NCBI GenBank assembly: GCA_946811185.2
Contig: OX328096.1
Location: 40,996,252-41,060,251, forward strand
Source of the DNA: Hippopus hippopus
Lineage: Eukaryota > Mollusca > Bivalvia > Cardiida > Cardiidae
Direction: 5' to 3'
DNA length: 64,000 nucleotides
Shown: one piece after another, positions 1-64,000 of the stretch
How the letters are laid out: each line of letters opens with the position of its first letter
Numbering within the stretch: position 1 is the first letter of the stretch
The notes under the pieces: model-generated
Seen by the model: the letters and a program-made list of their open reading frames with translations, nothing else
Told to the model about the DNA's origin: nothing
Databases searched by the model: none
Translations under genes and position numbers: made by a program

Positions 1-1458
1 ATTGTAAACAGTCCTTCAGATGGAGACTCACCACTAGATTTAGGTATGTATCAGACTCACAGGACCAGTATGGGCCAGCCTAGTATTCGACTTAGCTCTC
101 TTCCAACACGTTTGTCACAAGCCAATGATGTTGTACACACAAATTATGTCACCCATCCTATGCTAAATTCTACACCTAGAGTTCCAGCCGTCCCTGAAAG
201 TTATAGGCAAGAAGATTTAGACTCTGAGTGCATACCAGTTAGCAAACATGAGAAAGGGAAATCAAAGAAGCCTCATAAGTCTCGAAAATCAAAGTTGCAT
301 GCTAATAGACATTCAAGTCACCATTCTAATGTGCGCCATGTGAGTGGTATGAGCTCAAATCTAAATTCAAACTCTTCCCCACACCAAGATGAGGCTGATA
401 TTAGCATGCAGTACCATGGTGAGATGCCAGAGAAGTATTCTAGTTTAGGGATGTCACGTAGTAGTGGAGTAAACTGTATGGACATAGAAAATGATGAAAC
501 TCACTTGAGTTATAAAGGACATAGATCTCATAGGTCAAGATCACATATGCAAAGCTACAGTGTGTATGCCCATGATTCAGTAGTAAGAAGAAAGTTTGAA
601 TGTGAAGGCGAGGAACATCTATATCAGAATTCAAATCCAGATCAGAGAGTTATTCTTGACTCATACAGCAGACAGGGTGACTTGGTTGATGCTCATATAT
701 ATGCAAATGTTCATATAACCAATACAGAAAGTGTCAAACCTAAATTACGTGAGAGAACTCATAAAAGGATGTACAAGGAGAGAGGAAAAGATTTCCATTG
801 TGACACTTTATTGAAACAAACTGGTACAGATAGATACAATGTTGATGCTGGAATACCAGAACATGACAGGCTATCTGAAAATAACAGTGAGCAGGGAACC
901 GTCCAGTCAAGCTCTAGTCAAGAACAGAGTTCACAGGATAGTGCTATAGATGGGACAGAGAGCAGTGAGCACAGTCTTAACACTGTCATAGATACACAGT
1001 CAGTGGTTAATAAGCATTTTGACAAAGTACTGTCTCGTACAGAACAGCTGTCTCTTGCTGACAGTGGTTTTAGCTCTCCTAGAGGTTCAGAACAATGCGA
1101 TGATAATAAAAAAGAGGAGTGTAACCTTAACAGAAAGCAGCATAGTTTTACATGCAATAATCTGAAATTGGATAAAAATGCAACTTGCAATTCAGTTGGA
1201 AAACTTGATGACTTGTCAGATGAGACTGGTGGTCGGATTACGTCTGACACTTTATATGAAAATGTGAAACTCAATCAAAATGAAGTGTTAAATAACATGA
1301 AATATCTGCATAAAGAGATCAATGTCTCCTCTCAAAATCTCAACATGCCTCAGACAAGTCATGAGTCAGGAAATGGAAAAGTGGACTTTGACCCAAAACA
1401 ACCCGTTTTGAAAAAATTCAATTTTGAAGGTGACTTTCATGTTGTTGGGGTTGTGTAA
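1..1458 (+). CDS. 3' coding end of an unrecognised Ser/His/Asn-rich protein
   Basis: The frame is open from base 1 to the stop at 1456-1458, so this is the terminal part of a longer gene that enters from the left; the first Met at 46 is probably internal. The visible 485 residues are hydrophilic and look disordered. There is a basic stretch of Lys/His/Ser around residues 80-110, a second His/Arg/Ser patch (GHRSHRSRSHMQ), a Ser/Gln-rich stretch, an SGFSSPRGS segment, and Tyr motifs of the YENV type that could be phosphotyrosine docking sites. No transmembrane segment or globular domain is visible here. This composition fits the cytoplasmic tail of a receptor or scaffold protein, but I do not recognise the family. 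Coding status is supported by the long open frame and by the abrupt change to AT-rich non-coding sequence after the stop. Confidence 0.75.
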   Translation: MVNSPSDGDSPLDLGMYQTHRTSMGQPSIRLSSLPTRLSQANDVVHTNYVTHPMLNSTPRVPAVPESYRQEDLDSECIPVSKHEKGKSKKPHKSRKSKLHANRHSSHHSNVRHVSGMSSNLNSNSSPHQDEADISMQYHGEMPEKYSSLGMSRSSGVNCMDIENDETHLSYKGHRSHRSRSHMQSYSVYAHDSVVRRKFECEGEEHLYQNSNPDQRVILDSYSRQGDLVDAHIYANVHITNTESVKPKLRERTHKRMYKERGKDFHCDTLLKQTGTDRYNVDAGIPEHDRLSENNSEQGTVQSSSSQEQSSQDSAIDGTESSEHSLNTVIDTQSVVNKHFDKVLSRTEQLSLADSGFSSPRGSEQCDDNKKEECNLNRKQHSFTCNNLKLDKNATCNSVGKLDDLSDETGGRITSDTLYENVKLNQNEVLNNMKYLHKEINVSSQNLNMPQTSHESGNGKVDFDPKQPVLKKFNFEGDFHVVGVV

Positions 1459-3568
1459 TTCCAAACCTTTATCCCTTTTTAGATAATTTTATGTGTAAAC
1501 ATATGTTAACAGTCTTGTTTCAAGAAGAAATCTTTTATTCATGATAGGTTCTTTTTATTTCAGGGACTTTTAAAATATAAAATGGTATGGAAAAAATTAC
1601 CATTGTGAGATTTGACACAAAGTTTTCATAGAGATGGAGTAAAAATGAGTATTGTCAAGGCTTATTAATTTTTTTAAAGGAAACAACTGACCTTTTGCAA
1701 AATAGAAACTAAAGTCAACCATATCAAATTTCAATGAAGATATCATATTTTAGTCACAAAATGGTGCTCAGTATGTTGTATTTTTTTCATGTTTTAATAT
1801 AGTTTACTAGACTTCCTTTTCATCTTTTCATATGTATTACATCATTCTATTTATGACTGTATGAAAAACGACATCTTTGTCAATATTTTTTGTGATAGAG
1901 AATGTTGTTAATCCAGCTAAAGAATTAAAAACTTATAATGTTTTGTTAGTATATCTTATCTTGACAAAGCGGAGCACCAACTATGTAAAAGTTACAAGAC
2001 ACACGGTGTTTGAGTGAATCAATTTTAGCTATGTTATATATATAGCAAGATATTAAATGTATCCAAATAATCGTCTGTAAATGCCTTCTAAATGCCTTCT
2101 TTTTTGTCTGGTAAAATGTTTAAGCCATATCATTTATCTTTGAAAAATTTTTTTTACCTGTTTCAAAAATGAAAGAAAGTGACACAAGATACAGATTTAG
2201 GGCAGGGGAGGAAATTTTTCCATAGTTTTTGAAATTGCATGTTAACAGAATGGTAATACATGTATTGACAATGCTAGAGTTACAGCTCCATTCAGGGTGT
2301 TTACTCCTATTTTTTCACACTTATTGTTTCTGCTGTTCTGTACTTAATGTATTTTAGCATTTGACTTCCATTTTAATCTTGATTTTATACATTTTTAGCT
2401 TGGCTGTTTACAAAGAAAACATTGAGGTATTGCCATAGCCCTGTCATTGTTGTCAGCAACTGTGTTGTCGTCCAGCAAAAACTTTGACATGTTGTCAGCA
2501 ACTGTGTTGTCATCCAGCAAAAACTTTGACATTTTGTAATATCTCTGTCATTACTAAAGATGTTTAACTAGAACTTGAAATAGCTGTTCACTATCAAAAG
2601 GGGAACCCATACAACATGGGTAGGAAAATATAAAAACATATTTGACACAGTTATGCCCCTTTTTTGACTTAGAACTTTCACTGAAAATCAAGCAACTGCA
2701 GCCGAGCGTTGGCACCAGCATTCATTACTTTTGTTAGACCTTGTAACAGGTTTTGTATTTCATGAATTATTTCCACTATTTCTGAGGTCCTGCGTAGCAT
2801 TTCCTTCTTTTCAAAAAAAAAAAAATCTATCCTTTCAGAAAGGAATTTAACAATTTGAGCAATATTTGAATTGTTGTCTACAAATGCTAAGAATTTAGAC
2901 AAGTGTAAAATTTTGTCTTGCGGTAAGGAGTACAAAAAGTGTAAGGGAAGAGTATCGAAAATGGGAATTTTATGATGGTGTATGCAAAGAATGTGAATTT
3001 GTATGACACCGTTTTGATATCATGAAACCCCACATAAGTTTGTTGGAATATGATGCATTGCATAAAATTCGACATTAAAAACAGAAAAGGTCATTAAATG
3101 TAGCATTTTATCAAAGTTCCACCATTTTTCCCATGCAGTGTGACAAAAAAAAAATGTGTGATCCCCCATCCTCTTAATGTTGATATTTTCATTGTCATTA
3201 TCAGTAGATAAGTATTCATTAATAACAGCATGTCATAAATATGGGACATAATATTGTAGGTACATGTATGTTTGCAAAAGTCAGATTTTTATGATGCCAT
3301 CTGTCTCCTTTCTTTATTTCTTAATATGCTGAGGGCAATTTTACTGTTTTTTGTGTATATCAAGATTAGCTTGCATAAAAAGTGCTGTCTAATCCTGGAA
3401 GACACTGTCCTGTTTGTTGAGAGTTAATTTGGCCAAAATGATCTAGCATAAAATTGATCTAACAATGCCATGATACTGGCTGAAAATGTTCATTTATTCA
3501 GTTGCCCAAGACTGTTGTTATACTGTTGTGATCACTGCCAAGTAGAATATACAGACAATTGCAATAAA
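1459..3568 (+). other. Probable long 3' UTR with candidate poly(A) signal
   Basis: About 2.1 kb of AT-rich sequence without coding signal follows the stop at 1458. An AATAAA lies at 3563-3568. Part of the stretch (2398-2725) is a dispersed repeat. Transcript extent is inferred. Confidence 0.35.
2398..2725. repeat. Dispersed repeat, copy 1 (partner at 57166-57435)
   Basis: Shares blocks with 57166-57435: a CAAAAACTTTGACATTTTGT block, then TATCTCTGT, ATATCAAAAGG-type and TTATGCCCCTTTTTT blocks in the same order. It also contains an internal direct repeat of about 45 bp (about 2447-2491 and 2492-2535), seen as TGTTGTCAGCAACTGTGTTG twice. Confidence 0.6.
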
Positions 3569-4282
3569 CTGTTAAAGCTTAACTGTCAAGTATTTCCTGT
3601 TCTCTTTTCCAAATACAGTAGATAGCTTCTGTTGGGTGATGCTTAACACAAATTTGTAAAAAAAACAAAGGATCGGTTTTTGAGAGTTTGGAAAGTATGG
3701 CTACCAGTATTTTATCCTTTTCCATAAATGTTGTCACATACCATTTATCTTACGAAAATAAGTCTTTGACATTTCATTGAATGTTACTGAAACCTGATGC
3801 TCTCTTGGATGAAAAAATTTGGCAAAGAAATTAAAGTAAGATTTTAGATAGGTAGACAGTAGTTTCAGAAAAGAAATCAGAACGATGTTTTCCTCACTGA
3901 AGCTTAGATTAACAGGATAATTAAGGAAAAACCCTCTTGATGCATATTTCAAGACAAGACCTGAAATACTGAAATGTGTGCAGTAATTTGCATACTGCAG
4001 GCACACGGAACTTACACTTGCCTCAAAGTATTTCCATTGCTGTGTTCGATGCTGCTTGTTAACACCATCTTCGATACTTTGTTTACTTCCTATTATGTGC
4101 CTGCATCTCTGCGCTTTCTTTTCTCTTTTTGATGTGGACTATTTTTTCAACAGAATCTCCATAAACAAAAATGAGCTTTACCAGTTTGCCTTTACCGATT
4201 TCTTTAATTTTTGTTTGCTTAGTCCTGACTTTTTATCATCTTTAAAAGATGGAAAAAGAAGAAATGAAAAGAGGATGGAGCT
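2726..4282. other. Non-coding stretch, nothing recognised
   Basis: AT-rich with scattered small ORFs that lack splice context or family resemblance. Apart from the AATAAA at 3563, I see no structured feature. Confidence 0.4.
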
Positions 4283-4511
4283 TTAACTCTTTCCCAAACA
4301 ACAATATTTTAGATGGGTCCAATTTGAAAGCACTTGCAGACGACAAAATTTTTATGGCACAAACGATTGAATTTGAATCAGGTAGTCTAGAAAACATAGT
4401 GGGAAAAGGAGAAAATGCTGGTTACCAGCATTTTCTCCTTTTCCCACAATGTTTTCAAAAGGCCTACTTCTCAGGGTCGTTAAAACTCGGGATTGTGTGG
4501 TAAAGGGTTAA
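4283..4511 (+). mobile_element. Family A foldback MITE (reference copy, forward)
   Basis: A 229-bp unit bounded by TTAA on both sides. Its ends are imperfectly inverted (TTAACTCTTT.CC on the left, GGTAAAGGGTTAA on the right). In the middle is a long palindrome (about 4400-4455), GGGAAAAGGAGAAAATGCTG followed by GTTACC and the mirror arm CAGCATTTTCTCCTTTTCCC. Order from left: TTAA end, a block containing GACAAAATTTTAGACTTGTC in other copies, a GGCACAAACGATTGAATTTG block, the palindrome, a TTTTCAAAAGGC block, and the right end. There is no coding capacity. TTAA targets and CCCTTT termini are what is known of piggyBac-type elements, so a piggyBac-mobilised MITE is the best inference. About 40 copies follow, called forward or reverse relative to this one. 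Confidence 0.85.
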
Positions 4512-4567
4512 GCGGTATTTAAATTTTGTCAAAAAACAAATACAAACGAGTCATGCAATGTGAAACA

Positions 4568-4628
4568 ACTGCAAAAAGTATTAACCCAGGTCAGCTTTTG
4601 CAGGCTGAAATGAGTCGAAACTTTGCTA
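4568..4628. repeat. Family C palindromic repeat
   Basis: CTGCAAAAAGTATTAACCCA followed by a GCAGGCTGAAATGAGTC arm. It is similar to the clearer copies at 27690, 43118 and 60485. Confidence 0.5.
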
Positions 4629-5110
4629 TTTGTAAATTATCTACATTTTGAAGGGCCATTTTATGTCATGATCCAGTCGGTTGTTCCACGAGATGAATGT
4701 TATGGTTCCATAAATATACGATGACTTGCTTGGTATGATGCATTACAGTGATGCATTAACTAAACCCCTTTTTCACGAGCATGGACCAAATGAACATTTA
4801 ATATAATGGTTTGGTCATCTGTTAGTTTTCTTGCTGTGTAGGAAAGTTTTGTCATCTTGCCTGACCTTAAGTAGATCTGTTGCGACATACAGAATATTTC
4901 TGAGTGGCTTGTAGCAATTACAAGGCCCAGTGAAGTTACTACAATAATTCCATAAACATGTATTTCCTATTTCCTCAAAGACGTATTCTTCTTGATTTAC
5001 TGTCATCTTTTTTTCAAAGGACTTACTCTTACAGATAACTTGTATCCACTTTCCATGCAGGCTAATGTTAAACATAGCAAAGTCAAGTACATGTGACAAA
5101 AACCTCTTGA

Positions 5111-5302
5111 TTTACCCTTTACCACACAAACCCGAGTTCTAACGACCCTTAGGGAGAAGGCTTTTGAAAAAAATATGAGAAAAGGAGAAAATGCTGGTAA
5201 CCAGCATTTTCTCCTTTTCTCACAATGTTTTCTACCCTTACAATAACAAATTTCATCATTTGAGTCACATCTAACTTGTCGTCTGCAAATGCTTTTAATT
5301 TG
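5111..5302 (-). mobile_element. Family A MITE, reverse, right end lost
   Basis: Starts with TTTACCCTTTACCACAC and has an intact palindrome around 5175-5230. The distal end is cut off where SINE-like sequence begins near 5303, so the SINE probably inserted there or deletion followed. Confidence 0.75.
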
Positions 5303-5560
5303 CATGTTTTAAACAGTATTTCAGTAATATGACGGCAACCAGTGCACCTATCCATGCTGGAGTTTTCTGCGCACAGTACTCTTCCCATGCCACTGGCTGC
5401 TTTCCCACATTTTTATTGTCAAAACAATGATAAATGGTTACAGAGGATTGAATCCTGTTGCAATGACTGAATTCTGTTGCAATGACCATCATTAATCCTT
5501 GGAAAGAAATTTGCCTAGCTGGGGATTGGAATCTATGACCCCCAAAGTATAACAGACAGC
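5303..5560 (-). mobile_element. tRNA-derived SINE-1, diverged copy
   Basis: Reads on the minus strand like the better copies at 23265-23561 and 49888-50195: degenerate box B region (about 5520-5545), then the GGAAAGAATT-like, GCAGCCAGTGGC and CATGGATAGGTGCACTGG blocks. There is no clean tail. Confidence 0.65.
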
Positions 5561-6045
5561 CTCAGCTTTCTGTAGTGAACTATTGGGAAACCATTGAGGG
5601 AAAAGCAGCAATTGCTTCCAACACGGAATTGCACCTTTTTCACCACGGTTTACAGAAGTTGTCTTCTGCAGGGGTATGTGTGGTAATGGTTGACTTGGTA
5701 AACAAAATGATTAAATCATGTTCAAAACATGGACAAATAAAGATGCTTTATTTTTTTAATTACAAATTATACAGGTTGATTCAGAAATGTAGAGTGTGAT
5801 TCCATGATGATATAGTATGATAAAATGCAATTCCTAGCTATGACAAGAGATCAATCAAAGACACCTTTGCTCAACTGATCAATATGAATTAGTACATCAC
5901 TTTATTAACCTATTTCTAACACATTAATACCATGTACATGTAGTTTGCTAATTGATTTCCTCCCGTATGTTCTTTCTTACCCATCACTGTTAATGCTTTT
6001 CTATAGACACACCATGCCAGTACAGTAATTCAACCTATTGAACTC
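5561..6045. other. Non-coding spacer, nothing recognised
   Basis: AT-rich; short ORFs only, without support. Confidence 0.35.
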
Positions 6046-6274
6046 TTAACTCTTTACTAAATGACAAAGTTTTAGACTTGTCCAAATTGAAAGCGTTTGC
6101 AGAAGACAAATCAAGAGTAACTTAAATGATGCGAATTGTCTATGAAAGCTTGGAAAACATTGTGGGAAAAGGAGAAAATGCTGGTAACCAGCATTTTCTC
6201 TTTTTCCCACAATGTTTTCAAAAGGCTTTTTTTCCAGGGTGTTTAAAAGTGGGGATTGTTTGGTAAAGGGTTAA
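6046..6274 (+). mobile_element. Family A MITE, forward, abutting the next copy
   Basis: Full length with TTAA at 6046-6049 and 6271-6274. The right TTAA is also the left boundary of the neighbouring copy, so one TTAA is shared. Confidence 0.8.
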
Positions 6275-6483
6275 CCAGACGACAAAAATTTAGACTTTTC
6301 CATACTGTAAGCGCTTGCAAAGGACAAATTAAATGTGGCTCACATGATTGAAGCTGTCTTTGTAGGAGCGTAAAACATAGTGGAAGGAGAAAATGCTGGT
6401 AACCAGCAATTTCTCCTCCTCCCACAATCTTTTCAGTAGTTTTCTAAGGGTCCTTAAAACAAGATTGTTTGATAAAGGGTTAA
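6271..6483 (+). mobile_element. Family A MITE, forward, left end shortened
   Basis: Begins at the shared TTAA but lacks the CTCTTTACCA segment and goes directly into CAGACGACAAAAATTTAG. The palindrome is imperfect (AGGAGAAAATGCTGGTAACC). The right end is AAAGGGTTAA. Confidence 0.75.
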
Positions 6484-6523
6484 ATGCTGAAAAGGTGAAA
6501 AAGGGATTTTCTTATATGGTACA

Positions 6524-6676
6524 TTAACCCTTTACCACTCAATCCCAAGTTTTAATGACCTTTAGGAAGAAGGCCTTAGAAAACGATGTGGGAAAAGGGA
6601 AAATGTAACATCTTACACCATTTGAGCCACATTAAATTTGTCATCTGCTAAATTTTGTCGTTTGGTAAAGAGTTAA
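6524..6676 (-). mobile_element. Family A MITE, reverse, palindrome deleted
   Basis: Both TTAA ends are present (6524-6527, 6673-6676), but only one partial arm of the central palindrome remains, so the unit is 153 bp. Confidence 0.75.
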
Positions 6677-7144
6677 GGGATTTTTCATCTCCAATCTGTT
6701 TAGTTGTAACACTGCAAACAAAAATAAAGGATAACGTCACATGTAATCCGCTTTTGATCTACAATGTGCTAAAAGGCACCTAGTATTACTCTTATCACAG
6801 ATTACTTTGCCCTAAGAAGAAAGTTTTGAACACCACTGCTGAAAAGAAAAAAACATAGATGCAAATACAAGAAATTTGTATAAGAAAGTAATACTTGTAG
6901 AGCTGATCTCTAGCCTCTTCTTCCAAACTCTTTACCTACTGCAGACATTTGGTTCTTACAGCAGACTACTTTGAAATTAAAGTGGCAAATGGGGAACTTG
7001 CTCATAACAAGCAATTTTGCCTTCTGCCTCAATGCTTTCATATTATGTATTGGTGAATTTCAAAGTCAGTCATGTTAGTTTTCAGTGTTTTCCAAGAACA
7101 TTTTCAAAGTGGCCTAAAAAGTTTTTAGAAAAAATGAGTCAACA

Positions 7145-7362
7145 AATAACCACACAATCCTGAGTTTTAATGACCCTGGGAAATAAGACTTTTGAAAACA
7201 TTGTAGGAAAAGAAGAAAATGCAGGTAGGCATTTTATCCTTTTCCAACAATGTTTTCTAACCTTTCAGAAATAAAACCAATCATATGAGCCACACACATT
7301 TTTTCGCTTGCAAATGTTTTCAATCTGAACCGGTCTAAAATATTACATGTGGTAAAGTGTTA
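7145..7362 (-). mobile_element. Family A MITE, reverse, diverged
   Basis: CCACACAATCCTGAGTTTTA at the left; the palindrome is shortened to GGAAAAGAAGAAAATGCAGG with a partial return arm; the right end is GTGGTAAAGTGTTA. Confidence 0.65.
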
Positions 7363-7397
7363 TCTGAAATCTGTTATTACTACTTCAGTTCAATGTA

Positions 7398-8591
7398 CAG
7401 GTAGTTTGAGGTTCATAGGGACCTCCTGAATTTTGAAATATCTTAAAAAATGCTTTACCTGTTGTACTGAAAATTTGCATAGTTAAGTATATTACCTTTA
7501 CCAACTCTGGGTGAAATTTTCAGAATTTTTGTTACCATAGTTTGACTTTTTTGCATTCAGTGCAGTGTTAAAAAGTATGAACAAAACATCTTAAAAACGG
7601 TGGGAGGGTTGAACGCTGTTCCGAGTGAAGAGTTTACCAGTTTATGAAAACAATTCTCATGAAAGTACAGTAACTGTGGTTATCTATTGTTTGAATAGTG
7701 AAAACTTCAACTTTTGAGGCCCTTATCTTGTTTTTTATTTGGGATTTGGATTTTATTTTGATGATTCAATACTGGAGACTTGCACACACTTGTTTACTTT
7801 TTTTTTTCTTTTCCATGCCCAACCATACATTTTTTTTTTTCGAAACCTAGTCAAACTCTAGCTCACATCATGACGGTATAGCATACAACAATAAAATGAA
7901 GAAGGGTGCATTGTATGAAGTTGTTCAATTAGCTCAAAAGTATTGTTGTAGATGAATTTTTACGGTCAAAGGAACATGGTGTTTTTAAGACTACCACCCT
8001 ACAAGTGTGACCATAATACAATTGAGCTAATTTTAGGCGAACTGAAAAAATCATAGTGAAAAACAATTCAAAAGAAACCATGCAACACCTTTAAGTCTAA
8101 GTGTCAGGTAGTCATCTCAACAGAAGTGGTATAAAAACTTGAAGCCATGCCAAAAATAAAATTTAATCAAGTACTGGAGAACAGACACCATATAAAAAAA
8201 CATTGGACAGATCATTTTAGACTTCAAAGTTTGAATGAAAGTGACGAGAGCAATATCTAAGGTAAAGTATAGAACTATATCATTTGTACAAAAAACAATT
8301 TCAGGGCCTCATATTTCACTGAATTGAGGTACTGAAGTCATGCACTTATCCAGTTATGTTTGCTGTTCTGGTCGCTGTGCGAAACCGTCGGAGAATGTGA
8401 AGCTTCAGAGAAAAAATTTAACACTACTGGAATAGGCAAAATGTTCTTTCTTGCAGAAGAAAATTTCTAATTTTCACTGTGAGAGTTGGTAAGGTCATTT
8501 TAAAAGATCTTGAAAAATTTCATAAAAATTGATACGGGATTTTTCAAGATATTTCAAAATTCAGGGGGTCCCTATGAACTGCAAACTACCT
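7398..8591. mobile_element. Non-coding TIR element, ~1.2 kb
   Basis: Terminal inverted repeats of about 45 bp: AGGTAGTTTGAGGTTCATAG onward at 7398-7442 and its inverse at 8547-8591, ending CTATGAACTGCAAACTACCT. Only a few positions differ between the arms. No transposase-like ORF lies inside, so it is a deletion derivative of a DNA transposon. The flanking bases are compatible with a TA duplication but not decisive. Confidence 0.75.
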
Positions 8592-8869
8592 ATAATAATG
8601 TACTTCCTTCTATTTCCATCAATATGCAATATGGCTGAACATAGTGGACAAATAAATACTTTGATAGAAAGGCAAGTTTTCAGTGTATATTGTGATACAG
8701 TAATAATAAGCTTAAACATTTAACAAAAAAAAAAATGCTAAGACTTCTTCATTTCTCTTCAGGGCAATGATGGAGAAACAGTCACTGCTTATTAGGCATA
8801 TTTACAGCAAAAAAAATAATCCGTCTTAAATGCATTCTTAATTTATTATCAAACAAACATTTAGGACTT

Positions 8870-9058
8870 GACTTAAAAGAGAGCATTGCAGACTGCAAAT
8901 AAAATGACGTTTGAATTGTTGGATTTGCATTTCGACGGTAGAAAAATTGTGGGTAAAAGACAAAATACTGGTTACCAGAATTTACTCCTTTTCCCATACC
9001 TTTTTCTAAAGAAAAAACCCTGAAGGTCATTATAAATAAGGATTTTTAGGTAATGGGG
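8870..9058 (-). mobile_element. Family A MITE relic, reverse
   Basis: A weak palindrome remains at about 8955-9000 (TACTGGTTACCAGAATTTACTCC) with remains of the flanking blocks. No TTAA ends. Confidence 0.5.
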
Positions 9059-9404
9059 CTAAGGTACTTTGCAATTGCACACAAAAACAAAGGTATGAAA
9101 ACCATACTAGTTAAGGTGTTTGAAATATTTAGTAAAGTGACTGTAACTATTTATGGTGCAAATTTTCTTTTTTTTAACAGCAACAAACATTCGAAAATCA
9201 CTATGGTACTTTTACATTCTCATTACATCGTATACCCATAGCTAAGGCTTCTTTTAAATTTCTTCCTGAAAGAAATTTTGTTTTATTGTGCATCAACACC
9301 CAGGTTGATGCAGCACAGTCCCAAAAGGATGGTTTACAGGAAGTTGTTTGATTTAAAAAAAAAAATATAAATAAAAAATTGCTTGACAGCAAAGAGAGAC
9401 TCAA

Positions 9405-9587
9405 TTAACTCTTTATCAAATGACAAAACTTAGACTGGTCCAAATTGAAAGCGTTTGCAGACCAAAAAAAATGCGAGTCAAAAACTTAATTTTATATTGG
9501 AAAGGATAGAAAACATTGCTTTTCCCACAACATTTTCCAAAGCTTTCTCTCCTTGGGGTCGTTAAAACTTGTGTAATAAAGGGTTAA
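9405..9587 (+). mobile_element. Family A MITE, forward, one palindrome arm missing
   Basis: TTAACTCTTTATCAAATGAC at the left and AAAGGGTTAA at the right are intact. The first arm of the palindrome has been lost: GAAAACATTG runs directly into CTTTTCCCACAACATTTTCC. Confidence 0.75.
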
Positions 9588-9695
9588 GAAAGTGGAGAAC
9601 TAGGGTCAATCTTGATATGCAACTCATTATTCAGTGCCTTTGCATTCCCTGCCTGCAGTTTTGTGCAACAATAAAAATTCACAAAGTGAATAATA

Positions 9696-9905
9696 TTAAC
9701 TCTTTAGCAAACAACTCTTGTGTTTTTATGGCCCTAAATAAGAGGGCTTTTGAAAACATTGGGAAACAAGATGCTGTTAAATAGCATTTTTTCCTTTTTC
9801 CACAATGATTTTGTCCTTTCAGAACCAAATCCCATTATTTTAGCCACACTTGTCATCTGCAAACGATTTCAATTTGAATCTAAAATTCTGTTGTCTGGTA
9901 AATAT
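9696..9905 (-). mobile_element. Family A MITE, reverse, diverged
   Basis: TTAACTCTTTAGCAAACAAC at the left; the palindrome is reduced to GATGCTGTTAAATAGCATTT. The right end decays in CTGGTAAATATG. Confidence 0.65.
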
Positions 9906-10567
9906 GCCAACAGCATATATAAGGTTATCTATACAGTCAGTATTAACATGTTTTGCTCAAATGGTTAAAATTTAGTGAAATCTGCAAGAGCCTGCATTGG
10001 AATATAAGGTTCTTAACATTGAATGAATTTAGGCACATCTTATCATAGTCTGATGAAAGAAAAGAGTGTACCAATGGTGCATTTCAATTGTCAAATTGTT
10101 ACCAGTGACACTTAGGAGATGGATAAAAGGATAGGACAGTACTGTTTTTTTTTTTTCAACAAAAAAATCGGAAGGAATTGCATTACTCATTCAAAAGCAA
10201 TTTTACATTTTTCTACAGTGCCAGTCTTTCAGAATCATAACATCCTTGTACAATTTAGAATAAAATGCATTCTGGCCCCCCTAACTTTAGAAGAGAAGGC
10301 ATAAAGAGAATCACAGGCAGTCAGCTGTTACCATCATCAACATTTAACCCTTTACCAAACAGGCCTGTGTTTCACTGGTATGCAGTCACTCTGTACCATT
10401 CCACCATTCCATTTATGACCATTTCGTACCATAGATTTACCACTTCGTACCATAAATTTACCATCTCGTACCATAGCGTTACCACTTCGTACCATGATAA
10501 TACCATCTCGTACTATGACCAAAGGCATCAATAAATGTGATAAAAAGTGACATTTTATATATTTACT

Positions 10568-11085
10568 CATCTTCGCAAGCCAAGGATACTAAGGTAGTAC
10601 CCTTGGCCGCTCGCCTCTTTAAAAATCGAAGCTGCCGCTGCCCAATTTCATTGGATGCGATCAAAACCCATCGTGTCCAATCAAACCATCCGTAACAAGA
10701 AATCTTTCGCAAAACAGAAAACAATAATGGCGGCGCCCGTCAAAAACGAAAGTTGTCGTGTTTGTGACGAAAATTTGCCAAAAAAGAGTAGACGATCGAT
10801 ATTTAATGAGTTTTTTATAGTTTACGATCAATTATGTGAAATATTAGGATGGGTTGCACAGCCAAATGATTGCGAATCATCTCATGTCTGTTTGTCTTGT
10901 TTTGATGCATAGCCTAACAAATTTTATTACAAGCATTTTGATTGGTCAGAAATAACATCAGCAAAGGTTACGCAACTCGTGATATTCGGTAGGTGGCGCA
11001 GCAGGAGTTCCGATTTTTAAAGAGGCGAGCGGCCAAGGGTACGTAACGAACAAAGTGGAGTTAGTATCCTTGGCTTGCGAAGATG
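10568..11085. mobile_element. Pack-MULE-like element, 518 bp, 9-bp target duplications
   Basis: Flanked by perfect ATATTTACT direct repeats at 10559-10567 and 11086-11094. Long inverted ends: CATCTTCGCAAGCCAAGGAT plus a further block GTACCCTTGGCCGCTCGCCT (10568-10628), and the inverse at 11009-11085. The right arm has an extra ~20 bp (about 11040-11060) absent from the left. The interior holds the small ORF at 10727-10912 and promoter-like sequence. The 9-bp duplication and long TIRs indicate a Mutator-type element. Confidence 0.85.
10727..10912 (+). CDS. Small CxxC...CxxC ORF inside the Pack-MULE-like element
   Basis: 61 codons from ATG 10727 to TAG 10912. The start has a promoter-proximal look: AACAATAATGGCGGCGCC resembles a YY1-type start-site element, and CCAAT-type boxes lie just upstream (TCATTGGATG, TCCAATCAAA). 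Four cysteines form CRVC (residues 10-13) and CLSC (55-58), with a basic KKSRRS stretch and a hydrophobic middle; this resembles N-terminal zinc-binding modules of the ZAD type, but I cannot assign it. It may be a captured first exon of a host gene or the amino end of a lost transposase. No clear splice donor follows. Confidence 0.45.
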   Translation: MAAPVKNESCRVCDENLPKKSRRSIFNEFFIVYDQLCEILGWVAQPNDCESSHVCLSCFDA

Positions 11086-12192
11086 ATATTTACTTAGTAT
11101 GAAACAATGCTTTGGTAATCAAATTTATGGGATATTATCATAAAATCAATTAAATCAGTCAGTATGTGACTGAGAAGATCGGTAATTGGTCTGTTAGTCT
11201 GTAATGTTTGTTTCCGATCGGGTGATTATAACTGGGATCAAACTGATTACATGAAATTGAACATTTAATAATCAAATTAAAAATTATAATTGTTTGATTA
11301 CCCTTGATTGCCTAGATCAGAGATCTTACATACCCCTCTGTCATCCATTCCTTTTCAAGCTGTTTTTTTTTTTTAAACATGATGCCGAGACAAGTACAAG
11401 GTCAAACGTCAAGGTCAATTTGACAAATTTATTTCTTGTAAAAACATCATTTTCCACAATATTCATTTGCGAAAATTACACACCTTACAAAAGCAAATCA
11501 TTTTTAATAACTCTGATAGAAACTACTTTTAAAACATAATGGGAAAAGGAGACAATCGGAAAGTGTTATTGTGTATTTATTGTATATTGCTTCACTTCAA
11601 TATAAATTCAACTTTAATAAAAAGGGTTTTTGATTTTGTTTTTCTTCTTTCAATATCGTCAAAACGGAGGTTTTTCATAGTCAAAACTTTGTCATAGATC
11701 CCAAAAACATGGTACGAAATGGTATGACTATGGTACAAAGTGGTAAAATTATGGTACGAAATGGTACAAACTATGGTACGAAATGGTCAAATTATGGTAC
11801 GAAGTTACTGGTACGAAATGGTCATGGTACAAAACGTCCGTAATTCGTTTCACTGACCCTGATAGAGATGGCTTTTTAAAACATTGTGGAAAAGGAAAAA
11901 AATGCTGGTAAACAGAATTTTCTCCTCTTCCAACAATATTTTCTACCCCTTTAAGGACAAATTCTTTCATTTGAGCCACATTAAATATGTTTACAAGAAA
12001 TGCTTTCAGTTCGGACCAGTCTTGAACTTTGCCTCTAGGTAAAAAGGTTAATGGTAGTTGCAGGTGGTTTCATTGTAGAATATTGCGTTTTTCTTATACA
12101 ACCATATTTCATACAAACCAGTCTCTTGCGCTTCAACACTCAGTGAAAAAATCCATCATGCATAACAGAACAGTTTAAAATACAACAATAAC

Positions 12193-12428
12193 CTAACAAT
12201 GGGGCTTGAATCGAACTTCTTTGGTCAGCATGGATGTTATACATGGAATTTGTTTCTTCTGGTTCATAAATTCCTTTCCTGTCCGGGATTCAAACTCATA
12301 GGCCACTTTTTTGTTGACGCGTGTCATCATAGTTAGAAGATCCATCTTTTGCCAGTTCTTTGCAAGGACTTCAGACAAAGCTTGGACAAACCATGAACCA
12401 TTGGCACTGTTTCTCCAGGAAAAGTAGC
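12193..12428 (-). CDS. CASP3/7-like: Caspase coding exon 6 (small subunit and stop)
   Basis: The acceptor is TTTTCTCCTGTCTAG. Encodes GYFSWRNSANGSWFVQAL and the rest of p10, ending MLTKEVRFKPHC-stop; the KEVRF-like end is typical of executioner caspases. Confidence 0.95.
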
Positions 12429-15400
12429 CTAGACAGGAGAAAACCACTAACCCTTTAACCACAAAGTAAGCTGGAAATTTTCTGCCAAAAATATCAATTA
12501 AAATTTTTCCATTTCAAAGTTCGATTTTTTTTTCACTGGAGAAATTCACCATATTGGACAGTTTACAAAAAGATCAGACTGCACAATCTGTGCAGTCCGA
12601 TTCTGACCCACATTGTCTGCAAATGTGCAATGAGTTGCCCTTAGCAGCCAAAGATTACTAGAAATACCTTTTATAAGTGTAGCAGTTTAATGACATAAAA
12701 ATCTAGCAATGACTTGCCAATTGAAGATGGAAACATATAAGAACAAACTTTTTTAGGTGATAAAAACAAAAAACGTTTACAGATATACTGCAGGTTGATT
12801 TAAAAGTATGTACACTGTGTCTATGTTATAGCTTGGTGATGGCTTTCAAAGATTATTTTTCTTTTGGATGGATAACCAGCATCCTCTCCTTTTCTGACAT
12901 TTTAGCCATATATGTCATCTACAGATGCTTTCAATATGGACAAATCAGTTTTGTAGTCCAGTAAAAAAATTGCCATTAGGAACAATTAAAAAAAAAAAAA
13001 GAGCTCAAACCTGGGACTACTGAATATGCTATCAGGAAATCAGCCTCTGATGGAATCTTGTGAACTTGTACTTCCTCTTCCATTGGCATGTGACCTTTAG
13101 CATCTGTCGTATTAACTCCTACACCACCATCAAAATTTCCACCCTGACATGCCTACATTTGAAATCAACCAAAAGACATGGTAACACTGTAAACTCTAGA
13201 TCTTGCAGTAAATAGTGGTTTGTACAATTATAAATTACTGCTTGGCATTTAAGTTTGGATGTAGACCATTCAATGTCAATCAGTAGGAAATACGAATGAA
13301 ATTGGGTTAAACCTTTCCCCACTCAATCCCATGTTTAAATGACCCTGAAAAAGAAAGCTTTTGTTTGGTAACTGATTAAAGAGATTAAATCCATGGTCTA
13401 CTGACACATGCTGTCTGTTCCAGCTTTTGTGAATCAAAATATCATGCTCCATATAAAATTCATTTGAAATTTAAATCTCAACAGGTCACTGAATTCTATG
13501 ATACATGCAACTGCTGCATATAATAACAGCATGTACAAACAAGAGCACCACATACAGCACCAAAGTTGGCTGCGGTTGCTTTTACACAGAAAAGTCATAG
13601 CCCAAAAAGGGATGTAACAGTGTCAAAAATATTTTGAGGATTATTTGCCTTTGTTGTATGAGTTCCCTGTTTCATAATTATCAACAAGCCCTAGTTTGAA
13701 TAAATTATCTTCAGTGATAAGATGTCAGAAAATATTAAAGTTTTTGCATGTCACTGACATTGCAGAGAGGGTGATGTCAACACCAGGCCATTTCCTTACA
13801 GAAAAAGAACAGCCATGCTAAATATGTTAAAGGTAACTTTAACTGTAGTATAATTATCATATAGTTTACCTGGATAAAAAAGATTTTTGGTTTTCCCACA
13901 AGGCCAGAACAATTACTGCCTTTAAAATATCTCAATAGTTCCTGAATTTCAATTTTGGCATCTATGCCAAACACGACTCCCTCTTCTCCATGTGATAAGA
14001 TAGCACAAACAAAGGCATCTGATTGGCTGTTATAATCATTGTCACTGGCAGCTGCGTACAAAAAATGAAAATTATTCGTAATATGTAAAATCATATCTAC
14101 ATGTATCATGTAATATAATCACATTTAAATCCATCAAATATACAATCATGTACATGTCGTTTCATTAAATGAAAGGCCCTTGCTGGTCCTTCATTCCTCA
14201 TCTGAATCTTGAGGTTTTACAAAGGAAAAGAAAAGAAACACAGATAGAAAATTATACATACATTGTAGCATGTACATCTATTCAAGAATAACTCGTTCTA
14301 AATATCTAAATTTATTCTAAATAAACTGTCTGGCAGGAAGTTTTTTAAAAGTGAGTTTCACACTTTACCAAATGACAAAATTTCGTACTTGACCAAACTG
14401 AAAGCAGTTTCAGACGACAACTTTTAGTGTAGCTCAAATACTTATTTCTGTCTTTGTTAGGTTAGAAAACATTATGGGAAAAGGAGAAAATGCTGGTTAC
14501 CGCCATTTTCTCCTTTTCTTAAAGTATTTTAGTTTAGTTTAAACATATTTATTTTACATCGATTGAGAAACAAGTTTACAACTTATACTACTCTCTCTCG
14601 ATTCTGCTTCCTGTGGGCCTATGAAATGGGCCCAAAGTTGACACCCACTCCCGGGTATCGAACTCGTGACCTTTTGGTTATGAGGCCGAAGCTCTACCTC
14701 GCGACCACGGACACCACAAGTATTTTCAAAAGCTTTCCTCTTCGGGGTCGTTAAAACTCGGGACTGTGTGGTAAAGGGTTAAACACCCTCTTTTTTTTGT
14801 CTTGTGCACAAACATATTTAGAAACTTTGTGCAAACAAAAGAAAGAATAACATGATTTTTTTTTTTTTATCACATGTGGAACATACTTAACTCTTTACCA
14901 CACAATCACGACTTTTAATGACCCTGATGAAGACAGAATTTTAAAAAAAATTTGGGAAAAGGAGAAAATGCTGGTAACCAGCATTTTCTCCTTTTACCAC
15001 AATTTTTTCTACCCTTTAATAGACAGATTTTTATATTTTAAGTTACTTTTTTTCTGTTGTCAAATGCTTTCAGTTTAAACATTTTGCCGTTTGGTATTGG
15101 GTTAAACACAACATCAAAGTTTGAAATGATTTTTAACTCTTTACCAAACAACAAAATTTGAACATTTCTACACTCAAAGCATTAGCAGAAAACAAATTAA
15201 ATATGGCTAAAATAGTGCAAGTTGTTTTTTAAAAAAGCAGAAAACATTGAGGAAGTAACCAGTATTTTCTCCATTTCCCACAATGTTTTCAAAAGCCTTC
15301 TTCCTACTGACCATTAAAAATTGGGTTTGTGTGGTAAAAGGTCAAACAAACCTACTGCAGTACAGTATAGATAATCAAAGGGAGATAAACAGTAAAAACA

Positions 15401-18400
15401 AGTCATAGAAAATGACTGTTACCTTTAACCACTACAGCATCAATGTTTTTTGACAGATAAAGATTTTATAATAAAATGACATGGAAATGACTTGTCCCTT
15501 ATGGGTCTGACATATTCAAAGCACAAAGTCCTTACTTACCGTAGGAAAGTATCTTCATCATATCTGCAACTGAACGGTCCTGATATCCCTGCACATCAAA
15601 TCCAATTTCAGAAAAACGTTGTGACAAAGCAACAGCATCATTGTCCGTACCAGTTCTCTCCCCTAGTCCGAGTGAGCGATTGAAAGTCTTGTTATTGATA
15701 ATGATGGCTTTTCCCCTCTTTGGATGATTCATTTTGTATTCATCTGCATAAAACTCCGCTTTTGTCATCATGATCCTGTCCCCGCTGATGATAAAAGACT
15801 AACGGTAAGTCAATGAAGGGACAAAACTTTTGCAACTTTATCTCAGCCTTCTCCTCTACACATGCTAAGGGTAAGATTAGGTGCATTTATGGATAATGTA
15901 GATCAAAGATTAGGCTGCAAACAGCATGCTATTTATCAAAAAGACTTTTTCAACTAGAAAAAATTTGTCAAAACATGGCAAGATCAGATTGTACATTCTG
16001 GTCTTAACCTAAACTGTCTGCAAAAGCACCTAAACCCAAGTCTAAGATTTTAAGGATTTAACCCTTACCACACAGTCCTGAGTTTTAAAGACCCTAAAAA
16101 AGAGGACTTTTTAAAACATTGTTGGAAAAAGAGAAAATTCTGGTAACCAGTATTTTCTCCTTTTCCTGTTTTCTACCCAAAACAAATTTCAAATTTTGAG
16201 TCATATTTATTTTGTCGTCTGCAAATGCTTTTAATTTGGACAAGTCTGTAACATTTTCGTTTTGCAAAGAGTTAACTCTATACCGAACAACAAACTTTAG
16301 ACTGGTCCAAATTGAAAGCATTTGCATACGACAAATTAAAGGTGGCCCAAATGACAAAATTTGTCCCTGATAGGGTTGAAAACATCGTGGGAAAAGGAGA
16401 AAATGCTGGTTACTAGCATTTTCTCCTTTTCCCACAGTGTTTTCAAAAGCCTTCTGCCTCAGGATTGTGTAGTAAAGGGTTAAGAGCACCTACATAGGGT
16501 AACTGGTTAATCTCTGAGGCAATAAGCACAGGCACTTGCTTTTTCTTTTCTTTTGACAAACTTCACCCTCTAAATACTAATATATAAAGGAGATTTGTTT
16601 TTTTCAGTGAAAGATCGAAATTTATTTCATTGAGTGAACATCATCGGTGGCTGCATGAATAAAACAAATATTCTATTTATATCATGCTTCTAACCCTTTT
16701 TTTTGGGGACTTAATCAAAATCCAGTACAGTTCTTTTTGGTAATTCCCTGTGGCGTACCCCCTCCACATAACAACGCATTGCAATATTGCATAAAGTGTG
16801 AGAAATGTAGGATAAATTATGTCATGTTTCCATCTGGTTTAGTGGCAAGAGGGACCAATGCGTGGAAACTACTGTTTCAGCCTTCAATTGAAGAGTTAGA
16901 AAATAAAAAATGTAATTTTTCACTGGTTGTAACCATGAAAATTTGAAAAATATTCCACCGTTATTTCTCGATAAACCACCGGAAAGCATGAAATGAATTA
17001 GGTTTTATAGGGTGAAATTTAAATAAAAAAAAATGCAAGTTCCTGTGGCACTAAGAGCATGTGCAGACAGCAAAGATCAAGATCACACTGTGTAGCGACC
17101 CGAAGTCTGGCCTTGATCAAAACTATTAACTGTTTTGGGATACTATGTTGGTCATTCACATGAAAGTATTCCAACTCACAGAAAAACAAACCATTGCATA
17201 TTTCACACAAAGGAATTATCCCTTTTCCAAGGAATGTCAACCATCATACTGCTGAACCCAAATTTAATTGCTTCTGCAGACAGTGTAGATCAAGATCAGA
17301 CTGCACAGAGCAGGCCATCTGAACTTTGATCTAAACTTTCACATCTTTGCCAAATTTTCTGTCAAACAACAGCTTTCAAATTACAATATCCATCTCAAGT
17401 GCTGACTCAAAATCTTCATTTTTGTTCATTAACCCTTATCCTGCTAAATAACTTAAATGAAACTTTCAAGTCGACTGTAAAGAGCCGAATGATAATGATG
17501 CTACTTCAAACTTACTTTTTGAAGAAAAAATATCTCTTTGTCGGACAGTGTAGATCCAAGATCAGACTGCACGTTCTGTGCAGTCTGATCTTGATCTACA
17601 CTGTCCGCAAAAGGTCAGTGAGTTGCGCTTAGCAGCATTAGAGTTAGGCACTACATGGGTTAACCCTTTACTTCATGACAAAATTTTATACTTACCCAAA
17701 CAGAAAGCATTTGCAGAGGACGAACTAGATATCTCATATGGTGAGATTTGTCTGTAAAAGGACAGAAAACATTGTGGGAAAAGGAGAAAATGCTGGTTAC
17801 CAGCATGTTCTCCTTTTCCCACAATGTGTTCAAAAGGCCTCTTTCTCAGGGTTCTTAAAAGCTGGCATTGTGTGGTAAAGGATTAAAAGAGAAGATATTG
17901 TACACAAAAGAGTTTTCCTTTCTTCTTTACCAAACCAAAAAATTTTAGACTTGTCAATTTAAAATCATTTGCAGATCATAAATGCAACTCAAATGACTAA
18001 ATTTTTTATCTTCAAAATGACAGAAAACATAGTGGGAAAAGGAGAAATGCTGATTACTAGCAGTTTTTTTTCTGTTTCACACAAAACCTTTACTCTTACG
18101 GTCCTTAAAACTTGGGACTGAGTGTTAAAGGGACAAAACTTTTACAGACAATCCTCAGTTTTAACCTTAACTAAACAGGATTAATTTAGACTGGTCCAAG
18201 TTAAAAGCAGTTACAGGCCACAATTTCACTGTGGTTCAAATGATAGAGTTTGCTTTTGAAGGGTGGAAAACATTGTGGGAAAAAGAGAAAATGCTGGTTA
18301 CCGGCATTTTCTCCTTTTCCTACAATGTTTTCAAAAGCCTTCTTCATCACGTTGTTAAAAGGTACATTGTGTAATAAAGGGTTAATAGTCCTGATGGAGC

Positions 18401-21400
18401 AGGCTTTTGACAACATTGAAGAAATAGGAAAAAATGTTGATAAATAGTATTTTTTTTCCCACAATGTTTTCTATTTTTGAAAATACAACCTCTACTATTT
18501 CAGACTGCACAAAATGTGCAGTCTGATCTTTGATCTACATTTTCCAATACAGTGTTGTTTTTCTGGTGACATCAACTTTGAAATCCCAATGTTTGGGTTT
18601 GTACTATGCAGTGGAAATTTTCATTTAATCTATTTAGCAGATCAAGGGTCAATACATGTTGGAAAACAGTGGCAAAAAGAGGATTTAGCTAGAGTTGATA
18701 TGATAAGTACGAAAAAAGACCAATATTTACCCCATATCTTTGGCCAACCCTGGCTCCCCCTTTTGCATGGGTTTAGCATCTGTATCATCCATTGAACTAG
18801 GATCAACTACAAAAAAAATATGAAGAATACATAATAAGATAATACATCATTTTCAAAGATATTATTTTTCATAATTTGTTATGTACAGTCAAACATACTA
18901 TCTATACAATTTTGTGTCAGCTGAACTGCATCGTTTACCTCCTTTTTTTTCTGAATGGCGTTTAACAAGGTTTTCAACATTATTTCAGTAACATTGCAGC
19001 AGCCAGCGCACCTATCCATGCTCTCCTGGAGTTTTTTTTTACCAGCACTTCACACAATATTTTTCCTAAGCTACATTTGAGCTACATTTATGATTTAATT
19101 TGATGTCTGCATATTTTTTCAATTTGCACGAATCCAAAATTTTGTCGTTTTGTAAAGAGAAAAAAGCTGATTTTTACAAATCTTTTTCCCTAACGCTATA
19201 TCAAACAAGCTTCTAACGCTATATCAAACAAGCTTATACAACCCTAACAAAGAAGGCTTTTGAAAACATTATGGGAATAGGAGAAATTGCTGGTTACCAG
19301 CATTTTCTCTTTTTCCAACAATGTTTTCTACCCTTCAAATAGCAAACCCAATGATCTGCATCAAATTTAGTAAGTAGTCTGTAATGGCTTTATGGCAAGT
19401 ATAAACTTTTGTTGAATGGTCAGGACTCGGGAGTAAACTCCTTCCACTCTCCACTGACAGATTATTGTTTATTGTCCACCCTAACCAAACTTAAATTACA
19501 TGCATGAAATTACATTGAATCTGGCATGTTTAACCAGGATTTTTAACTCTTTACCAAATGGCAAAATTTTATAATCATCCAAATTCAAAGCATGCACAGA
19601 TGACAAATTAATGTAAGTCTGGCTTAAGTCGGTAAAATTTTGCTCTGAAAGGGTAAAAAAACGTGGGAAAAAGAAAAAAATGCTGATTACCAGCAATTAC
19701 TGCTTTTTCCCACAATGTTTTCTAAGGGCTTCCTCTTCAGGGTTGTTTAAACACAGGATTGTTTGGTAAAGGATTAAATAGACAAAAGTTTTCTTCCTTT
19801 TCTTTGAATGGTCCACTTCATGTCCAGGAAAAAGTTCAAGCTCAGGTACACCAGTGTACAGCTTCAAAATACATGTATAAAAGAAAATTATTACTGAATT
19901 CATTCTCAGCATTAATAATAAAAGATACAAAAATCAGTGTTTTTGTTTACTCTGAGGTGGGGAAAAGAAATGTATCTTTTGAAAATACAGCACTTAGGCA
20001 GTTACTACTGACCATCAGGTCATTTACTCCTAGCGGTCATTCACTGGTTATTGAAAAGAATGACCACACTAGGGGATCAATAAGATGTTTCTTTGAAATA
20101 CCATTTTTCAATCCTAACTTTTAACAATACAAGAGGGCCATGATGGCCCTGAAGTCGCTCACCTGAGCCTTTTGATCAAACATGACCCATTTCCAATCTC
20201 TTCAGAAATATTAAGACAAACACTCTGACAAACATTCATTAGTATTGGGCTTACAAATATGGCCTCTATAGAGTGCACACAACCTTTTTCTAGAATTTGT
20301 CTCAGCGGCCTACTTAACATTTAGAAATTATCCAGGCATACATTCCAACAAACTTTCATGAGTATTTGAGAGAAAATGTGGCCTGTAGGATGTATAAAAG
20401 GTTTTTCCAAGATTTGACCTAGTGACCTGGTTTTTTATCCAACATGACCCATATTCATACTAGTCTAAGATATTATCAAGACAAACATTCAAAGCAAATT
20501 TCAAGATTATTGGACTGAAAATGTGGCCTCTAGAGTGTACACACGGTTTTTCAAGGATGAAACTTAGTGACCTAGTTTTTATTCCACATGACCCATTTTC
20601 AGACTCATGCAAAATATCATCAAGACAAACATTCTAACAAAAGTTTAAAGAATATTGGATTGTAATTACAATACAAAAGGTTTTTCCGAGATTTGACCTT
20701 GTGACCTAGTTTTTTATCCAATATGACCCATTTTCATACTAGTCTAAGAAATTATCAAGACAAACATTCTGACCAAATTTCAAGATTATTGGACTGAAAA
20801 TGTGGCCTCTAGAGCTTACATAAGGTTTTTCTAAGATTTGACCTGGTGACCTAGTTTTTGACCTGACATGACCCATTTTCAAACCTGTCCGAAATATCAT
20901 CGAGACAAACATTCTGACCAAGTTTTGTGAGTATCAGACTGAAAATGTGGCCTCTAGAGTGTACACAAGGTAAAATTTGACGCCGGACGACTGACGCCGG
21001 ACGCCAGACACAGCACGATCACAAAAGCTCACCATGAGCACTTTGTGCTCAGGTGAGCTAAAAATGCCGGTTACCAGCATTTACTGCTTTTTTCCACAAT
21101 ATTTTGTAAGGGCTTCCTCCTCCGGGCTGTTTAAACACAGGATTGTTTGGTAAAGGATTAAGTCTTTACCAAACGACATAAGTTGGGGTTGGACCAAATT
21201 GAAACCATTTGCAGACGACAAAGTCAGTACTGCTAAAACGATTAGTTCTGTCTTTGATAGGGTAGAAAACATTGTGGGCAAAGGAGAAAATGCTGGTTAC
21301 CAGCATTTTCTCCTTTTCCCACAATGTTTTCAAAAGGCTTTACTGTCAGGGCCGTTAAAACTCCTGATTGTGCAAGTAAAGAGTTAAATACACAAAATTT

Positions 21401-24400
21401 TTCTTCGTATTCTTTGAATGGTCCACTTAATGTCCAGGAAAAAGTTCAAGTTCATGTAAAACAGTGTACAGCTTTAAAATACATGTATTTAATCAAAGCG
21501 TTGAGAACCCTGAAGTGGTATTTGTCAAGGAAGCCATTGTGTGGAATTGATAATTTGAAAGAAAAAGAAAAATATTATTCAAATATTGGCTTGAAAGTCA
21601 ACCTACTAAGCAAATGAATACCTTTTTTTGGTTGAAGGGAGAGTACTCATGACAAAGTTAGGATTATTTGTGTATTGGTGGTCTCCCTTTGATCATTCAG
21701 GAGGAGCCATGAGTAATGTCCCTTGACAGTAGGATGCATGATGGATAGAGAGAGAAACCATGTGAATATATCGAATAAAATTAAGTTTGTACCTGAAAAC
21801 TATGATTTTGAAATATCTTTGGCCATCAATATTTAATTCCCAACATTACAATCAATTATTTCGATCTATAAATATTCATGCCCAATCAAATGGAGTAGCG
21901 CGCAATCATTGGATGAACAAGCCATGGGACGAATTGGTTTTGGAACGAAAAATCCCAGGACCAAGTGATTGGTAGACAAATTTTGTATCATTGCGCCAAT
22001 AGAAGGCTATGAGCGAGTGAAGCTATTTTCAATCAAAAATTAGTATTTCCACAATCGATGGCCTCACCTAGTGTATTTTAACATGCCATTTCCAATTACA
22101 TATCTGAATGCTACCGAAAAACTCATTTGTCTTAGAAAAATTGAGTTTAATTGGGGTTATTTCCTTCGGCTTTGGACAAAATACGATACATGGTCTTCAA
22201 AATTCAATATTGAACTCATAGTGGTATTGTCTTCGACAAATACCACAAAAATTAAAACTGAATTCAAGTTCAGCAATAATAAAAGATCCAAAAATTACTG
22301 TTGTTGTTTACTCTGAGGTGTGGAAAAGAAATGTATCTTTTGAAAACACAGCACTAATAGCCAGTAGCTACTGACCATCAGGTCATTTACTTCTAGCAGT
22401 CATTCACTGGTTACTGAAGAGAATGACCACACTAGGGGATCAATAAGATGTTTCTTTGCAATAATATTTTTCAATCCTTAACTTTTAACAATACAAGTAA
22501 AACTTTTAACCCTTTGGCAAACAATCCAGAGTTTTAACAACCTTGAGAAAGAAGGCTTTTGAAAACATTGTGAGAAAAGAAGAAAATACTGATAATCAGC
22601 ATTTTCTCCTTTTCCCACAATGTTTTCTAACATTTCAGAAATACATCTCACTATAAAGCTCAAATTGATTTCTTCTGTGCAGCTGCTTTGAGTTTGAAAA
22701 CCGCTAGATTTTTTTTGTATGATAAAGAGTTATGGTCCATGTCTTAGACAACTAGCAATATTTGCTTGTTGATATTAATCCTTCTTTTCCTCACAATGTT
22801 TTCATAATTAATAGAAAAAAAACCAAATCTTTCTTTAAAAAAAGGCTCTCTTTTTGTCACTTGGGCTGGTTATGTGAAAATATCTGGGGACTATTCAGGG
22901 GCTGGGTTTGCAATGTGGAAATCATGCTTTACTCCCCTGTGGCAGAACTTGTCAAGTAAGGGTGACAACAAATCAAATTTGGCTCAATTGATGGGATTTG
23001 TCTTTAGAAGGCTTTTGAAAATATTGTGGGGCAAAAAGAGAAAATGCTGATTACTGTGGCTCAAATGATGTGATTTGTCTTAGTAGATGGCTTTTAAAAA
23101 CATTATTGAGAAAGGATAAAATGCTGGTTACCAGCATTTTCTCCTTTTCAAACATTTCCAAAAGTCTTCTCTCTCAGGGTCATTAAAACTTGGGATTGTT
23201 GTTAAAGGGTTAAATGGGATTATGACAGAACTTACAGCCAGTCCTATGGCTATTATTGAACTCAGATTGATTGATTGATTGTTTGGTGTTTAACGCTGTT
23301 TTCAACATTTCAGTTATATTGCGGTGGCTTATCCATGCTTTCCCGGACTTTCTTTTACAAGTACTCTGCACAATATTCTTTCAAAGCCACTGGCTGCTTT
23401 CTAATTGTCCAAACAATGATTAGAGGGGATCAGAGAGGAATGAAACCTGTAGTAATGACCATTATCAATTCTCTGAAAGAAACTGGCCTTACCAGGGATC
23501 AAACCAGCGACCCCCTGTTCTTGAGTCCTGTATGCTACCGACTGAGCTACTGGGGCTCGGCATTGAACCCAGGACAAGGAACAAAGTTTTCAGCTGTTAG
23601 TGAATATGTCCAGATAGCCAAGCACAGGTGACAAGGAAAAATATTTTTTGATAGAAGACACATGAAAACAATGTTGCTAACACACTGATGATATAATGGT
23701 CAGCAAGACAAGAATAAAGTAATGTGTTTATATGGTCAGTGCAGGTCAAGAGCTGACTGCACACGTGATCTGATCCTTGATTTACAGTTTTCGATATTTT
23801 GAGAGATATTCTTGTCAAAACAGTCTTGAAATTGCCAGCAGGTTTTGTCTACCAACTGTTATGTCCATGTTTTTCATAAACTTAAATGTAAGAGATAGCC
23901 CATTACACTTCTCCAAATTGAGATTATTTGCTAAAGGACAGTTAATTGTGTTTTAATCGATGCGAGTCATCTTTAGAAAACCTTGTTGGAAAAGGAGAAA
24001 ATACTAGTTACCTCCTAGGAGTTGTTAAAACTTATGAATATTTGGTACAGGGTCGAGTTCCTTTTCTACTATTCAGAGGTACATGTACAATGCTTTCAAA
24101 GGGCTTAGTGCTGATGTGGTACAGCGTATCTTAAATAGTATCAAAACAGTTCAGCCAAATGAACAAGACAGCTTCAAGTGAATGACCCTCATTGAACTGG
24201 CAGAGAAGCTACCACAAGATATTTTTATTTTGATCTCATTGATTTCTTCAATTTGGACCCCTTACCACACAGGCTATTACTTTCCTTGTTATTTTTTTCT
24301 TCAGATGTAATACTCAATAGCATACATATACCACAAAGCTGAAACATTATTAACCCTTAGACTGCTAAGCGTGACTCACTGACCTTTTCTGGACGGTGTA

Positions 24401-27400
24401 GATCAAGATCAGACTGCACAGAATGTGCAGTCTGATCTTGACCTACACTGTCCGATAAGGAGATATTTTTCTCCAAAAGCTAAGTTTGAAGTAGCATTAT
24501 TCAGAGTTTTTGTATCGACATGAAAGTTTCATTTAAGTTATTTAGCAGGATAAAGATTAAAAGAAAAAGAAAAGTCAAAATGTTTAGGTAAATGTAAGTT
24601 TAAAACTTCTGTAAAAACAGAACTGATTGATTGAAACAAGCATCACTGTTCCCTTTTCCACAATGGTTTAATGGTTTCTAAACTGTTTACAAAACAATCT
24701 AGAGTTTTAACAACTCTGAGGAAGAATGCTTCTAGCCACATTGCGGAAAAAGGAGAAAATGCTGGTACTCCTTATCTACCTGCTAAAGTTAAGTCCTATC
24801 ATTTCAGCCTCATTTGACTTGTCATCTGTAAGTGTTTTCTAATTGGACAAGTCTAAAGTTTTGTCCTTAGGTTTGAAGCAGGGGATTTGTTGTAAAAACC
24901 CTGTCTAATGCATTACTGGGGGAACATAAACGTATAAATTACTCATGTATGGTGAAAGGTTTAACTCTTTTTACCAGACAACAAAATTTTAGACTCGAAC
25001 AAATTAAAAGCATTTTCAGAAGACAAATTCAGTGTAGCTCAAAGGATGACTTCTGTATTTGAAATGGTAAGAAACAATGTGAGAGAAGAAGAAAATGCTA
25101 CTTACAAGAATTTTCTCCTTCTCCCACAATGTTTTCAAAGACTTTTTCTTCAGAGCCATCAAAATGTAGGACTGTTTAGAAATGAGTTAAAAGCACTACA
25201 TTTCTGTTTCTATGATTCACTTTTTTATGATTCATTTTTTTTTTAATCACACATGTCACTGAGTTGAAACTGTTTCCATGTTTCATTTTCTTCCATGCTC
25301 ATTGTAGTCATTGTGAAGGAATATGGAATTCCCCAATTACATCACAATCTATTTTTAAATACATCTACCAGACCACATCTACTTGAAAAAATAAACAACT
25401 GCAAAGGCCCAACTAATCATGGAGTATATTTCAAAATAATCAGAAATCAGTCATGAAAAAAAAATCCCAATAGTATATGACCTCTAAAATGCTTGTCATT
25501 TCAGGCGAGATTTGAAGCTATTTTTTTTTCATGGATATTATGAAATATATTTTAATCCATTCTTTCATTCCCTTTTCATGTTTAACCAATTGACCTTTAT
25601 TAGTCACAATGGATTTATGCAAAGATTATAATTTATTAATGCATCAGTCATTATGAACAATTTGTGCATTTGACACAAAAATTTCTTCTCTTTATCTAGA
25701 TAAATGGTTTCACTCATTACCATCTGAAACAAACTGGCATCATACAACCCTTCAAAAAAAATATTAAGCCATGTTATGATGCAAAGTTTTCTACCCGTGT
25801 AGAAAGTTGATATTCTAAATGGAAAAATCACATGGGTGTGACATTATATTCTTTGACGAGAAAAAACAGAAATGACCATGCTGAAAAGAAATGAACTTGA
25901 ACCCACAACCTTCAAAACCTGAGTTGGCCACTCTACCACTGCTATCTGTATCATATTGTGCTGAAAATGTATTAATAATCCCTTGTTATGCAATAACTGT
26001 TATACTGTTCCTAATGGTATAGGAAATTTTACAGTAAATAAACAGAAATCTTGGAAACTGCTTTGTGTTTTCAACTTTAAAGCCATTCAAACACCAATCA
26101 CAATAAGCAGTCTTTGAATCATGTATGAATCACTACTCACTTCTTTACTGTACTACAATTTTAGACTTGCAGTGGAAGCAGACAAAACAGAATTTACATT
26201 CACAATAATTATTGCAGACAAACATAATCCAAACAAGAGGGCCATGATGGCCCTGTATCGCTCCACTGGCTAATACGTAAAATCCCTACATGCCAAACAT
26301 TACAATACTTGGCCAATTGGTTTTGAACATAAGACCCCTGAGACAGGACTAAAATTGGTAGCCCTAGTTCATACGGTTAGTAACAAGAACATTTCTAAAG
26401 ATTTCACTATATAAGCCCATGTAAAACTTCTGACCCCTCGGGATGAATCAAATTACACCCTAGGGCTTAATTTACGCACTCTTGGTGAAGGCCCTCTAGA
26501 TATAGCTACATGCGAAATTTGGTAGCCCTACGCTTTATGAATAAGTACAGGGAGATTTCTTAGGTTTTCTCTATATAAGCCCATGTAAAACTTGTGACCC
26601 CCGGGGCAGGGCCAATTTTGACCCCAGGGCTATAATTTGGGCACTCTTGGTAGAGGCCCACTAGATAAAGCCATATGCAAAATTTGGTAGCCCTAGGTCT
26701 TATGGTCAGTAACAAGAAGATTTCTAAAGTTTTCCCTAAATAAGCCCATGTAAAACTTGTGACCCCCGGGGTGGGGTCAAATTTGACCCAAGGGCTATAA
26801 TTTGGGCACTCTTGGTAGAGGCCCACTAGATAAAGCCACATGCAGAATTTGGTAGCCCAAGGCCTTATGGCTAGGTACAGGGAGATTTCTAAAGTTTTCC
26901 CTATATAAGCCCATGTAAAACTTGTGACCCCGGGCCCCGGGGCGGGGTCAAATTTGACCCCAGGGCTATAATTTGAAGAAACTTGATAGAGGCCCACTAG
27001 ACAACGCTACGTGCCAAATTTGGTAGCCCTAGGCCTTATGGTTTCAGACAAGAAGATTTTCAAAGATTTCCAATATTTTTAAGTTTTGTTGCCATGGCAA
27101 CCAGAGTTTTTGAAGGAATCAAATTCTTTCAAGAAATTCTGAAGAGGACCATGGCAGGATCATTTCTGTGAAGTTTCATCAAAATTGGATGGGTAGTTTC
27201 AGAGAAGATGTTTAAAATAAAAGTTAACGCACGGACGGACAGACAGACGACGGCCATGACATAAGCCCGCTGGCCTTCGGCCAGTGGAGCTAAAAATGGA
27301 ATCTATACTAGTCTTGTACATCTGAGCCATGTTCTGTATAAAGGGAGCTTAAAGATACATCCTTACAGATCGAGAGAAAAAAAACTTTAAAGTGTACAGA

Positions 27401-29226
27401 ATGGCTCAGCCGTGTAAACATAGATAAATTACCAACATATACAGTGAAAGGAATAGAAAAACACAAGGGATTTGTCCTCATTTAAAACCGGATATAACAA
27501 ACGCGATTACTTTGAAGGCCTCCAAAACATGAAATGCATTTTCTGTCCGTAGTATAAGTGCAATATTTCAGCCATCAGGGGCAACATTTGGCATGAAGAT
27601 ACAAGAAGAGTTAAAGTTTAATAAAATATGGAAGAAATGGGTTAAAATCTGGCTGAAAACTGCCTAAAAACAAGTATAGATATATTTTTAATGCATCTGC
27701 AAAAAGTATCAACCCATGTCAGCCTGCACTGTTTGCGCAGGCTGACACTGGTCAAAACTCTTCGATACTGTAACTTTTCCAGATGTCCAAGGACCAGTCT
27801 AACTCATAAATCAGTTGGCTGTCACACAATATGGGTCCCATGGATCCATTGTAATTATGTGATAACTTGCATGGTACAATGTGTTGAAGAGATGCATTAA
27901 ACTCCCTTTTGCCAAAGTATCGATAATTTATAATTTGTATACGTATACAGACATTGTTGCCAAAAGCCGAAAAAATATATAGAAGATTCATCCCAAAGAA
28001 ACTTCTGCTCATATTGAAGAATAAACATTCTAAAGGACACACAAGTTATTTCAAAGATTTGACCTGGTGACATCGTTTTTGACCCAATGAGACCCATTTT
28101 CAGCCTCATCAAAGATATTGCGAAAAATATTCTGACTAACTTTCATGAGTATTGGACTGAAAATGTGGCCTCTAGAGTGTACACAAGGTTTTTCTAAGAT
28201 TTGATATAGTGAACTAGTTTTTGACCCAGTGAGACCCACTTTCAAACTTTTCCACGATTATCATCAAGACAAAGAATCTGATCAACTTTCATGGGTACTG
28301 GACTGAAAATGTGCTCTGAAGAGCATACACATCATTTTTCAAAGATCTGACACAGTGACCTAGTTTTCGAACCTGCATGACCCATTTTCTAACTCATCAA
28401 AGATATCATTAAGACAAACATTCTGGCCAATTTTCAAGAGTATTTGACTCAAAATGTGGTCTCTAGTGGGTACACATGGTTTTTCTAAGATTTGACCTAG
28501 TTTTTGACCAGACATGACCCATTTTGAAACTAGTCTGAGAAATCATGACAAACACTCTGACCAAGTTTCATGATTATTGGACAAAAAATGTGGCTTCTAC
28601 AGTAGAGTGTATACAAGGTAAAAGTTCACGACGGAAGATGCACGACATACAACGGACACAGTATGATTACAAAAGCTCTCTATGAGCACTTCATGCTCAG
28701 GTGAGCTAAAACCACTGAGGTGTAATTACAAGATCATAACTGAGACAAGGGCAATTTTGTAAGTTTGCAATTAATTAATCCCAAAATTGACATGAAATCG
28801 TAAGCAGTGGAATTTGGAAATGCTACAAAAGGTCAGATCCAGTCATTTATTTAAATCCAAACCTTTGAGTATACCCAATATATTTTGTATACTGTAGATA
28901 CCAATAATGGTAGATATATCTATATTAGGTAAGTAGAACGAGTACACACAAGAGGATTAGGGACAATGTCCAGATTTAGGAGTAAAAGAAACACTCAAAG
29001 TACATTATTCTAAATTTGAACATTTAAAACGTCTTTGGTGCTTAATTTGACTCATTGCCATGATAAAATTGATGGTTGTGAATCGAAGTTTTTTTTTTTT
29101 AATGTTTATTTTATTGTCTAACCAAAAATACCGTTGACTCTCACTTTCAGCCAAATGTCCAGTGCACTTAAGACATAAGTCTTCTATTATGATGAAAATA
29201 ACAAAACCGTTACCTGAATCTGTCAT
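12193..29226 (-). CDS. CASP3/7-like: Executioner caspase (caspase-3/7-like), complete gene of six coding exons
   Basis: Cysteine protease of apoptosis that cleaves after Asp. Coding exons on the minus strand: 29226-29214, 18806-18731, 15784-15540, 14051-13870, 13152-13011, 12428-12193. Every junction has GT donor and AG acceptor, and the phases match throughout (1, 2, 1, 0, 1), giving 894 nt and 297 residues, the usual size of a short-prodomain executioner caspase. Order: prodomain of about 14-30 residues with a possible self-cleavage site DDTD14/A, large subunit with RGKAIIINN and RTGTDNDA, catalytic SHG (His132), active-site QACQGG (Cys174), linker with possible cleavage NTTD189/A, small subunit with DFLIAYSVVPGYFSWRN (215-226 region, substrate-pocket residues). 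All catalytic and most pocket residues are present, so it looks functional. The active-site motif is QACQG rather than the QACRG of vertebrate caspase-3/7. Intron 1 is 10.4 kb of repeats. Confidence 0.95.
12566..12660. repeat. Family B palindrome fragment
   Basis: AGATCAGACTGCACAATCTG and its inverse arm CTGTGCAGTCCGATTCTGAC, followed by a TGCCCTTAGCAGCC block as at 17429-17663. One end is missing. It lies just upstream of caspase exon 6. Confidence 0.6.
13011..13152 (-). CDS. CASP3/7-like: Caspase coding exon 5 (catalytic Cys, subunit linker)
   Basis: Opens with GCATGTCAGGGTGG (ACQGG), then the linker VNTTDAKG and the start of the small subunit (EADFLIAYSVVP). 142 nt, donor GTTTGA. Confidence 0.95.
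13306..13380 (-). mobile_element. Family A MITE, internally deleted to its ends
   Basis: GGTTAAACCTTTCCCCACTC at the left and TTTGGTAACTGATTAAA at the right, with the palindrome and inner blocks gone (75 bp). It lies in caspase intron 4. Confidence 0.6.
13870..14051 (-). CDS. CASP3/7-like: Caspase coding exon 4 (catalytic His)
   Basis: Contains FVCAILSHGEEG with the catalytic histidine and ends exactly after KIFFIQ, the residue before the active-site Ala-Cys. The acceptor is TTTTTTGTACGCAG and the donor is GTAAAC. Confidence 0.95.
14359..14782 (+). mobile_element. Family A MITE, forward, carrying a SINE insertion
   Basis: Left CACTTTACCAAATGACAAAA, palindrome near 14475-14520, then a SINE at 14531-14717, then the MITE resumes with TTTTCAAAAGCTTTCC and ends GTAAAGGGTTAA. 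It lies in caspase intron 3. Confidence 0.8.
14531..14717 (-). mobile_element. tRNA-derived SINE-2 with 9-bp target duplication
   Basis: On the minus strand it opens with a tRNA-like head: box A region GGTCGCGAGGTAGAGC and box B region CACGAGTTCGATACCCGGG. AAGTATTTT flanks it at 14522-14530 and 14718-14726. The MITE sequence on either side is continuous without it, which confirms insertion. Confidence 0.85.
14887..15105 (-). mobile_element. Family A MITE, reverse
   Basis: TTAA at both ends with a well-kept palindrome (14955-15000) centred on GGTAACC. In caspase intron 3. Confidence 0.8.
15133..15346 (+). mobile_element. Family A MITE, forward, left palindrome arm lost
   Basis: TTAACTCTTTACCAAACAAC at the left. 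The first arm is reduced to GAGGAAGTAACC, while the second arm CAGTATTTTCTCCATTTCCC is present. Confidence 0.7.
15540..15784 (-). CDS. CASP3/7-like: Caspase coding exon 3 (start of large subunit)
   Basis: The acceptor is CTTTTATCATCAG; the C that follows completes the Gly codon begun in exon 2. Carries YKMNHPKRGKAIIINN and TGTDNDAVAL, typical of the caspase p20 N-terminus. The donor is GTAAGT. Confidence 0.95.
15985..16045. repeat. Family B palindrome fragment
   Basis: AGATCAGATTGTACATTCTG, GTCTTAACCTAAACTGTCTG and CAAAAGC in family B order, diverged. Confidence 0.45.
16058..16275 (-). mobile_element. Family A MITE, reverse, head-to-head with the next
   Basis: TTAACCCTTACCACACAGTC at the left. 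The right TTAA (16272-16275) is shared with the following forward copy. Confidence 0.75.
16272..16483 (+). mobile_element. Family A MITE, forward
   Basis: Starts at the shared TTAA, with an intact palindrome at 16390-16440 (centre GGTTACTAGC) and right end GTAAAGGGTTAA. With its reverse neighbour it makes an inverted pair of about 425 bp. Confidence 0.8.
16565..16900. repeat. Foldback repeat D, deleted copy (partner at 39360-39720)
   Basis: Matches 39360-39720: TTCAGTGAAAGATCGAAATT, GTGAACATCATCGGT, then ATGCTTCTAACCC, TTGATCAAAATCCAGTACAG-like, GCATACCCCCTCC-like and CATCTGGTT blocks in the same order. The inverted half around the hairpin is deleted here. Confidence 0.7.
17040..17340. repeat. 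Family B-related segments
   Basis: Contains GCAGACAGCAAAGATCAAGATC (near 17060) and a second piece, GACAGTGTAGATCAAGATCA, near 17280. Both are single arms of the family B palindrome. Confidence 0.4.
17429..17663 (-). mobile_element. Family B foldback MITE, TTAA-bounded
   Basis: TTAACCCTTATCCTGCTAAA at the left. Central palindrome of about 60 bp (17535-17598) with arms GATCAGACTGCACG and CGTTCTGTGCAGTCTGATCT, then CCGCAAAAGGTCAGTGAGTT and TTAGCAGCATTAGAG. The right TTAA (17660-17663) is shared with the adjoining family A copy. Non-coding. Confidence 0.75.
17660..17886 (+). mobile_element. Family A MITE, forward
   Basis: TTAACCCTTTACTTCATGAC at the left, a nearly perfect palindrome at 17775-17825, and right end TGTGGTAAAGGATTAA. 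Confidence 0.8.
17922..18132 (+). mobile_element. Family A MITE, forward, diverged
   Basis: TTCTTTACCAAACCAAAAAA at the left, decayed palindrome GGGAAAAGGAGAAATGCTGA, right end GTTAAAGGG without TTAA. Confidence 0.65.
18164..18385 (+). mobile_element. Family A MITE, forward
   Basis: CCTTAACTAAACAGGATTAA at the left; palindrome at 18275-18325 (centre GGTTACCGGC); right end ATAAAGGGTTAA, where a reverse fragment begins. Confidence 0.7.
18382..18500 (-). mobile_element. Family A MITE fragment, reverse, followed by family B fragment
   Basis: Shares the TTAA at 18382-18385, runs through GTCCTGATGGAGCAGGC and a degraded palindrome, and breaks off where family B palindrome sequence (CAGACTGCACAAAATGTGCAGTCTG, 18500-18525) begins. 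Confidence 0.6.
18731..18806 (-). CDS. CASP3/7-like: Caspase coding exon 2 (prodomain)
   Basis: Preceded by a pyrimidine tract and TTTTTTTTGTAG, followed by GTAAAT. Encodes the short acidic prodomain (VDPSSMDDTDAKP...), ending with two bases of a Gly codon. Confidence 0.85.
18940..19165 (-). mobile_element. SINE-1 3' fragment fused to a family A MITE fragment
   Basis: 18950-19045 matches the 3' half of SINE-1 on the minus strand (TTTCAGTAACATTGCAGC, CACCTATCCATGC, ACCAGCACTTC). From about 19060 it continues as the outer part of a family A copy (TTTGATGTCTGC...TTTTGTCGTTTTGTAAAGAG). Confidence 0.55.
19195..19400 (-). mobile_element. Family A MITE, reverse, ends diverged
   Basis: AACCCTAACAAAGAAGGC, palindrome GGAGAAATTGCTGGTTACCAG (19278-19320), then ACAATGTTTTCTACCC. 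A 17-bp direct repeat (CTAACGCTATATCAAAC) sits at its left edge. Confidence 0.65.
19543..19777 (+). mobile_element. Family A MITE, forward, in duplicated block
   Basis: TTAACTCTTTACCAAATGGC to AAAGGATTAA; imperfect palindrome. Its right half and the following 350 bp recur at 21062 onward. Confidence 0.75.
19680..20130. repeat. Duplicated block X, left copy
   Basis: Consists of the right half of the family A copy plus 19778-20130. It recurs in the same order at 21062-21161, 21388-21487 and 22250-22497 (for example TTTGAATGGTCCACTT, GAATGACCACACTAGGGGAT). I see no gene in it. Confidence 0.7.
20131..21063 (+). mobile_element. Helentron/pearl-like element with ~145-bp tandem repeats
   Basis: Left end AAGAGGGCCATGATGGCCCT (a self-complementary hairpin) then GCTCACCTGAGCC. 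The core is about five diverged repeats of roughly 145 bp, each with CAAGACAAACATTCTGACCA and GAAAATGTGGCCTCTAGAG. The right end is GAGCACTTTGTGCTCAGGTGAGCTAAAA, whose CTCAGGTGAGC is the inverse of GCTCACCTGAG at the left. A hairpin end, short inverted termini and a tandem-repeat core match what is known of non-autonomous Helentrons (pearl and Helinoto types in bivalves). No protein coding. Confidence 0.75.
21062..21161 (+). mobile_element. Family A MITE, right half only (start of duplicated block, copy 2)
   Basis: Begins at the palindrome centre (ATGCCGGTTACCAGCATTTA) directly after the Helentron-like right end and runs to AAAGGATTAA. It is closest to the right half of the 19543 copy (both have GGGCTTCCTC and TGTTTAAACACAGG). 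Confidence 0.7.
21158..21387 (+). mobile_element. Family A MITE, forward, inserted in duplicated block
   Basis: Bounded by TTAA at 21158-21161 and 21384-21387, with a perfect-looking palindrome at 21280-21325. It is absent from the first copy of the duplicated block, so it arrived after duplication. Confidence 0.85.
21514..22250. mobile_element. Non-coding element with short inverted ends inside duplicated block
   Basis: AGTGGTATTTGTCAAGGAAG near 21513 and its approximate inverse GTCTTCGACAAATACCAC near 22231-22248. The interruption is absent from the corresponding position of block X at 19880. The interior has four CCAAT/ATTGG boxes between 21895 and 22010 but no convincing ORF. Confidence 0.5.
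22250..22497. repeat. Duplicated block X, remainder of right copy
   Basis: Matches 19885-20130: TTGTTTACTCTGAGGTG, GGAAAAGAAATGTATCTTTT, ACCATCAGGTCATTTACT, GACCACACTAGGGGATCAAT. It ends at ACAATACAAG, the point where the left copy runs into the Helentron-like element. Confidence 0.7.
22506..22732 (-). mobile_element. Family A MITE, reverse
   Basis: TTAACCCTTTGGCAAACAAT at the left, palindrome with centre CTGATAATCAGC, right end GATAAAGAGTTA. Confidence 0.75.
22960..23213 (+). mobile_element. Family A MITE, forward, with internal partial duplication
   Basis: The GTGGCTCAAATGATG...GATTTGTCTTTAG block and the GGCTTTTGAAAA...AAAATGCTG segment occur twice (22980-23050 and 23055-23125) before the palindrome. 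Right end AAAGGGTTAA. Confidence 0.65.
23265..23561 (-). mobile_element. tRNA-derived SINE-1, full length
   Basis: On the minus strand: tRNA-like head GCCGAGCCCCAGTAGCTCAG with box A (AGCTCAGTCGGTAGCA) and box B (GGTTTGATCCC), a ~150-nt body (GCAGCCAGTGGCTTTGAAAG, GGGAAAGCATGGATAAG), then a tail AACAGCGTTAAACACCAAAC followed by (AATC)n at 23265-23281. About 297 bp. Confidence 0.85.
23925..24065 (+). mobile_element. Family A MITE remnant
   Basis: TTGCTAAAGGACAGTTAATT, GATGCGAGTCATCTTTAG, AAACCTTGTTGGAAAAGGAG and one arm AAATACTAGTTACC. The remainder is rearranged. Confidence 0.45.
24350..24560 (+). mobile_element. Family B foldback MITE, TTAA-bounded
   Basis: TTAACCCTTAGACTGCTAAG at the left; a palindrome of about 64 bp (24395-24455) with arms GATCAAGATCAGACTGCACA and TGTGCAGTCTGATCTTGA; right end TTATTTAGCAGGATAAAG with TTAA at 24557-24560. 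It is inverted relative to 17429-17663. Confidence 0.8.
24676..24885 (-). mobile_element. Family A MITE, reverse, second arm lost
   Basis: CTAAACTGTTTACAAAACAA at the left; GGAAAAAGGAGAAAATGCTG then an abrupt CTCCTTATCTACC; right part ends TTTTGTCCTTAGG. Confidence 0.6.
24961..25190 (+). mobile_element. Family A MITE, forward
   Basis: TTAA at 24961-24964 and 25187-25190. The palindrome is weakened (AAATGCTACTTACAAGAATTTTC). Confidence 0.75.
25200..25880. other. AT-rich caspase intron sequence, nothing recognised
   Basis: No coding or structured repeat signal found. Confidence 0.35.
25885..25950 (-). repeat. tRNA-like (SINE head) fragment
   Basis: On the minus strand GATAGCAGTGGTAGAGTGGC (box A-like) and GGTTGTGGGTTCAAGTTC (box B-like) are spaced as in a tRNA gene, but no cloverleaf closes. 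It is probably a third SINE type. Confidence 0.45.
26235..27293 (+). mobile_element. Helentron-like element with ~165-bp tandem repeats
   Basis: Has the same left hairpin AAGAGGGCCATGATGGCCCT as the element at 20131, then CGCTCCACTGGC. The core is about four repeats of roughly 165 bp (start points near 26496, 26661, 26825, 26997) containing TAAGCCCATGTAAAACTTGT and GGGCTATAATTTGGGCACTC. The right end has GGACGGACAGACAGACGACG, then GCTGGCCTTCGGCCAGTGGAGC, whose CCAGTGGAGC is the inverse of GCTCCACTGG at the left. In caspase intron 1. Confidence 0.75.
27690..27775. repeat. Family C palindromic repeat
   Basis: TTAATGCATCTGCAAAAAGT, then arms CATGTCAGCCTGCACTG and GCGCAGGCTGACACTGG, ending CGATACTG. 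About 85 bp. Confidence 0.65.
28045..28710 (+). mobile_element. Helentron/pearl-like element, right part with ~145-bp repeats
   Basis: Four to five diverged repeats (GACCCATTTTCAAACT, AAAATGTGGCCTCTAGAGTG), then right end GAGCACTTCATGCTCAGGTG with GAGCTAAAA. The left hairpin end is missing. Confidence 0.7.
29214..29226 (-). CDS. CASP3/7-like: Caspase coding exon 1 (MTDS + 1 base)
   Basis: A 13-nt coding part: ATG ACA GAT TCA G followed by GTAACG. The start is chosen because the leftover G completes a Val codon with the TT that opens exon 2 and no other ATG fits the phase. The untranslated part of this exon extends upstream and its limit is not visible. Confidence 0.8.
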
Positions 29227-29239
29227 GGTGTCTGTGAAT

Positions 29240-30020
29240 ATAGTTGTAGAATAGTTTCTGTTTACAGCTATACGGAAATGATATCATCAACTATTATGGA
29301 TCGAGAGTTAGGTCTACTGAGTACACTTTTGTTCTTCGACTTTGATGCGGGAAACCAGCGGTACTTCGTGATCGATAACGTTCGGGAGTAAATTCACCGG
29401 TCAAGACATAATTACTGGATTACAAATTAGAAACCAATATTTAGTGAAAAAATATCTTGTTCGTAGTTCTGTGATAAATTATGATAAATTTACGTGTTAA
29501 ATCCTACAAAAGAGATGGGTAGTGTCTTCTGAGTCTTCTTCAGTGGCGGTCGGGTTTTCTTGGGATAGGGTCCTCTCTGTTCTTTTTCAAGGGGGGGGGG
29601 CTCTGCTGCCATTATAATTTCAATACTTTCTGTTGTTTATTCGGGTCAGGATGAAATAGAGAACTGAAAATTATACGTATATAGGAATAAGATACAAAAA
29701 AAGTGGAAAACAGATCTAAAAACAAAAAAGAAAAACAAATCCATTCGAGTTTTATAGTCGATTCCGGTCTAGCCCGGTGAATATACTAAACGAGTTGTTC
29801 ATGAGTTAGACTGGAGTCGTCAAAGTCGTAAGATTTTAGCAGCTGTATCAGATCTCCCCCTTCACTTACAATTGTAGACACGTTTTCTTTTTGATATTTG
29901 AAGTTTTTTAGCAACAGACAACAATCACACATAAGCGCTGATCACCGAATTGTATTTTGCTGCAGTTACAGATGTCGTCCGTGTATTGTTTCGTAAGAAG
30001 TTGATAGTTCAGAGAGAGAG
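29240..30020. other. Upstream flank of the caspase first exon
   Basis: No ORF of note. A G10 run lies near 29591, and a (GA)n run at 30011-30026. The caspase promoter and 5' UTR must lie in or near this stretch, but no TATA box or initiator stands out. Confidence 0.3.
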
Positions 30021-30028
30021 AGAGAGAT

Positions 30029-30034
30029 TTTATT
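30029..30034 (-). promoter_or_regulatory. Candidate poly(A) signal AATAAA (minus strand)
   Basis: TTTATT on the plus strand, about 55 nt past the stop codon of the terminal-exon candidate at 30088-30289. Confidence 0.45.
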
Positions 30035-30087
30035 CATGAAATGGAAACAGCATACAAAGTACGAGAATGATTAAGAATGGTGGCTTT

Positions 30088-30289
30088 TCAGTGTTCCCAC
30101 CAGCTTTTTATTTCAAGGTTACACTTAACCCCAGGGCCAAAAATCAGGGGGTAAGATTTCATTTTAGAGTACATCCTGATAATATCAGACACCAGTGTTT
30201 CTCCCATAGCGCATTTTCTTGCATTTTTGATGCAACGATTTCTTAGCTGACGCACTGAAATTCGTTGTGTGCGTCTTTTCTGACACAAC
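30088..30289 (-). CDS. Candidate 3' terminal exon of an unidentified gene
   Basis: On the minus strand a good acceptor (TTTAACTGGTATTTTTTTTAG) precedes an open stretch of about 66 codons rich in Arg/Lys (LCQKRRTQRISVRQLRNRCIKNA), ending EIKSWWEH-stop, with AATAAA following. I do not recognise the protein and have not found upstream exons, which would lie at higher coordinates. It could also be chance. Confidence 0.35.
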
Positions 30290-30579
30290 CTAAAAAAAAT
30301 ACCAGTTAAATTAAAACGATAGTTTATAATGCACACCATGACGTCGACCCGAAATACTAAGGGGCAAAATAAGGTGATATGGCACCCAGTTTCTGAAACC
30401 AATTTTATTGATAATTTATAGATAAATATCTGCCAGTACTGCATAAAAAAGAATGAAAGAACATGAATTGCTACCAACTGGCTTCTTTCTGACACAGTCA
30501 CACATTTGAAGCTCTTGTTTAGTAATTAACAGGGTACGAAATAACTATAGGAAGGTCAATTTGTCGCACTGTTTTAAAC

Positions 30580-30867
30580 GTGTATGGTCTGTGTAATCTA
30601 GACGCTTTCGGAAACAGAATAGCAGATAAACCGAAAAAGAAAAACAGAAAGGACTTTCAGACTGTTTTGTTGTCCCTTCCACAAGTAAACACCCTCAAGA
30701 TTTTTGTACGATCCCCAGAAATTAGGAACGGGTTACAAATGACCCTCAAAAATTTGAAGCTGGAAGAAACACTGCAGACACATGGGTATCTTCGGACATT
30801 TTGTTCATCATTAAATACAAAAAACATTAAAGAAAAAGACTGGAAACTCGATCAGGCCTTCTCATGA
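30580..30867 (+). CDS. Unassigned 95-codon ORF
   Basis: Starts at ATG 30580 and ends at 30867. Lys-rich, hydrophilic, with a helical pattern (LKIFVRSPEIRNGLQMTL, LKLEETLQTHG). Codon composition is more balanced than in the surroundings and no repeat overlaps it. No family recognised; it may be an exon or a small gene divergent from the candidate at 30088-30289. Confidence 0.35.
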   Translation: MYGLCNLDAFGNRIADKPKKKNRKDFQTVLLSLPQVNTLKIFVRSPEIRNGLQMTLKNLKLEETLQTHGYLRTFCSSLNTKNIKEKDWKLDQAFS

Positions 30868-31012
30868 ATCCCACACTAAAACAAAGCATATGTCATAGTG
30901 ACGTAATCAGTAAGATGTAACCTTAGGTTAATTTGATTGGATTAGGTATCAATGTTGTGAATGTTTGGGTTTTTTAGTTTTCCTCCATGGGAAAGTATTA
31001 ACAAGAGGGCCA

Positions 31013-32360
31013 TGATGGCCCTGAAATCGCTCACCTGAGTCATTTGACCAAACATGACCCATTTTCAATCTCTTTTGAGATATTATGACAAACATTCTAC
31101 CAAGATTTTCATGAGTTATTGACCCGAAATGACCCACTTGCAAACTGGTGCAAGACCAACATTCTGACCAAGTTTCATGAGTATTGCATTAAAAATGAGG
31201 CCTCTAGAAAGTAAACAAGGTTTTCGAAGATTTGACCTAGAGACCTAGTTTTTGATCCAACATTACCCATTTTCGAACTCTTTCAAGATATTATCAAGAC
31301 AAACATTCTGACCAACTTTTAAGAGTTTCAGACTAAAAATGTGGCCTCTACAGCATACACAAGGTTTTTCTAAGATTTGGCCTAGTGACCTAGTTTTTGA
31401 TCAGACATTACCCATTATCAAACACTTTTGAAATATCACTAAGACAAACATTCTGACCAAGTTTCATGAGTATTGGACTGAAAATGTGGCCTCTAGAGCG
31501 TACAAAAGGTTTTTCTAAGATTTAACCAAGTGACCTAGTTTTTGACGCGACATTACCCATTATCAAACTCTTTTGAGATATCACCAAAACAAACATTCTG
31601 ACCAAGTTTAAAGAGTATCAGACTGAAAATGTGGCCTCAAGAGCGTACACAAGGTTTTTCCAATTTTTGACCCAGTGACCTAGTTTTTGACCCCACATGA
31701 CCCATTATCAAACTCGCCTGAGCTATTATCAAGACAAACATTCTGACCAAGTTTCAAGAGTTTTTGACGGAAAATGTGGTTTCTAGAGCATACACAAGGT
31801 TTTTCTAAGATTTGACCTAGTGACCTAGTTTTTGACCCGACATGACCCATTTTCAAACTCGTCTGAGATATCATCAAGACAAACATTCTGACCAATTTTA
31901 AGGAGTTTTGGATTGTAAATGTGGCCTCTAAAGCGTACACAAGGTTTTTCTAAGATTTGACCTAATGACCTAGTTTTTGACCCCACATAACCTATTTTTG
32001 AACTCATCCAAGATATCATCCAGATAAACATTCTGACCAACTTTCAAGAGTTTTGGACTGAAAATGTGGCCTCCAGAGCGTACACAAGGTTTTCCTAAGA
32101 TTTGACCTACTGACCTAGTTTTTGACCCGACATGACCCATTTTCGAACTCGTCCGAGATATCATCAAGACAAACATTCTGACCAACTTCCAAGAGTGTTG
32201 GACTGAAAATGTGGCCTCTAGAGCGTACACAAGGTTTTTCTGAGATTTGACCTAGTGACCTAGTTTTTGACCCGACATGAACCATTTTCAAACTTGTCCG
32301 AGATATCATCAAGACAAACATTCTGACCAACTTCCAAGAGTGTTGGACTGAAAATATGAT
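31013..32360 (+). mobile_element. Helentron/pearl-like element with nine ~145-bp repeats, right end missing
   Basis: Left hairpin AAGAGGGCCATGATGGCCCT and GCTCACCTGAG, then about nine repeats with strict 145-bp spacing toward the right side (CAAGACAAACATTCTGACCA, GTACACAAGGTTTTTCTAAG, GACCTAGTGACCTAGTTTTT). The array ends in TGGACTGAAAATATG without the CTCAGGTGAGC terminus. Confidence 0.75.
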
Positions 32361-32384
32361 AAGCATAGAGTACAAAATGTGGAT

Positions 32385-32673
32385 TGCTCACCTAATGATT
32401 GTCACTAACAGACAAAAACGGGCGTCTTCATCAGTTGCACAGACGTAGAATAGAATGGGCCAAGTTTTATTGCATGGATCTAGACTTGTAAATGTTTCTA
32501 GATATGCATTGCCAATGCTTATGTGGCATTGCTCTCCTAATAATTGTCACCAACAGACAAAATCAGACATCTTCACCAGTTGCACAGATGTAGAAAAGAA
32601 TGGACCAAGTTTTATAACATGGATCTAGACTTGTAAATGTTTCTAGATATGCATTGCCAATGCTTATATGGCA
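32385..32673. repeat. Two-unit tandem repeat, ~144 bp each
   Basis: GCTCACCTAATGATTGTCAC...AATGCTTATGTGGCA is followed directly by GCTCTCCTAATAATTGTCAC...AATGCTTATATGGCA. Shared interior blocks include GATCTAGACTTGTAAATGTT. The unit is unlike the neighbouring 145-bp repeat in sequence although similar in length. Confidence 0.75.
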
Positions 32674-33265
32674 ACACTGCATGTACAGTAGAAGATATAA
32701 AGGTATAATGTCTGTGTAGTTTAAAAAGACGAGCAAAGGGAATTCAGACTTTAGAAAGGAAAATCGGACAGTCAATGAGAAAAAACTGAATATAGTCTTT
32801 TTCATCCATTTTTTTTCTGTTAGGTCTGGTGTGTAACCAATGTTTGTTAAGTGAATTTTAATTTCATAGCATGATTTACGCAGGAATTTGTGCGAGTGGA
32901 AACACTGTCTCTTGCAACAGAAGCACCAGAATAGTAGAAAAGCAAAAATTAGGTCAAAATGGTCCCTTCTATCAATTTTGTTTCATATCTAAATCTTTGT
33001 TGTCTATTTGTAGCTGAATGAGATACATACTTAAGGGATAAAGAAACACAGGGTAAACTTTGAAGATGATTCTAGATAACTTAAGATATGGAGTATAATG
33101 TTCAATATTTTTTTAAGTAAGAATGAAGATTAATCTATAGATACAGAACAAACTGCAAAATCAACGATTTGTATCTGGTAAGTGATTCAGGAGTAATTGA
33201 AGGGAATTGAAAGAGAACTCTGTAATCTGAAATCGAAATGGACTGACTGTGCAAACTGGCTAGTC
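32674..33265. other. Non-coding spacer, nothing recognised
   Basis: AT-rich; no structured signal. Confidence 0.3.
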
Positions 33266-33269
33266 AATA

Positions 33270-34229
33270 CTAGGTACATCCACCATTCGCTCTCTCCACT
33301 GCCCTGATTCTCCTAGGCATGGAGTTTATGAGTGAGTTTATTCTCCTCATTGGGATGTTGGCATGTTCTTCCGAGAGGGCTGCTCTCAGTTGGGCCAGAG
33401 TAACGGGGGGGGGGGGGGGGGGGGGGGGGGGCTGGTGTCATCGAACTTGTCTATCCAGCTGGTCCCACTGGTGCTCAATAAGGGATAGGTTGGGGCTGTA
33501 TGGTGGCCAGTCCACTATGTGGATAGTGTTGTTAGTGAGAAAGTCGCCACAGATCCTCGCTACATAGGGAGGAGCATTATCCTGCTGGAATGTGAGGTTG
33601 TTTTGCTGCAATAATGGGACAACATAGGGTCTTTATACATAACGGCAGTTATATTACCCGCTACCACAACTAGTGGTGATGTAACTCCATGTGAGATTCC
33701 TCCCCACACCATAACCGATCCAACCCCAGCCCATCCCTCTCTACTACTCAGTAGTCGGCAAAACGTTCTCCGTGACATCGGTATACAAGACGTCGACCGT
33801 CTGCTCGAAACAGGATGAACCGGGACTCGTCAGCAAACAAGACCCGCCTCCACTTCCTCAATGGGAATATTATGGGGGCACGTGCAGGTGACATTCCGGC
33901 AGACCAACTTCACACAATCATTTCCTTACAGTTTTTGCATGGATAGGATGGTTATGAGTACCTATGGTATAAAGGTCAGATTCAGTGGCAGTAAGGTGCC
34001 AATTGCGCAAATGCATGAGACCAATAAACCTGTCCTGATGTTGTGACGTCTCGCCCGGATGCCCAGACCTAGATCTGTCAGCAACCTGCCCAATTTCCCT
34101 TAGAAGTCTCACAAGACGTTCTACAGTGCAAACATGGACACCGAAATGCCTGGCAACCTGTATTTGCCTTTGATCTTGCATAATCATCGCAATGGCCTGA
34201 CCCCTCTGAACTTCCGTCAGCCTTGCCAT
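33270..34229 (-). pseudogene. Tc1-like transposase relic (DD34E type)
   Basis: On the minus strand the first 103 codons (34229-33918) are intact and carry the N-terminal DNA-binding helix-turn-helix (MARLTEVQRGQAIAMI, VARHFGVHVCTVERLVRLL). The catalytic region is in other frames: SVMVWGGISHG near 33700, FQQDNAPPYVAR near 33590, DWPPYSPNLSLIEHQWDQLD near 33480. At least two frameshifts and a G27 tract break it, so it is inactive. The second Asp and the final Glu are still visible. No convincing terminal inverted repeats were found. Confidence 0.85.
33405..33431 (+). repeat. G27 homopolymer
   Basis: 27 consecutive G residues inside the Tc1 relic. Length may be uncertain because such runs are prone to sequencing error. 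Confidence 0.9.
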
Positions 34230-34230
34230 T

Positions 34231-35170
34231 GTTTAATGCTATCAGAAATTAATCAAAATATCAGAAAATGATGTGTCTCTATGAAGACTACCTTATGGTA
34301 TGACGAGCAGTGTAACTCAATGTCACAACACTGCTGTGCAAGAGATTTTCCCGTTTCGTGCTTTCCCCAGAAGACATTGTCATGCAATACCTTAATGCAA
34401 CATTCGATACAGGACCACATGCACTGTAACCTAGAGAGTTGCTTGACAGATTTTCATTGTTTTTGAACAATGTGTTGCAAGATTAATTGCAAATAATGTC
34501 AACCTGCATTTCTTTATAAATCTCTTGAGTATATATTTTCTTTTTCAGTGCAGATGTATCAATTGTATTCACTCCTATTCACAAACTCCAACACAAATGA
34601 GCTCTGTGAAAAGGGGTTTGAGGCATCTTCAAAAAGTATCATCTCTGGTCAGCCTGCATAGTCTGACCTTGGTCGAAACTTTATACTATTGGTCAATTTT
34701 CTGTATGTCAGAAGACCATTCTACCACACGATTAATGTCGTTCTTAGTAGGAACATGCCGTGTTTTGTCCAAAACAAGAGCCATTTTGGCTTATAGATAT
34801 TCATTTTTAGGATTAGTTGGTAGCCACAAACTACTTGAAACATTTGAATAAAGTATTGTCCTTTTATAACACAATACACAGTAATTTTTCATTTTGGTTT
34901 TATACTTGTAAAAGTCAAATTTCCATTACTGTGGCAGCTGTATAGCTTACTTTTTCTGAGCATTTTCTAATAATTAAATCTCATCCTAACAATAAAGAAA
35001 AATGCTAATTATTCTTACTGATGTGTCAACTGAAAGCTATTGGGCTCCTAACACTTACACAAACCAACGACTGTAATTATTCTGTTGACGAAATACTCGT
35101 TGCCAGATTTTTAATTATCTGAGAAATTTCCACTACCACATACTTTGCGTATGTTAGAATACACAAAATA
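34231..35170. other. Non-coding spacer with one family C fragment
   Basis: At 34612-34690 GGCATCTTCAAAAAGTATCA and GTCAGCCTGCATAG...CTGACC form a diverged family C copy. Nothing else recognised. Confidence 0.4.
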
Positions 35171-35172
35171 GG

Positions 35173-35526
35173 TTAGCTACCATTATTTGTAAGTATGTGA
35201 ACTTCATGTACCATCAAGGAAATAATATGAAGTGATGTCTGTGCAGTTTTGGCAATATTAGCTATCAAAGACAACAGGTGGTAATTTTTGCTATGCAAAC
35301 ATAAAATTTCTGTTTCCGTCAGTTCGATATGTAATGCTTTAAAAAGGGGAATTCCAGTTATATGACTTAGTTCTGTAGATATCATATGCAAACTAGTTTG
35401 AAAATATGACAATACTTGCAGATACTGAGGCCATTTGAACTCAAGCGCATTCACGTTCAAAACTAACTTCACAAGACTGGATATTAGACTTACTTTTGTT
35501 TGTAGGTTTAACAAAACCAGCTTCAA
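35173..35526 (-). CDS. Uncertain ORF, 117 codons, possibly coding
   Basis: An open stretch on the minus strand with a Leu/Ile/Ser-rich, helix-like composition (SLISSLVKLVLN, SLIANIAKTAQTSLHIISLM). The frame opens with TTG rather than ATG and extends a few codons upstream, so it would have to be an exon. No acceptor of quality was seen and no family is recognised. It may equally be a chance ORF. Confidence 0.2.
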   Translation of the reverse strand: MKLVLLNLQTKVSLISSLVKLVLNVNALEFKWPQYLQVLSYFQTSLHMISTELSHITGIPLFKALHIELTETEILCLHSKNYHLLSLIANIAKTAQTSLHIISLMVHEVHILTNNGS

Positions 35527-35676
35527 CCGGGAACTGCAAACTGCAAGCTGTTTATAGTCGTATTAATATAGTGAAATTTCCATGACCTGGAGGTAACAAA
35601 TTTTATGTCCTCACTGGTGTCAAATACTGTAGTACACATTGCCTTGTATTCTTTTGCATTTGAGGCCAATTTTTTT

Positions 35677-37534
35677 TTATCCCCCGCTGAAGGCAGAGGG
35701 ATATAGTTTTAGCGTTGTCAGTCCGTTCTTCCGTCTGTCTGTCCGTGTGTCCGTCTGAGAGAATATCTCCAATACCATTAGACATGTGTACAATAAACCA
35801 TTCCGCCGAGAAATTTTTTTTTTTTTGATTTGACGCAAAATGGCCGACTGGGAGCGATTTTAAGTTACGCGAGTGAGTGAATTTTTGATGTTTTCAGTCT
35901 TACCTTGAAAACTATAGAGAGTTTTTACATCAAACTTCTCACATTTATCAACCACCATTTGGAAATGCAGGACAAAAAGTTTCACCCAAATTGACCATGC
36001 AACGCCACAGTTATATACCCTTGTTTTTTTTTTTTTTTTTTAATGCCATGCCATGGAAAAAGGGGGCTTGATGTATATTTTCATTATGGACCAATATCTG
36101 TTTAACTACAGGACAAAATGTTATGAAACTTAATATTTATATTGTTTATCACAAGCCAATGACAATAGTTATTTGTTTTTATTTCATGAAATGCCATGTC
36201 ATGAAAAAAGGGGGCTAAATGTATACTTTATCATGGACCAATGACCGTCTCTTTGTCCATCTTTCCGCACACATATCTTCTAAAATCCTTGACAAAAATT
36301 TATGGAAATTCAGACACGTGTTTCTTGTGATGTCCGCCTATATATATTTTTTTTTTTTGCTTTTTTGATATTCAATATGGTGTTATAGAAAAAGGGGGCT
36401 TCATGTTTATTATACCCCCCACAACGAAGTGGAGGGGGGTATACTGGAATTGCCATGGCTGTCTGTCCGTCCGTCTGTCCGTCTGTCTGTCCGTCCGTCC
36501 ATCTGTCCGTCCGTCCGTCCGTCCGTCTGTCCGTAGACACAAATTTGTCCGGAGCAATACTCGAACAGTTTTTCACGTACTGAACTCGAATTTACACACA
36601 GGGTTCCTATATATATAAAGTTGTGCATATGCAATTTTCATGACCCTGCTGCGATTTGTTGCGGAATTATCTCCCCTTGAACTTTTTTCAACTCTTACTT
36701 TTGTACTAAACCATTCTGCATTCTGTGACAAAGACCTGTTTTTGTGACAAGGAGCTAGTGGGGGTTATAATCACGTTCAGTGCTAGCTCTAGTTTCCATT
36801 AGGGATCAATATCTCTTTAACTCAAAATCCTTGACGAAAATTTATGAAACTTCAGACGTGTGTTCCTTATGATAGTCTGCCAATATCATTATTTTAGCTT
36901 TTTTCAGTAAATGTTGTGTCATGGAAAAAGGGGGCTTGACATATATTTTCATTATGGGCCAATACCTCTTTAACTACAGGACAAAATGTTATAAAACTTC
37001 ATATTTATATTGTTTATCACAAGCCACAGACAATGGTTATTTGTTTTTATTTCATGAAATGCCATGTCATGAAAAAAGGGGGCTAAATGTATAATTTCAT
37101 TCTGGACCAATAACAGTCTGTTTGCCTATCCGTCCACCTGGACAGATATCTTCTAAAGTCCTTGACGAAAATTGATGAAACTTCTTGCATGTCTTCCTTT
37201 GGATAGTCCGTTGATACAATTTTCTTCTATATATAATGATGTGTCATGGAAAAATGGGGCTTGATGTATGTTTTCATTGTTTTCATTTAATGAAATGTCA
37301 TGTCATGGAAAAAGGGGACTTAATGTATAATCTAATTATGGACCTCTTATTGTTTCTTATTTAATGAAATGCTGTGCCATGGAAGAAGGGGGCTTAATGT
37401 GTAATTTCATCATGGACCAATGGCAAAAAGGCCACATGTAAAAGTGTATGCAAAACGCAATACCTCTAATACGTTTGTATCAAAAAAGGTCTTTTTCGGC
37501 AGGGGTTATCATTTCAACGAAATTGCTCGTTTTA
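35677..37534 (+). mobile_element. Helentron-like element, TTATCCCCC type, with internal repeats
   Basis: Left end TTATCCCCCGCTGAAGGCAG with GAGGGATA closing a hairpin, then a GTCCG/GTCTG-rich stretch. The interior has repeated modules with ATGCCATGTCATGGAAAAAG, GGGGGCTT.ATGTAT and CAT.ATGGACCAAT at 36042, 36188, 36910, 37058, 37237, 37297 and 37370. The right end AGGGGTTATCATTTCAACGA and GCTCGTTTTAG resembles the right end of the nested element at 36410. Non-coding. Confidence 0.6.
36410..36792 (+). mobile_element. Helentron-like element, TTATACCCCC type, nested
   Basis: Left hairpin TTATACCCCCCACAACGAAG / TGGAGGGGGGTATA; a GTCCG/GTCTG microsatellite at 36458-36533; right end GGAGCTAGTGGGGGTTATAA then AGTGCTAGCTCTAG, where GAGCTAG and CTAGCTC pair. 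Removing it joins CTTCATGTTTA to TTTCCATTAGG, matching the uninterrupted module CTTGATGTATATTTTCATTATGG elsewhere in the host repeat. Confidence 0.7.
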
Positions 37535-37624
37535 GTATCACTCTGTGACAAGCTTTTACACCTGTACAAAAATCTTTTGCATGTGGAAAGCAATTATGGA
37601 AAAGAGCGACCACAGACGACAACA

Positions 37625-37702
37625 GAAGACTTCTTTCCTTCCACCCCCCATCCATCCCTCCCTTTCTTCCTCCCTCCGTCCCTCCCTCCCCTCCCCTTCC
37701 CT
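37625..37702 (+). repeat. Pyrimidine tract (CCCT/CCT-rich)
   Basis: Nearly 80 bases of C and T only, with CCTCCCT repeats. Short ORFs over it are artefacts of composition. Confidence 0.8.
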
Positions 37703-37745
37703 AGCAGGTTATGCTGATCTCAACCCACTTTCTCTGCAATTGAAG

Positions 37746-37976
37746 TTAACTCTTTTACCAAACAAGAAAATTTTAGACATGTCCACATTGAAAGTATGCC
37801 TTTGCAGATGACAAGTTTAATTTCAATGATGTGATCTGTCTTTGGAAGGTTGGAAAACGTTGTGGGAAAAGGAGAAAATGCTGTTTACCAGTATTTTCTC
37901 CTTTTCTCACAGTGTTTTCAAAAGCTTTTTTTTTTAAAGGGTCATTGAAACTTGGGATTGTGTGATAAAAGATTAA
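37746..37976 (+). mobile_element. Family A MITE, forward
   Basis: TTAA at both ends (37746-37749, 37973-37976); palindrome at 37865-37915 with centre CTGTTTACCAG. Confidence 0.8.
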
Positions 37977-38009
37977 ACTGAAATGTTGATAAAACTATGG
38001 CTACCCTTC

Positions 38010-38315
38010 ATAAACTCTTTATCTTACTCACCCTCGTCTTAATTAATGACCCTACATCAATCGGCTTGTTGAAATACTGTGGTAAAAGGTAAAATTGCTG
38101 GTAAGAAGCATTTTTTTCCTTTTTCTGCTGTATTTTATACACTATCAAAAACAAAACCGATAGTTTTACTGACCTATCCTGAGTGTTAATGACTCTACAT
38201 GGCTTTTAGTAATATTGTGGTGAAAGATTCAATGACATTCAAAGACGAATCCTATTATTTACCGAAATTTGTTTTTCATCTGCAAATCTTTCCTAAGTAG
38301 AGGAGTCTTAAATTT
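38010..38315 (-). mobile_element. Two decayed family A MITE fragments, reverse
   Basis: AACTCTTTATCTTACTCACC, AATGACCCTACATC, then AAAATTGCTGGTAAGAAGCATTTTTTTCC. A second set of the outer blocks starts near 38178 (CCTGAGTGTTAATGACTCTAC) and fades by 38315. Confidence 0.5.
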
Positions 38316-38866
38316 CTTAATCTGTTAAACAGTTACCTACACAAAAAAGTTGCTTTTCAGTCATAAAAACATGGAATGGGATAGTAGAGTAGCATTTATT
38401 CAGTAATAAGCTAACAAGTTCAATTAAACAAGGACTCGTCATTGATTGTATGTATATATGACGGAAAAGGACAATTTTGCAAACACTCAAGAGAAGGCAG
38501 CAATTATTTATCACAAGCAAAAGCCCCTTTTCTGGTAATACTTTGAAAGACTATCAATTGACAGGAGCATTAGTTGAACATCTACTGAAACGGGTTAATT
38601 TGACATAAATTCGACACACTTAAAATCACCAGCATTGCATATGTTTATGATGCTGCCATGGGAAGCAAGAACACTGCACAGCATGTTGTAGTTTCCTAAC
38701 CTCTTTGTCAAACATGTCATAGCACACAAATATTCCATGTCACTTAATCAACTGGTCAAATACATTGTATCACAAAATTTCGCAAATGGTAAGACCCACA
38801 ATCACTTAACAGTGCACAATTGTATGAATTCTGTTCCTACCAAGTTTTCATGCTAAACTTTACAAT

Positions 38867-39016
38867 TGTCATGGAGAGGGGTTAGATATATAAGCACTGC
38901 AAACCTCCCTTGCTGTTGAGCTAGCTTTTACAGCGATGGGGTTTGGTGCATTTCTCTCCTGGAAGTTAAGCAACATGCATTAGGTTAGTGCCTGGATCGG
39001 TGACCAGGCTGTTACA
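38867..39016 (+). repeat. TRIM left LTR with TATA box and 5S-like segment
   Basis: TATATAAG at 38887-38894 could direct Pol II. 38961-39011 follows the 5S rRNA internal control region: GGAAGTTAAGCAAC (box A position), then GGTTAGTGCCTGGATCGGTG and ACCAGGC (intermediate element and box C). Spacing agrees with animal 5S rRNA. Confidence 0.8.
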
Positions 39017-39138
39017 CATTACATTGGTGGCAGAGCTGGGATAATGACAACTGCCAGACAGGAGTTGCCTTACCCATGTATATTCCCCTGGTTTATTTGT
39101 ATATAAATCTCAGGGTCAAGACTTGAAGGGGAGAGTAA

Positions 39139-39290
39139 TGTCACGGAGAGAGGGTAGATATATAAGCACTTCAAACCTGCCTTGCTGTTGAGCTAGCTTT
39201 TACAGTGATTGGGTTTGGTGCATTTCTCTCAACTGGAAGTTAAGTAACGTGCATTAGGTTAGTGCCTGGATGGGTGACCAGGCCGTTACA
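39139..39290 (+). repeat. TRIM right LTR with TATA box and 5S-like segment
   Basis: TATATAAG at 39159-39166 and 5S-like segment at 39235-39285. Its box C (CTGGATGGGTGACC) is closer to canonical 5S than the left LTR, which has ATCGG. The LTRs differ at about 15 positions, so the insertion is not recent. Confidence 0.8.
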
Positions 39291-39359
39291 CAATAAAGAA
39301 AGTCCTTTTCACACATGTAGTTTTGAAATCTTTCAAAGTTTGAAAAACACATACTTGAT

Positions 39360-39720
39360 TTAAATATAAATAGAGGATATTTGTTTTTTACAGTGAAAGA
39401 TCAAAATTTATTTTTGAGTGAACATCATCGGTAATATTTTCACGAGTGGCACAGCCACAAGTGAAAATATTACCAATGATGTACACTCGATGAAATAAAT
39501 TTCGATCTTTCTCCGAAAAAAACAAATATCTTATTTATTTCATGCTTTTAACCCTTCTTGGGGGAACTTGATCAAAATCCAGTACAGGTCTTTTCGGTTA
39601 TTCCCTGGGGCATACCCCCTCCGCATAGCAACGCATTACAATATTATGTCAAACGCGATAAATGTAAGGTAGATTACGTCATATTTCCATCTGGTTGTGA
39701 GGCACGCGCATTTAAAAACC
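39360..39720. repeat. Foldback repeat D, longer copy
   Basis: 39375-39440 and 39465-39535 are inverted repeats of each other (TTTTTTACAGTGAAAGATCA and the GATCTTTCTCCGAAAAAAAC arm) with a perfect inner hairpin GGTAATATTTTCAC / GTGAAAATATTACC. The 3' flank to about 39720 is shared with 16565-16900. Confidence 0.7.
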
Positions 39721-39956
39721 TGCTTAATCAGTAAAGAAAACCAAGTACAAAACTTATTGATTTATATAATTGGCATCATTCATTAGATTAATTAACAAGT
39801 TTTCCTTTTCACCTGTACCCGATTGATCCTGTATTCAATACAATACAATACAAAGTGTTTATTGCCTAAAACATCATTGCAATGCTTATAGCAAGAAGAA
39901 AACACTTATTCAGGCTTGCATTTATATCAAGTTTATTATCAACAAAATATAATGCT

Positions 39957-40184
39957 GTAATTCTTTACCAAACAACAGACTCTTGACTTGTCCAAATTGA
40001 AAGTGTTTGCAGATGACAAATTGAATATTACTCATTTTGGTTAGATTTGTTTTTGATGGATTAGAAAACATGGTGGGAAAAGGAGAAAATGCTGGTTACC
40101 AGCATTTTCTCCTTTTCCCACAATGTTTTCAAAAGCTTTTTGTCCCAGGTTCTTTAAATGCAGGATTGTTTGGTAAAGGGTTAA
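39957..40184 (+). mobile_element. Family A MITE, forward, 280 bp upstream of ECSIT
   Basis: Left TTCTTTACCAAACAACAGAC, perfect palindrome at 40074-40123, right end GGTAAAGGGTTAA. Confidence 0.85.
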
Positions 40185-40464
40185 TAAGAAAGAAATTTTT
40201 CTGTAACTAAGTTTAACATTAATTAAATTAGTTAACCACTTCAAACATTTACCAGTAGTTGAAAAGAACAACAGAGTTTGAAGAGAGATGTTTCAACATA
40301 TATCTTTGAACAGTGGGATAATTTAATCCATTGTTAGCTGGGAGGTGGTTAACCTGAAGTAGGGTGTTTTGACTGTAAAATTTACTGACCCCCCCTAAAC
40401 AAATAATTTTGTCATACTGGCAAAACACATAGAAGTTATTATTTTTTTCTGTATCTTTTGATAG

Positions 40465-40947
40465 ATGCTTGCTTGGAGGAGGCTGCTCTATACACAAATA
40501 ATTACACAGCAAAGCAGGACCATAGTTTTGACAGAAAACCTGAGTTGGAGACGAAGGACCACTTGTCTCACCAAATGTAGAGGAGGATTGATTCCTGGAA
40601 GCTCTCACTGTTTAAGCACCAGTGTTGGTTGTTGTAAAAATGATAGAGGTGATAAAATATCAAAAGACATCAGTGAAACAGAGTATTTTGACAGATTTTA
40701 TGAAGTTGTTTTGAAGGAGTCAAAGAATGATAATAATTTTGCACTTAAAAAAATTCAGAATGCAGATATGAGTGAGTTAGACAAAAAGAGGGCTCTTCAG
40801 CGATGGACATTTGACCAGGTGGTGGATATCTTTGTCAAAAATAACTTGAACCGTCGTGGACATGTAGACTTTATCTATGAAGCTCTAGATCGCATCGTAA
40901 GTCTGGGATTACAGAGAGACTTGGAGGCATACAGAAAGCTATTGATG
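40465..40947 (+). CDS. ECSIT: ECSIT coding exon 1
   Basis: 161 codons: presequence-like start, variable linker, then helical repeats (LDKKRALQRWTFDQVVDIF, GHVDFIYEALDRIVSLGL). The donor is ATG|GTACAT. Confidence 0.9.
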
Positions 40948-43900
40948 GTACATAACTGAGTGTTTCTATGAGGCGGTCTCTCTTGTTGCATTTAGCAGTG
41001 CTCTTCTTCCCCTAACCAGTGAATTTTATTTAACTCTTTACCACACCATAAAAATGTAGACTTGTCCAAATTGAAAGCATTTGCAGGTGAAAATTTACAT
41101 ATGCCTCAAATGATGGAATTTGTCTTTGATATGGTTAAAAGATACTTTGGGAAAAGGAGAAAAATGCTGGTTACCAGCATTTTCTCCTTTTTCCTGAGTG
41201 TTTCAGAAGGCTTCTTTGTCTGGGTCGTTTAAACTCGGGATTTTGTGGTAAAGGGTTAATGGTACTAATATATCATATGCAATTATCCTATATTTTTCTG
41301 TGCTACAGTGTTTGGTGATTTTGATAATCACGTTATTCTTCTGATTACCTGTTTACCAAACAGTGCCAAGTTTTAATGACATGGTGCAAGAAGGCTTTTG
41401 AAAACTGGTAATCAGCACATTCTTCTCTTTCCACAATATTTTATGCCCTTTGAAATGCAAGTGCTTTAATTTCATCCATATTTGATTCGATGTTACCTTT
41501 GCTTTTAATGTGTGCAAGCCTTTGTCATTTTGTAAAGAGTTAAGTTGTGAACAAAGTCAATGCTTACTGGTAACTGAATATGAGGATTAGTTACCTTTGC
41601 TATTCATACATATAGGCAGTTATTTCAGAAAAACATATATCTGTCTAGGTTTGTGTATACATATTTTCATAACCCTGTACCTAATAATCCTGTGTCTTAT
41701 GACCCTAAGATAGAAGGCTTTTGAAAACATTGCGGGAAAAGGAGAAAATGCTGATTACAAGCATTTTCTCCTTTTTCCTACACTATTACTCTTTCAGAGA
41801 CAAATTTCATCATTTTAGGCATATTTGTCATCTGAAACAGCTTTGAATATGGACCAGTCCAGATATTTTGTCGTTTATTAAACAGTTGAAGCTTATCTTT
41901 ATTTTCTTATCCGAAGGCTTTTCCTCAAGATGGAAGGATGGTAGCTAAGAGTACATGGCAAGTGGAGATGAAACATTATCCCATAGAACAGGACTGTGCC
42001 ATTGATATCATCCATCAGCTCGAAGAGAATGGTAAGTCAAGTTGGGTAACTCTTTATCAGATAACAAAATTTTGGACTTGTACATGTCACTCTCTTTAAC
42101 TCATTTCCACTCAACAAAAATGTGGACGTGTCCAATCTGAAAGCATTTGCAGACAACAATTCCAATGTGGCTCAAATGAGGGAATTTGTCTCTGATATGA
42201 TAGAAAACATTGTGGAAAAAGGAGGAAATGCTGTTTACCAGCATTTTCTCCTTTCCAACAATGTTTTCGAATGGTTTCTTTCTCAGGGTTGTTAAAACTC
42301 AAGGTTGTATAAAGGGTTAACTGGCTAAACAGACAGGCTTCTTGATCTATTCATCATGAACAAGCTGCATTTATTACCATGAAAATCATAAATCAGAGAA
42401 AAAAAAATTATTAGATAAAGGTGAGAGAAGTGCTATGGATGGTCACATTTGGCTGTTGAAGGTGATCCATAACCAGTCAAATCTGTTTTCTCTTGAAGGT
42501 TTGATTCCAGACACAGAATTCTGTGTCCAAATGGTGGAACTCTTTGGACTACGGTCACATGTGACAAGAAAGCTCCGTAGGAATCATTATTGGGGAAGAA
42601 AGTTTAATAATGCTAACCCATATCAATTGCCCTTTCATCTACCTGATGATCCTATTGAATTAGCTATTCTTGCACTTGAAAAGATGGTGGTCGATGTTCA
42701 GAATGAAATACATGTTTGGGAGGTGAGTCTTCAAATACACGTGAGTGGCACTCTTGGAAAAGGTGTTTAACCCTTTACCACACAATCCTGAATTCTAACG
42801 ACCTTGAGAAGTAGGCCTTTTGAAAACATTGTGGGGAAAAGAGAAAATACTGGTAACCTGCATTTTCTCCTTTTCCCACAATGTTTTCTAGACTTTCTGA
42901 TACAGATCCCATCATTTGTGCCATACATATTTTGTTGTCTGCAAGTAGTTTGAAATTGGACCTGTCTAAAACATTGTCGTTTGGTAAAGATTTAATGAAT
43001 CTTTGTAATGTATTGTAATAAGCAAGTTGTTGCATAATACAAATTCATTTTATCTAAAGACCATCTGAATCATCAGTGATATGCAGAGTGGTCCTTTGAT
43101 AGGCAAAAAATTTACTAACAAAAGGTCTTGACTAAGATCAGCCTGCACAAGCTGACCTGGGTTGATACTTTTTGCAGAATGCATTAACAATATTTTCACA
43201 GAGAATGTATTGTGTATTTATTTCCATACTGTACAGGTGTGTATCTAGGTTGGTATTCTTCATTCTTCATTCATTTTAAATTTTATACCTTTCCATTTGA
43301 TTTGTTGAAATTGAAAAATAGCCATTTAAAGGCGTTTCAGCGAGTTATTTCTAGCACAGAGAATTTTGTGAAATTTGACACAGAGACACTTCAAAGTATA
43401 TTCTTTCAGTATATGAAGAGATAATCAGACCTAACCAGATGAACAAAAAAGTTCTGAGCCCATAAAGAACATAACCCTTCTTTCAAATTACACAAAAACC
43501 CAGTTATTGCAGCAAACATCAGAATTTTGTGAGTAAAGTCTATCATTTCAGCCAAATCATGTTCTGCGTGTTTTAAATTCATAAGAAATCGATTGATCCT
43601 CTCAACTTGATGAGAAATTAATATTTGTTTCAAATTAATGACTCGCTATCGATGTTTCAATAACATCCATAACTGCCAAAAAGATCATTTTAATATAGAA
43701 AGTAAAGACATTATTTGACTTCCAAAAAAATATAGCGCAGAGATTTTTCTTATTTTTCGCAGATATACACATGGGTATATCCTTTATCAAAAAATGCAAA
43801 AAAAATGATAGGTCGCCTAGCTACTTTTCCCATTTTAGGACTCGATTACCTCCCTTGGAACAACGAAAATGACACAAATCACCCAAGATTCAAATTAATA

Positions 43901-46900
43901 AGTAAGATTAATTATTTTCAGCACAAATTTATGTCTTTTTCACAATAAAGATAATATTGCCTTTCCCTGATATATACTCGATTGAACAATGGAATGGGAC
44001 GGCTTTGGAAAACATTTTGGTAAAAAGAGTAATTGCTCATAACAAGCAATTTTGCCTTTCCCCACAATATTTTTACACAAGCGGCATTTCAACTTGCATT
44101 AATACCTTTTTTAAATTTGTCATCTGCAGCTTCTTTCATTTTAGAAGTTCCTATTCAATTCATTTAGGAAAGGGTTAATGCGAAATAGTACATTTTTATG
44201 GATGGAAAAACAATAAAAGTAGAACTGTCCAGGAATTACTTGAAGGCATAAATTACAGATGAATCTTATAGCAAAATGAACCAAGCGATCCCGATTTATA
44301 TCAATATCCAGGAAAGAGACTTTGAAAACACTGAAAAGGAGAATTGCGTGTAGTTTTCTCTTTTTTCTCACACTAAACTTACTATCCAGATAAGTGATGT
44401 CCGAAAAATGTACCTGTTCCATGTCCGCTGTGCGGAACGGTTTACACTTTCATACATTGATCTTTAAAAAAAACTTGTATCTACCACTACTTCCTCCACG
44501 TCTTGCAGCTGAAATCGGCAGTCTGATAATAGTACTACAATCGAACAAAATTACGCGCAAAGAAACAGAAAATGCGCGGAAATGTTGCGCAGTGACAACC
44601 TGATGAAATGTCTTTAATTAGCAGAGACAGAAAACTAGCCATATGATTGGCTGAAATGTTCTGTCTCAGCTAATCAGATGAACAGGCTTTCATTTAGAAA
44701 TTTAGAGAACAACCTTTCCATATGCCACAATGTTTTAAAGTGGTCTACTGCAAGATGAAAGGCTATAACTGCTTGTGTAGTTAACCTTTTATAGTTCCTG
44801 AATACATAAAGGTGGCAAATGGAATGGACTGACATTTTAATACCTTATCACACTGTAATGAACTCTTAACCAATCTTTTTTAAAATGCATTGGTTTATGG
44901 CCTCTTTTTTTACTTTAGCTTTTATACTTTCCTCATTCACTATGGATATCATAATCCAGTGGAATTGTTGAGGTCTGAAGTCAAACTTTGACGAACTTTC
45001 CCTTTTAATCAATGATCACAAACCAGTTGCTGTTTGTCTGCAAGAAACCTTCCTTAAACGGGAGGATGATATCTCTATCAAATACCATTCCATTTACAAT
45101 AAAATCTTTACCGAAGGCGAAAAAGCCAAAGGTGGAGTTTCTATTATTGTTAACAACAACATTCCTCATAAAGTTATCTCTCTTAATACAAACTTGCAAG
45201 CTGTTGCCATCAGATTATCTTTACACATTGCTCTTACACTGTGTTCTTTATATCTGCCCCCGAGCACACCTATCAATGAGACCAATCTGAATGATCTCAT
45301 TTCTCAATTGCCGTCCCCCTATATTCTTGCTGGGGACTTTAATGGTCACAGTGTTATGTGGGGTTGCGATGACACTAACCAGAGAGGTTTACAGTTGGAG
45401 AGCTTCATTTCGAACAACTCTTTGTCTTTCATGAATGATAACAAGTCCAAAACCTACTTACATCCAGCAACTGGATCTTACTCTTCTATTGATTTAACCT
45501 TATGTAGCCCAGTCTTACTTCCCAATTTCACTTGGAAAGTGACTGAGGATTTGTGCGGAAGTGATTACTTCCACATTATCTTTTCATCTACACAACCATC
45601 CAGCAGTGTACGACCGCAGAAATGGAAGCTTTCCAAAGCCAATTGGAATAAATTTGAAACCCTCTGTGAACAGACCATTACACATGACAAATTTAGAGAT
45701 TGCGATGATCCTGCAAAACTTTTTACTTCCCTATCAATTGATGCAGTCCCTCAGACCTCGACAAATCCAAAACGTCCTGACAAGCCTTGATACAATGATG
45801 ATTGTAAACAGGCTGTCAGAAACAGAAAACAAGCCCTTAGAAAGTTTAACCTCAGGCCTACCAAAGAAAATCATAACTTATTCTATATTTCCAGAGCAAA
45901 AGCTCGACGAACCATTAGAGAAAGTAAGCGCAAGGCTTGGAGACAATATGTCTCTAAATTAAATAGTAGAACTACTACTAAAAAAACCTGGGACATGATC
46001 AGAAAGATCAATGGCAAAGGCCAGCCCCCTCTTAGTCACCTTGAAGTTAACAATACTTCGTTGGAATCGCCCCAAGATATAGCTGATGCTCTTGCCGACA
46101 CCTTTTGCAAAAAGTCTTCCTCTGCAAACTATACTGAAAAGTTTCAGAGGAATAAAGCCAGAGAAGAAAAGAAAAAAACTAAATTTCAGTTCTTCTAATT
46201 CAGAGCATTATAATAAACTCTTCACCTTTAAAGAATTAAAATCTGCTCTGAATAAAGCTCACGATTCTTCTCCGGGCCCAGATAAAGTTCATTACCAGTT
46301 TTTAAAACACTTACCTTTTACTTCTCTCTCAGTTTTACTTGATATTTTCAATGATATCTGGCAGTCAGGTGTTTTTCCTTCATCCTGGCGGGAAGCACTA
46401 GTCATTCCAATCCCAAAACCTGGCAAGGATGCCAGTGACCCGGCTAACTATCATCCAATAGCTCTTACAAGTTGTCTCTGCAAGACCTTAGAACATATGG
46501 TCAACGACAGGCTTGTTTGGTTTTTAGAGAAAAACAACCTCATCGTTGATGTACAGAGTGGATTTCGACGCCAACGTGGCACCATAGATCATCTTGTCCG
46601 CTTTGAAACCTTTGTCAGAGAAGCCTTTATTAATAGACAGCATGTAGTATCTGTCTTCTTCGACCTTGAAAGTGCTTACGATACGACTTGGAAATACGGA
46701 ATTCTTAAAGACTTGCATGACTTTGGTCTTCGAGGCTGTCTTCCTCTTTTTATTTCAGCCTTCTTGGATGAACGTCTTTTCCGCGTCCGAGTTGGTAATA
46801 CTGTCTCGGGAGCCCGTGAACAGGAGATGGGTGTACCCCAAGGATGTATTCTCTCTGTTACACTTTTCAGTGTGAAAATAAACAGTATAGTTAAAGCTAT

Positions 46901-49900
46901 CTGTCCTGGTGTAGACTGTTCCCTTTATGTTGATGACTTCGTTATATGCTTCAGATCTCGAAATATGAATATTATTGAGAGACAACTTCAATAGTGTCTC
47001 AACAAGCTCCAAACGTGGTCTGATGAAAATGGCTTCACATTTTCAAAGTCCAAAACTAAGTGCATGCACCTCTGTAATCTACGAGGTGTTCATCCAGAAC
47101 CTGAACTGTATTTGGACAAAACTAAAATCAAAGTCGTTTCTGAGTTTAAATTTCTTGGAGTCATCTTTGACAGAAAGCTTTCCTTCCTTCCTCACATCAC
47201 TGCACTTAAAAAGAAGTGCAAGAAGGCTCTTAATCTTCTAAAGGTTGTGGCCCATTCTGAATGGGGAGCAGACCGTAAAGTCCTCTTGCGGCTTTATCGG
47301 TCTTTAGTTCGCTCCAAATTAGACTATGGATCTATTGTTTACGGATCTGCCTGTAAATCTTACCTGAAAATTCTCGATTCTATACACCACGAAGGTCTGC
47401 GTCTTGTACATGGAGCTTTCAGAACTTCTCCCGTCAATAGTCTCTATGTTGAGGCTAATGAACCTTCTCTTTCTTACAGGAGGGAAAAACTCTTGCTTCA
47501 ATATCTTTTAAAACTGAAGTCCAATCGTTTTAATTCAACTCATAACATTGTTTTTAAACCTCAGTATAAACGTCTTTTTGAAAGGAAACCAAATGTTATT
47601 CCTCCATTTGGTATCCGCATGGAGCCCATTGTAAATAACCTTGGCATAGACACTGAGTGTATTGCCGACTATAAAATCTCTGAAATCCCTCCATGGACAC
47701 TAAACAGTGCAGAATTCAGATTTGACCTTGCATCTGACAAAAAGTCTATCACGGATAGAACTGTGTTTCATGCTAGATACAACGAGATAAAGGAGCATTA
47801 TTTTTCCTTCAAACCCATCTATACAGTTGGATCTAAAGAAGGAAATTCTGTAGCAGCTGCCGCTGTTTATGGACAAAGGAGCCTAAAGTGCCGCCTTCCA
47901 AACAACTCCTCTATCTTCTCTGCTGAAATTAAAGCAATTGATCTTGCCCTTAATCTAGCTGAATGTTCTAATTCCAACCGTTTCATTATCTTCTCGGACT
48001 CTTTGTCAACATTACAAGCCCTTTCACATCAATGCCTTGAGAATCCCTTAATCTGTAATTTACTCGAAAGGATCTCACAAATTTCTTCTATGAATAGATT
48101 GGTGTTCTGCTGGCTTCCAAGTCATGTAGGCATCAGAGGCAATGAAAATGCCGATAGGTCTGCTAAATCTGCACTTAACCTTCCCATTTCAGATTTTAAA
48201 GTTCCACACACTGATTTTAAATCCTCCGTTTTAAAACATATCCAATCTTCTTGGCAATCCCAGTGGGATGCTGATGTTTTCAATAAACTGCATTCAGTTA
48301 AACCGTCCCTTGGCAAATGGTACCCCGTTTACAGGTCTGTTCGTCGAGAAGAAGTGATAATTGCACGACTTCGAATTGGCCATTCACGCATCACACATTC
48401 CTGGCTCTTGACCAGAGATGATGCCCCTGAATGTATTCCATGCAATGCATCCTTTTCTGTAAAACATATCCTACTAGATTGCATTGGCTTTCAGCCAGTT
48501 CGTTCAAAATATTTCAACGTCAATAGTTTGAAAAATCTTTTTGATTCTGTCAGCATTGAATCTATTATCGCTTTCATAAAGGAGATTGGCATTTACAATA
48601 AACTGTGATATTTACTCTTGCGTTTCTTACCCATCTTTTTACAACATTATTTATTCCTTTAATATTCAATTTGCATCTCCTTAATGGGAGGATTAGCCCT
48701 CTTGGGGGCATCTTATCTCATTGGAGATGGACCTCTTTAATGGGAGTATACTGATCCCATTGGAGGCTCCAATCTTTACCAGTTTTAACACTCATTTCCA
48801 AGGAAAAGCAATATCGTCATTTTTACCTTTTAAAAGTCTTGAGTAGGCAGGGAATACCCAGCCACTCGATATCATATTTTGTGCACATTATAAATGACAC
48901 ATATTTCTACCTTATTTAAAGACTTCTTACTATCAATCCAGCATTTACTTCATACTTTTTTATCACATTCTTAACTCTTATCATTTAAAACTATTGAGTA
49001 GATAGGGATTGCCCTGTGACTCAATAATGCCCTTTATGCATATTAAGATCACTCATAATACTTCTTAATTCAATTCCTTTATTATCATTAATGTATTCAA
49101 ACTTTATTTGGTTTAAACAATTCCACTTTTATTATCTTTTAACACAGATATGCGCGCTAAATGACCAAAGTTGTCGATGCGCCATAAAACAACATTCATT
49201 CATTCATTCCTTATCACACTAGAGGTATGTCATTTGCTGAAAAATGAAAGAAACTAAAAGAAAAAAAAAATTTAATAATATTCGATGAAACAGCTCAAAA
49301 GCATATATATGAATAGTAGAACTTCATCAGTGTTGAGGACATTAATTTGTGGCTTGGTCAGATAAATGATTGGTTTGCCAAGGTGGGTACTGAAATCTTT
49401 ACCAAGTGACAAAACTTTGGACTGGTTCAAATTCTGAACAGGTGGGGTTCAAATTCTGAACAGGTGTATCGGACAAATTTAGCTCAAATAATTAGATTTG
49501 TCTTGGAAAGGTTAGAAAACATTGTGGGAATAGGTGAAAATGCTGGTTACCAGCATTTTCTCCTTTTCCCACACTGTTTTCGAAAGGCCTCATCCTCAGT
49601 CATTAAAACACGAGATTGGTTAGTAAAGAATTAGTCAACATGACTGAAGCATTTGATTATTGATATTATGGCTGTATCTCATACCATCATTTTTACTGAT
49701 CAGCTAGTTTAATATTAGTTTAATCCATAAATGTACACATGCAACTTTGTAAGACTTTGCAGTTCACAGTTTTGGAAAAAATTGTGGAAAAAGGTATAAT
49801 TACTTGTAACAAGTATTTGCGTATTTTTTTCCTCACAGTATTTTCAGATCTTTTGAAAATGGAATTTTCCTTTCTTTCAAGTGTTTGGCCGAGCCCTGGT

Positions 49901-52900
49901 AGGTCAGTCGGTAGGGTACAGGACTTGAGAACAGGAGGTCAAGGGTTCGATCCCCGACTTGGCCAATTTCTTTCCGAGGATTGATGATAGTCATTGCAAC
50001 AGGATTCATTCCTCTCCCACCGCAGATCATTGTTTCGACGATGGTTATGTGGGAAAGCAACCAGTGGCTTGGAAAGAATATTGTGAGGAGTACTGGTAAC
50101 AGAAACTCCAGGAAAGCATGGATAAGTGCACTGGCCGCCGCTATATAACTGAAATAATGTTGAAAACGGTGTAAAACACCATTCAATAAATTCAAGGGTT
50201 TGTCATTTGTGAAATGTTTAATTTTGCTAGGTAAATGTTTGTATTCATGGGTCAAACAAAAATAAAAGATTATTATTTGGATATTTTACTGTTAACAGAC
50301 TAAAAGGCCTGAAGAGACTTTCATAGTGTCAGCACAGAGCTGTAATCAGAGGGATCTTCTCCAAGGTCATGATATGGAGAAACCGGTTTATGTGGAGGGA
50401 GGTTACACGATATGGTTGAGGGATACAGCATTGAAATATTTTGTGTTAAGGGCTGATACAGACCCTGCCCTGTTTCCAGATCCTGTCTTGGATGAAAATG
50501 ATGAAGGTAAAGCAAAGGGATAGATAGGAGAGGTTATCTAATTCATAAAATCATTATTTATTTCTTCTCTGAAAGCTATGTTGTGGCTATTCATAAGAAT
50601 TTTCTTTTTTGAGACAGTTCTAATGAGTGGGCTCAACATAAGTCTCTGAGACATTTCAAACGAGTTGCTGTACTGTAGTTTCTTTGAGACATTTTTAAGG
50701 ATGTGCCATAACACAGGTTTCTTCTAGACATATTGTAGAACTAGAGCTATATTACACTTTGAAGAAGGAAATACTCCTTAACTGTATCTCTGGGTACTAA
50801 AGTGATTTGCCTGAAGTACTCTGTGCAAGTTGGTCAGTAATGTATAAGTTTATTTTTCATTTTCCTCCAAATCTAGAATGGTTATAGAGTAATTATAGTG
50901 TAAAAGTTTTATTTTTATGCTTGGCAAGTATTGTAAATGCTAGCTTAGGGCAGGTGATTGCTTAGTACATATAAATTTCTTTTTATTTGTCATATTTGGG
51001 ATTTAAGTTTTTGGCCTATAAGACAAATAAGTTGCTAAATGGTGGTGGCTACTAAGACAGGTTTGACTGCACTTGTATATTGATGCATGTCTCAGTTGAA
51101 ACAGATGTAAAGGATAAAGCTTTCAGAAAAGCTAGGACACACTGAAATAGGCTTGTTTCATGCTTTGAGTGCCATCAGTCATGTTTTTGTCAAAAGATAG
51201 CCCCTGAAAGCTTGTGAAAGCTTGCTCTATGGCACTCTAAATGATTCTGTATTGCTGTAGTTTAACCTTGTTTCTCTGCTTCTCTTCTTTCTGTACCTGA
51301 GCACAATTTGCTCATAGATGAGTCTATTACATTCTTATAATCTGTTGTCCGTTTTGGGTTGTGCATCGTCTGTCTTCACTACTTGTCTTTTATCAAGCTA
51401 GAATTCACTCTTCTTCCCACGTGTCAATAAACTTTGTCAGTGTACTGTATATATCTTGGTAATATCTGAAACAAGACTGAGTATTGGTCACCATGAAAAA
51501 ATCAAAACAATTCAGCAGGTTGAAACTTTTGGAGGCCATGTAATAATCATAGAAGCTACATTTTTTGCTCAAGTCCAAAGAGAAATGGTGAGCATGATGA
51601 TGTCTTGAAGAAGGTTGAATATGGTTACCATAGTCCAAAATCTAGGTCAATTGGCCATATCTTTGACAAAACTTGTATATGGTCTATAGACAGTATTTCA
51701 AACCCTCTCACTGAACAAAATTTAATCTGGTTAGAATGTCTGTTTGCATGACATTTAAAAGTACGAGGGGTGATCAGAAAGAACGTGGACCAGTGCCTGT
51801 ATCAGAATATTGTTATAAAAAACATCTTGGAATGTTTACTGTTTTTGAAAGTAACCTGCTTTGAATTGTATACACCTATCCATTCTTGATTCTCATGCGC
51901 GAAACACGTGAGCGAGCGCGTCACGTGACATTACTCTCAAAGACCCGGTCATATCGAGGGTTAGTTCCTCTCTGCTCTCGTTGCACGTGCCACACAAAAA
52001 ATCTTTCAAAATAGGAACTAGCCAGAAGTAACAAAGGGTCAGGACTGAATTATAGGGAGAGTTGTCTGGTGTTTCTATGTTTAGTTTTCGCAAAGTTTCC
52101 TGTACAAGTGTGGCTTTGTAAGATAGGGCGTTATCTTGTTGTAAAGTAACATCACACCGCAAGACTTCTGACTGATTTTTGGCATTGTGTTTGTGAAATT
52201 TATTTGAATAATGTGGGCATGAAATTCAGCATTGACTGTAGTTTGTATAGGTACAAGATGATTTAGAAGGAAGAAAGGAGAATGAAAAACATGATGCACG
52301 TAACTTTACCAACTGACTCAGAAAATGTGGCTTTAACAGCAGAAGGCATTGTTGAATTTTTCCATACACTGCTCTGTTGTTTAGATTCAGTCTCATTAAA
52401 GTGTACCAATGTTTCATCGCATGTTACAATACGATAAGTAAAGTTTGACCCCTCTACCTTAATTCAAAGATTGTCTGTAAAAATTTCCTGGGCACTTCCA
52501 TATGAAATGCTAAATGCAGACTTCACGAAATACCGTCGGTCTGCCGGTCATGTCAGGTAAAACTGATAGCAGTCCGATAAATAAGCACCAGAATATAGGA
52601 CTGACTGACCAACAAAATTTAGCGGTACGCTTAACATGAATTTACATACCGTAAAGAGTAAACAAAAACAGTTTTCCCGTTTTAAAACCGAAAGTTCATC
52701 GTAGAAAATTCCCAACTTTATAATCGCAGCATTTCGGATATACATAGGCAATATATCGGTTATGTAAACTAATGTACATCGTTGAACAATCCGAATGACC
52801 ACTTTTATTTTCCCGCTTCTGGGAATTATTCTATTCCGTGATTGGCTAACGTAAATCTGGGTTGCATATCATTAAAATATTAAAATTGCATCCCCGCTCT

Positions 52901-54663
52901 GTATTTTGTATGCCCAATACAGAGAAACAGGCTGAAAACCATCTTGGAAAATTAATCACTTTTTGTTGTTTTATGTTGTCATATTTTCGGTCCAGTAAAA
53001 TTTGGTTTGGTCTGGTAAAAATTTGAAGTTTACCAGACCCACTGTCCTGTGAAAAAATTGAGTATTTCGTGAAGTCTGTAAATGTGTCAGCTATTTTCCT
53101 AAAGTATCTCGGCAATCTTGTCTTACATACTGCTCTACATCCATGATGATTTTGTGTGTGACTGATGTTCATGGACGGCCAGATTTGGGGTAATTTTTAA
53201 CAGTACCGTACCCTTCTCTAAATCAGTCCGATCCATTTACGAATATCGGATTGCATGAGTGAAACGTCCCCTAAAACTTTTTGAAAATCGGTTTTGATTT
53301 CCGATAAATACTGTTCGAGTTTGATGTAAAATTTTGTGATTACTCTCGGCTCAAATAAAAAGTCGTCCGACATTTTGGACCGCTTATGCAGTATATGATG
53401 TCATTAAAATGACGTCACACTTTACCTACTTTAATTTGACAGCATTTGAAAGTTTGAGTTAGTTACCAGATAATTAATGCTCATTTATGCAAATTTCTGT
53501 AATTGTATGTGAAGCAGTTTTCAAAATAACAAGGTGGTCCACACTCTTTCTAATCACCCCTCGTAGTTTGAAAAAGACTTTCCTCATGTCATAAATCAGG
53601 TCAATTTGTCAAATTGTTGGAAAACTTTGTTATTACTCTATTACTTACATTTTGCCCCAATCTCATTGGAACTTTTATGGGTAATCCAAGTCTTTGAGTC
53701 AAATCTAAGACAGATTTTGTTATCTTTTAAATGTTCACATTGAAAATATGCCAACCTGAATGAAACTTGGTAAATATTTGTAATGATAAACGCTGGAGGA
53801 GATGTTAGCTACAGGTCAGAAAACCAAGTCAGTAGGTCAAATCTTTGAAAGTTCTTTGTCACTTAAGAGGTTTGTGGAAGCTGTTTGTATTGTACTTACT
53901 CAAGATTTTACCGTAGTCTTTTTCAGGTATTAACCCTTTACCAAACAATCATGAGTTTCAACAGACCTGAAGTTTGTGAAAACATTGTGGAAGAAGGGGA
54001 AAAAATGGCATTAAGCATTTTCTCCTTTTCCGACAATATTTTCTTTCTTTTTCCAGGCAAGTTCAATCATTTGAGCTGTACTTAATTTGTTATTTTCAAA
54101 TGCCTTTTGATGTGGAAAAGTCTAAAATTTTGTTTCTGAAAAAGAGCTAAACCATCTGCAAATGTCAATTTATCATGATACTGTTAATCTCAAATGAGCA
54201 ATTCAAAACCCTGCAGGTCTAGTCTAGTAAGGTGAAGATGTTTGTGTGCTTTCTTTAAATTGGACATTTAAATTTCATTTGAAGAACAATAGATAACACT
54301 GATCAAATGTCATTTGACAGGATTATTTCAGTCAGGCTGTTTCTTTGTGAGTAAGCAGGTATTTCATGTCTTTTTCATCTAGATTTGTTTCAATTTGAAA
54401 CAGTATTTGACACAGAAGAACCTCAAGATGTTATGCATCGGCCTAGTGATCACCAGCAGGATGAGGGGACTATTTTAGCAATGTGTATCACAGGAACAGG
54501 GTCAAAGGAATCCTTAATACAGTGGATACGCTATTTACAGGAGACAAACTCAAACTTAGAACAGACTTCAGTTGTATTCAAACTTAGGTCTGAAATGGAA
54601 GCTGAAGAACTTTTATCAATAGAAGGAAAAGGAGGACAACTTAAGCCAGTTGATATACCCTAA
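40465..54663 (+). CDS. ECSIT: ECSIT: evolutionarily conserved signalling intermediate in Toll pathways, complete gene
   Basis: Adaptor linking Toll/IL-1 receptor signalling (TRAF6, MEKK1) to NF-kB in animals; a mitochondrial pool is an assembly factor of respiratory complex I (with NDUFAF1 and ACAD9). Exons: 40465-40947, 41917-42031, 42499-42722, 50299-50506, 54383-54663. All have GT/AG borders and matching phases (0, 1, 0, 1), giving 1311 nt and 436 residues against 431 in human. Recognition rests on the conserved core: FPQDG...HYPIEQDCAIDII, FNNANPYQLPFHLPDDPIELAILALE, the VYVEGGYTIWLRD and LRADTDP region, and the C-terminal ILAMCITGTGSKESLIQWI with RYLQETN. The N-terminus is Arg-rich without acids in the first 20 residues, fitting a mitochondrial presequence. 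AG at 40463-40464 after TTTTTTCTGTATCTTTTGAT suggests a 5' UTR intron ending right at the ATG. The gene looks intact. Intron 3 holds a dead LINE and intron 4 a dead mariner. Confidence 0.95.
41030..41259 (+). mobile_element. Family A MITE, forward, ECSIT intron 1
   Basis: TTAA at both ends; palindrome with one extra A in the left arm (GAGAAAAATGCTGG). Confidence 0.8.
41347..41544 (-). mobile_element. Family A MITE, reverse, left palindrome arm lost
   Basis: TTACCTGTTTACCAAACAGT, AATGACATGGTGC, then only CTGGTAATCAGCACATTC of the palindrome. Right end TTTTGTAAAGAGTTAA. ECSIT intron 1. Confidence 0.65.
41670..41890 (-). mobile_element. Family A MITE, reverse, just upstream of ECSIT exon 2
   Basis: ACCCTGTACCTAATAATCC at the left, palindrome GAGAAAATGCTGATTACAAG with its return arm, right end TTTTGTCGTTTATTAAACAG. 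Its end lies about 25 bp before the exon 2 acceptor. Confidence 0.7.
41917..42031 (+). CDS. ECSIT: ECSIT coding exon 2
   Basis: 38 codons plus one base; the acceptor is TTTTCTTATCCGAAG and the donor is GTAAGT. Carries the conserved AFPQDGRMV and HYPIEQDCA. Confidence 0.95.
42096..42320 (+). mobile_element. Family A MITE, forward, ECSIT intron 2
   Basis: TTAACTCATTTCCACTCAAC to AAAGGGTTAA. A short partial left end of another copy precedes it (42046-42085, TAACTCTTTATCAGATAACA). Confidence 0.75.
42499..42722 (+). CDS. ECSIT: ECSIT coding exon 3
   Basis: The acceptor is CTGTTTTCTCTTGAAG; GT completes the Gly codon. Most conserved part of the protein (NANPYQLPFHLPDDPIELA). The donor is GAG|GTGAGT, with a family A MITE only 45 bp further on. 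Confidence 0.95.
42767..42995 (-). mobile_element. Family A MITE, reverse, ECSIT intron 3
   Basis: TTAACCCTTTACCACACAAT to GGTAAAGATTTAA, palindrome at 42835-42885. It lies 45 bp downstream of the exon 3 donor. Confidence 0.8.
43118..43190. repeat. Family C palindromic repeat
   Basis: GATCAGCCTGCACAAGCTGACC as a short hairpin, then GGTTGATACTTTTTGCAGAATGCATTAA, inverse of the 27690 copy. Confidence 0.6.
43960..44178. mobile_element. Foldback relic distantly like family A
   Basis: GAAAACATTTTGGTAAAAAG, hairpin AATTGCTCATAACAAGCAATT, CCCCACAATATTTTTAC and right end GGAAAGGGTTAA. The same hairpin type occurs near 7005-7025 and, as ATTACTTGTAACAAGTATT, near 49798. It is probably a sister family. 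Confidence 0.5.
44613..44676. repeat. Hairpin repeat
   Basis: AATTAGCAGAGACAGAA and TTCTGTCTCAGCTAAT are inverted around a ~27-nt loop. No family assigned. Confidence 0.5.
44855..49208 (+). mobile_element. Non-LTR retrotransposon (LINE) with RNase H, inactivated, 12-bp target duplication
   Basis: CCTTATCACACT flanks the element at 44843-44854 and 49209-49220. Order: short 5' leader, endonuclease, reverse transcriptase, RNase H, Cys/His end region, ~600-bp 3' UTR with hairpins, then GCGCCATAAAACAACATTCA and a (CATT)n tail. RNase H after RT is known in the I, LOA, Tad and R1 groups, so an I/Nimb-like clade is likely. No upstream gag-like ORF1 is present, so the copy may be 5' truncated. It sits in sense orientation in ECSIT intron 3. 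Confidence 0.9.
44942..48608 (+). pseudogene. LINE ORF2-type polyprotein, broken
   Basis: Endonuclease 44942-45790 has QWNC, LQET and LAGDFNGHSVMWGC, but a TGA at 44969 (after WNC), and the usual SDH catalytic His is Tyr (CGSDYFHI). A TGA at 45788 and a frameshift near the A-run at 46165-46177 follow. RT (46200-46991) keeps FFDLESAYDTTWKYGIL, GVPQGCILS and YVDDF, but ends at TAG 46992-46994. The last part (47064-48608) is open: RNase H reads YTVGSKEG where the catalytic Asp is expected (YTDGSK), though FSAEIKAIDLAL, FSDSLSTLQAL and LPSHVGIRGNENAD remain. Four reading breaks and two lost catalytic residues make it dead. Confidence 0.9.
49394..49634 (+). mobile_element. Family A MITE, forward, with 17-bp internal duplication
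   Basis: ATCTTTACCAAGTGACAAAA at the left. TTCAAATTCTGAACAGGTG is repeated at 49428-49464. Palindrome intact at 49525-49575 with one T change. ECSIT intron 3. Confidence 0.7.
49888..50195 (+). mobile_element. tRNA-derived SINE-1, full length
   Basis: GCCGAGCCCTGGTAGGTCAG (box A) and AAGGGTTCGATCCCCGAC (box B), then the SINE-1 body and a tail GAAAACGGTGTAAAACACCA with (TTCAA)-like end. It lies about 100 bp upstream of ECSIT exon 4. Confidence 0.85.
50299..50506 (+). CDS. ECSIT: ECSIT coding exon 4
   Basis: The acceptor is TTTACTGTTAACAG. Begins TKRPEETFIVSAQ and includes PVYVEGGYTIWLRDTALKYF. It ends one base into the Asp codon finished by exon 5. Confidence 0.95.
51764..53563 (-). mobile_element. 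Mariner-like element, 1800 bp, with ~29-bp terminal inverted repeats and TA duplication
   Basis: CGAGGGGTGATCAGAAAGAA at 51764 and the inverse ending TAATCACCCCTCG at 53563, with TA on both outer sides (51762-51763, 53564-53565). On the minus strand, scattered frames show mariner transposase pieces: LQQDNALSYKATLVQETLRKL and PYNSVLTLCYFWLVPILKDF near 51990-52160. It is in ECSIT intron 4. Confidence 0.85.
51893..52470 (-). pseudogene. Mariner transposase fragments
   Basis: Catalytic-domain remnant with the second Asp (QQDNA) and a degraded third acidic region where YSPDLAPSDYHLF is usual. The N-terminal part is in other frames near 52226-52417. Many stops; not functional. Confidence 0.75.
53930..54151 (-). 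mobile_element. Family A MITE, reverse, ECSIT intron 4
   Basis: TTAACCCTTTACCAAACAAT at the left. The palindrome is partly lost (GAAAAAATGGCATTAAGCATTTTC) and the right end fades in AAAAGAGCTAAA. Confidence 0.7.
54383..54663 (+). CDS. ECSIT: ECSIT coding exon 5 and stop
   Basis: The acceptor is TCTTTTTCATCTAG. Encodes LFQFETVFD and GTILAMCITGTGSKES, ending KPVDIP-stop. The TAA stop lies at the edge of a family A MITE remnant. Confidence 0.95.
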
Positions 54664-54885
54664 TCATCTATCAAACAATCTCATGGGCTTACAAACTTGA
54701 AGACGAAGACTTTTGTAAACATAGTGGGAAAAGAAGAGAATGCCAGTAGGCAGAATTTCCTGCCCCCTCACAATGCTTTCAACCATTCAAGAGACAATAG
54801 CCAATGTTTGAGCCTCATTTGAGGCCAGGATTATACTTTCACTGTGGAAAGGACTAAAATGTTGTTATCTTGTGAAGATTTAATG
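54658..54885 (-). mobile_element. Family A MITE remnant overlapping the ECSIT stop
   Basis: CCCTAATCATCTATCAAACAATC aligns with the TTAACCCTTTACCAAACAATC end of reverse copies, then GAAGACTTTTGTAAACATAGTG, GGGAAAAGAAGAGAATGCCAG and the outer blocks to GTGAAGATTTAA at 54884. The first aligned bases include the ECSIT TAA stop. Confidence 0.6.
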
Positions 54886-55296
54886 CCAGAAGTGGACATT
54901 TTATCTTTAGTTTTGTTTTCAGTAGGCCAGATAAAAAAAGATCCAAAACAATTGTTTCCATACAGAGTTTTAAGTTTTCACCTTAGTACATAAATAAGTA
55001 CATGTAATTAAAAGGCTACATGTATATATTTGAAAATGGCTTTGTTTTATCTATTATTGTAGAGTAAACCTTTTAAACACACCCAAAACTAATAACAAAT
55101 AACAAAGACAGAAGCATTCAGGAAAGCAGGACATAATCGTTCAAAAGTTTGGAAAGCATGTTCAGAAATGGAGAGATAATTTGCTTTTTTTTTTAAGATA
55201 AACAAAAATCTGCCGGTTTTAGAGTAAATCATGCAACAGTTCTATGTTGGTTCACTTCATCTATAAAATGGTAATTTGCTAGAGCCATCAATTTTA

Positions 55297-56590
55297 TTAT
55301 ACCCCCCTTCAACGAAGTGGGGGTATATTGCTTTGCTAATGTCCGTCGGTCCGTCGGTCGGTAGACCTTACCTTGTCCGGATGATAACTAGACACAGAAT
55401 TGACCTAGGTTTGTCAAATTTGGCACAGACATGCGTCTTGGAGTGTAGATGATCCCTATTGATTTTGAGGTCAATCGGTCAAAGGTCAAGGTCACAGTGA
55501 CCGACAACATGTTGACAGATAGACCAAACCTTGTCAGGATGATAACTAGACACAGAATTGACCTAGGTTCGTCAAATTTGGCACAGACATTCATCTTGGA
55601 GTGTAGATGATCCCTATTGATTTTGAGATCAATCGGTCAAAGGTCAAGGTCACAGTGATCGTCAACATGTTGATATATAGACCAAACCTTGTCCGGATGA
55701 TAACTAGACACAGAATTGACCTAGGTTCGTCAAATTTGGCACAGACATGCGTCTCAGAGGGTAGATGATCCCTATTGATTTTGAGGTCAATCGGTCAAAG
55801 GTCAAGGTCATAGTGACCGTCAACATGTTGATATATAGACCAAACCTTGTCCGGATGATAACTAGACACAGAATTGACCTAGGTTTGTCAAATTTGGCAC
55901 AGACATTCGTCTCGGAGTGCAGATGATCCCTATTGATTTTGAAGTCAATCGGTCGAAGGTCAAGGTCACAGTGACCGTCAACATGTTGATATGTAGACCA
56001 AACCTTGTCCGGATGATAACTAGACACAGAATTGACCTAGGTTCGTCAAATTTGGCACAGACATGCATCTCGGAGTGTAGATGATCCCTATTGATTTTGA
56101 GGTCAATCGGTCAAAGGTCAAGGTCACAGTGACCGTCAACATGTTGATATATAGACCAAACCTTGTCCAGATGATAACTAGACACAGAATTGACCTAGGT
56201 TTGTCAAATTTGGTACAGACATGCGTCTCGGAGTGTAGATGATCCCTATTGATTTTGAGGTCAATCGGTCAAAGGTCAAGGTCACAGTGACTGTCAGCAT
56301 GTTGATATATAGACCAAACCTTGTCCGGATGATAACTAGACACAGAACTGACCTAGGTTCGTCAAATTTGGCACAGACATTTGTCTTGGAGTGCAGATGA
56401 TCTCTATCGATTTTGAGATTAATCCATCAAAGGTCAAGGTCACAGTGGCCTTCAACTTAATGATATTTAGACCTAACCTTGTCCGGATGATAACTAGACA
56501 CAGAATTGACCTAGGTCCTTCAAATTCTTACAGATATTCATCTTGGAGTGTAAATGATCCCTATCGATTTTAAGGTTAATCCATGCCGAA
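55297..56590 (+). mobile_element. Helentron-like element, TTATACCCCC type, with eight 158-bp tandem repeats
   Basis: Left hairpin TTATACCCCCCTTCAACGAAG / TGGGGGTATA, then GTCCGTCGGTCC. The array has CCTTGTCCGG start points at 55371, 55529, 55687, 55845, 56003, 56161, 56319 and 56476, an almost exact 158-bp period. Each unit has GATAACTAGACACAGAATTG and GGTCAAAGGTCAAGGTCACA. The last unit is truncated and I see no right terminus. Confidence 0.75.
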
Positions 56591-57071
56591 AACAAAATTG
56601 ATAACCCAGTCTGTGTATCGGCGACTGTTTACAATTCTTGTATGTATACACACAGCGGTGTGTATAATTATGCGAACTGTTGTCAGATTATCACGTTTAA
56701 CAATTGAAGTGGGCTATAAATAAAAAAAATGACGTCGATATTTCCCAATCAATTCTTTTTATATCAGTTTATGAACTGTGCCACTTCCTGTATCAATGTG
56801 GCAGTAGGGGGGCATGACTGTTTTACAAACAGATATCTTGTTCAATTTTAACTTGAATTACTGCTAACACTATTGGCTGTGTGACAGTCATTAGCAATTT
56901 TTTGGCTTTAACAGGGATATTTTCAAAGCCACTTGCTGCTTTTTACTGTCTTGAAAGCATTGAATTGACTTCATCTCAACTCAGCGTTTTAGAGATAATT
57001 CTCAGCCCCGAGAACATTTTTCAACAGCCAGGAATTCATGAAAATGTAAAACAAATAGCTTTTAACGCTAT

Positions 57072-57165
57072 ACCATACAATTCCGATCGTTAACGACTTT
57101 GAAGAAGATGACATCTGAAAACATTGGGGAAAAAGAAAAAATACTTGTAACCAGTCTTTTTAGCT
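57072..57165 (-). mobile_element. Family A MITE fragment, reverse
   Basis: CGCTATACCATACAATTCCG, GAAAACATTGGGGAAAAAG and TACTTGTAACCAG, then broken by the dispersed repeat at 57166. Confidence 0.5.
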
Positions 57166-57435
57166 CAACTGTTTTCGAAGAAAATGGAGTTATTGTTATA
57201 GCCCAGGTGTATTCTGCATTGCTGTGCAAAAACTTTGACATTTTGTAGTATCTCTGTATTACTGTAGATAATTACTTTAAACTTGGACAGCTTGTAAAAT
57301 ATCAAAAGGAGAACCGATACAAGAAGGGCAGGTGACCATTGACATATTTTTGACACCATTATGCCCCTTTTTTTATTTAGAATTTTCACTGGAAGTCAAG
57401 CACTTGCAGCCATGTCTTGGCACCCGCATGTGGTG
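57166..57435. repeat. Dispersed repeat, copy 2 (partner at 2398-2725)
   Basis: Starts AGCTCAACTGTTTTCGAAGA and follows the same block order as the first copy. After it (57440-57565) the outer part of a reverse family A copy resumes, so this repeat probably inserted into that MITE. Confidence 0.6.
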
Positions 57436-57640
57436 CTTGTTTCCTTTTCCAACACTGTTTTCTAACTTGAAAGACAAATACTATCATTTGAGCCTTATCT
57501 GACAATCCTATTCACAGTTCCCAATTTGGACAAGTCTACAATTATGTCTTTTGGCAAAAGTTAAGGTTACCATAGCAGCTTCCTCATCGTTGGTCAACCA
57601 ATAACAGCACAGGCACAACCTTTGGGGAACAGTATAGTCA

Positions 57641-57866
57641 GTCCTTACCACAAACAAAATTTTAGACTTGTCCAAAATGAAAAGATTTGCAGAGAACAAA
57701 TTCAACGTAGCCCAAAAGCTGACTTCTGCCTTTGAAATGGTAGAAAAAAAGGTGGGGAAAAGAGAAAATGCTGGTTACGATGACTTTTTCCTTTTCCTAC
57801 AATGTTTTCAAAAGCTTTTTCCCCTCAAGGTCATTAAAATATGGGATTGTTTTGTGAAGGGTAAAC
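57641..57866 (+). mobile_element. Family A MITE, forward
   Basis: CTTACCACAAACAAAATTTT at the left. The palindrome is degraded on the right arm (GGTTACGATGACTTTTTCC). Right end GTGAAGGGTAAA. Confidence 0.65.
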
Positions 57867-58040
57867 TTGTGTGAACGCGACGTTCAACTTAGGGTACAGA
57901 CGCTGAATATAGAATCAAACTTTTTTGAAGCAGTCCAACATGACTTAACCTTTACCAAACATTTTTGTGTTTTAACAACCCTGAAAGATAGGACTTTTGA
58001 AAACATTGGGGAAAAAAAGGAGAAAATATTGTAACCCTTT

Positions 58041-59737
58041 TTTAGTTACCGGAGCAGGAAGTGCTCAAGGTTAGCTTTTGGGATCGTGCTGTGTCTGTCA
58101 TTCGTTTTCTGTCGTCTGGGCGTCAACAATTACCTTGTGTACACTTTAGAGGCTACATTTTCAGTTGGATACTCATGAAAATTGGTCAGAGTGTTTGTCT
58201 TGATAATTTCTCGAACAAGTTCGAAATAGGGTTATTTTAGGTCAAAGGTAGGTCACTTGGTCAAATCTTAAAAAAACCTTGTGTGCACTCAAGAGGCCAC
58301 ATTTTCAGCCTGAAACTCATGAAAGCTGGTGAGAATGTTCGTTACTTCGAACAAGTTTGAAATTGGGGCAAAAAGGTAGGTCACTGGACCAAATCTGAGA
58401 AAAACCTATTGTGCACTCTAGAGCCACATTTTTAGCCTGACACTCATGAAAATAGGTGAGATTGTTATCCCCTGCTGAAAAGGTGATGGGGCATATGGTC
58501 ATAGTAGTCATCCTTTATTCTGTCTGTCTGTCTGTTCTTCCCGCTTTCTTGTCCGGAGCATAACTCAAAAACTATTAGAGGTGTAAATAACATGATACTT
58601 CACAGGTGGATAGATCTCATCTTACTTAAATTTTGTCAAGAACATAACTTGAAAACTACTGTATATGGAATATAAACATGAAACTTCACAGGTTGATTGA
58701 TGATATTTAGGAGAAGTGCAGTGTACAAGAAGCATAACTTTCAGTACAATAATTTAGGAGTTATTGCCCTTTACTGCTCTGTTATTTTTCAGATTTTTTC
58801 TGTCTGATTTCATATGTGTTTACACTTGACAGCTGTATTAGAAAAGTGTACTTTGTTGAAGTTTTTTTTATTGTACTTTGTATTTAGCATTGCCAGAAAA
58901 TAAATCTTAAATCTAGCTGTTTTAGCCTTTAAACCAACCTACAAGAGGACACACATTTTCTATTGAGCAAGCATTCGTTGGGGGATGGCCATGTCAACTT
59001 GGCTCTTGTTTATCTTGATGAGATCTCAGACAAGTTTGAAATTGGGTCATGTCAGATCAAAAAGTAGGTCATTGGGCCTCATCTTAGAGAAACCTTATGT
59101 GCGCCAAAGAGGCCACATTTTCAACCTGATATTAATGCAGAGTGGTCAGAATGTTTGTCTTGATGATATCTCACACAAGTTGGAGATTTGGTCATGTCGA
59201 GTCACAAAGTAGGTCACAGAGTCAAATCTTAGAAAAACCTTGTGTGCACTGTAGAGGTCATATTTTCAGCCGGTTACTTATGAGATTTGGTCAGAATGTT
59301 CATCTCGGTTATATCTTGGACAGGATCGATTAGGTCATTTTGGGTCAAACAGTAGGTCACTGGGCCAAATCTTAGCAAAACCTTGCATGTACTCTAGATA
59401 CTACATTTTCAGTTCCATACCCATGAAACTTAGAATGTTTGTCTTCATGATATCTTGGATGCATATGACATTGTGTCATGTCAGGTCAAAAAGTAGGTTA
59501 CTGGGCCAAATCTTAGAAAAACCTTGTATGCACTGTAGATGCCTGATACTCATGAAATTTGGTCAGAGCATTTGTCTTGATGGTATGTTGGAGAAGTTCA
59601 AAATTTGGACATATTGGGTAAAAAATTAGGTTACTTTCACTTGTGTGTTTAGCATCATTAAAACCAGGGTCTCTGCAGCTTCATCAACTGTAGATGACAT
59701 TACTCAGGTGAGTGCTTTAGGGCTAATGGCCCTCTTG
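58041..59737 (-). mobile_element. Helentron/pearl-like element, reverse, with nested second element
   Basis: On the minus strand: left hairpin region near 59737 (AAGAGGGCCATTAGCCC), ~145-bp repeats reading CAAGACAAACATTCTGACC in inverse (GGTCAGAATGTTTGTCTTGA on plus), and a right end near 58041 (GAGCACTTCCTGCTCCGGTA in inverse). A different Helentron-like element at 58465-59008 interrupts it. Confidence 0.7.
58465..59008 (+). mobile_element. Helentron-like element, TTATCCCC type, nested
   Basis: Left end TTATCCCCTGCTGAAAAGGT then GATGGGGCATA, a GTCTGTCTGTCTGTTC stretch and CTTGTCCGGAGCATAACTC as in the 36410 element. It ends near GGCAACTTGGCTCTTG-like sequence at 59008. Outside it, GAGATTG joins TTTATCTTGATGAGATC, the uninterrupted repeat sequence of the host element. 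Confidence 0.6.
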
Positions 59738-59902
59738 TTTATCAACCCCAATCAATGACAGATCTCATTATTTGTGCCACACCTAATCTGTCGTCTGCAA
59801 ATGCTTTCAATATCAAGGTGTCTCAAATTGTTGTCTGGTAAAGGGTTAAAATAAGAAGAGACACTTTGTAACTTTCTGTTACAAATAATTTTAGACGAGC
59901 TT

Positions 59903-60283
59903 GTGCTTGTTTGCATAATCACAGGTAAGTGTGAAAAAAAAAAAGAAAGGCTGGTGAAGAGAATGCTGTCAGTTCATAAGAATTTTACATGGTATCATAG
60001 TCTGGATCTAGATGCCAGAGCAATTTTTTTAACCATTTACCAGAGTTGGCTTGTCCAGAAAACAATGAATATAGTGCAAACTAAAGAATGTTTGCATGTC
60101 ACAATAGAAAATCTGAAGAAGGAAAGACTGCCTGTACACAACAAATATCTTCTTATAAATATATTTACAAATCTGCCGGGATCTGTGGCATGCAAGTTCT
60201 CTGGAGCTGCCTTACGTTTTTGGCACTGGTGGGAAACAAGGTACTGTACAAGAGTCCAACTTGACAAAATTAAAGAAAACTAG
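59903..60283 (+). CDS. Unassigned 126-codon ORF
   Basis: Open to the stop at 60281-60283; Trp- and Lys-rich (FTWYHSLDLDARAIFLTIYQSWL, LRFWHWWETRYCT) and not repeat-derived. CACAGGTAAGTG near 59922 could be an acceptor or a donor, so the true left border is uncertain. No family recognised. Confidence 0.35.
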   Translation: MLVCIITGKCEKKKERLVKRMLSVHKNFTWYHSLDLDARAIFLTIYQSWLVQKTMNIVQTKECLHVTIENLKKERLPVHNKYLLINIFTNLPGSVACKFSGAALRFWHWWETRYCTRVQLDKIKEN

Positions 60284-60299
60284 GGACTGTGATAGATAG

Positions 60300-61170
60300 G
60301 ATGCCAGTCCATGACTCGGATGACAATTTAACAGCGGCACTCTGGCAAAAGGGGGTTGATTCCATTTCTGTGATCCATTATACCAAGCAAGACATCAAAT
60401 AATTGTGGATCCATAAAATCCATTTGGTCTAAAAAACATATGAATCATGAGGTAGAATGGGCCTTGGACATGCAGATAACTTATGAACAGCAAAAATTTT
60501 CAACCCATGTCTGCCTGCCCATTTTGTGCAGGCTGACATGGGTCAATACTGTCAGCAAAATGCCCTTTCACAGAGCATGGTGTGTGTGAGGGTTTGTAAA
60601 ACCTACCAAACAGGTAATTAACTTTATGACCTATACACACCAACCAACCGAGGAACCCCGTTTCAAACGATTGTTTTCTTTTTGTAGCGTTCCAACATTA
60701 TAAAAATTAAATTCTGACAAAACGTAATGGAATAATAGCCAACATTTTTTTTTTGTTCATGACATGAATGATATGATGTCTCCAAACTGATCTATTTCCA
60801 CACTTTCTGCAAACACACCCATAGTTCAGGAGAAAGCAGATTCAGGGTCAAACTTCACAACTGTTCTATCTGATATCAATCCACCCAATGAACCCAAGAA
60901 ATATTCAAATAATTAATCAAGATATTGAAATCTTATTACACATTTTGTATTTCTACGTAAAGATATATTTATAAACGCATCTATGACTTTCTATAAAATT
61001 TGATACAGACATCAAGGTTTTGTTAGGTATCTACGAAATACCTCAAATTTGATACACACATCAAGATTTGATAAAATTAAAACCTTAACCTGTTAGGTAT
61101 CTACAAAATACATCAAATCTTCAAAAATACACGGGGTGGGGGGCGGGGGCTGGGAGTGAAAGTGATACAG
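60300..61170. other. Non-coding spacer with family C copy and a short direct repeat
   Basis: Family C at 60485-60565 (CATGTCTGCCTGCCC / GTGCAGGCTGACATG). A direct repeat, TTGTTAGGTATCTACGAAAT at 61019 and CTGTTAGGTATCTACAAAAT at 61090, with ATCAAATTTGATACACACAT between. Confidence 0.45.
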
Positions 61171-61172
61171 GA

Positions 61173-61355
61173 TTGTTTACTGGGTTGGATTACGTAATGA
61201 AAAGCGGGCCTAATAGGATTATGAAGGCACGTGTTCAAAAGTTATTTGACCGGCAACGAATTGGACTCTTTCAACCAGAGAACATATCTAGGTGGCATAA
61301 AATTTTAGCGGATAAATTTGCAGGTGAAAGAGAAGTATATAAGAAGATTAGATAG
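61173..61355 (+). CDS. Unassigned 60-codon ORF
   Basis: Basic, helix-like composition (LDYVMKSGPNRIMKARVQKLF, ISRWHKILADKFAGE) and no repeat overlap. No ATG context or splice sites stand out. It could be an exon or chance. Confidence 0.25.
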   Translation: MFTGLDYVMKSGPNRIMKARVQKLFDRQRIGLFQPENISRWHKILADKFAGEREVYKKIR

Positions 61356-61434
61356 GCGTCATGTGCAGCTTCATTTTAGTGTATAGGCCTACTATTACTT
61401 TGCATTCATCAAAACAGTATTTATTCATAAATTT

Positions 61435-61735
61435 GCCGAGCCCCGGTGGCTCAGTCGGTAGTGTACAGGACTTGAGAACAGGGGTTGCTGGTTCAATCGC
61501 CGGCTCAGTCAATTTCTTTCTGTGGTTACATGATAGTCATTGCGACTGCATTTATTCCTCTCACCGTTGACAATTGTTTTGACGATGGTTGTGTGGGAAA
61601 GCAGCCAGTGGCTTGAAAAGAATATGGTGTGGAGTGCTGGTAAAATGAAACTCCAGGAAAGCATTGATAGGTGCACTGACCGCCGCAATATAACTGAAAT
61701 AATGTTGGAATTGGCTTTAAACACGATACAATCGA
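61435..61735 (+). mobile_element. tRNA-derived SINE-1, full length
   Basis: GCCGAGCCCCGGTGGCTCAG (box A), GCTGGTTCAATCGCCGGC (box B), the SINE-1 body, and tail GGCTTTAAACACGATACAAT. Confidence 0.85.
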
Positions 61736-62224
61736 CAAGTTGGCTTCTTTACAAAAGAAGCCAGGAGAGGTCAGCATCCATGTTTTCAAATAGTTTATTG
61801 GCTTTTAATTTCAATATATTTTGGTACATGTAAACAAACAAGTAAAATAGCCGCCGCGTAGAAACCTCATATGCTTTACATGATGGTCATTTGACCTTCT
61901 TGTCATGTTTTCAAGTCGCATGATCCTGTCCAGCGGTCTTCTTTCTCTTTTTTAACGAAATTCTTATTTTTTCTTCTGCTTAGGTTTATTTGCTTAATGA
62001 AAAATTACAACTATTTGAGAGGTCATTTGCAGCCATGGCAAATTAATATAACAAATCTTTTCTGAAATTCGTCATATAAAGATAAACCACGTCTATTTCC
62101 TGTTCCGTTTTTTTGATTTCGCTTTATTTACAAAACCATGACGAAACAGACTGTGTATCGGAACAATTTTGCAAGAAAAATGGACTTAGACAGCAAATTC
62201 TGTGGCAGTCTGCCTTTTAAACTC

Positions 62225-62290
62225 ACCACTGTTGGAGAGGTCTGATGACCTCTCCAGTCAATCAATCAATCAGTCAATCAATCAACTGTA
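62225..62290 (+). repeat. Retroposon 3' end: hairpin plus (TCAA)n tail
   Basis: TGGAGAGGTCTGATGACCTCTCCA hairpin (9-10 bp stem) directly before CAGTCAATCAATCAATCAGTC. The form is that of a LINE or SINE 3' end. The body is not recognised. Confidence 0.55.
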
Positions 62291-62635
62291 AATTAGCTTC
62301 CAATACTTGCTTTGTTAACCCATACAGGTCTATAAGATATACTTCTAGATATTGGGTAACTGATCAATATCATTTCAATCTCTTTGGACTATTTTGAATA
62401 TTAGGTGTAGAGCATACCAAGAACTTGAATCACGAATGCCAAAAGTTTGAAATAAACTAGGGATTTTTTTCATTACAGGAGTCCTTTTGGCGAAATCTTT
62501 TCTATTTGCATGAAAAGGAGTCCTTTAAATTTCGTATTTCAGCCTTAGGACTCCTTTATGTGGAGAGGAATATTTTCGTCAGATGAAAGTCCTCGCCTAA
62601 ATGGAGTCCTTTTCACACTTAAGACACACCTTTTT

Positions 62636-62725
62636 GAAACTCCGGAAAGGCATAGAAAGGATCTAGATAGGTGCACTGGCTACCGCGATATAACTTAAAT
62701 GATGTTGAAAATACCATACAAACAA
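62636..62725 (+). mobile_element. SINE-1 3' fragment
   Basis: GAAACTCCGGAAAGGCAT, GGTGCACTGGCTACCGCGATATAACTTAAATGATGTTGAAAAT, then CATACAAACAAAAC. Confidence 0.6.
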
Positions 62726-62834
62726 AACTTTTCGTGATTAGGAGTCCTAATTTTAAAAGGGGTCTTTTTTTATGGGATATAGATTCCTTTTCGCGGAAAG
62801 GACTCACTCCTTTCAATAAAATATAGGCCGATGA

Positions 62835-63050
62835 TATTTACCCGACAGTCGTGTACACACTGAAGAAAATTCATACTGCGAGGCCGACTGTCGTGTACTC
62901 AATGAAGGAAAACTCATTGGGTGCCCGACGGTCGTGCCCGGACTGATGAAATTTCGTCTTGGGGGCACGATTACGTGCCCGCTATTTCCGATTTCTTCAT
63001 TCAGTACACGACGCGGTCGTGTACGCACTGAAGAATTGGACTCTTACGTA
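62835..63050. repeat. Cluster of diverged GTCGTGTAC repeats with an inverted pair
   Basis: GACAGTCGTGTACACACTGA (62846), GACTGTCGTGTACTCAATGA (62886), GACGGTCGTGCCCGGACTGA (62925) and GCGGTCGTGTACGCACTGAA (63010), each followed by GAA-rich sequence, plus one inverted copy TTCATTCAGTACACGAC (62995-63011) that pairs with the last. CpG-rich relative to its surroundings. Function unknown. Confidence 0.6.
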
Positions 63051-63064
63051 CACGTGTAAATGGG

Positions 63065-63451
63065 TTGGGCCAAAACGCAGACTCTTACGTGAATCGGCAC
63101 GGCGTAGACAGTCTCACTGGAGCACACGGCAGTAGTCATTTATACAGCGTGTTACAGAACAAATGCACAAGCGTAGCTGGCATCCTTTTTATACGTCGGA
63201 AGGCTCGTATTACCTTATACTGTACACCCGGTCGTCCGTCCGTCCGTTTGGAATTTCTTGTGTGCACAACTCCTCCTATACAGTTTCAATCGGAATTAGA
63301 TCTATTTGAAATTTGCCACAATGGTATCCAGTCGTTTCGGGACCCAGTCATTTCTACACAGTCAGTTCGAAACTTTTTGGTCGTATCGACCCATATTTTG
63401 GTCAATTCGACCCACATTTTTTTTTGTTTTGGCAACAAATGGTCATCTTGA
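63065..63451 (+). CDS. Doubtful ORF of 128 codons
   Basis: Starts at ATG 63065 in the CpG-rich patch and runs to 63451. Three frames are open here, composition is not clearly protein-like, and no domain is recognised. The CpG-rich start could mark a promoter or first exon. Confidence 0.2.
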   Translation: MGQNADSYVNRHGVDSLTGAHGSSHLYSVLQNKCTSVAGILFIRRKARITLYCTPGRPSVRLEFLVCTTPPIQFQSELDLFEICHNGIQSFRDPVISTQSVRNFLVVSTHILVNSTHIFFCFGNKWSS

Positions 63452-63569
63452 TATATACAGCGGTGGAATTGTATTTGCGGATATTGGTAATTGAAGAAGA
63501 TAGAAATGTGTTATTATGTGTTCTAAAAACAGAATCTCTATGTACTTTTATGTTTTTTCTTGTTGCTTG

Positions 63570-64000
63570 AATAAATTCTAATTATGAAACAAAACGTCTG
63601 TTATTTGGAATTAATTGTTTCTTTTGATTTGTTTGAATTTCATAATTGTATTTCGCAAATTATACCCACTGATAGATTGTTTGCTTCAATTTGTATACCG
63701 TTGTCAACAGTTTCTTTAAAAAATGTGATTTATTTAAAAACAGTTAAAAATTACTGCTAATTCATTTGAGTAGGCCTACATGTATTCAAAGAGTTATCTA
63801 GATAGGGGTATCCCAAAAAGTATTTAAAGCAGATGCAATTGAAATTCAGCTACATATACTATATGTGCTGTTGGAAATAACTATATAGACTACTTAAATT
63901 TGCAGTGACAAGAATATGTTAATAGTTGTTTTGTGTGTGTTTGTTTTTGGAGTTTAATGAATAATTTGGAGTTTTTAAAGGAAGTAGGGGTGTGGTCGGG
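63570..64000. other. AT-rich right edge, nothing recognised
   Basis: AATAAATTC near 63571 could serve as a poly(A) signal for the doubtful ORF to its left. No other signal. Confidence 0.3.

Follow-up and report, generated by a model that had tools for sequence, protein, structure and literature searches.

The closest described relative of the element reported here is Ajax, a pair of TRIMs of 421 and 434 bp from the nemerteans Lineus longissimus and Notospermus geniculatus (Kojima 2024, PMC10886601). According to that paper, the 5S rRNA part of Ajax LTRs is limited to box A, IE and box C, and the elements have a tRNA-Leu primer site and are flanked by 5-bp duplications. The same text proposes the group TRIMp3 for Cassandra, Helenus and Ajax, and calls the origin of Ajax almost certainly independent of that of Cassandra. 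It reports that a Repbase search with Ajax found a likeness to moth SINE3, suggests a SINE3 insertion as the origin of Ajax, and describes a screen for Ajax that covered two nemertean genomes (PMC10886601).

We analysed a stretch of DNA of 64 kb (the window) and found a gene-free retrotransposon of 424 bases that carries the control region of a 5S rRNA gene in both LTRs. From its sequence the element is probably a TRIM with an internal promoter derived from 5S in each LTR, of the Ajax kind and within the TRIMp3 group. A first-pass annotation had called it a Cassandra-like TRIM and had been aware of no animal equivalent. The TRIM with a 5S-derived promoter in its LTRs stands, whereas the assignment to the Cassandra family does not (the primer site is that of tRNA-Leu, and the element measures 424 bp), and Ajax has been described as a TRIM of animals that bears this same part of the 5S promoter (Kojima 2024, PMC10886601). 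The novelty is largely taken by Ajax, and the element joins a known type.

The framework that the first-pass annotation had outlined was recovered throughout: two direct repeats of about 150 bp with TGT...ACA ends, CAAT flanks on both sides, a primer site starting with TGG, a purine tract ahead of the second repeat, 122 bp in between, and the motif TATATAAG upstream of the 5S-like part in both LTRs (Table 1). The purine tract ends three bases ahead of the 3' LTR. Several features expected of a TRIM are in place, namely two TG...CA LTRs, no coding region, a length below 1000 bp, a PBS and a PPT, and a duplication of 4-6 bp. In this single copy the duplication can be read as 4 bp (CAAT) with TGT...ACA ends, or as 5 bp (ACAAT, one base earlier) with the LTR end moved one base inward. 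The element is richer in G+C than the window (46% vs 36%), and blastn at E<=1 found no further copy of the LTR in the 64 kb.

Table 1. Features of the element and its immediate flanks, in window coordinates.
Feature	Position	Strand	Description
5' target-site duplication	38863-38866	+	CAAT; or ACAAT from 38862 if the 3' LTR ends at 39289
5' LTR	38867-39016	+	150 bp; TGT...ACA; starts TGTCA, ends TTACA
TATATAAG, 5' LTR	38887-38894	+	putative TATA; -28 to -21 of the start placed by 5S spacing
Putative R region	38915-38929	+	15 nt; from the start placed by 5S spacing (38915) to TTTT at 38926-38929
5S-like box A / IE / box C, 5' LTR	38962-39005	+	35/44 columns identical to the mollusc 5S query, plus one gap column
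Internal domain	39017-39138	+	122 bp; too short for a retrotransposon protein gene
Primer site (PBS) TGGTGGCAGAGCTGGGAT	39025-39042	+	starts TGG; 8 bp inside from the 5' repeat
Polypurine tract (PPT) GAAGGGGAGAG	39125-39135	+	followed by TAA, then the 3' LTR
3' LTR	39139-39290	+	152 bp; starts TGTCA, ends TTACA
TATATAAG, 3' LTR	39159-39166	+	-30 to -23 of the predicted start; distance two bases longer than in the 5' LTR
TTTT	39198-39201	+	candidate Pol III terminator for an RNA initiated in the 5' LTR
5S-like box A / IE / box C, 3' LTR	39236-39279	+	36/44 columns identical to the mollusc 5S query, plus one gap column
3' target-site duplication	39291-39294	+	CAAT

Aligned over 150 columns, the two repeats differ by 11 substitutions and one 2-bp indel. 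With substitution rates assumed to lie between 4e-9 and 1e-9 per site per year, the resulting LTR distance of 0.077 gives an age of about 10-39 million years. By this measure the copy is old, and it is probably inactive. The PBS matches tRNA-Leu-AAG/TAG at 16/18 positions and is the single best tRNA match in the window when 25 tRNA 3' ends are compared with both strands of the 64 kb; four other sites reach 14/18. Against the plant iMet tRNA the PBS scores 13/18, and we rejected membership in Cassandra on this comparison. The tRNA 3' ends, like the 5S genes used below, were queries composed for this comparison rather than database records.

The 5S-like stretches of the two LTRs correspond to positions 48-92 of 5S rRNA. 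The first-pass annotation had placed them at 38961-39011 and 39235-39285; both LTRs are indeed 5S-like, and the aligned part stops six bases short of those ends. Searched with a mollusc 5S query by blastn, the window gave E values of 4.7e-4 for the 5' LTR and 3.8e-5 for the 3' LTR, with the next match at 0.84. An nhmmer search with five animal 5S queries gave 4.7e-4 and 3.5e-4, with the next window match at 2.4. In both searches the two LTRs were the sole significant 5S matches in the 64 kb. When each repeat was shuffled 2000 times with its dinucleotide content preserved, the mollusc-5S score was never reached. For human 5S the corresponding counts were 6/2000 (5' repeat) and 0/2000 (3' repeat), and for fly 5S they were 22/2000 and 2/2000; human 5S alone also gave weaker blastn matches (E 0.12 for the 5' LTR and 0.006 for the 3' LTR).

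Within these stretches the boxes occur in the right order and at spacings within one base of 5S, box C of the 5' LTR being one base farther from 5S than that of the 3' LTR. We also scanned both strands of the window with the published Cassandra pattern of box A and box C (at most two mismatches per box, gap of 15-25 nt) and found only these two sites, with boxes 17 apart and with 2 and 2 mismatches in the 5' LTR and 2 and 1 in the 3' LTR. Taken alone this pattern is weak evidence, because it occurred 34 times over 100 simulated 64-kb sequences at the same stringency; with three mismatches per box the window holds 24 sites vs 27.7 expected. No match came from pattern scans of viral contigs and prokaryote genome contigs, as one would expect of an element from animals.

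The Rfam covariance model for 5S rRNA (RF00001) matched neither a 2.2-kb piece nor two slices of 111 bases at E<=10, and had no match at the gathering threshold across the whole window. The first-pass annotation had staked its 5S claim on a covariance match, and taken literally this outcome goes against it. The model, however, asks for 5S structure, and Ajax is described in the available text as carrying the boxes only. We read the missing match as a probable loss of 5S structure with the promoter sequence kept, as published for Ajax. Between the LTRs, the 5S stretch and the remainder have diverged at about equal frequency (3/44 and 8/106 substitutions, respectively). In all three differing columns of the stretch the 5S base survives in one of the LTRs, as would be expected of an inserted element that was nearer to 5S.

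The alternative that best survives these results is an ordinary TRIM transcribed by Pol II, in which TATATAAG in U3 serves Pol II and the 5S-like stretch is an unused, passive remnant of SINE3 or 5S caught in the LTR. We regard this as unlikely. TATATAAG does lie where a Pol II TATA would serve; the first-pass annotation had proposed a dual Pol II/Pol III promoter, and the position of the motif at -28/-30 does not single out such an arrangement, since it suits an upstream TATA of Pol III as well as of Pol II. The lack of a 5S RNA recognised by Rfam and the ordinary conservation of the 5S stretch between the LTRs also fit a passive remnant. The flank immediately after the 3' LTR has an AATAAA (39292) at which Pol II transcription of this copy could finish. 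Against this, boxes A, IE and C are recognisable and the adjoining parts of 5S are not, a pattern that even decay would not be expected to leave, though a partial insert would also fit. The LTRs themselves contain neither AATAAA nor ATTAAA, which is weak evidence against Pol II transcription because 78% of 152-nt window stretches lack both as well.

A second account would do without an LTR retrotransposon altogether and explain the repeats as a tandem duplication of a 5S-derived SINE (SINE3). Such SINEs exist, and the available text on Ajax proposes a SINE3 insertion as its origin (Kojima 2024, PMC10886601), yet a tandem duplication leaves unexplained a tRNA-Leu PBS and a purine tract correctly placed between the repeats, as well as the TGT...ACA ends and the target duplication that bracket the element; with PBS, PPT and target duplication all present we rejected this account as very improbable. 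Least probable of all is a plain TRIM with a chance likeness to 5S, which can draw on the missing covariance match, on the frequency of the Cassandra box pattern in simulated sequence and on the fly 5S scores of the shuffled 5' repeat, and which we rejected on the blastn, nhmmer and mollusc-5S shuffle statistics, the boxes being also in the right order and spaced to within one base.

Under the favoured reading, an Ajax-kind TRIM with a 5S-derived promoter, the layout of the LTRs suggests how the element could have been propagated. TFIIIA and TFIIIC would bind the 5S boxes, and TFIIIB would be positioned on TATATAAG at -28. Pol III would then start near 38915, read through the PBS and PPT and stop at the T4 run of the 3' LTR (39198-39201), yielding an RNA of about 287 nt whose terminal repeat R measures 15 nt. 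Reverse transcription would be primed by tRNA-Leu, and copying and integration would be carried out in trans by the enzymes of a Gypsy-type element. The 5S boxes, in U5, would be copied from the RNA's 5' end and TATATAAG, in U3, from its 3' end, so that reverse transcription would reunite both halves of the promoter in every new LTR.

Against this scheme stands a T4 run at +12 of the predicted start in the 5' LTR, through which Pol III would have to read. In its favour, there is no further T4 run between 38930 and 39197; only 5% of 268-nt stretches of the window are equally free of T4, although the higher G+C content of the element partly explains this. The first-pass annotation had also proposed to look for an autonomous Gypsy partner sharing the PBS and PPT. 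A Pfam scan of the 20 ORFs of at least 120 aa in the window, plus two shorter ECSIT pieces, found no autonomous LTR element; the 20 ORFs comprised two with ECSIT matches, three belonging to a non-LTR element and 15 with no match.

We also folded the predicted RNAs. The 287-nt transcript had a z of -3.8, with none of 200 shuffles equally stable, and when 14 start positions were stepped along the LTR the lowest z (-4.0) fell at 38917, adjoining the predicted start. The 60-nt ends of the transcript share 40 pairs, and none of 60 random stretches of 287 nt had more than 34. As a control, a z of -3.8 or lower was found in 4/60 stretches drawn at random from the window, which is rich in palindromes. 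Folding of each LTR by itself was unremarkable (z -1.9 and -0.4), and the whole-element RNA has a z of -2.4, with 2/100 shuffles as stable. The inverted repeat within the LTR is unusual in the 5' copy (17/1000 shuffles) and not in the 3' copy (717/1000). Pairing of the transcript ends into a panhandle is suggestive only.

The element sits ahead of an ECSIT gene, whose likely start codon (40465) is about 1.2 kb away. Pfam placed ECSIT_N at 40465-42770 and ECSIT_C at 50296 and 54355, and the only relative found for these exons was one protein with 78% identity and 59% query coverage. Between the ECSIT_N and ECSIT_C exons sits a non-LTR retrotransposon (44972-48608) with endonuclease, RT and RNase H and with frame breaks. 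Among the best 120 of 1350 matches to its RT were relatives with 86% identity over the whole query and 90% over 86% of the query, together with one of 53% identity in a MAG of Candidatus Thiodiazotropha taylori. We take this bacterium to be a symbiont of lucinid clams, and the protein in its MAG may be host contamination.

The window is also rich in repeats of other kinds. A 155-bp palindrome at 39376-39530, 85 bp downstream of the TRIM, consists of two nested inverted repeats with 89% complementarity, and has sub-threshold Rfam microRNA matches on both strands. Another palindrome, of about 70 nt with arms of GTGGGAAAAGGAGAAAATGCTGGT and its complement, occurs at 27 places in the 64 kb (for example 40068-40139, 42207-42278, 42826-42897 and 49519-49590), within longer units that contain TTAACCCTTTACCA-like sequence. 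The palindrome is near-perfect in many copies, and the 27 copies have 61-78% identity to a reference copy, forming a very dense hairpin-type repeat. Arrays of a 145-bp tandem repeat lie at 20258-20981, 28034-28617 and 31152-32390, and inverted at 58101-59585; these presumably resemble repeats of bivalve genomes, and six 15-mers of the 145-bp unit had no occurrence in paper texts. A further tandem array at 55340-56587, with a period of 158 bp, has seven register positions, six of them with at least 90% identity and one with 72%, and in its translation up to 56000 a similar peptide (PIDFE.NRSKVKV...) appears three times.

The repeats of the window tentatively suggest a bivalve host; a nemertean host is less likely, and with it the element could be Ajax proper. 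A molluscan host would extend Ajax-type elements from one ribbon-worm family to a second animal phylum, and inheritance, transfer or convergence would become the question. Among the matches listed in a search of open-licence papers, titles and abstract openings held no 5S-bearing TRIM from a mollusc. Tentatively, we entertain the idea that this is a 5S-promoter TRIM in a mollusc, beyond the two ribbon worms, that kept its tRNA-Leu PBS and 420-bp size through inheritance or a transfer between phyla, or else arose by a third independent capture of a 5S promoter by an LTR. That tentative picture includes an internal promoter in U5, a TATA in U3, a 15-nt R at the apex of the LTR inverted repeat and a Pol III transcript whose ends pair as a panhandle (40 pairs between 60-nt ends). 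The element adds weight to the view that LTR elements repeatedly acquire Pol III promoters from small RNA genes, as in Cassandra, Ajax and Helenus.

Of the known systems, the biv-TRIM of bivalves is likewise a TRIM, and its purine tract GGGGAGA is contained in the tract found here (as given in the available part of PMC6934838). Its repeats of 202-218 bp and interior of 77-80 bp differ from the 150/152 and 122 bp of this element, and its conserved core TGATCCCAAAGGAC is absent here (best 8/14); the main text of that paper nowhere uses the phrase "5S rRNA" (PMC6934838). We rejected biv-TRIM on repeat size and core motif. Helenus, a group of TRIMs with tRNA promoters found also in pteriomorph bivalves, shares a Pol III-type promoter in the LTRs, and in animals has duplications of 4 bp, comparable to CAAT on the 4-bp reading here, according to PMC10886601. 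The promoter of Helenus, however, is tRNA-derived, and we rejected this assignment on the result of ARAGORN, which found no tRNA in the window, though a strongly decayed tRNA could escape its detection.

Cassandra, the plant TRIM, is nearer: as far as the available parts of PMC7215508 and PMC10853983 describe it, it has a 5S-derived Pol III promoter in both LTRs, the TRIM layout and a whole-element RNA predicted to form an LTR-to-LTR super-hairpin, to be compared with the z of -2.4 found here. It differs in its primer site, which matches methionine tRNA (TGGTATCAGAGC) rather than tRNA-Leu, and in its size, at least 563 bp in the PMC10853983 data set vs 424 bp here. Ajax has 5-bp duplications, where those of the element here read as CAAT or ACAAT (4 or 5 bp by boundary choice), and differs in being reported only from two nemerteans. 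It shares with our element the partial 5S promoter (A-IE-C) in the LTRs, the tRNA-Leu PBS, a closely similar size (421/434 vs 424 bp) and, as presumed for both, reliance on an autonomous LTR element. Likened to Ajax by published description rather than by sequence alignment, the element is best filed as an Ajax-like TRIMp3.
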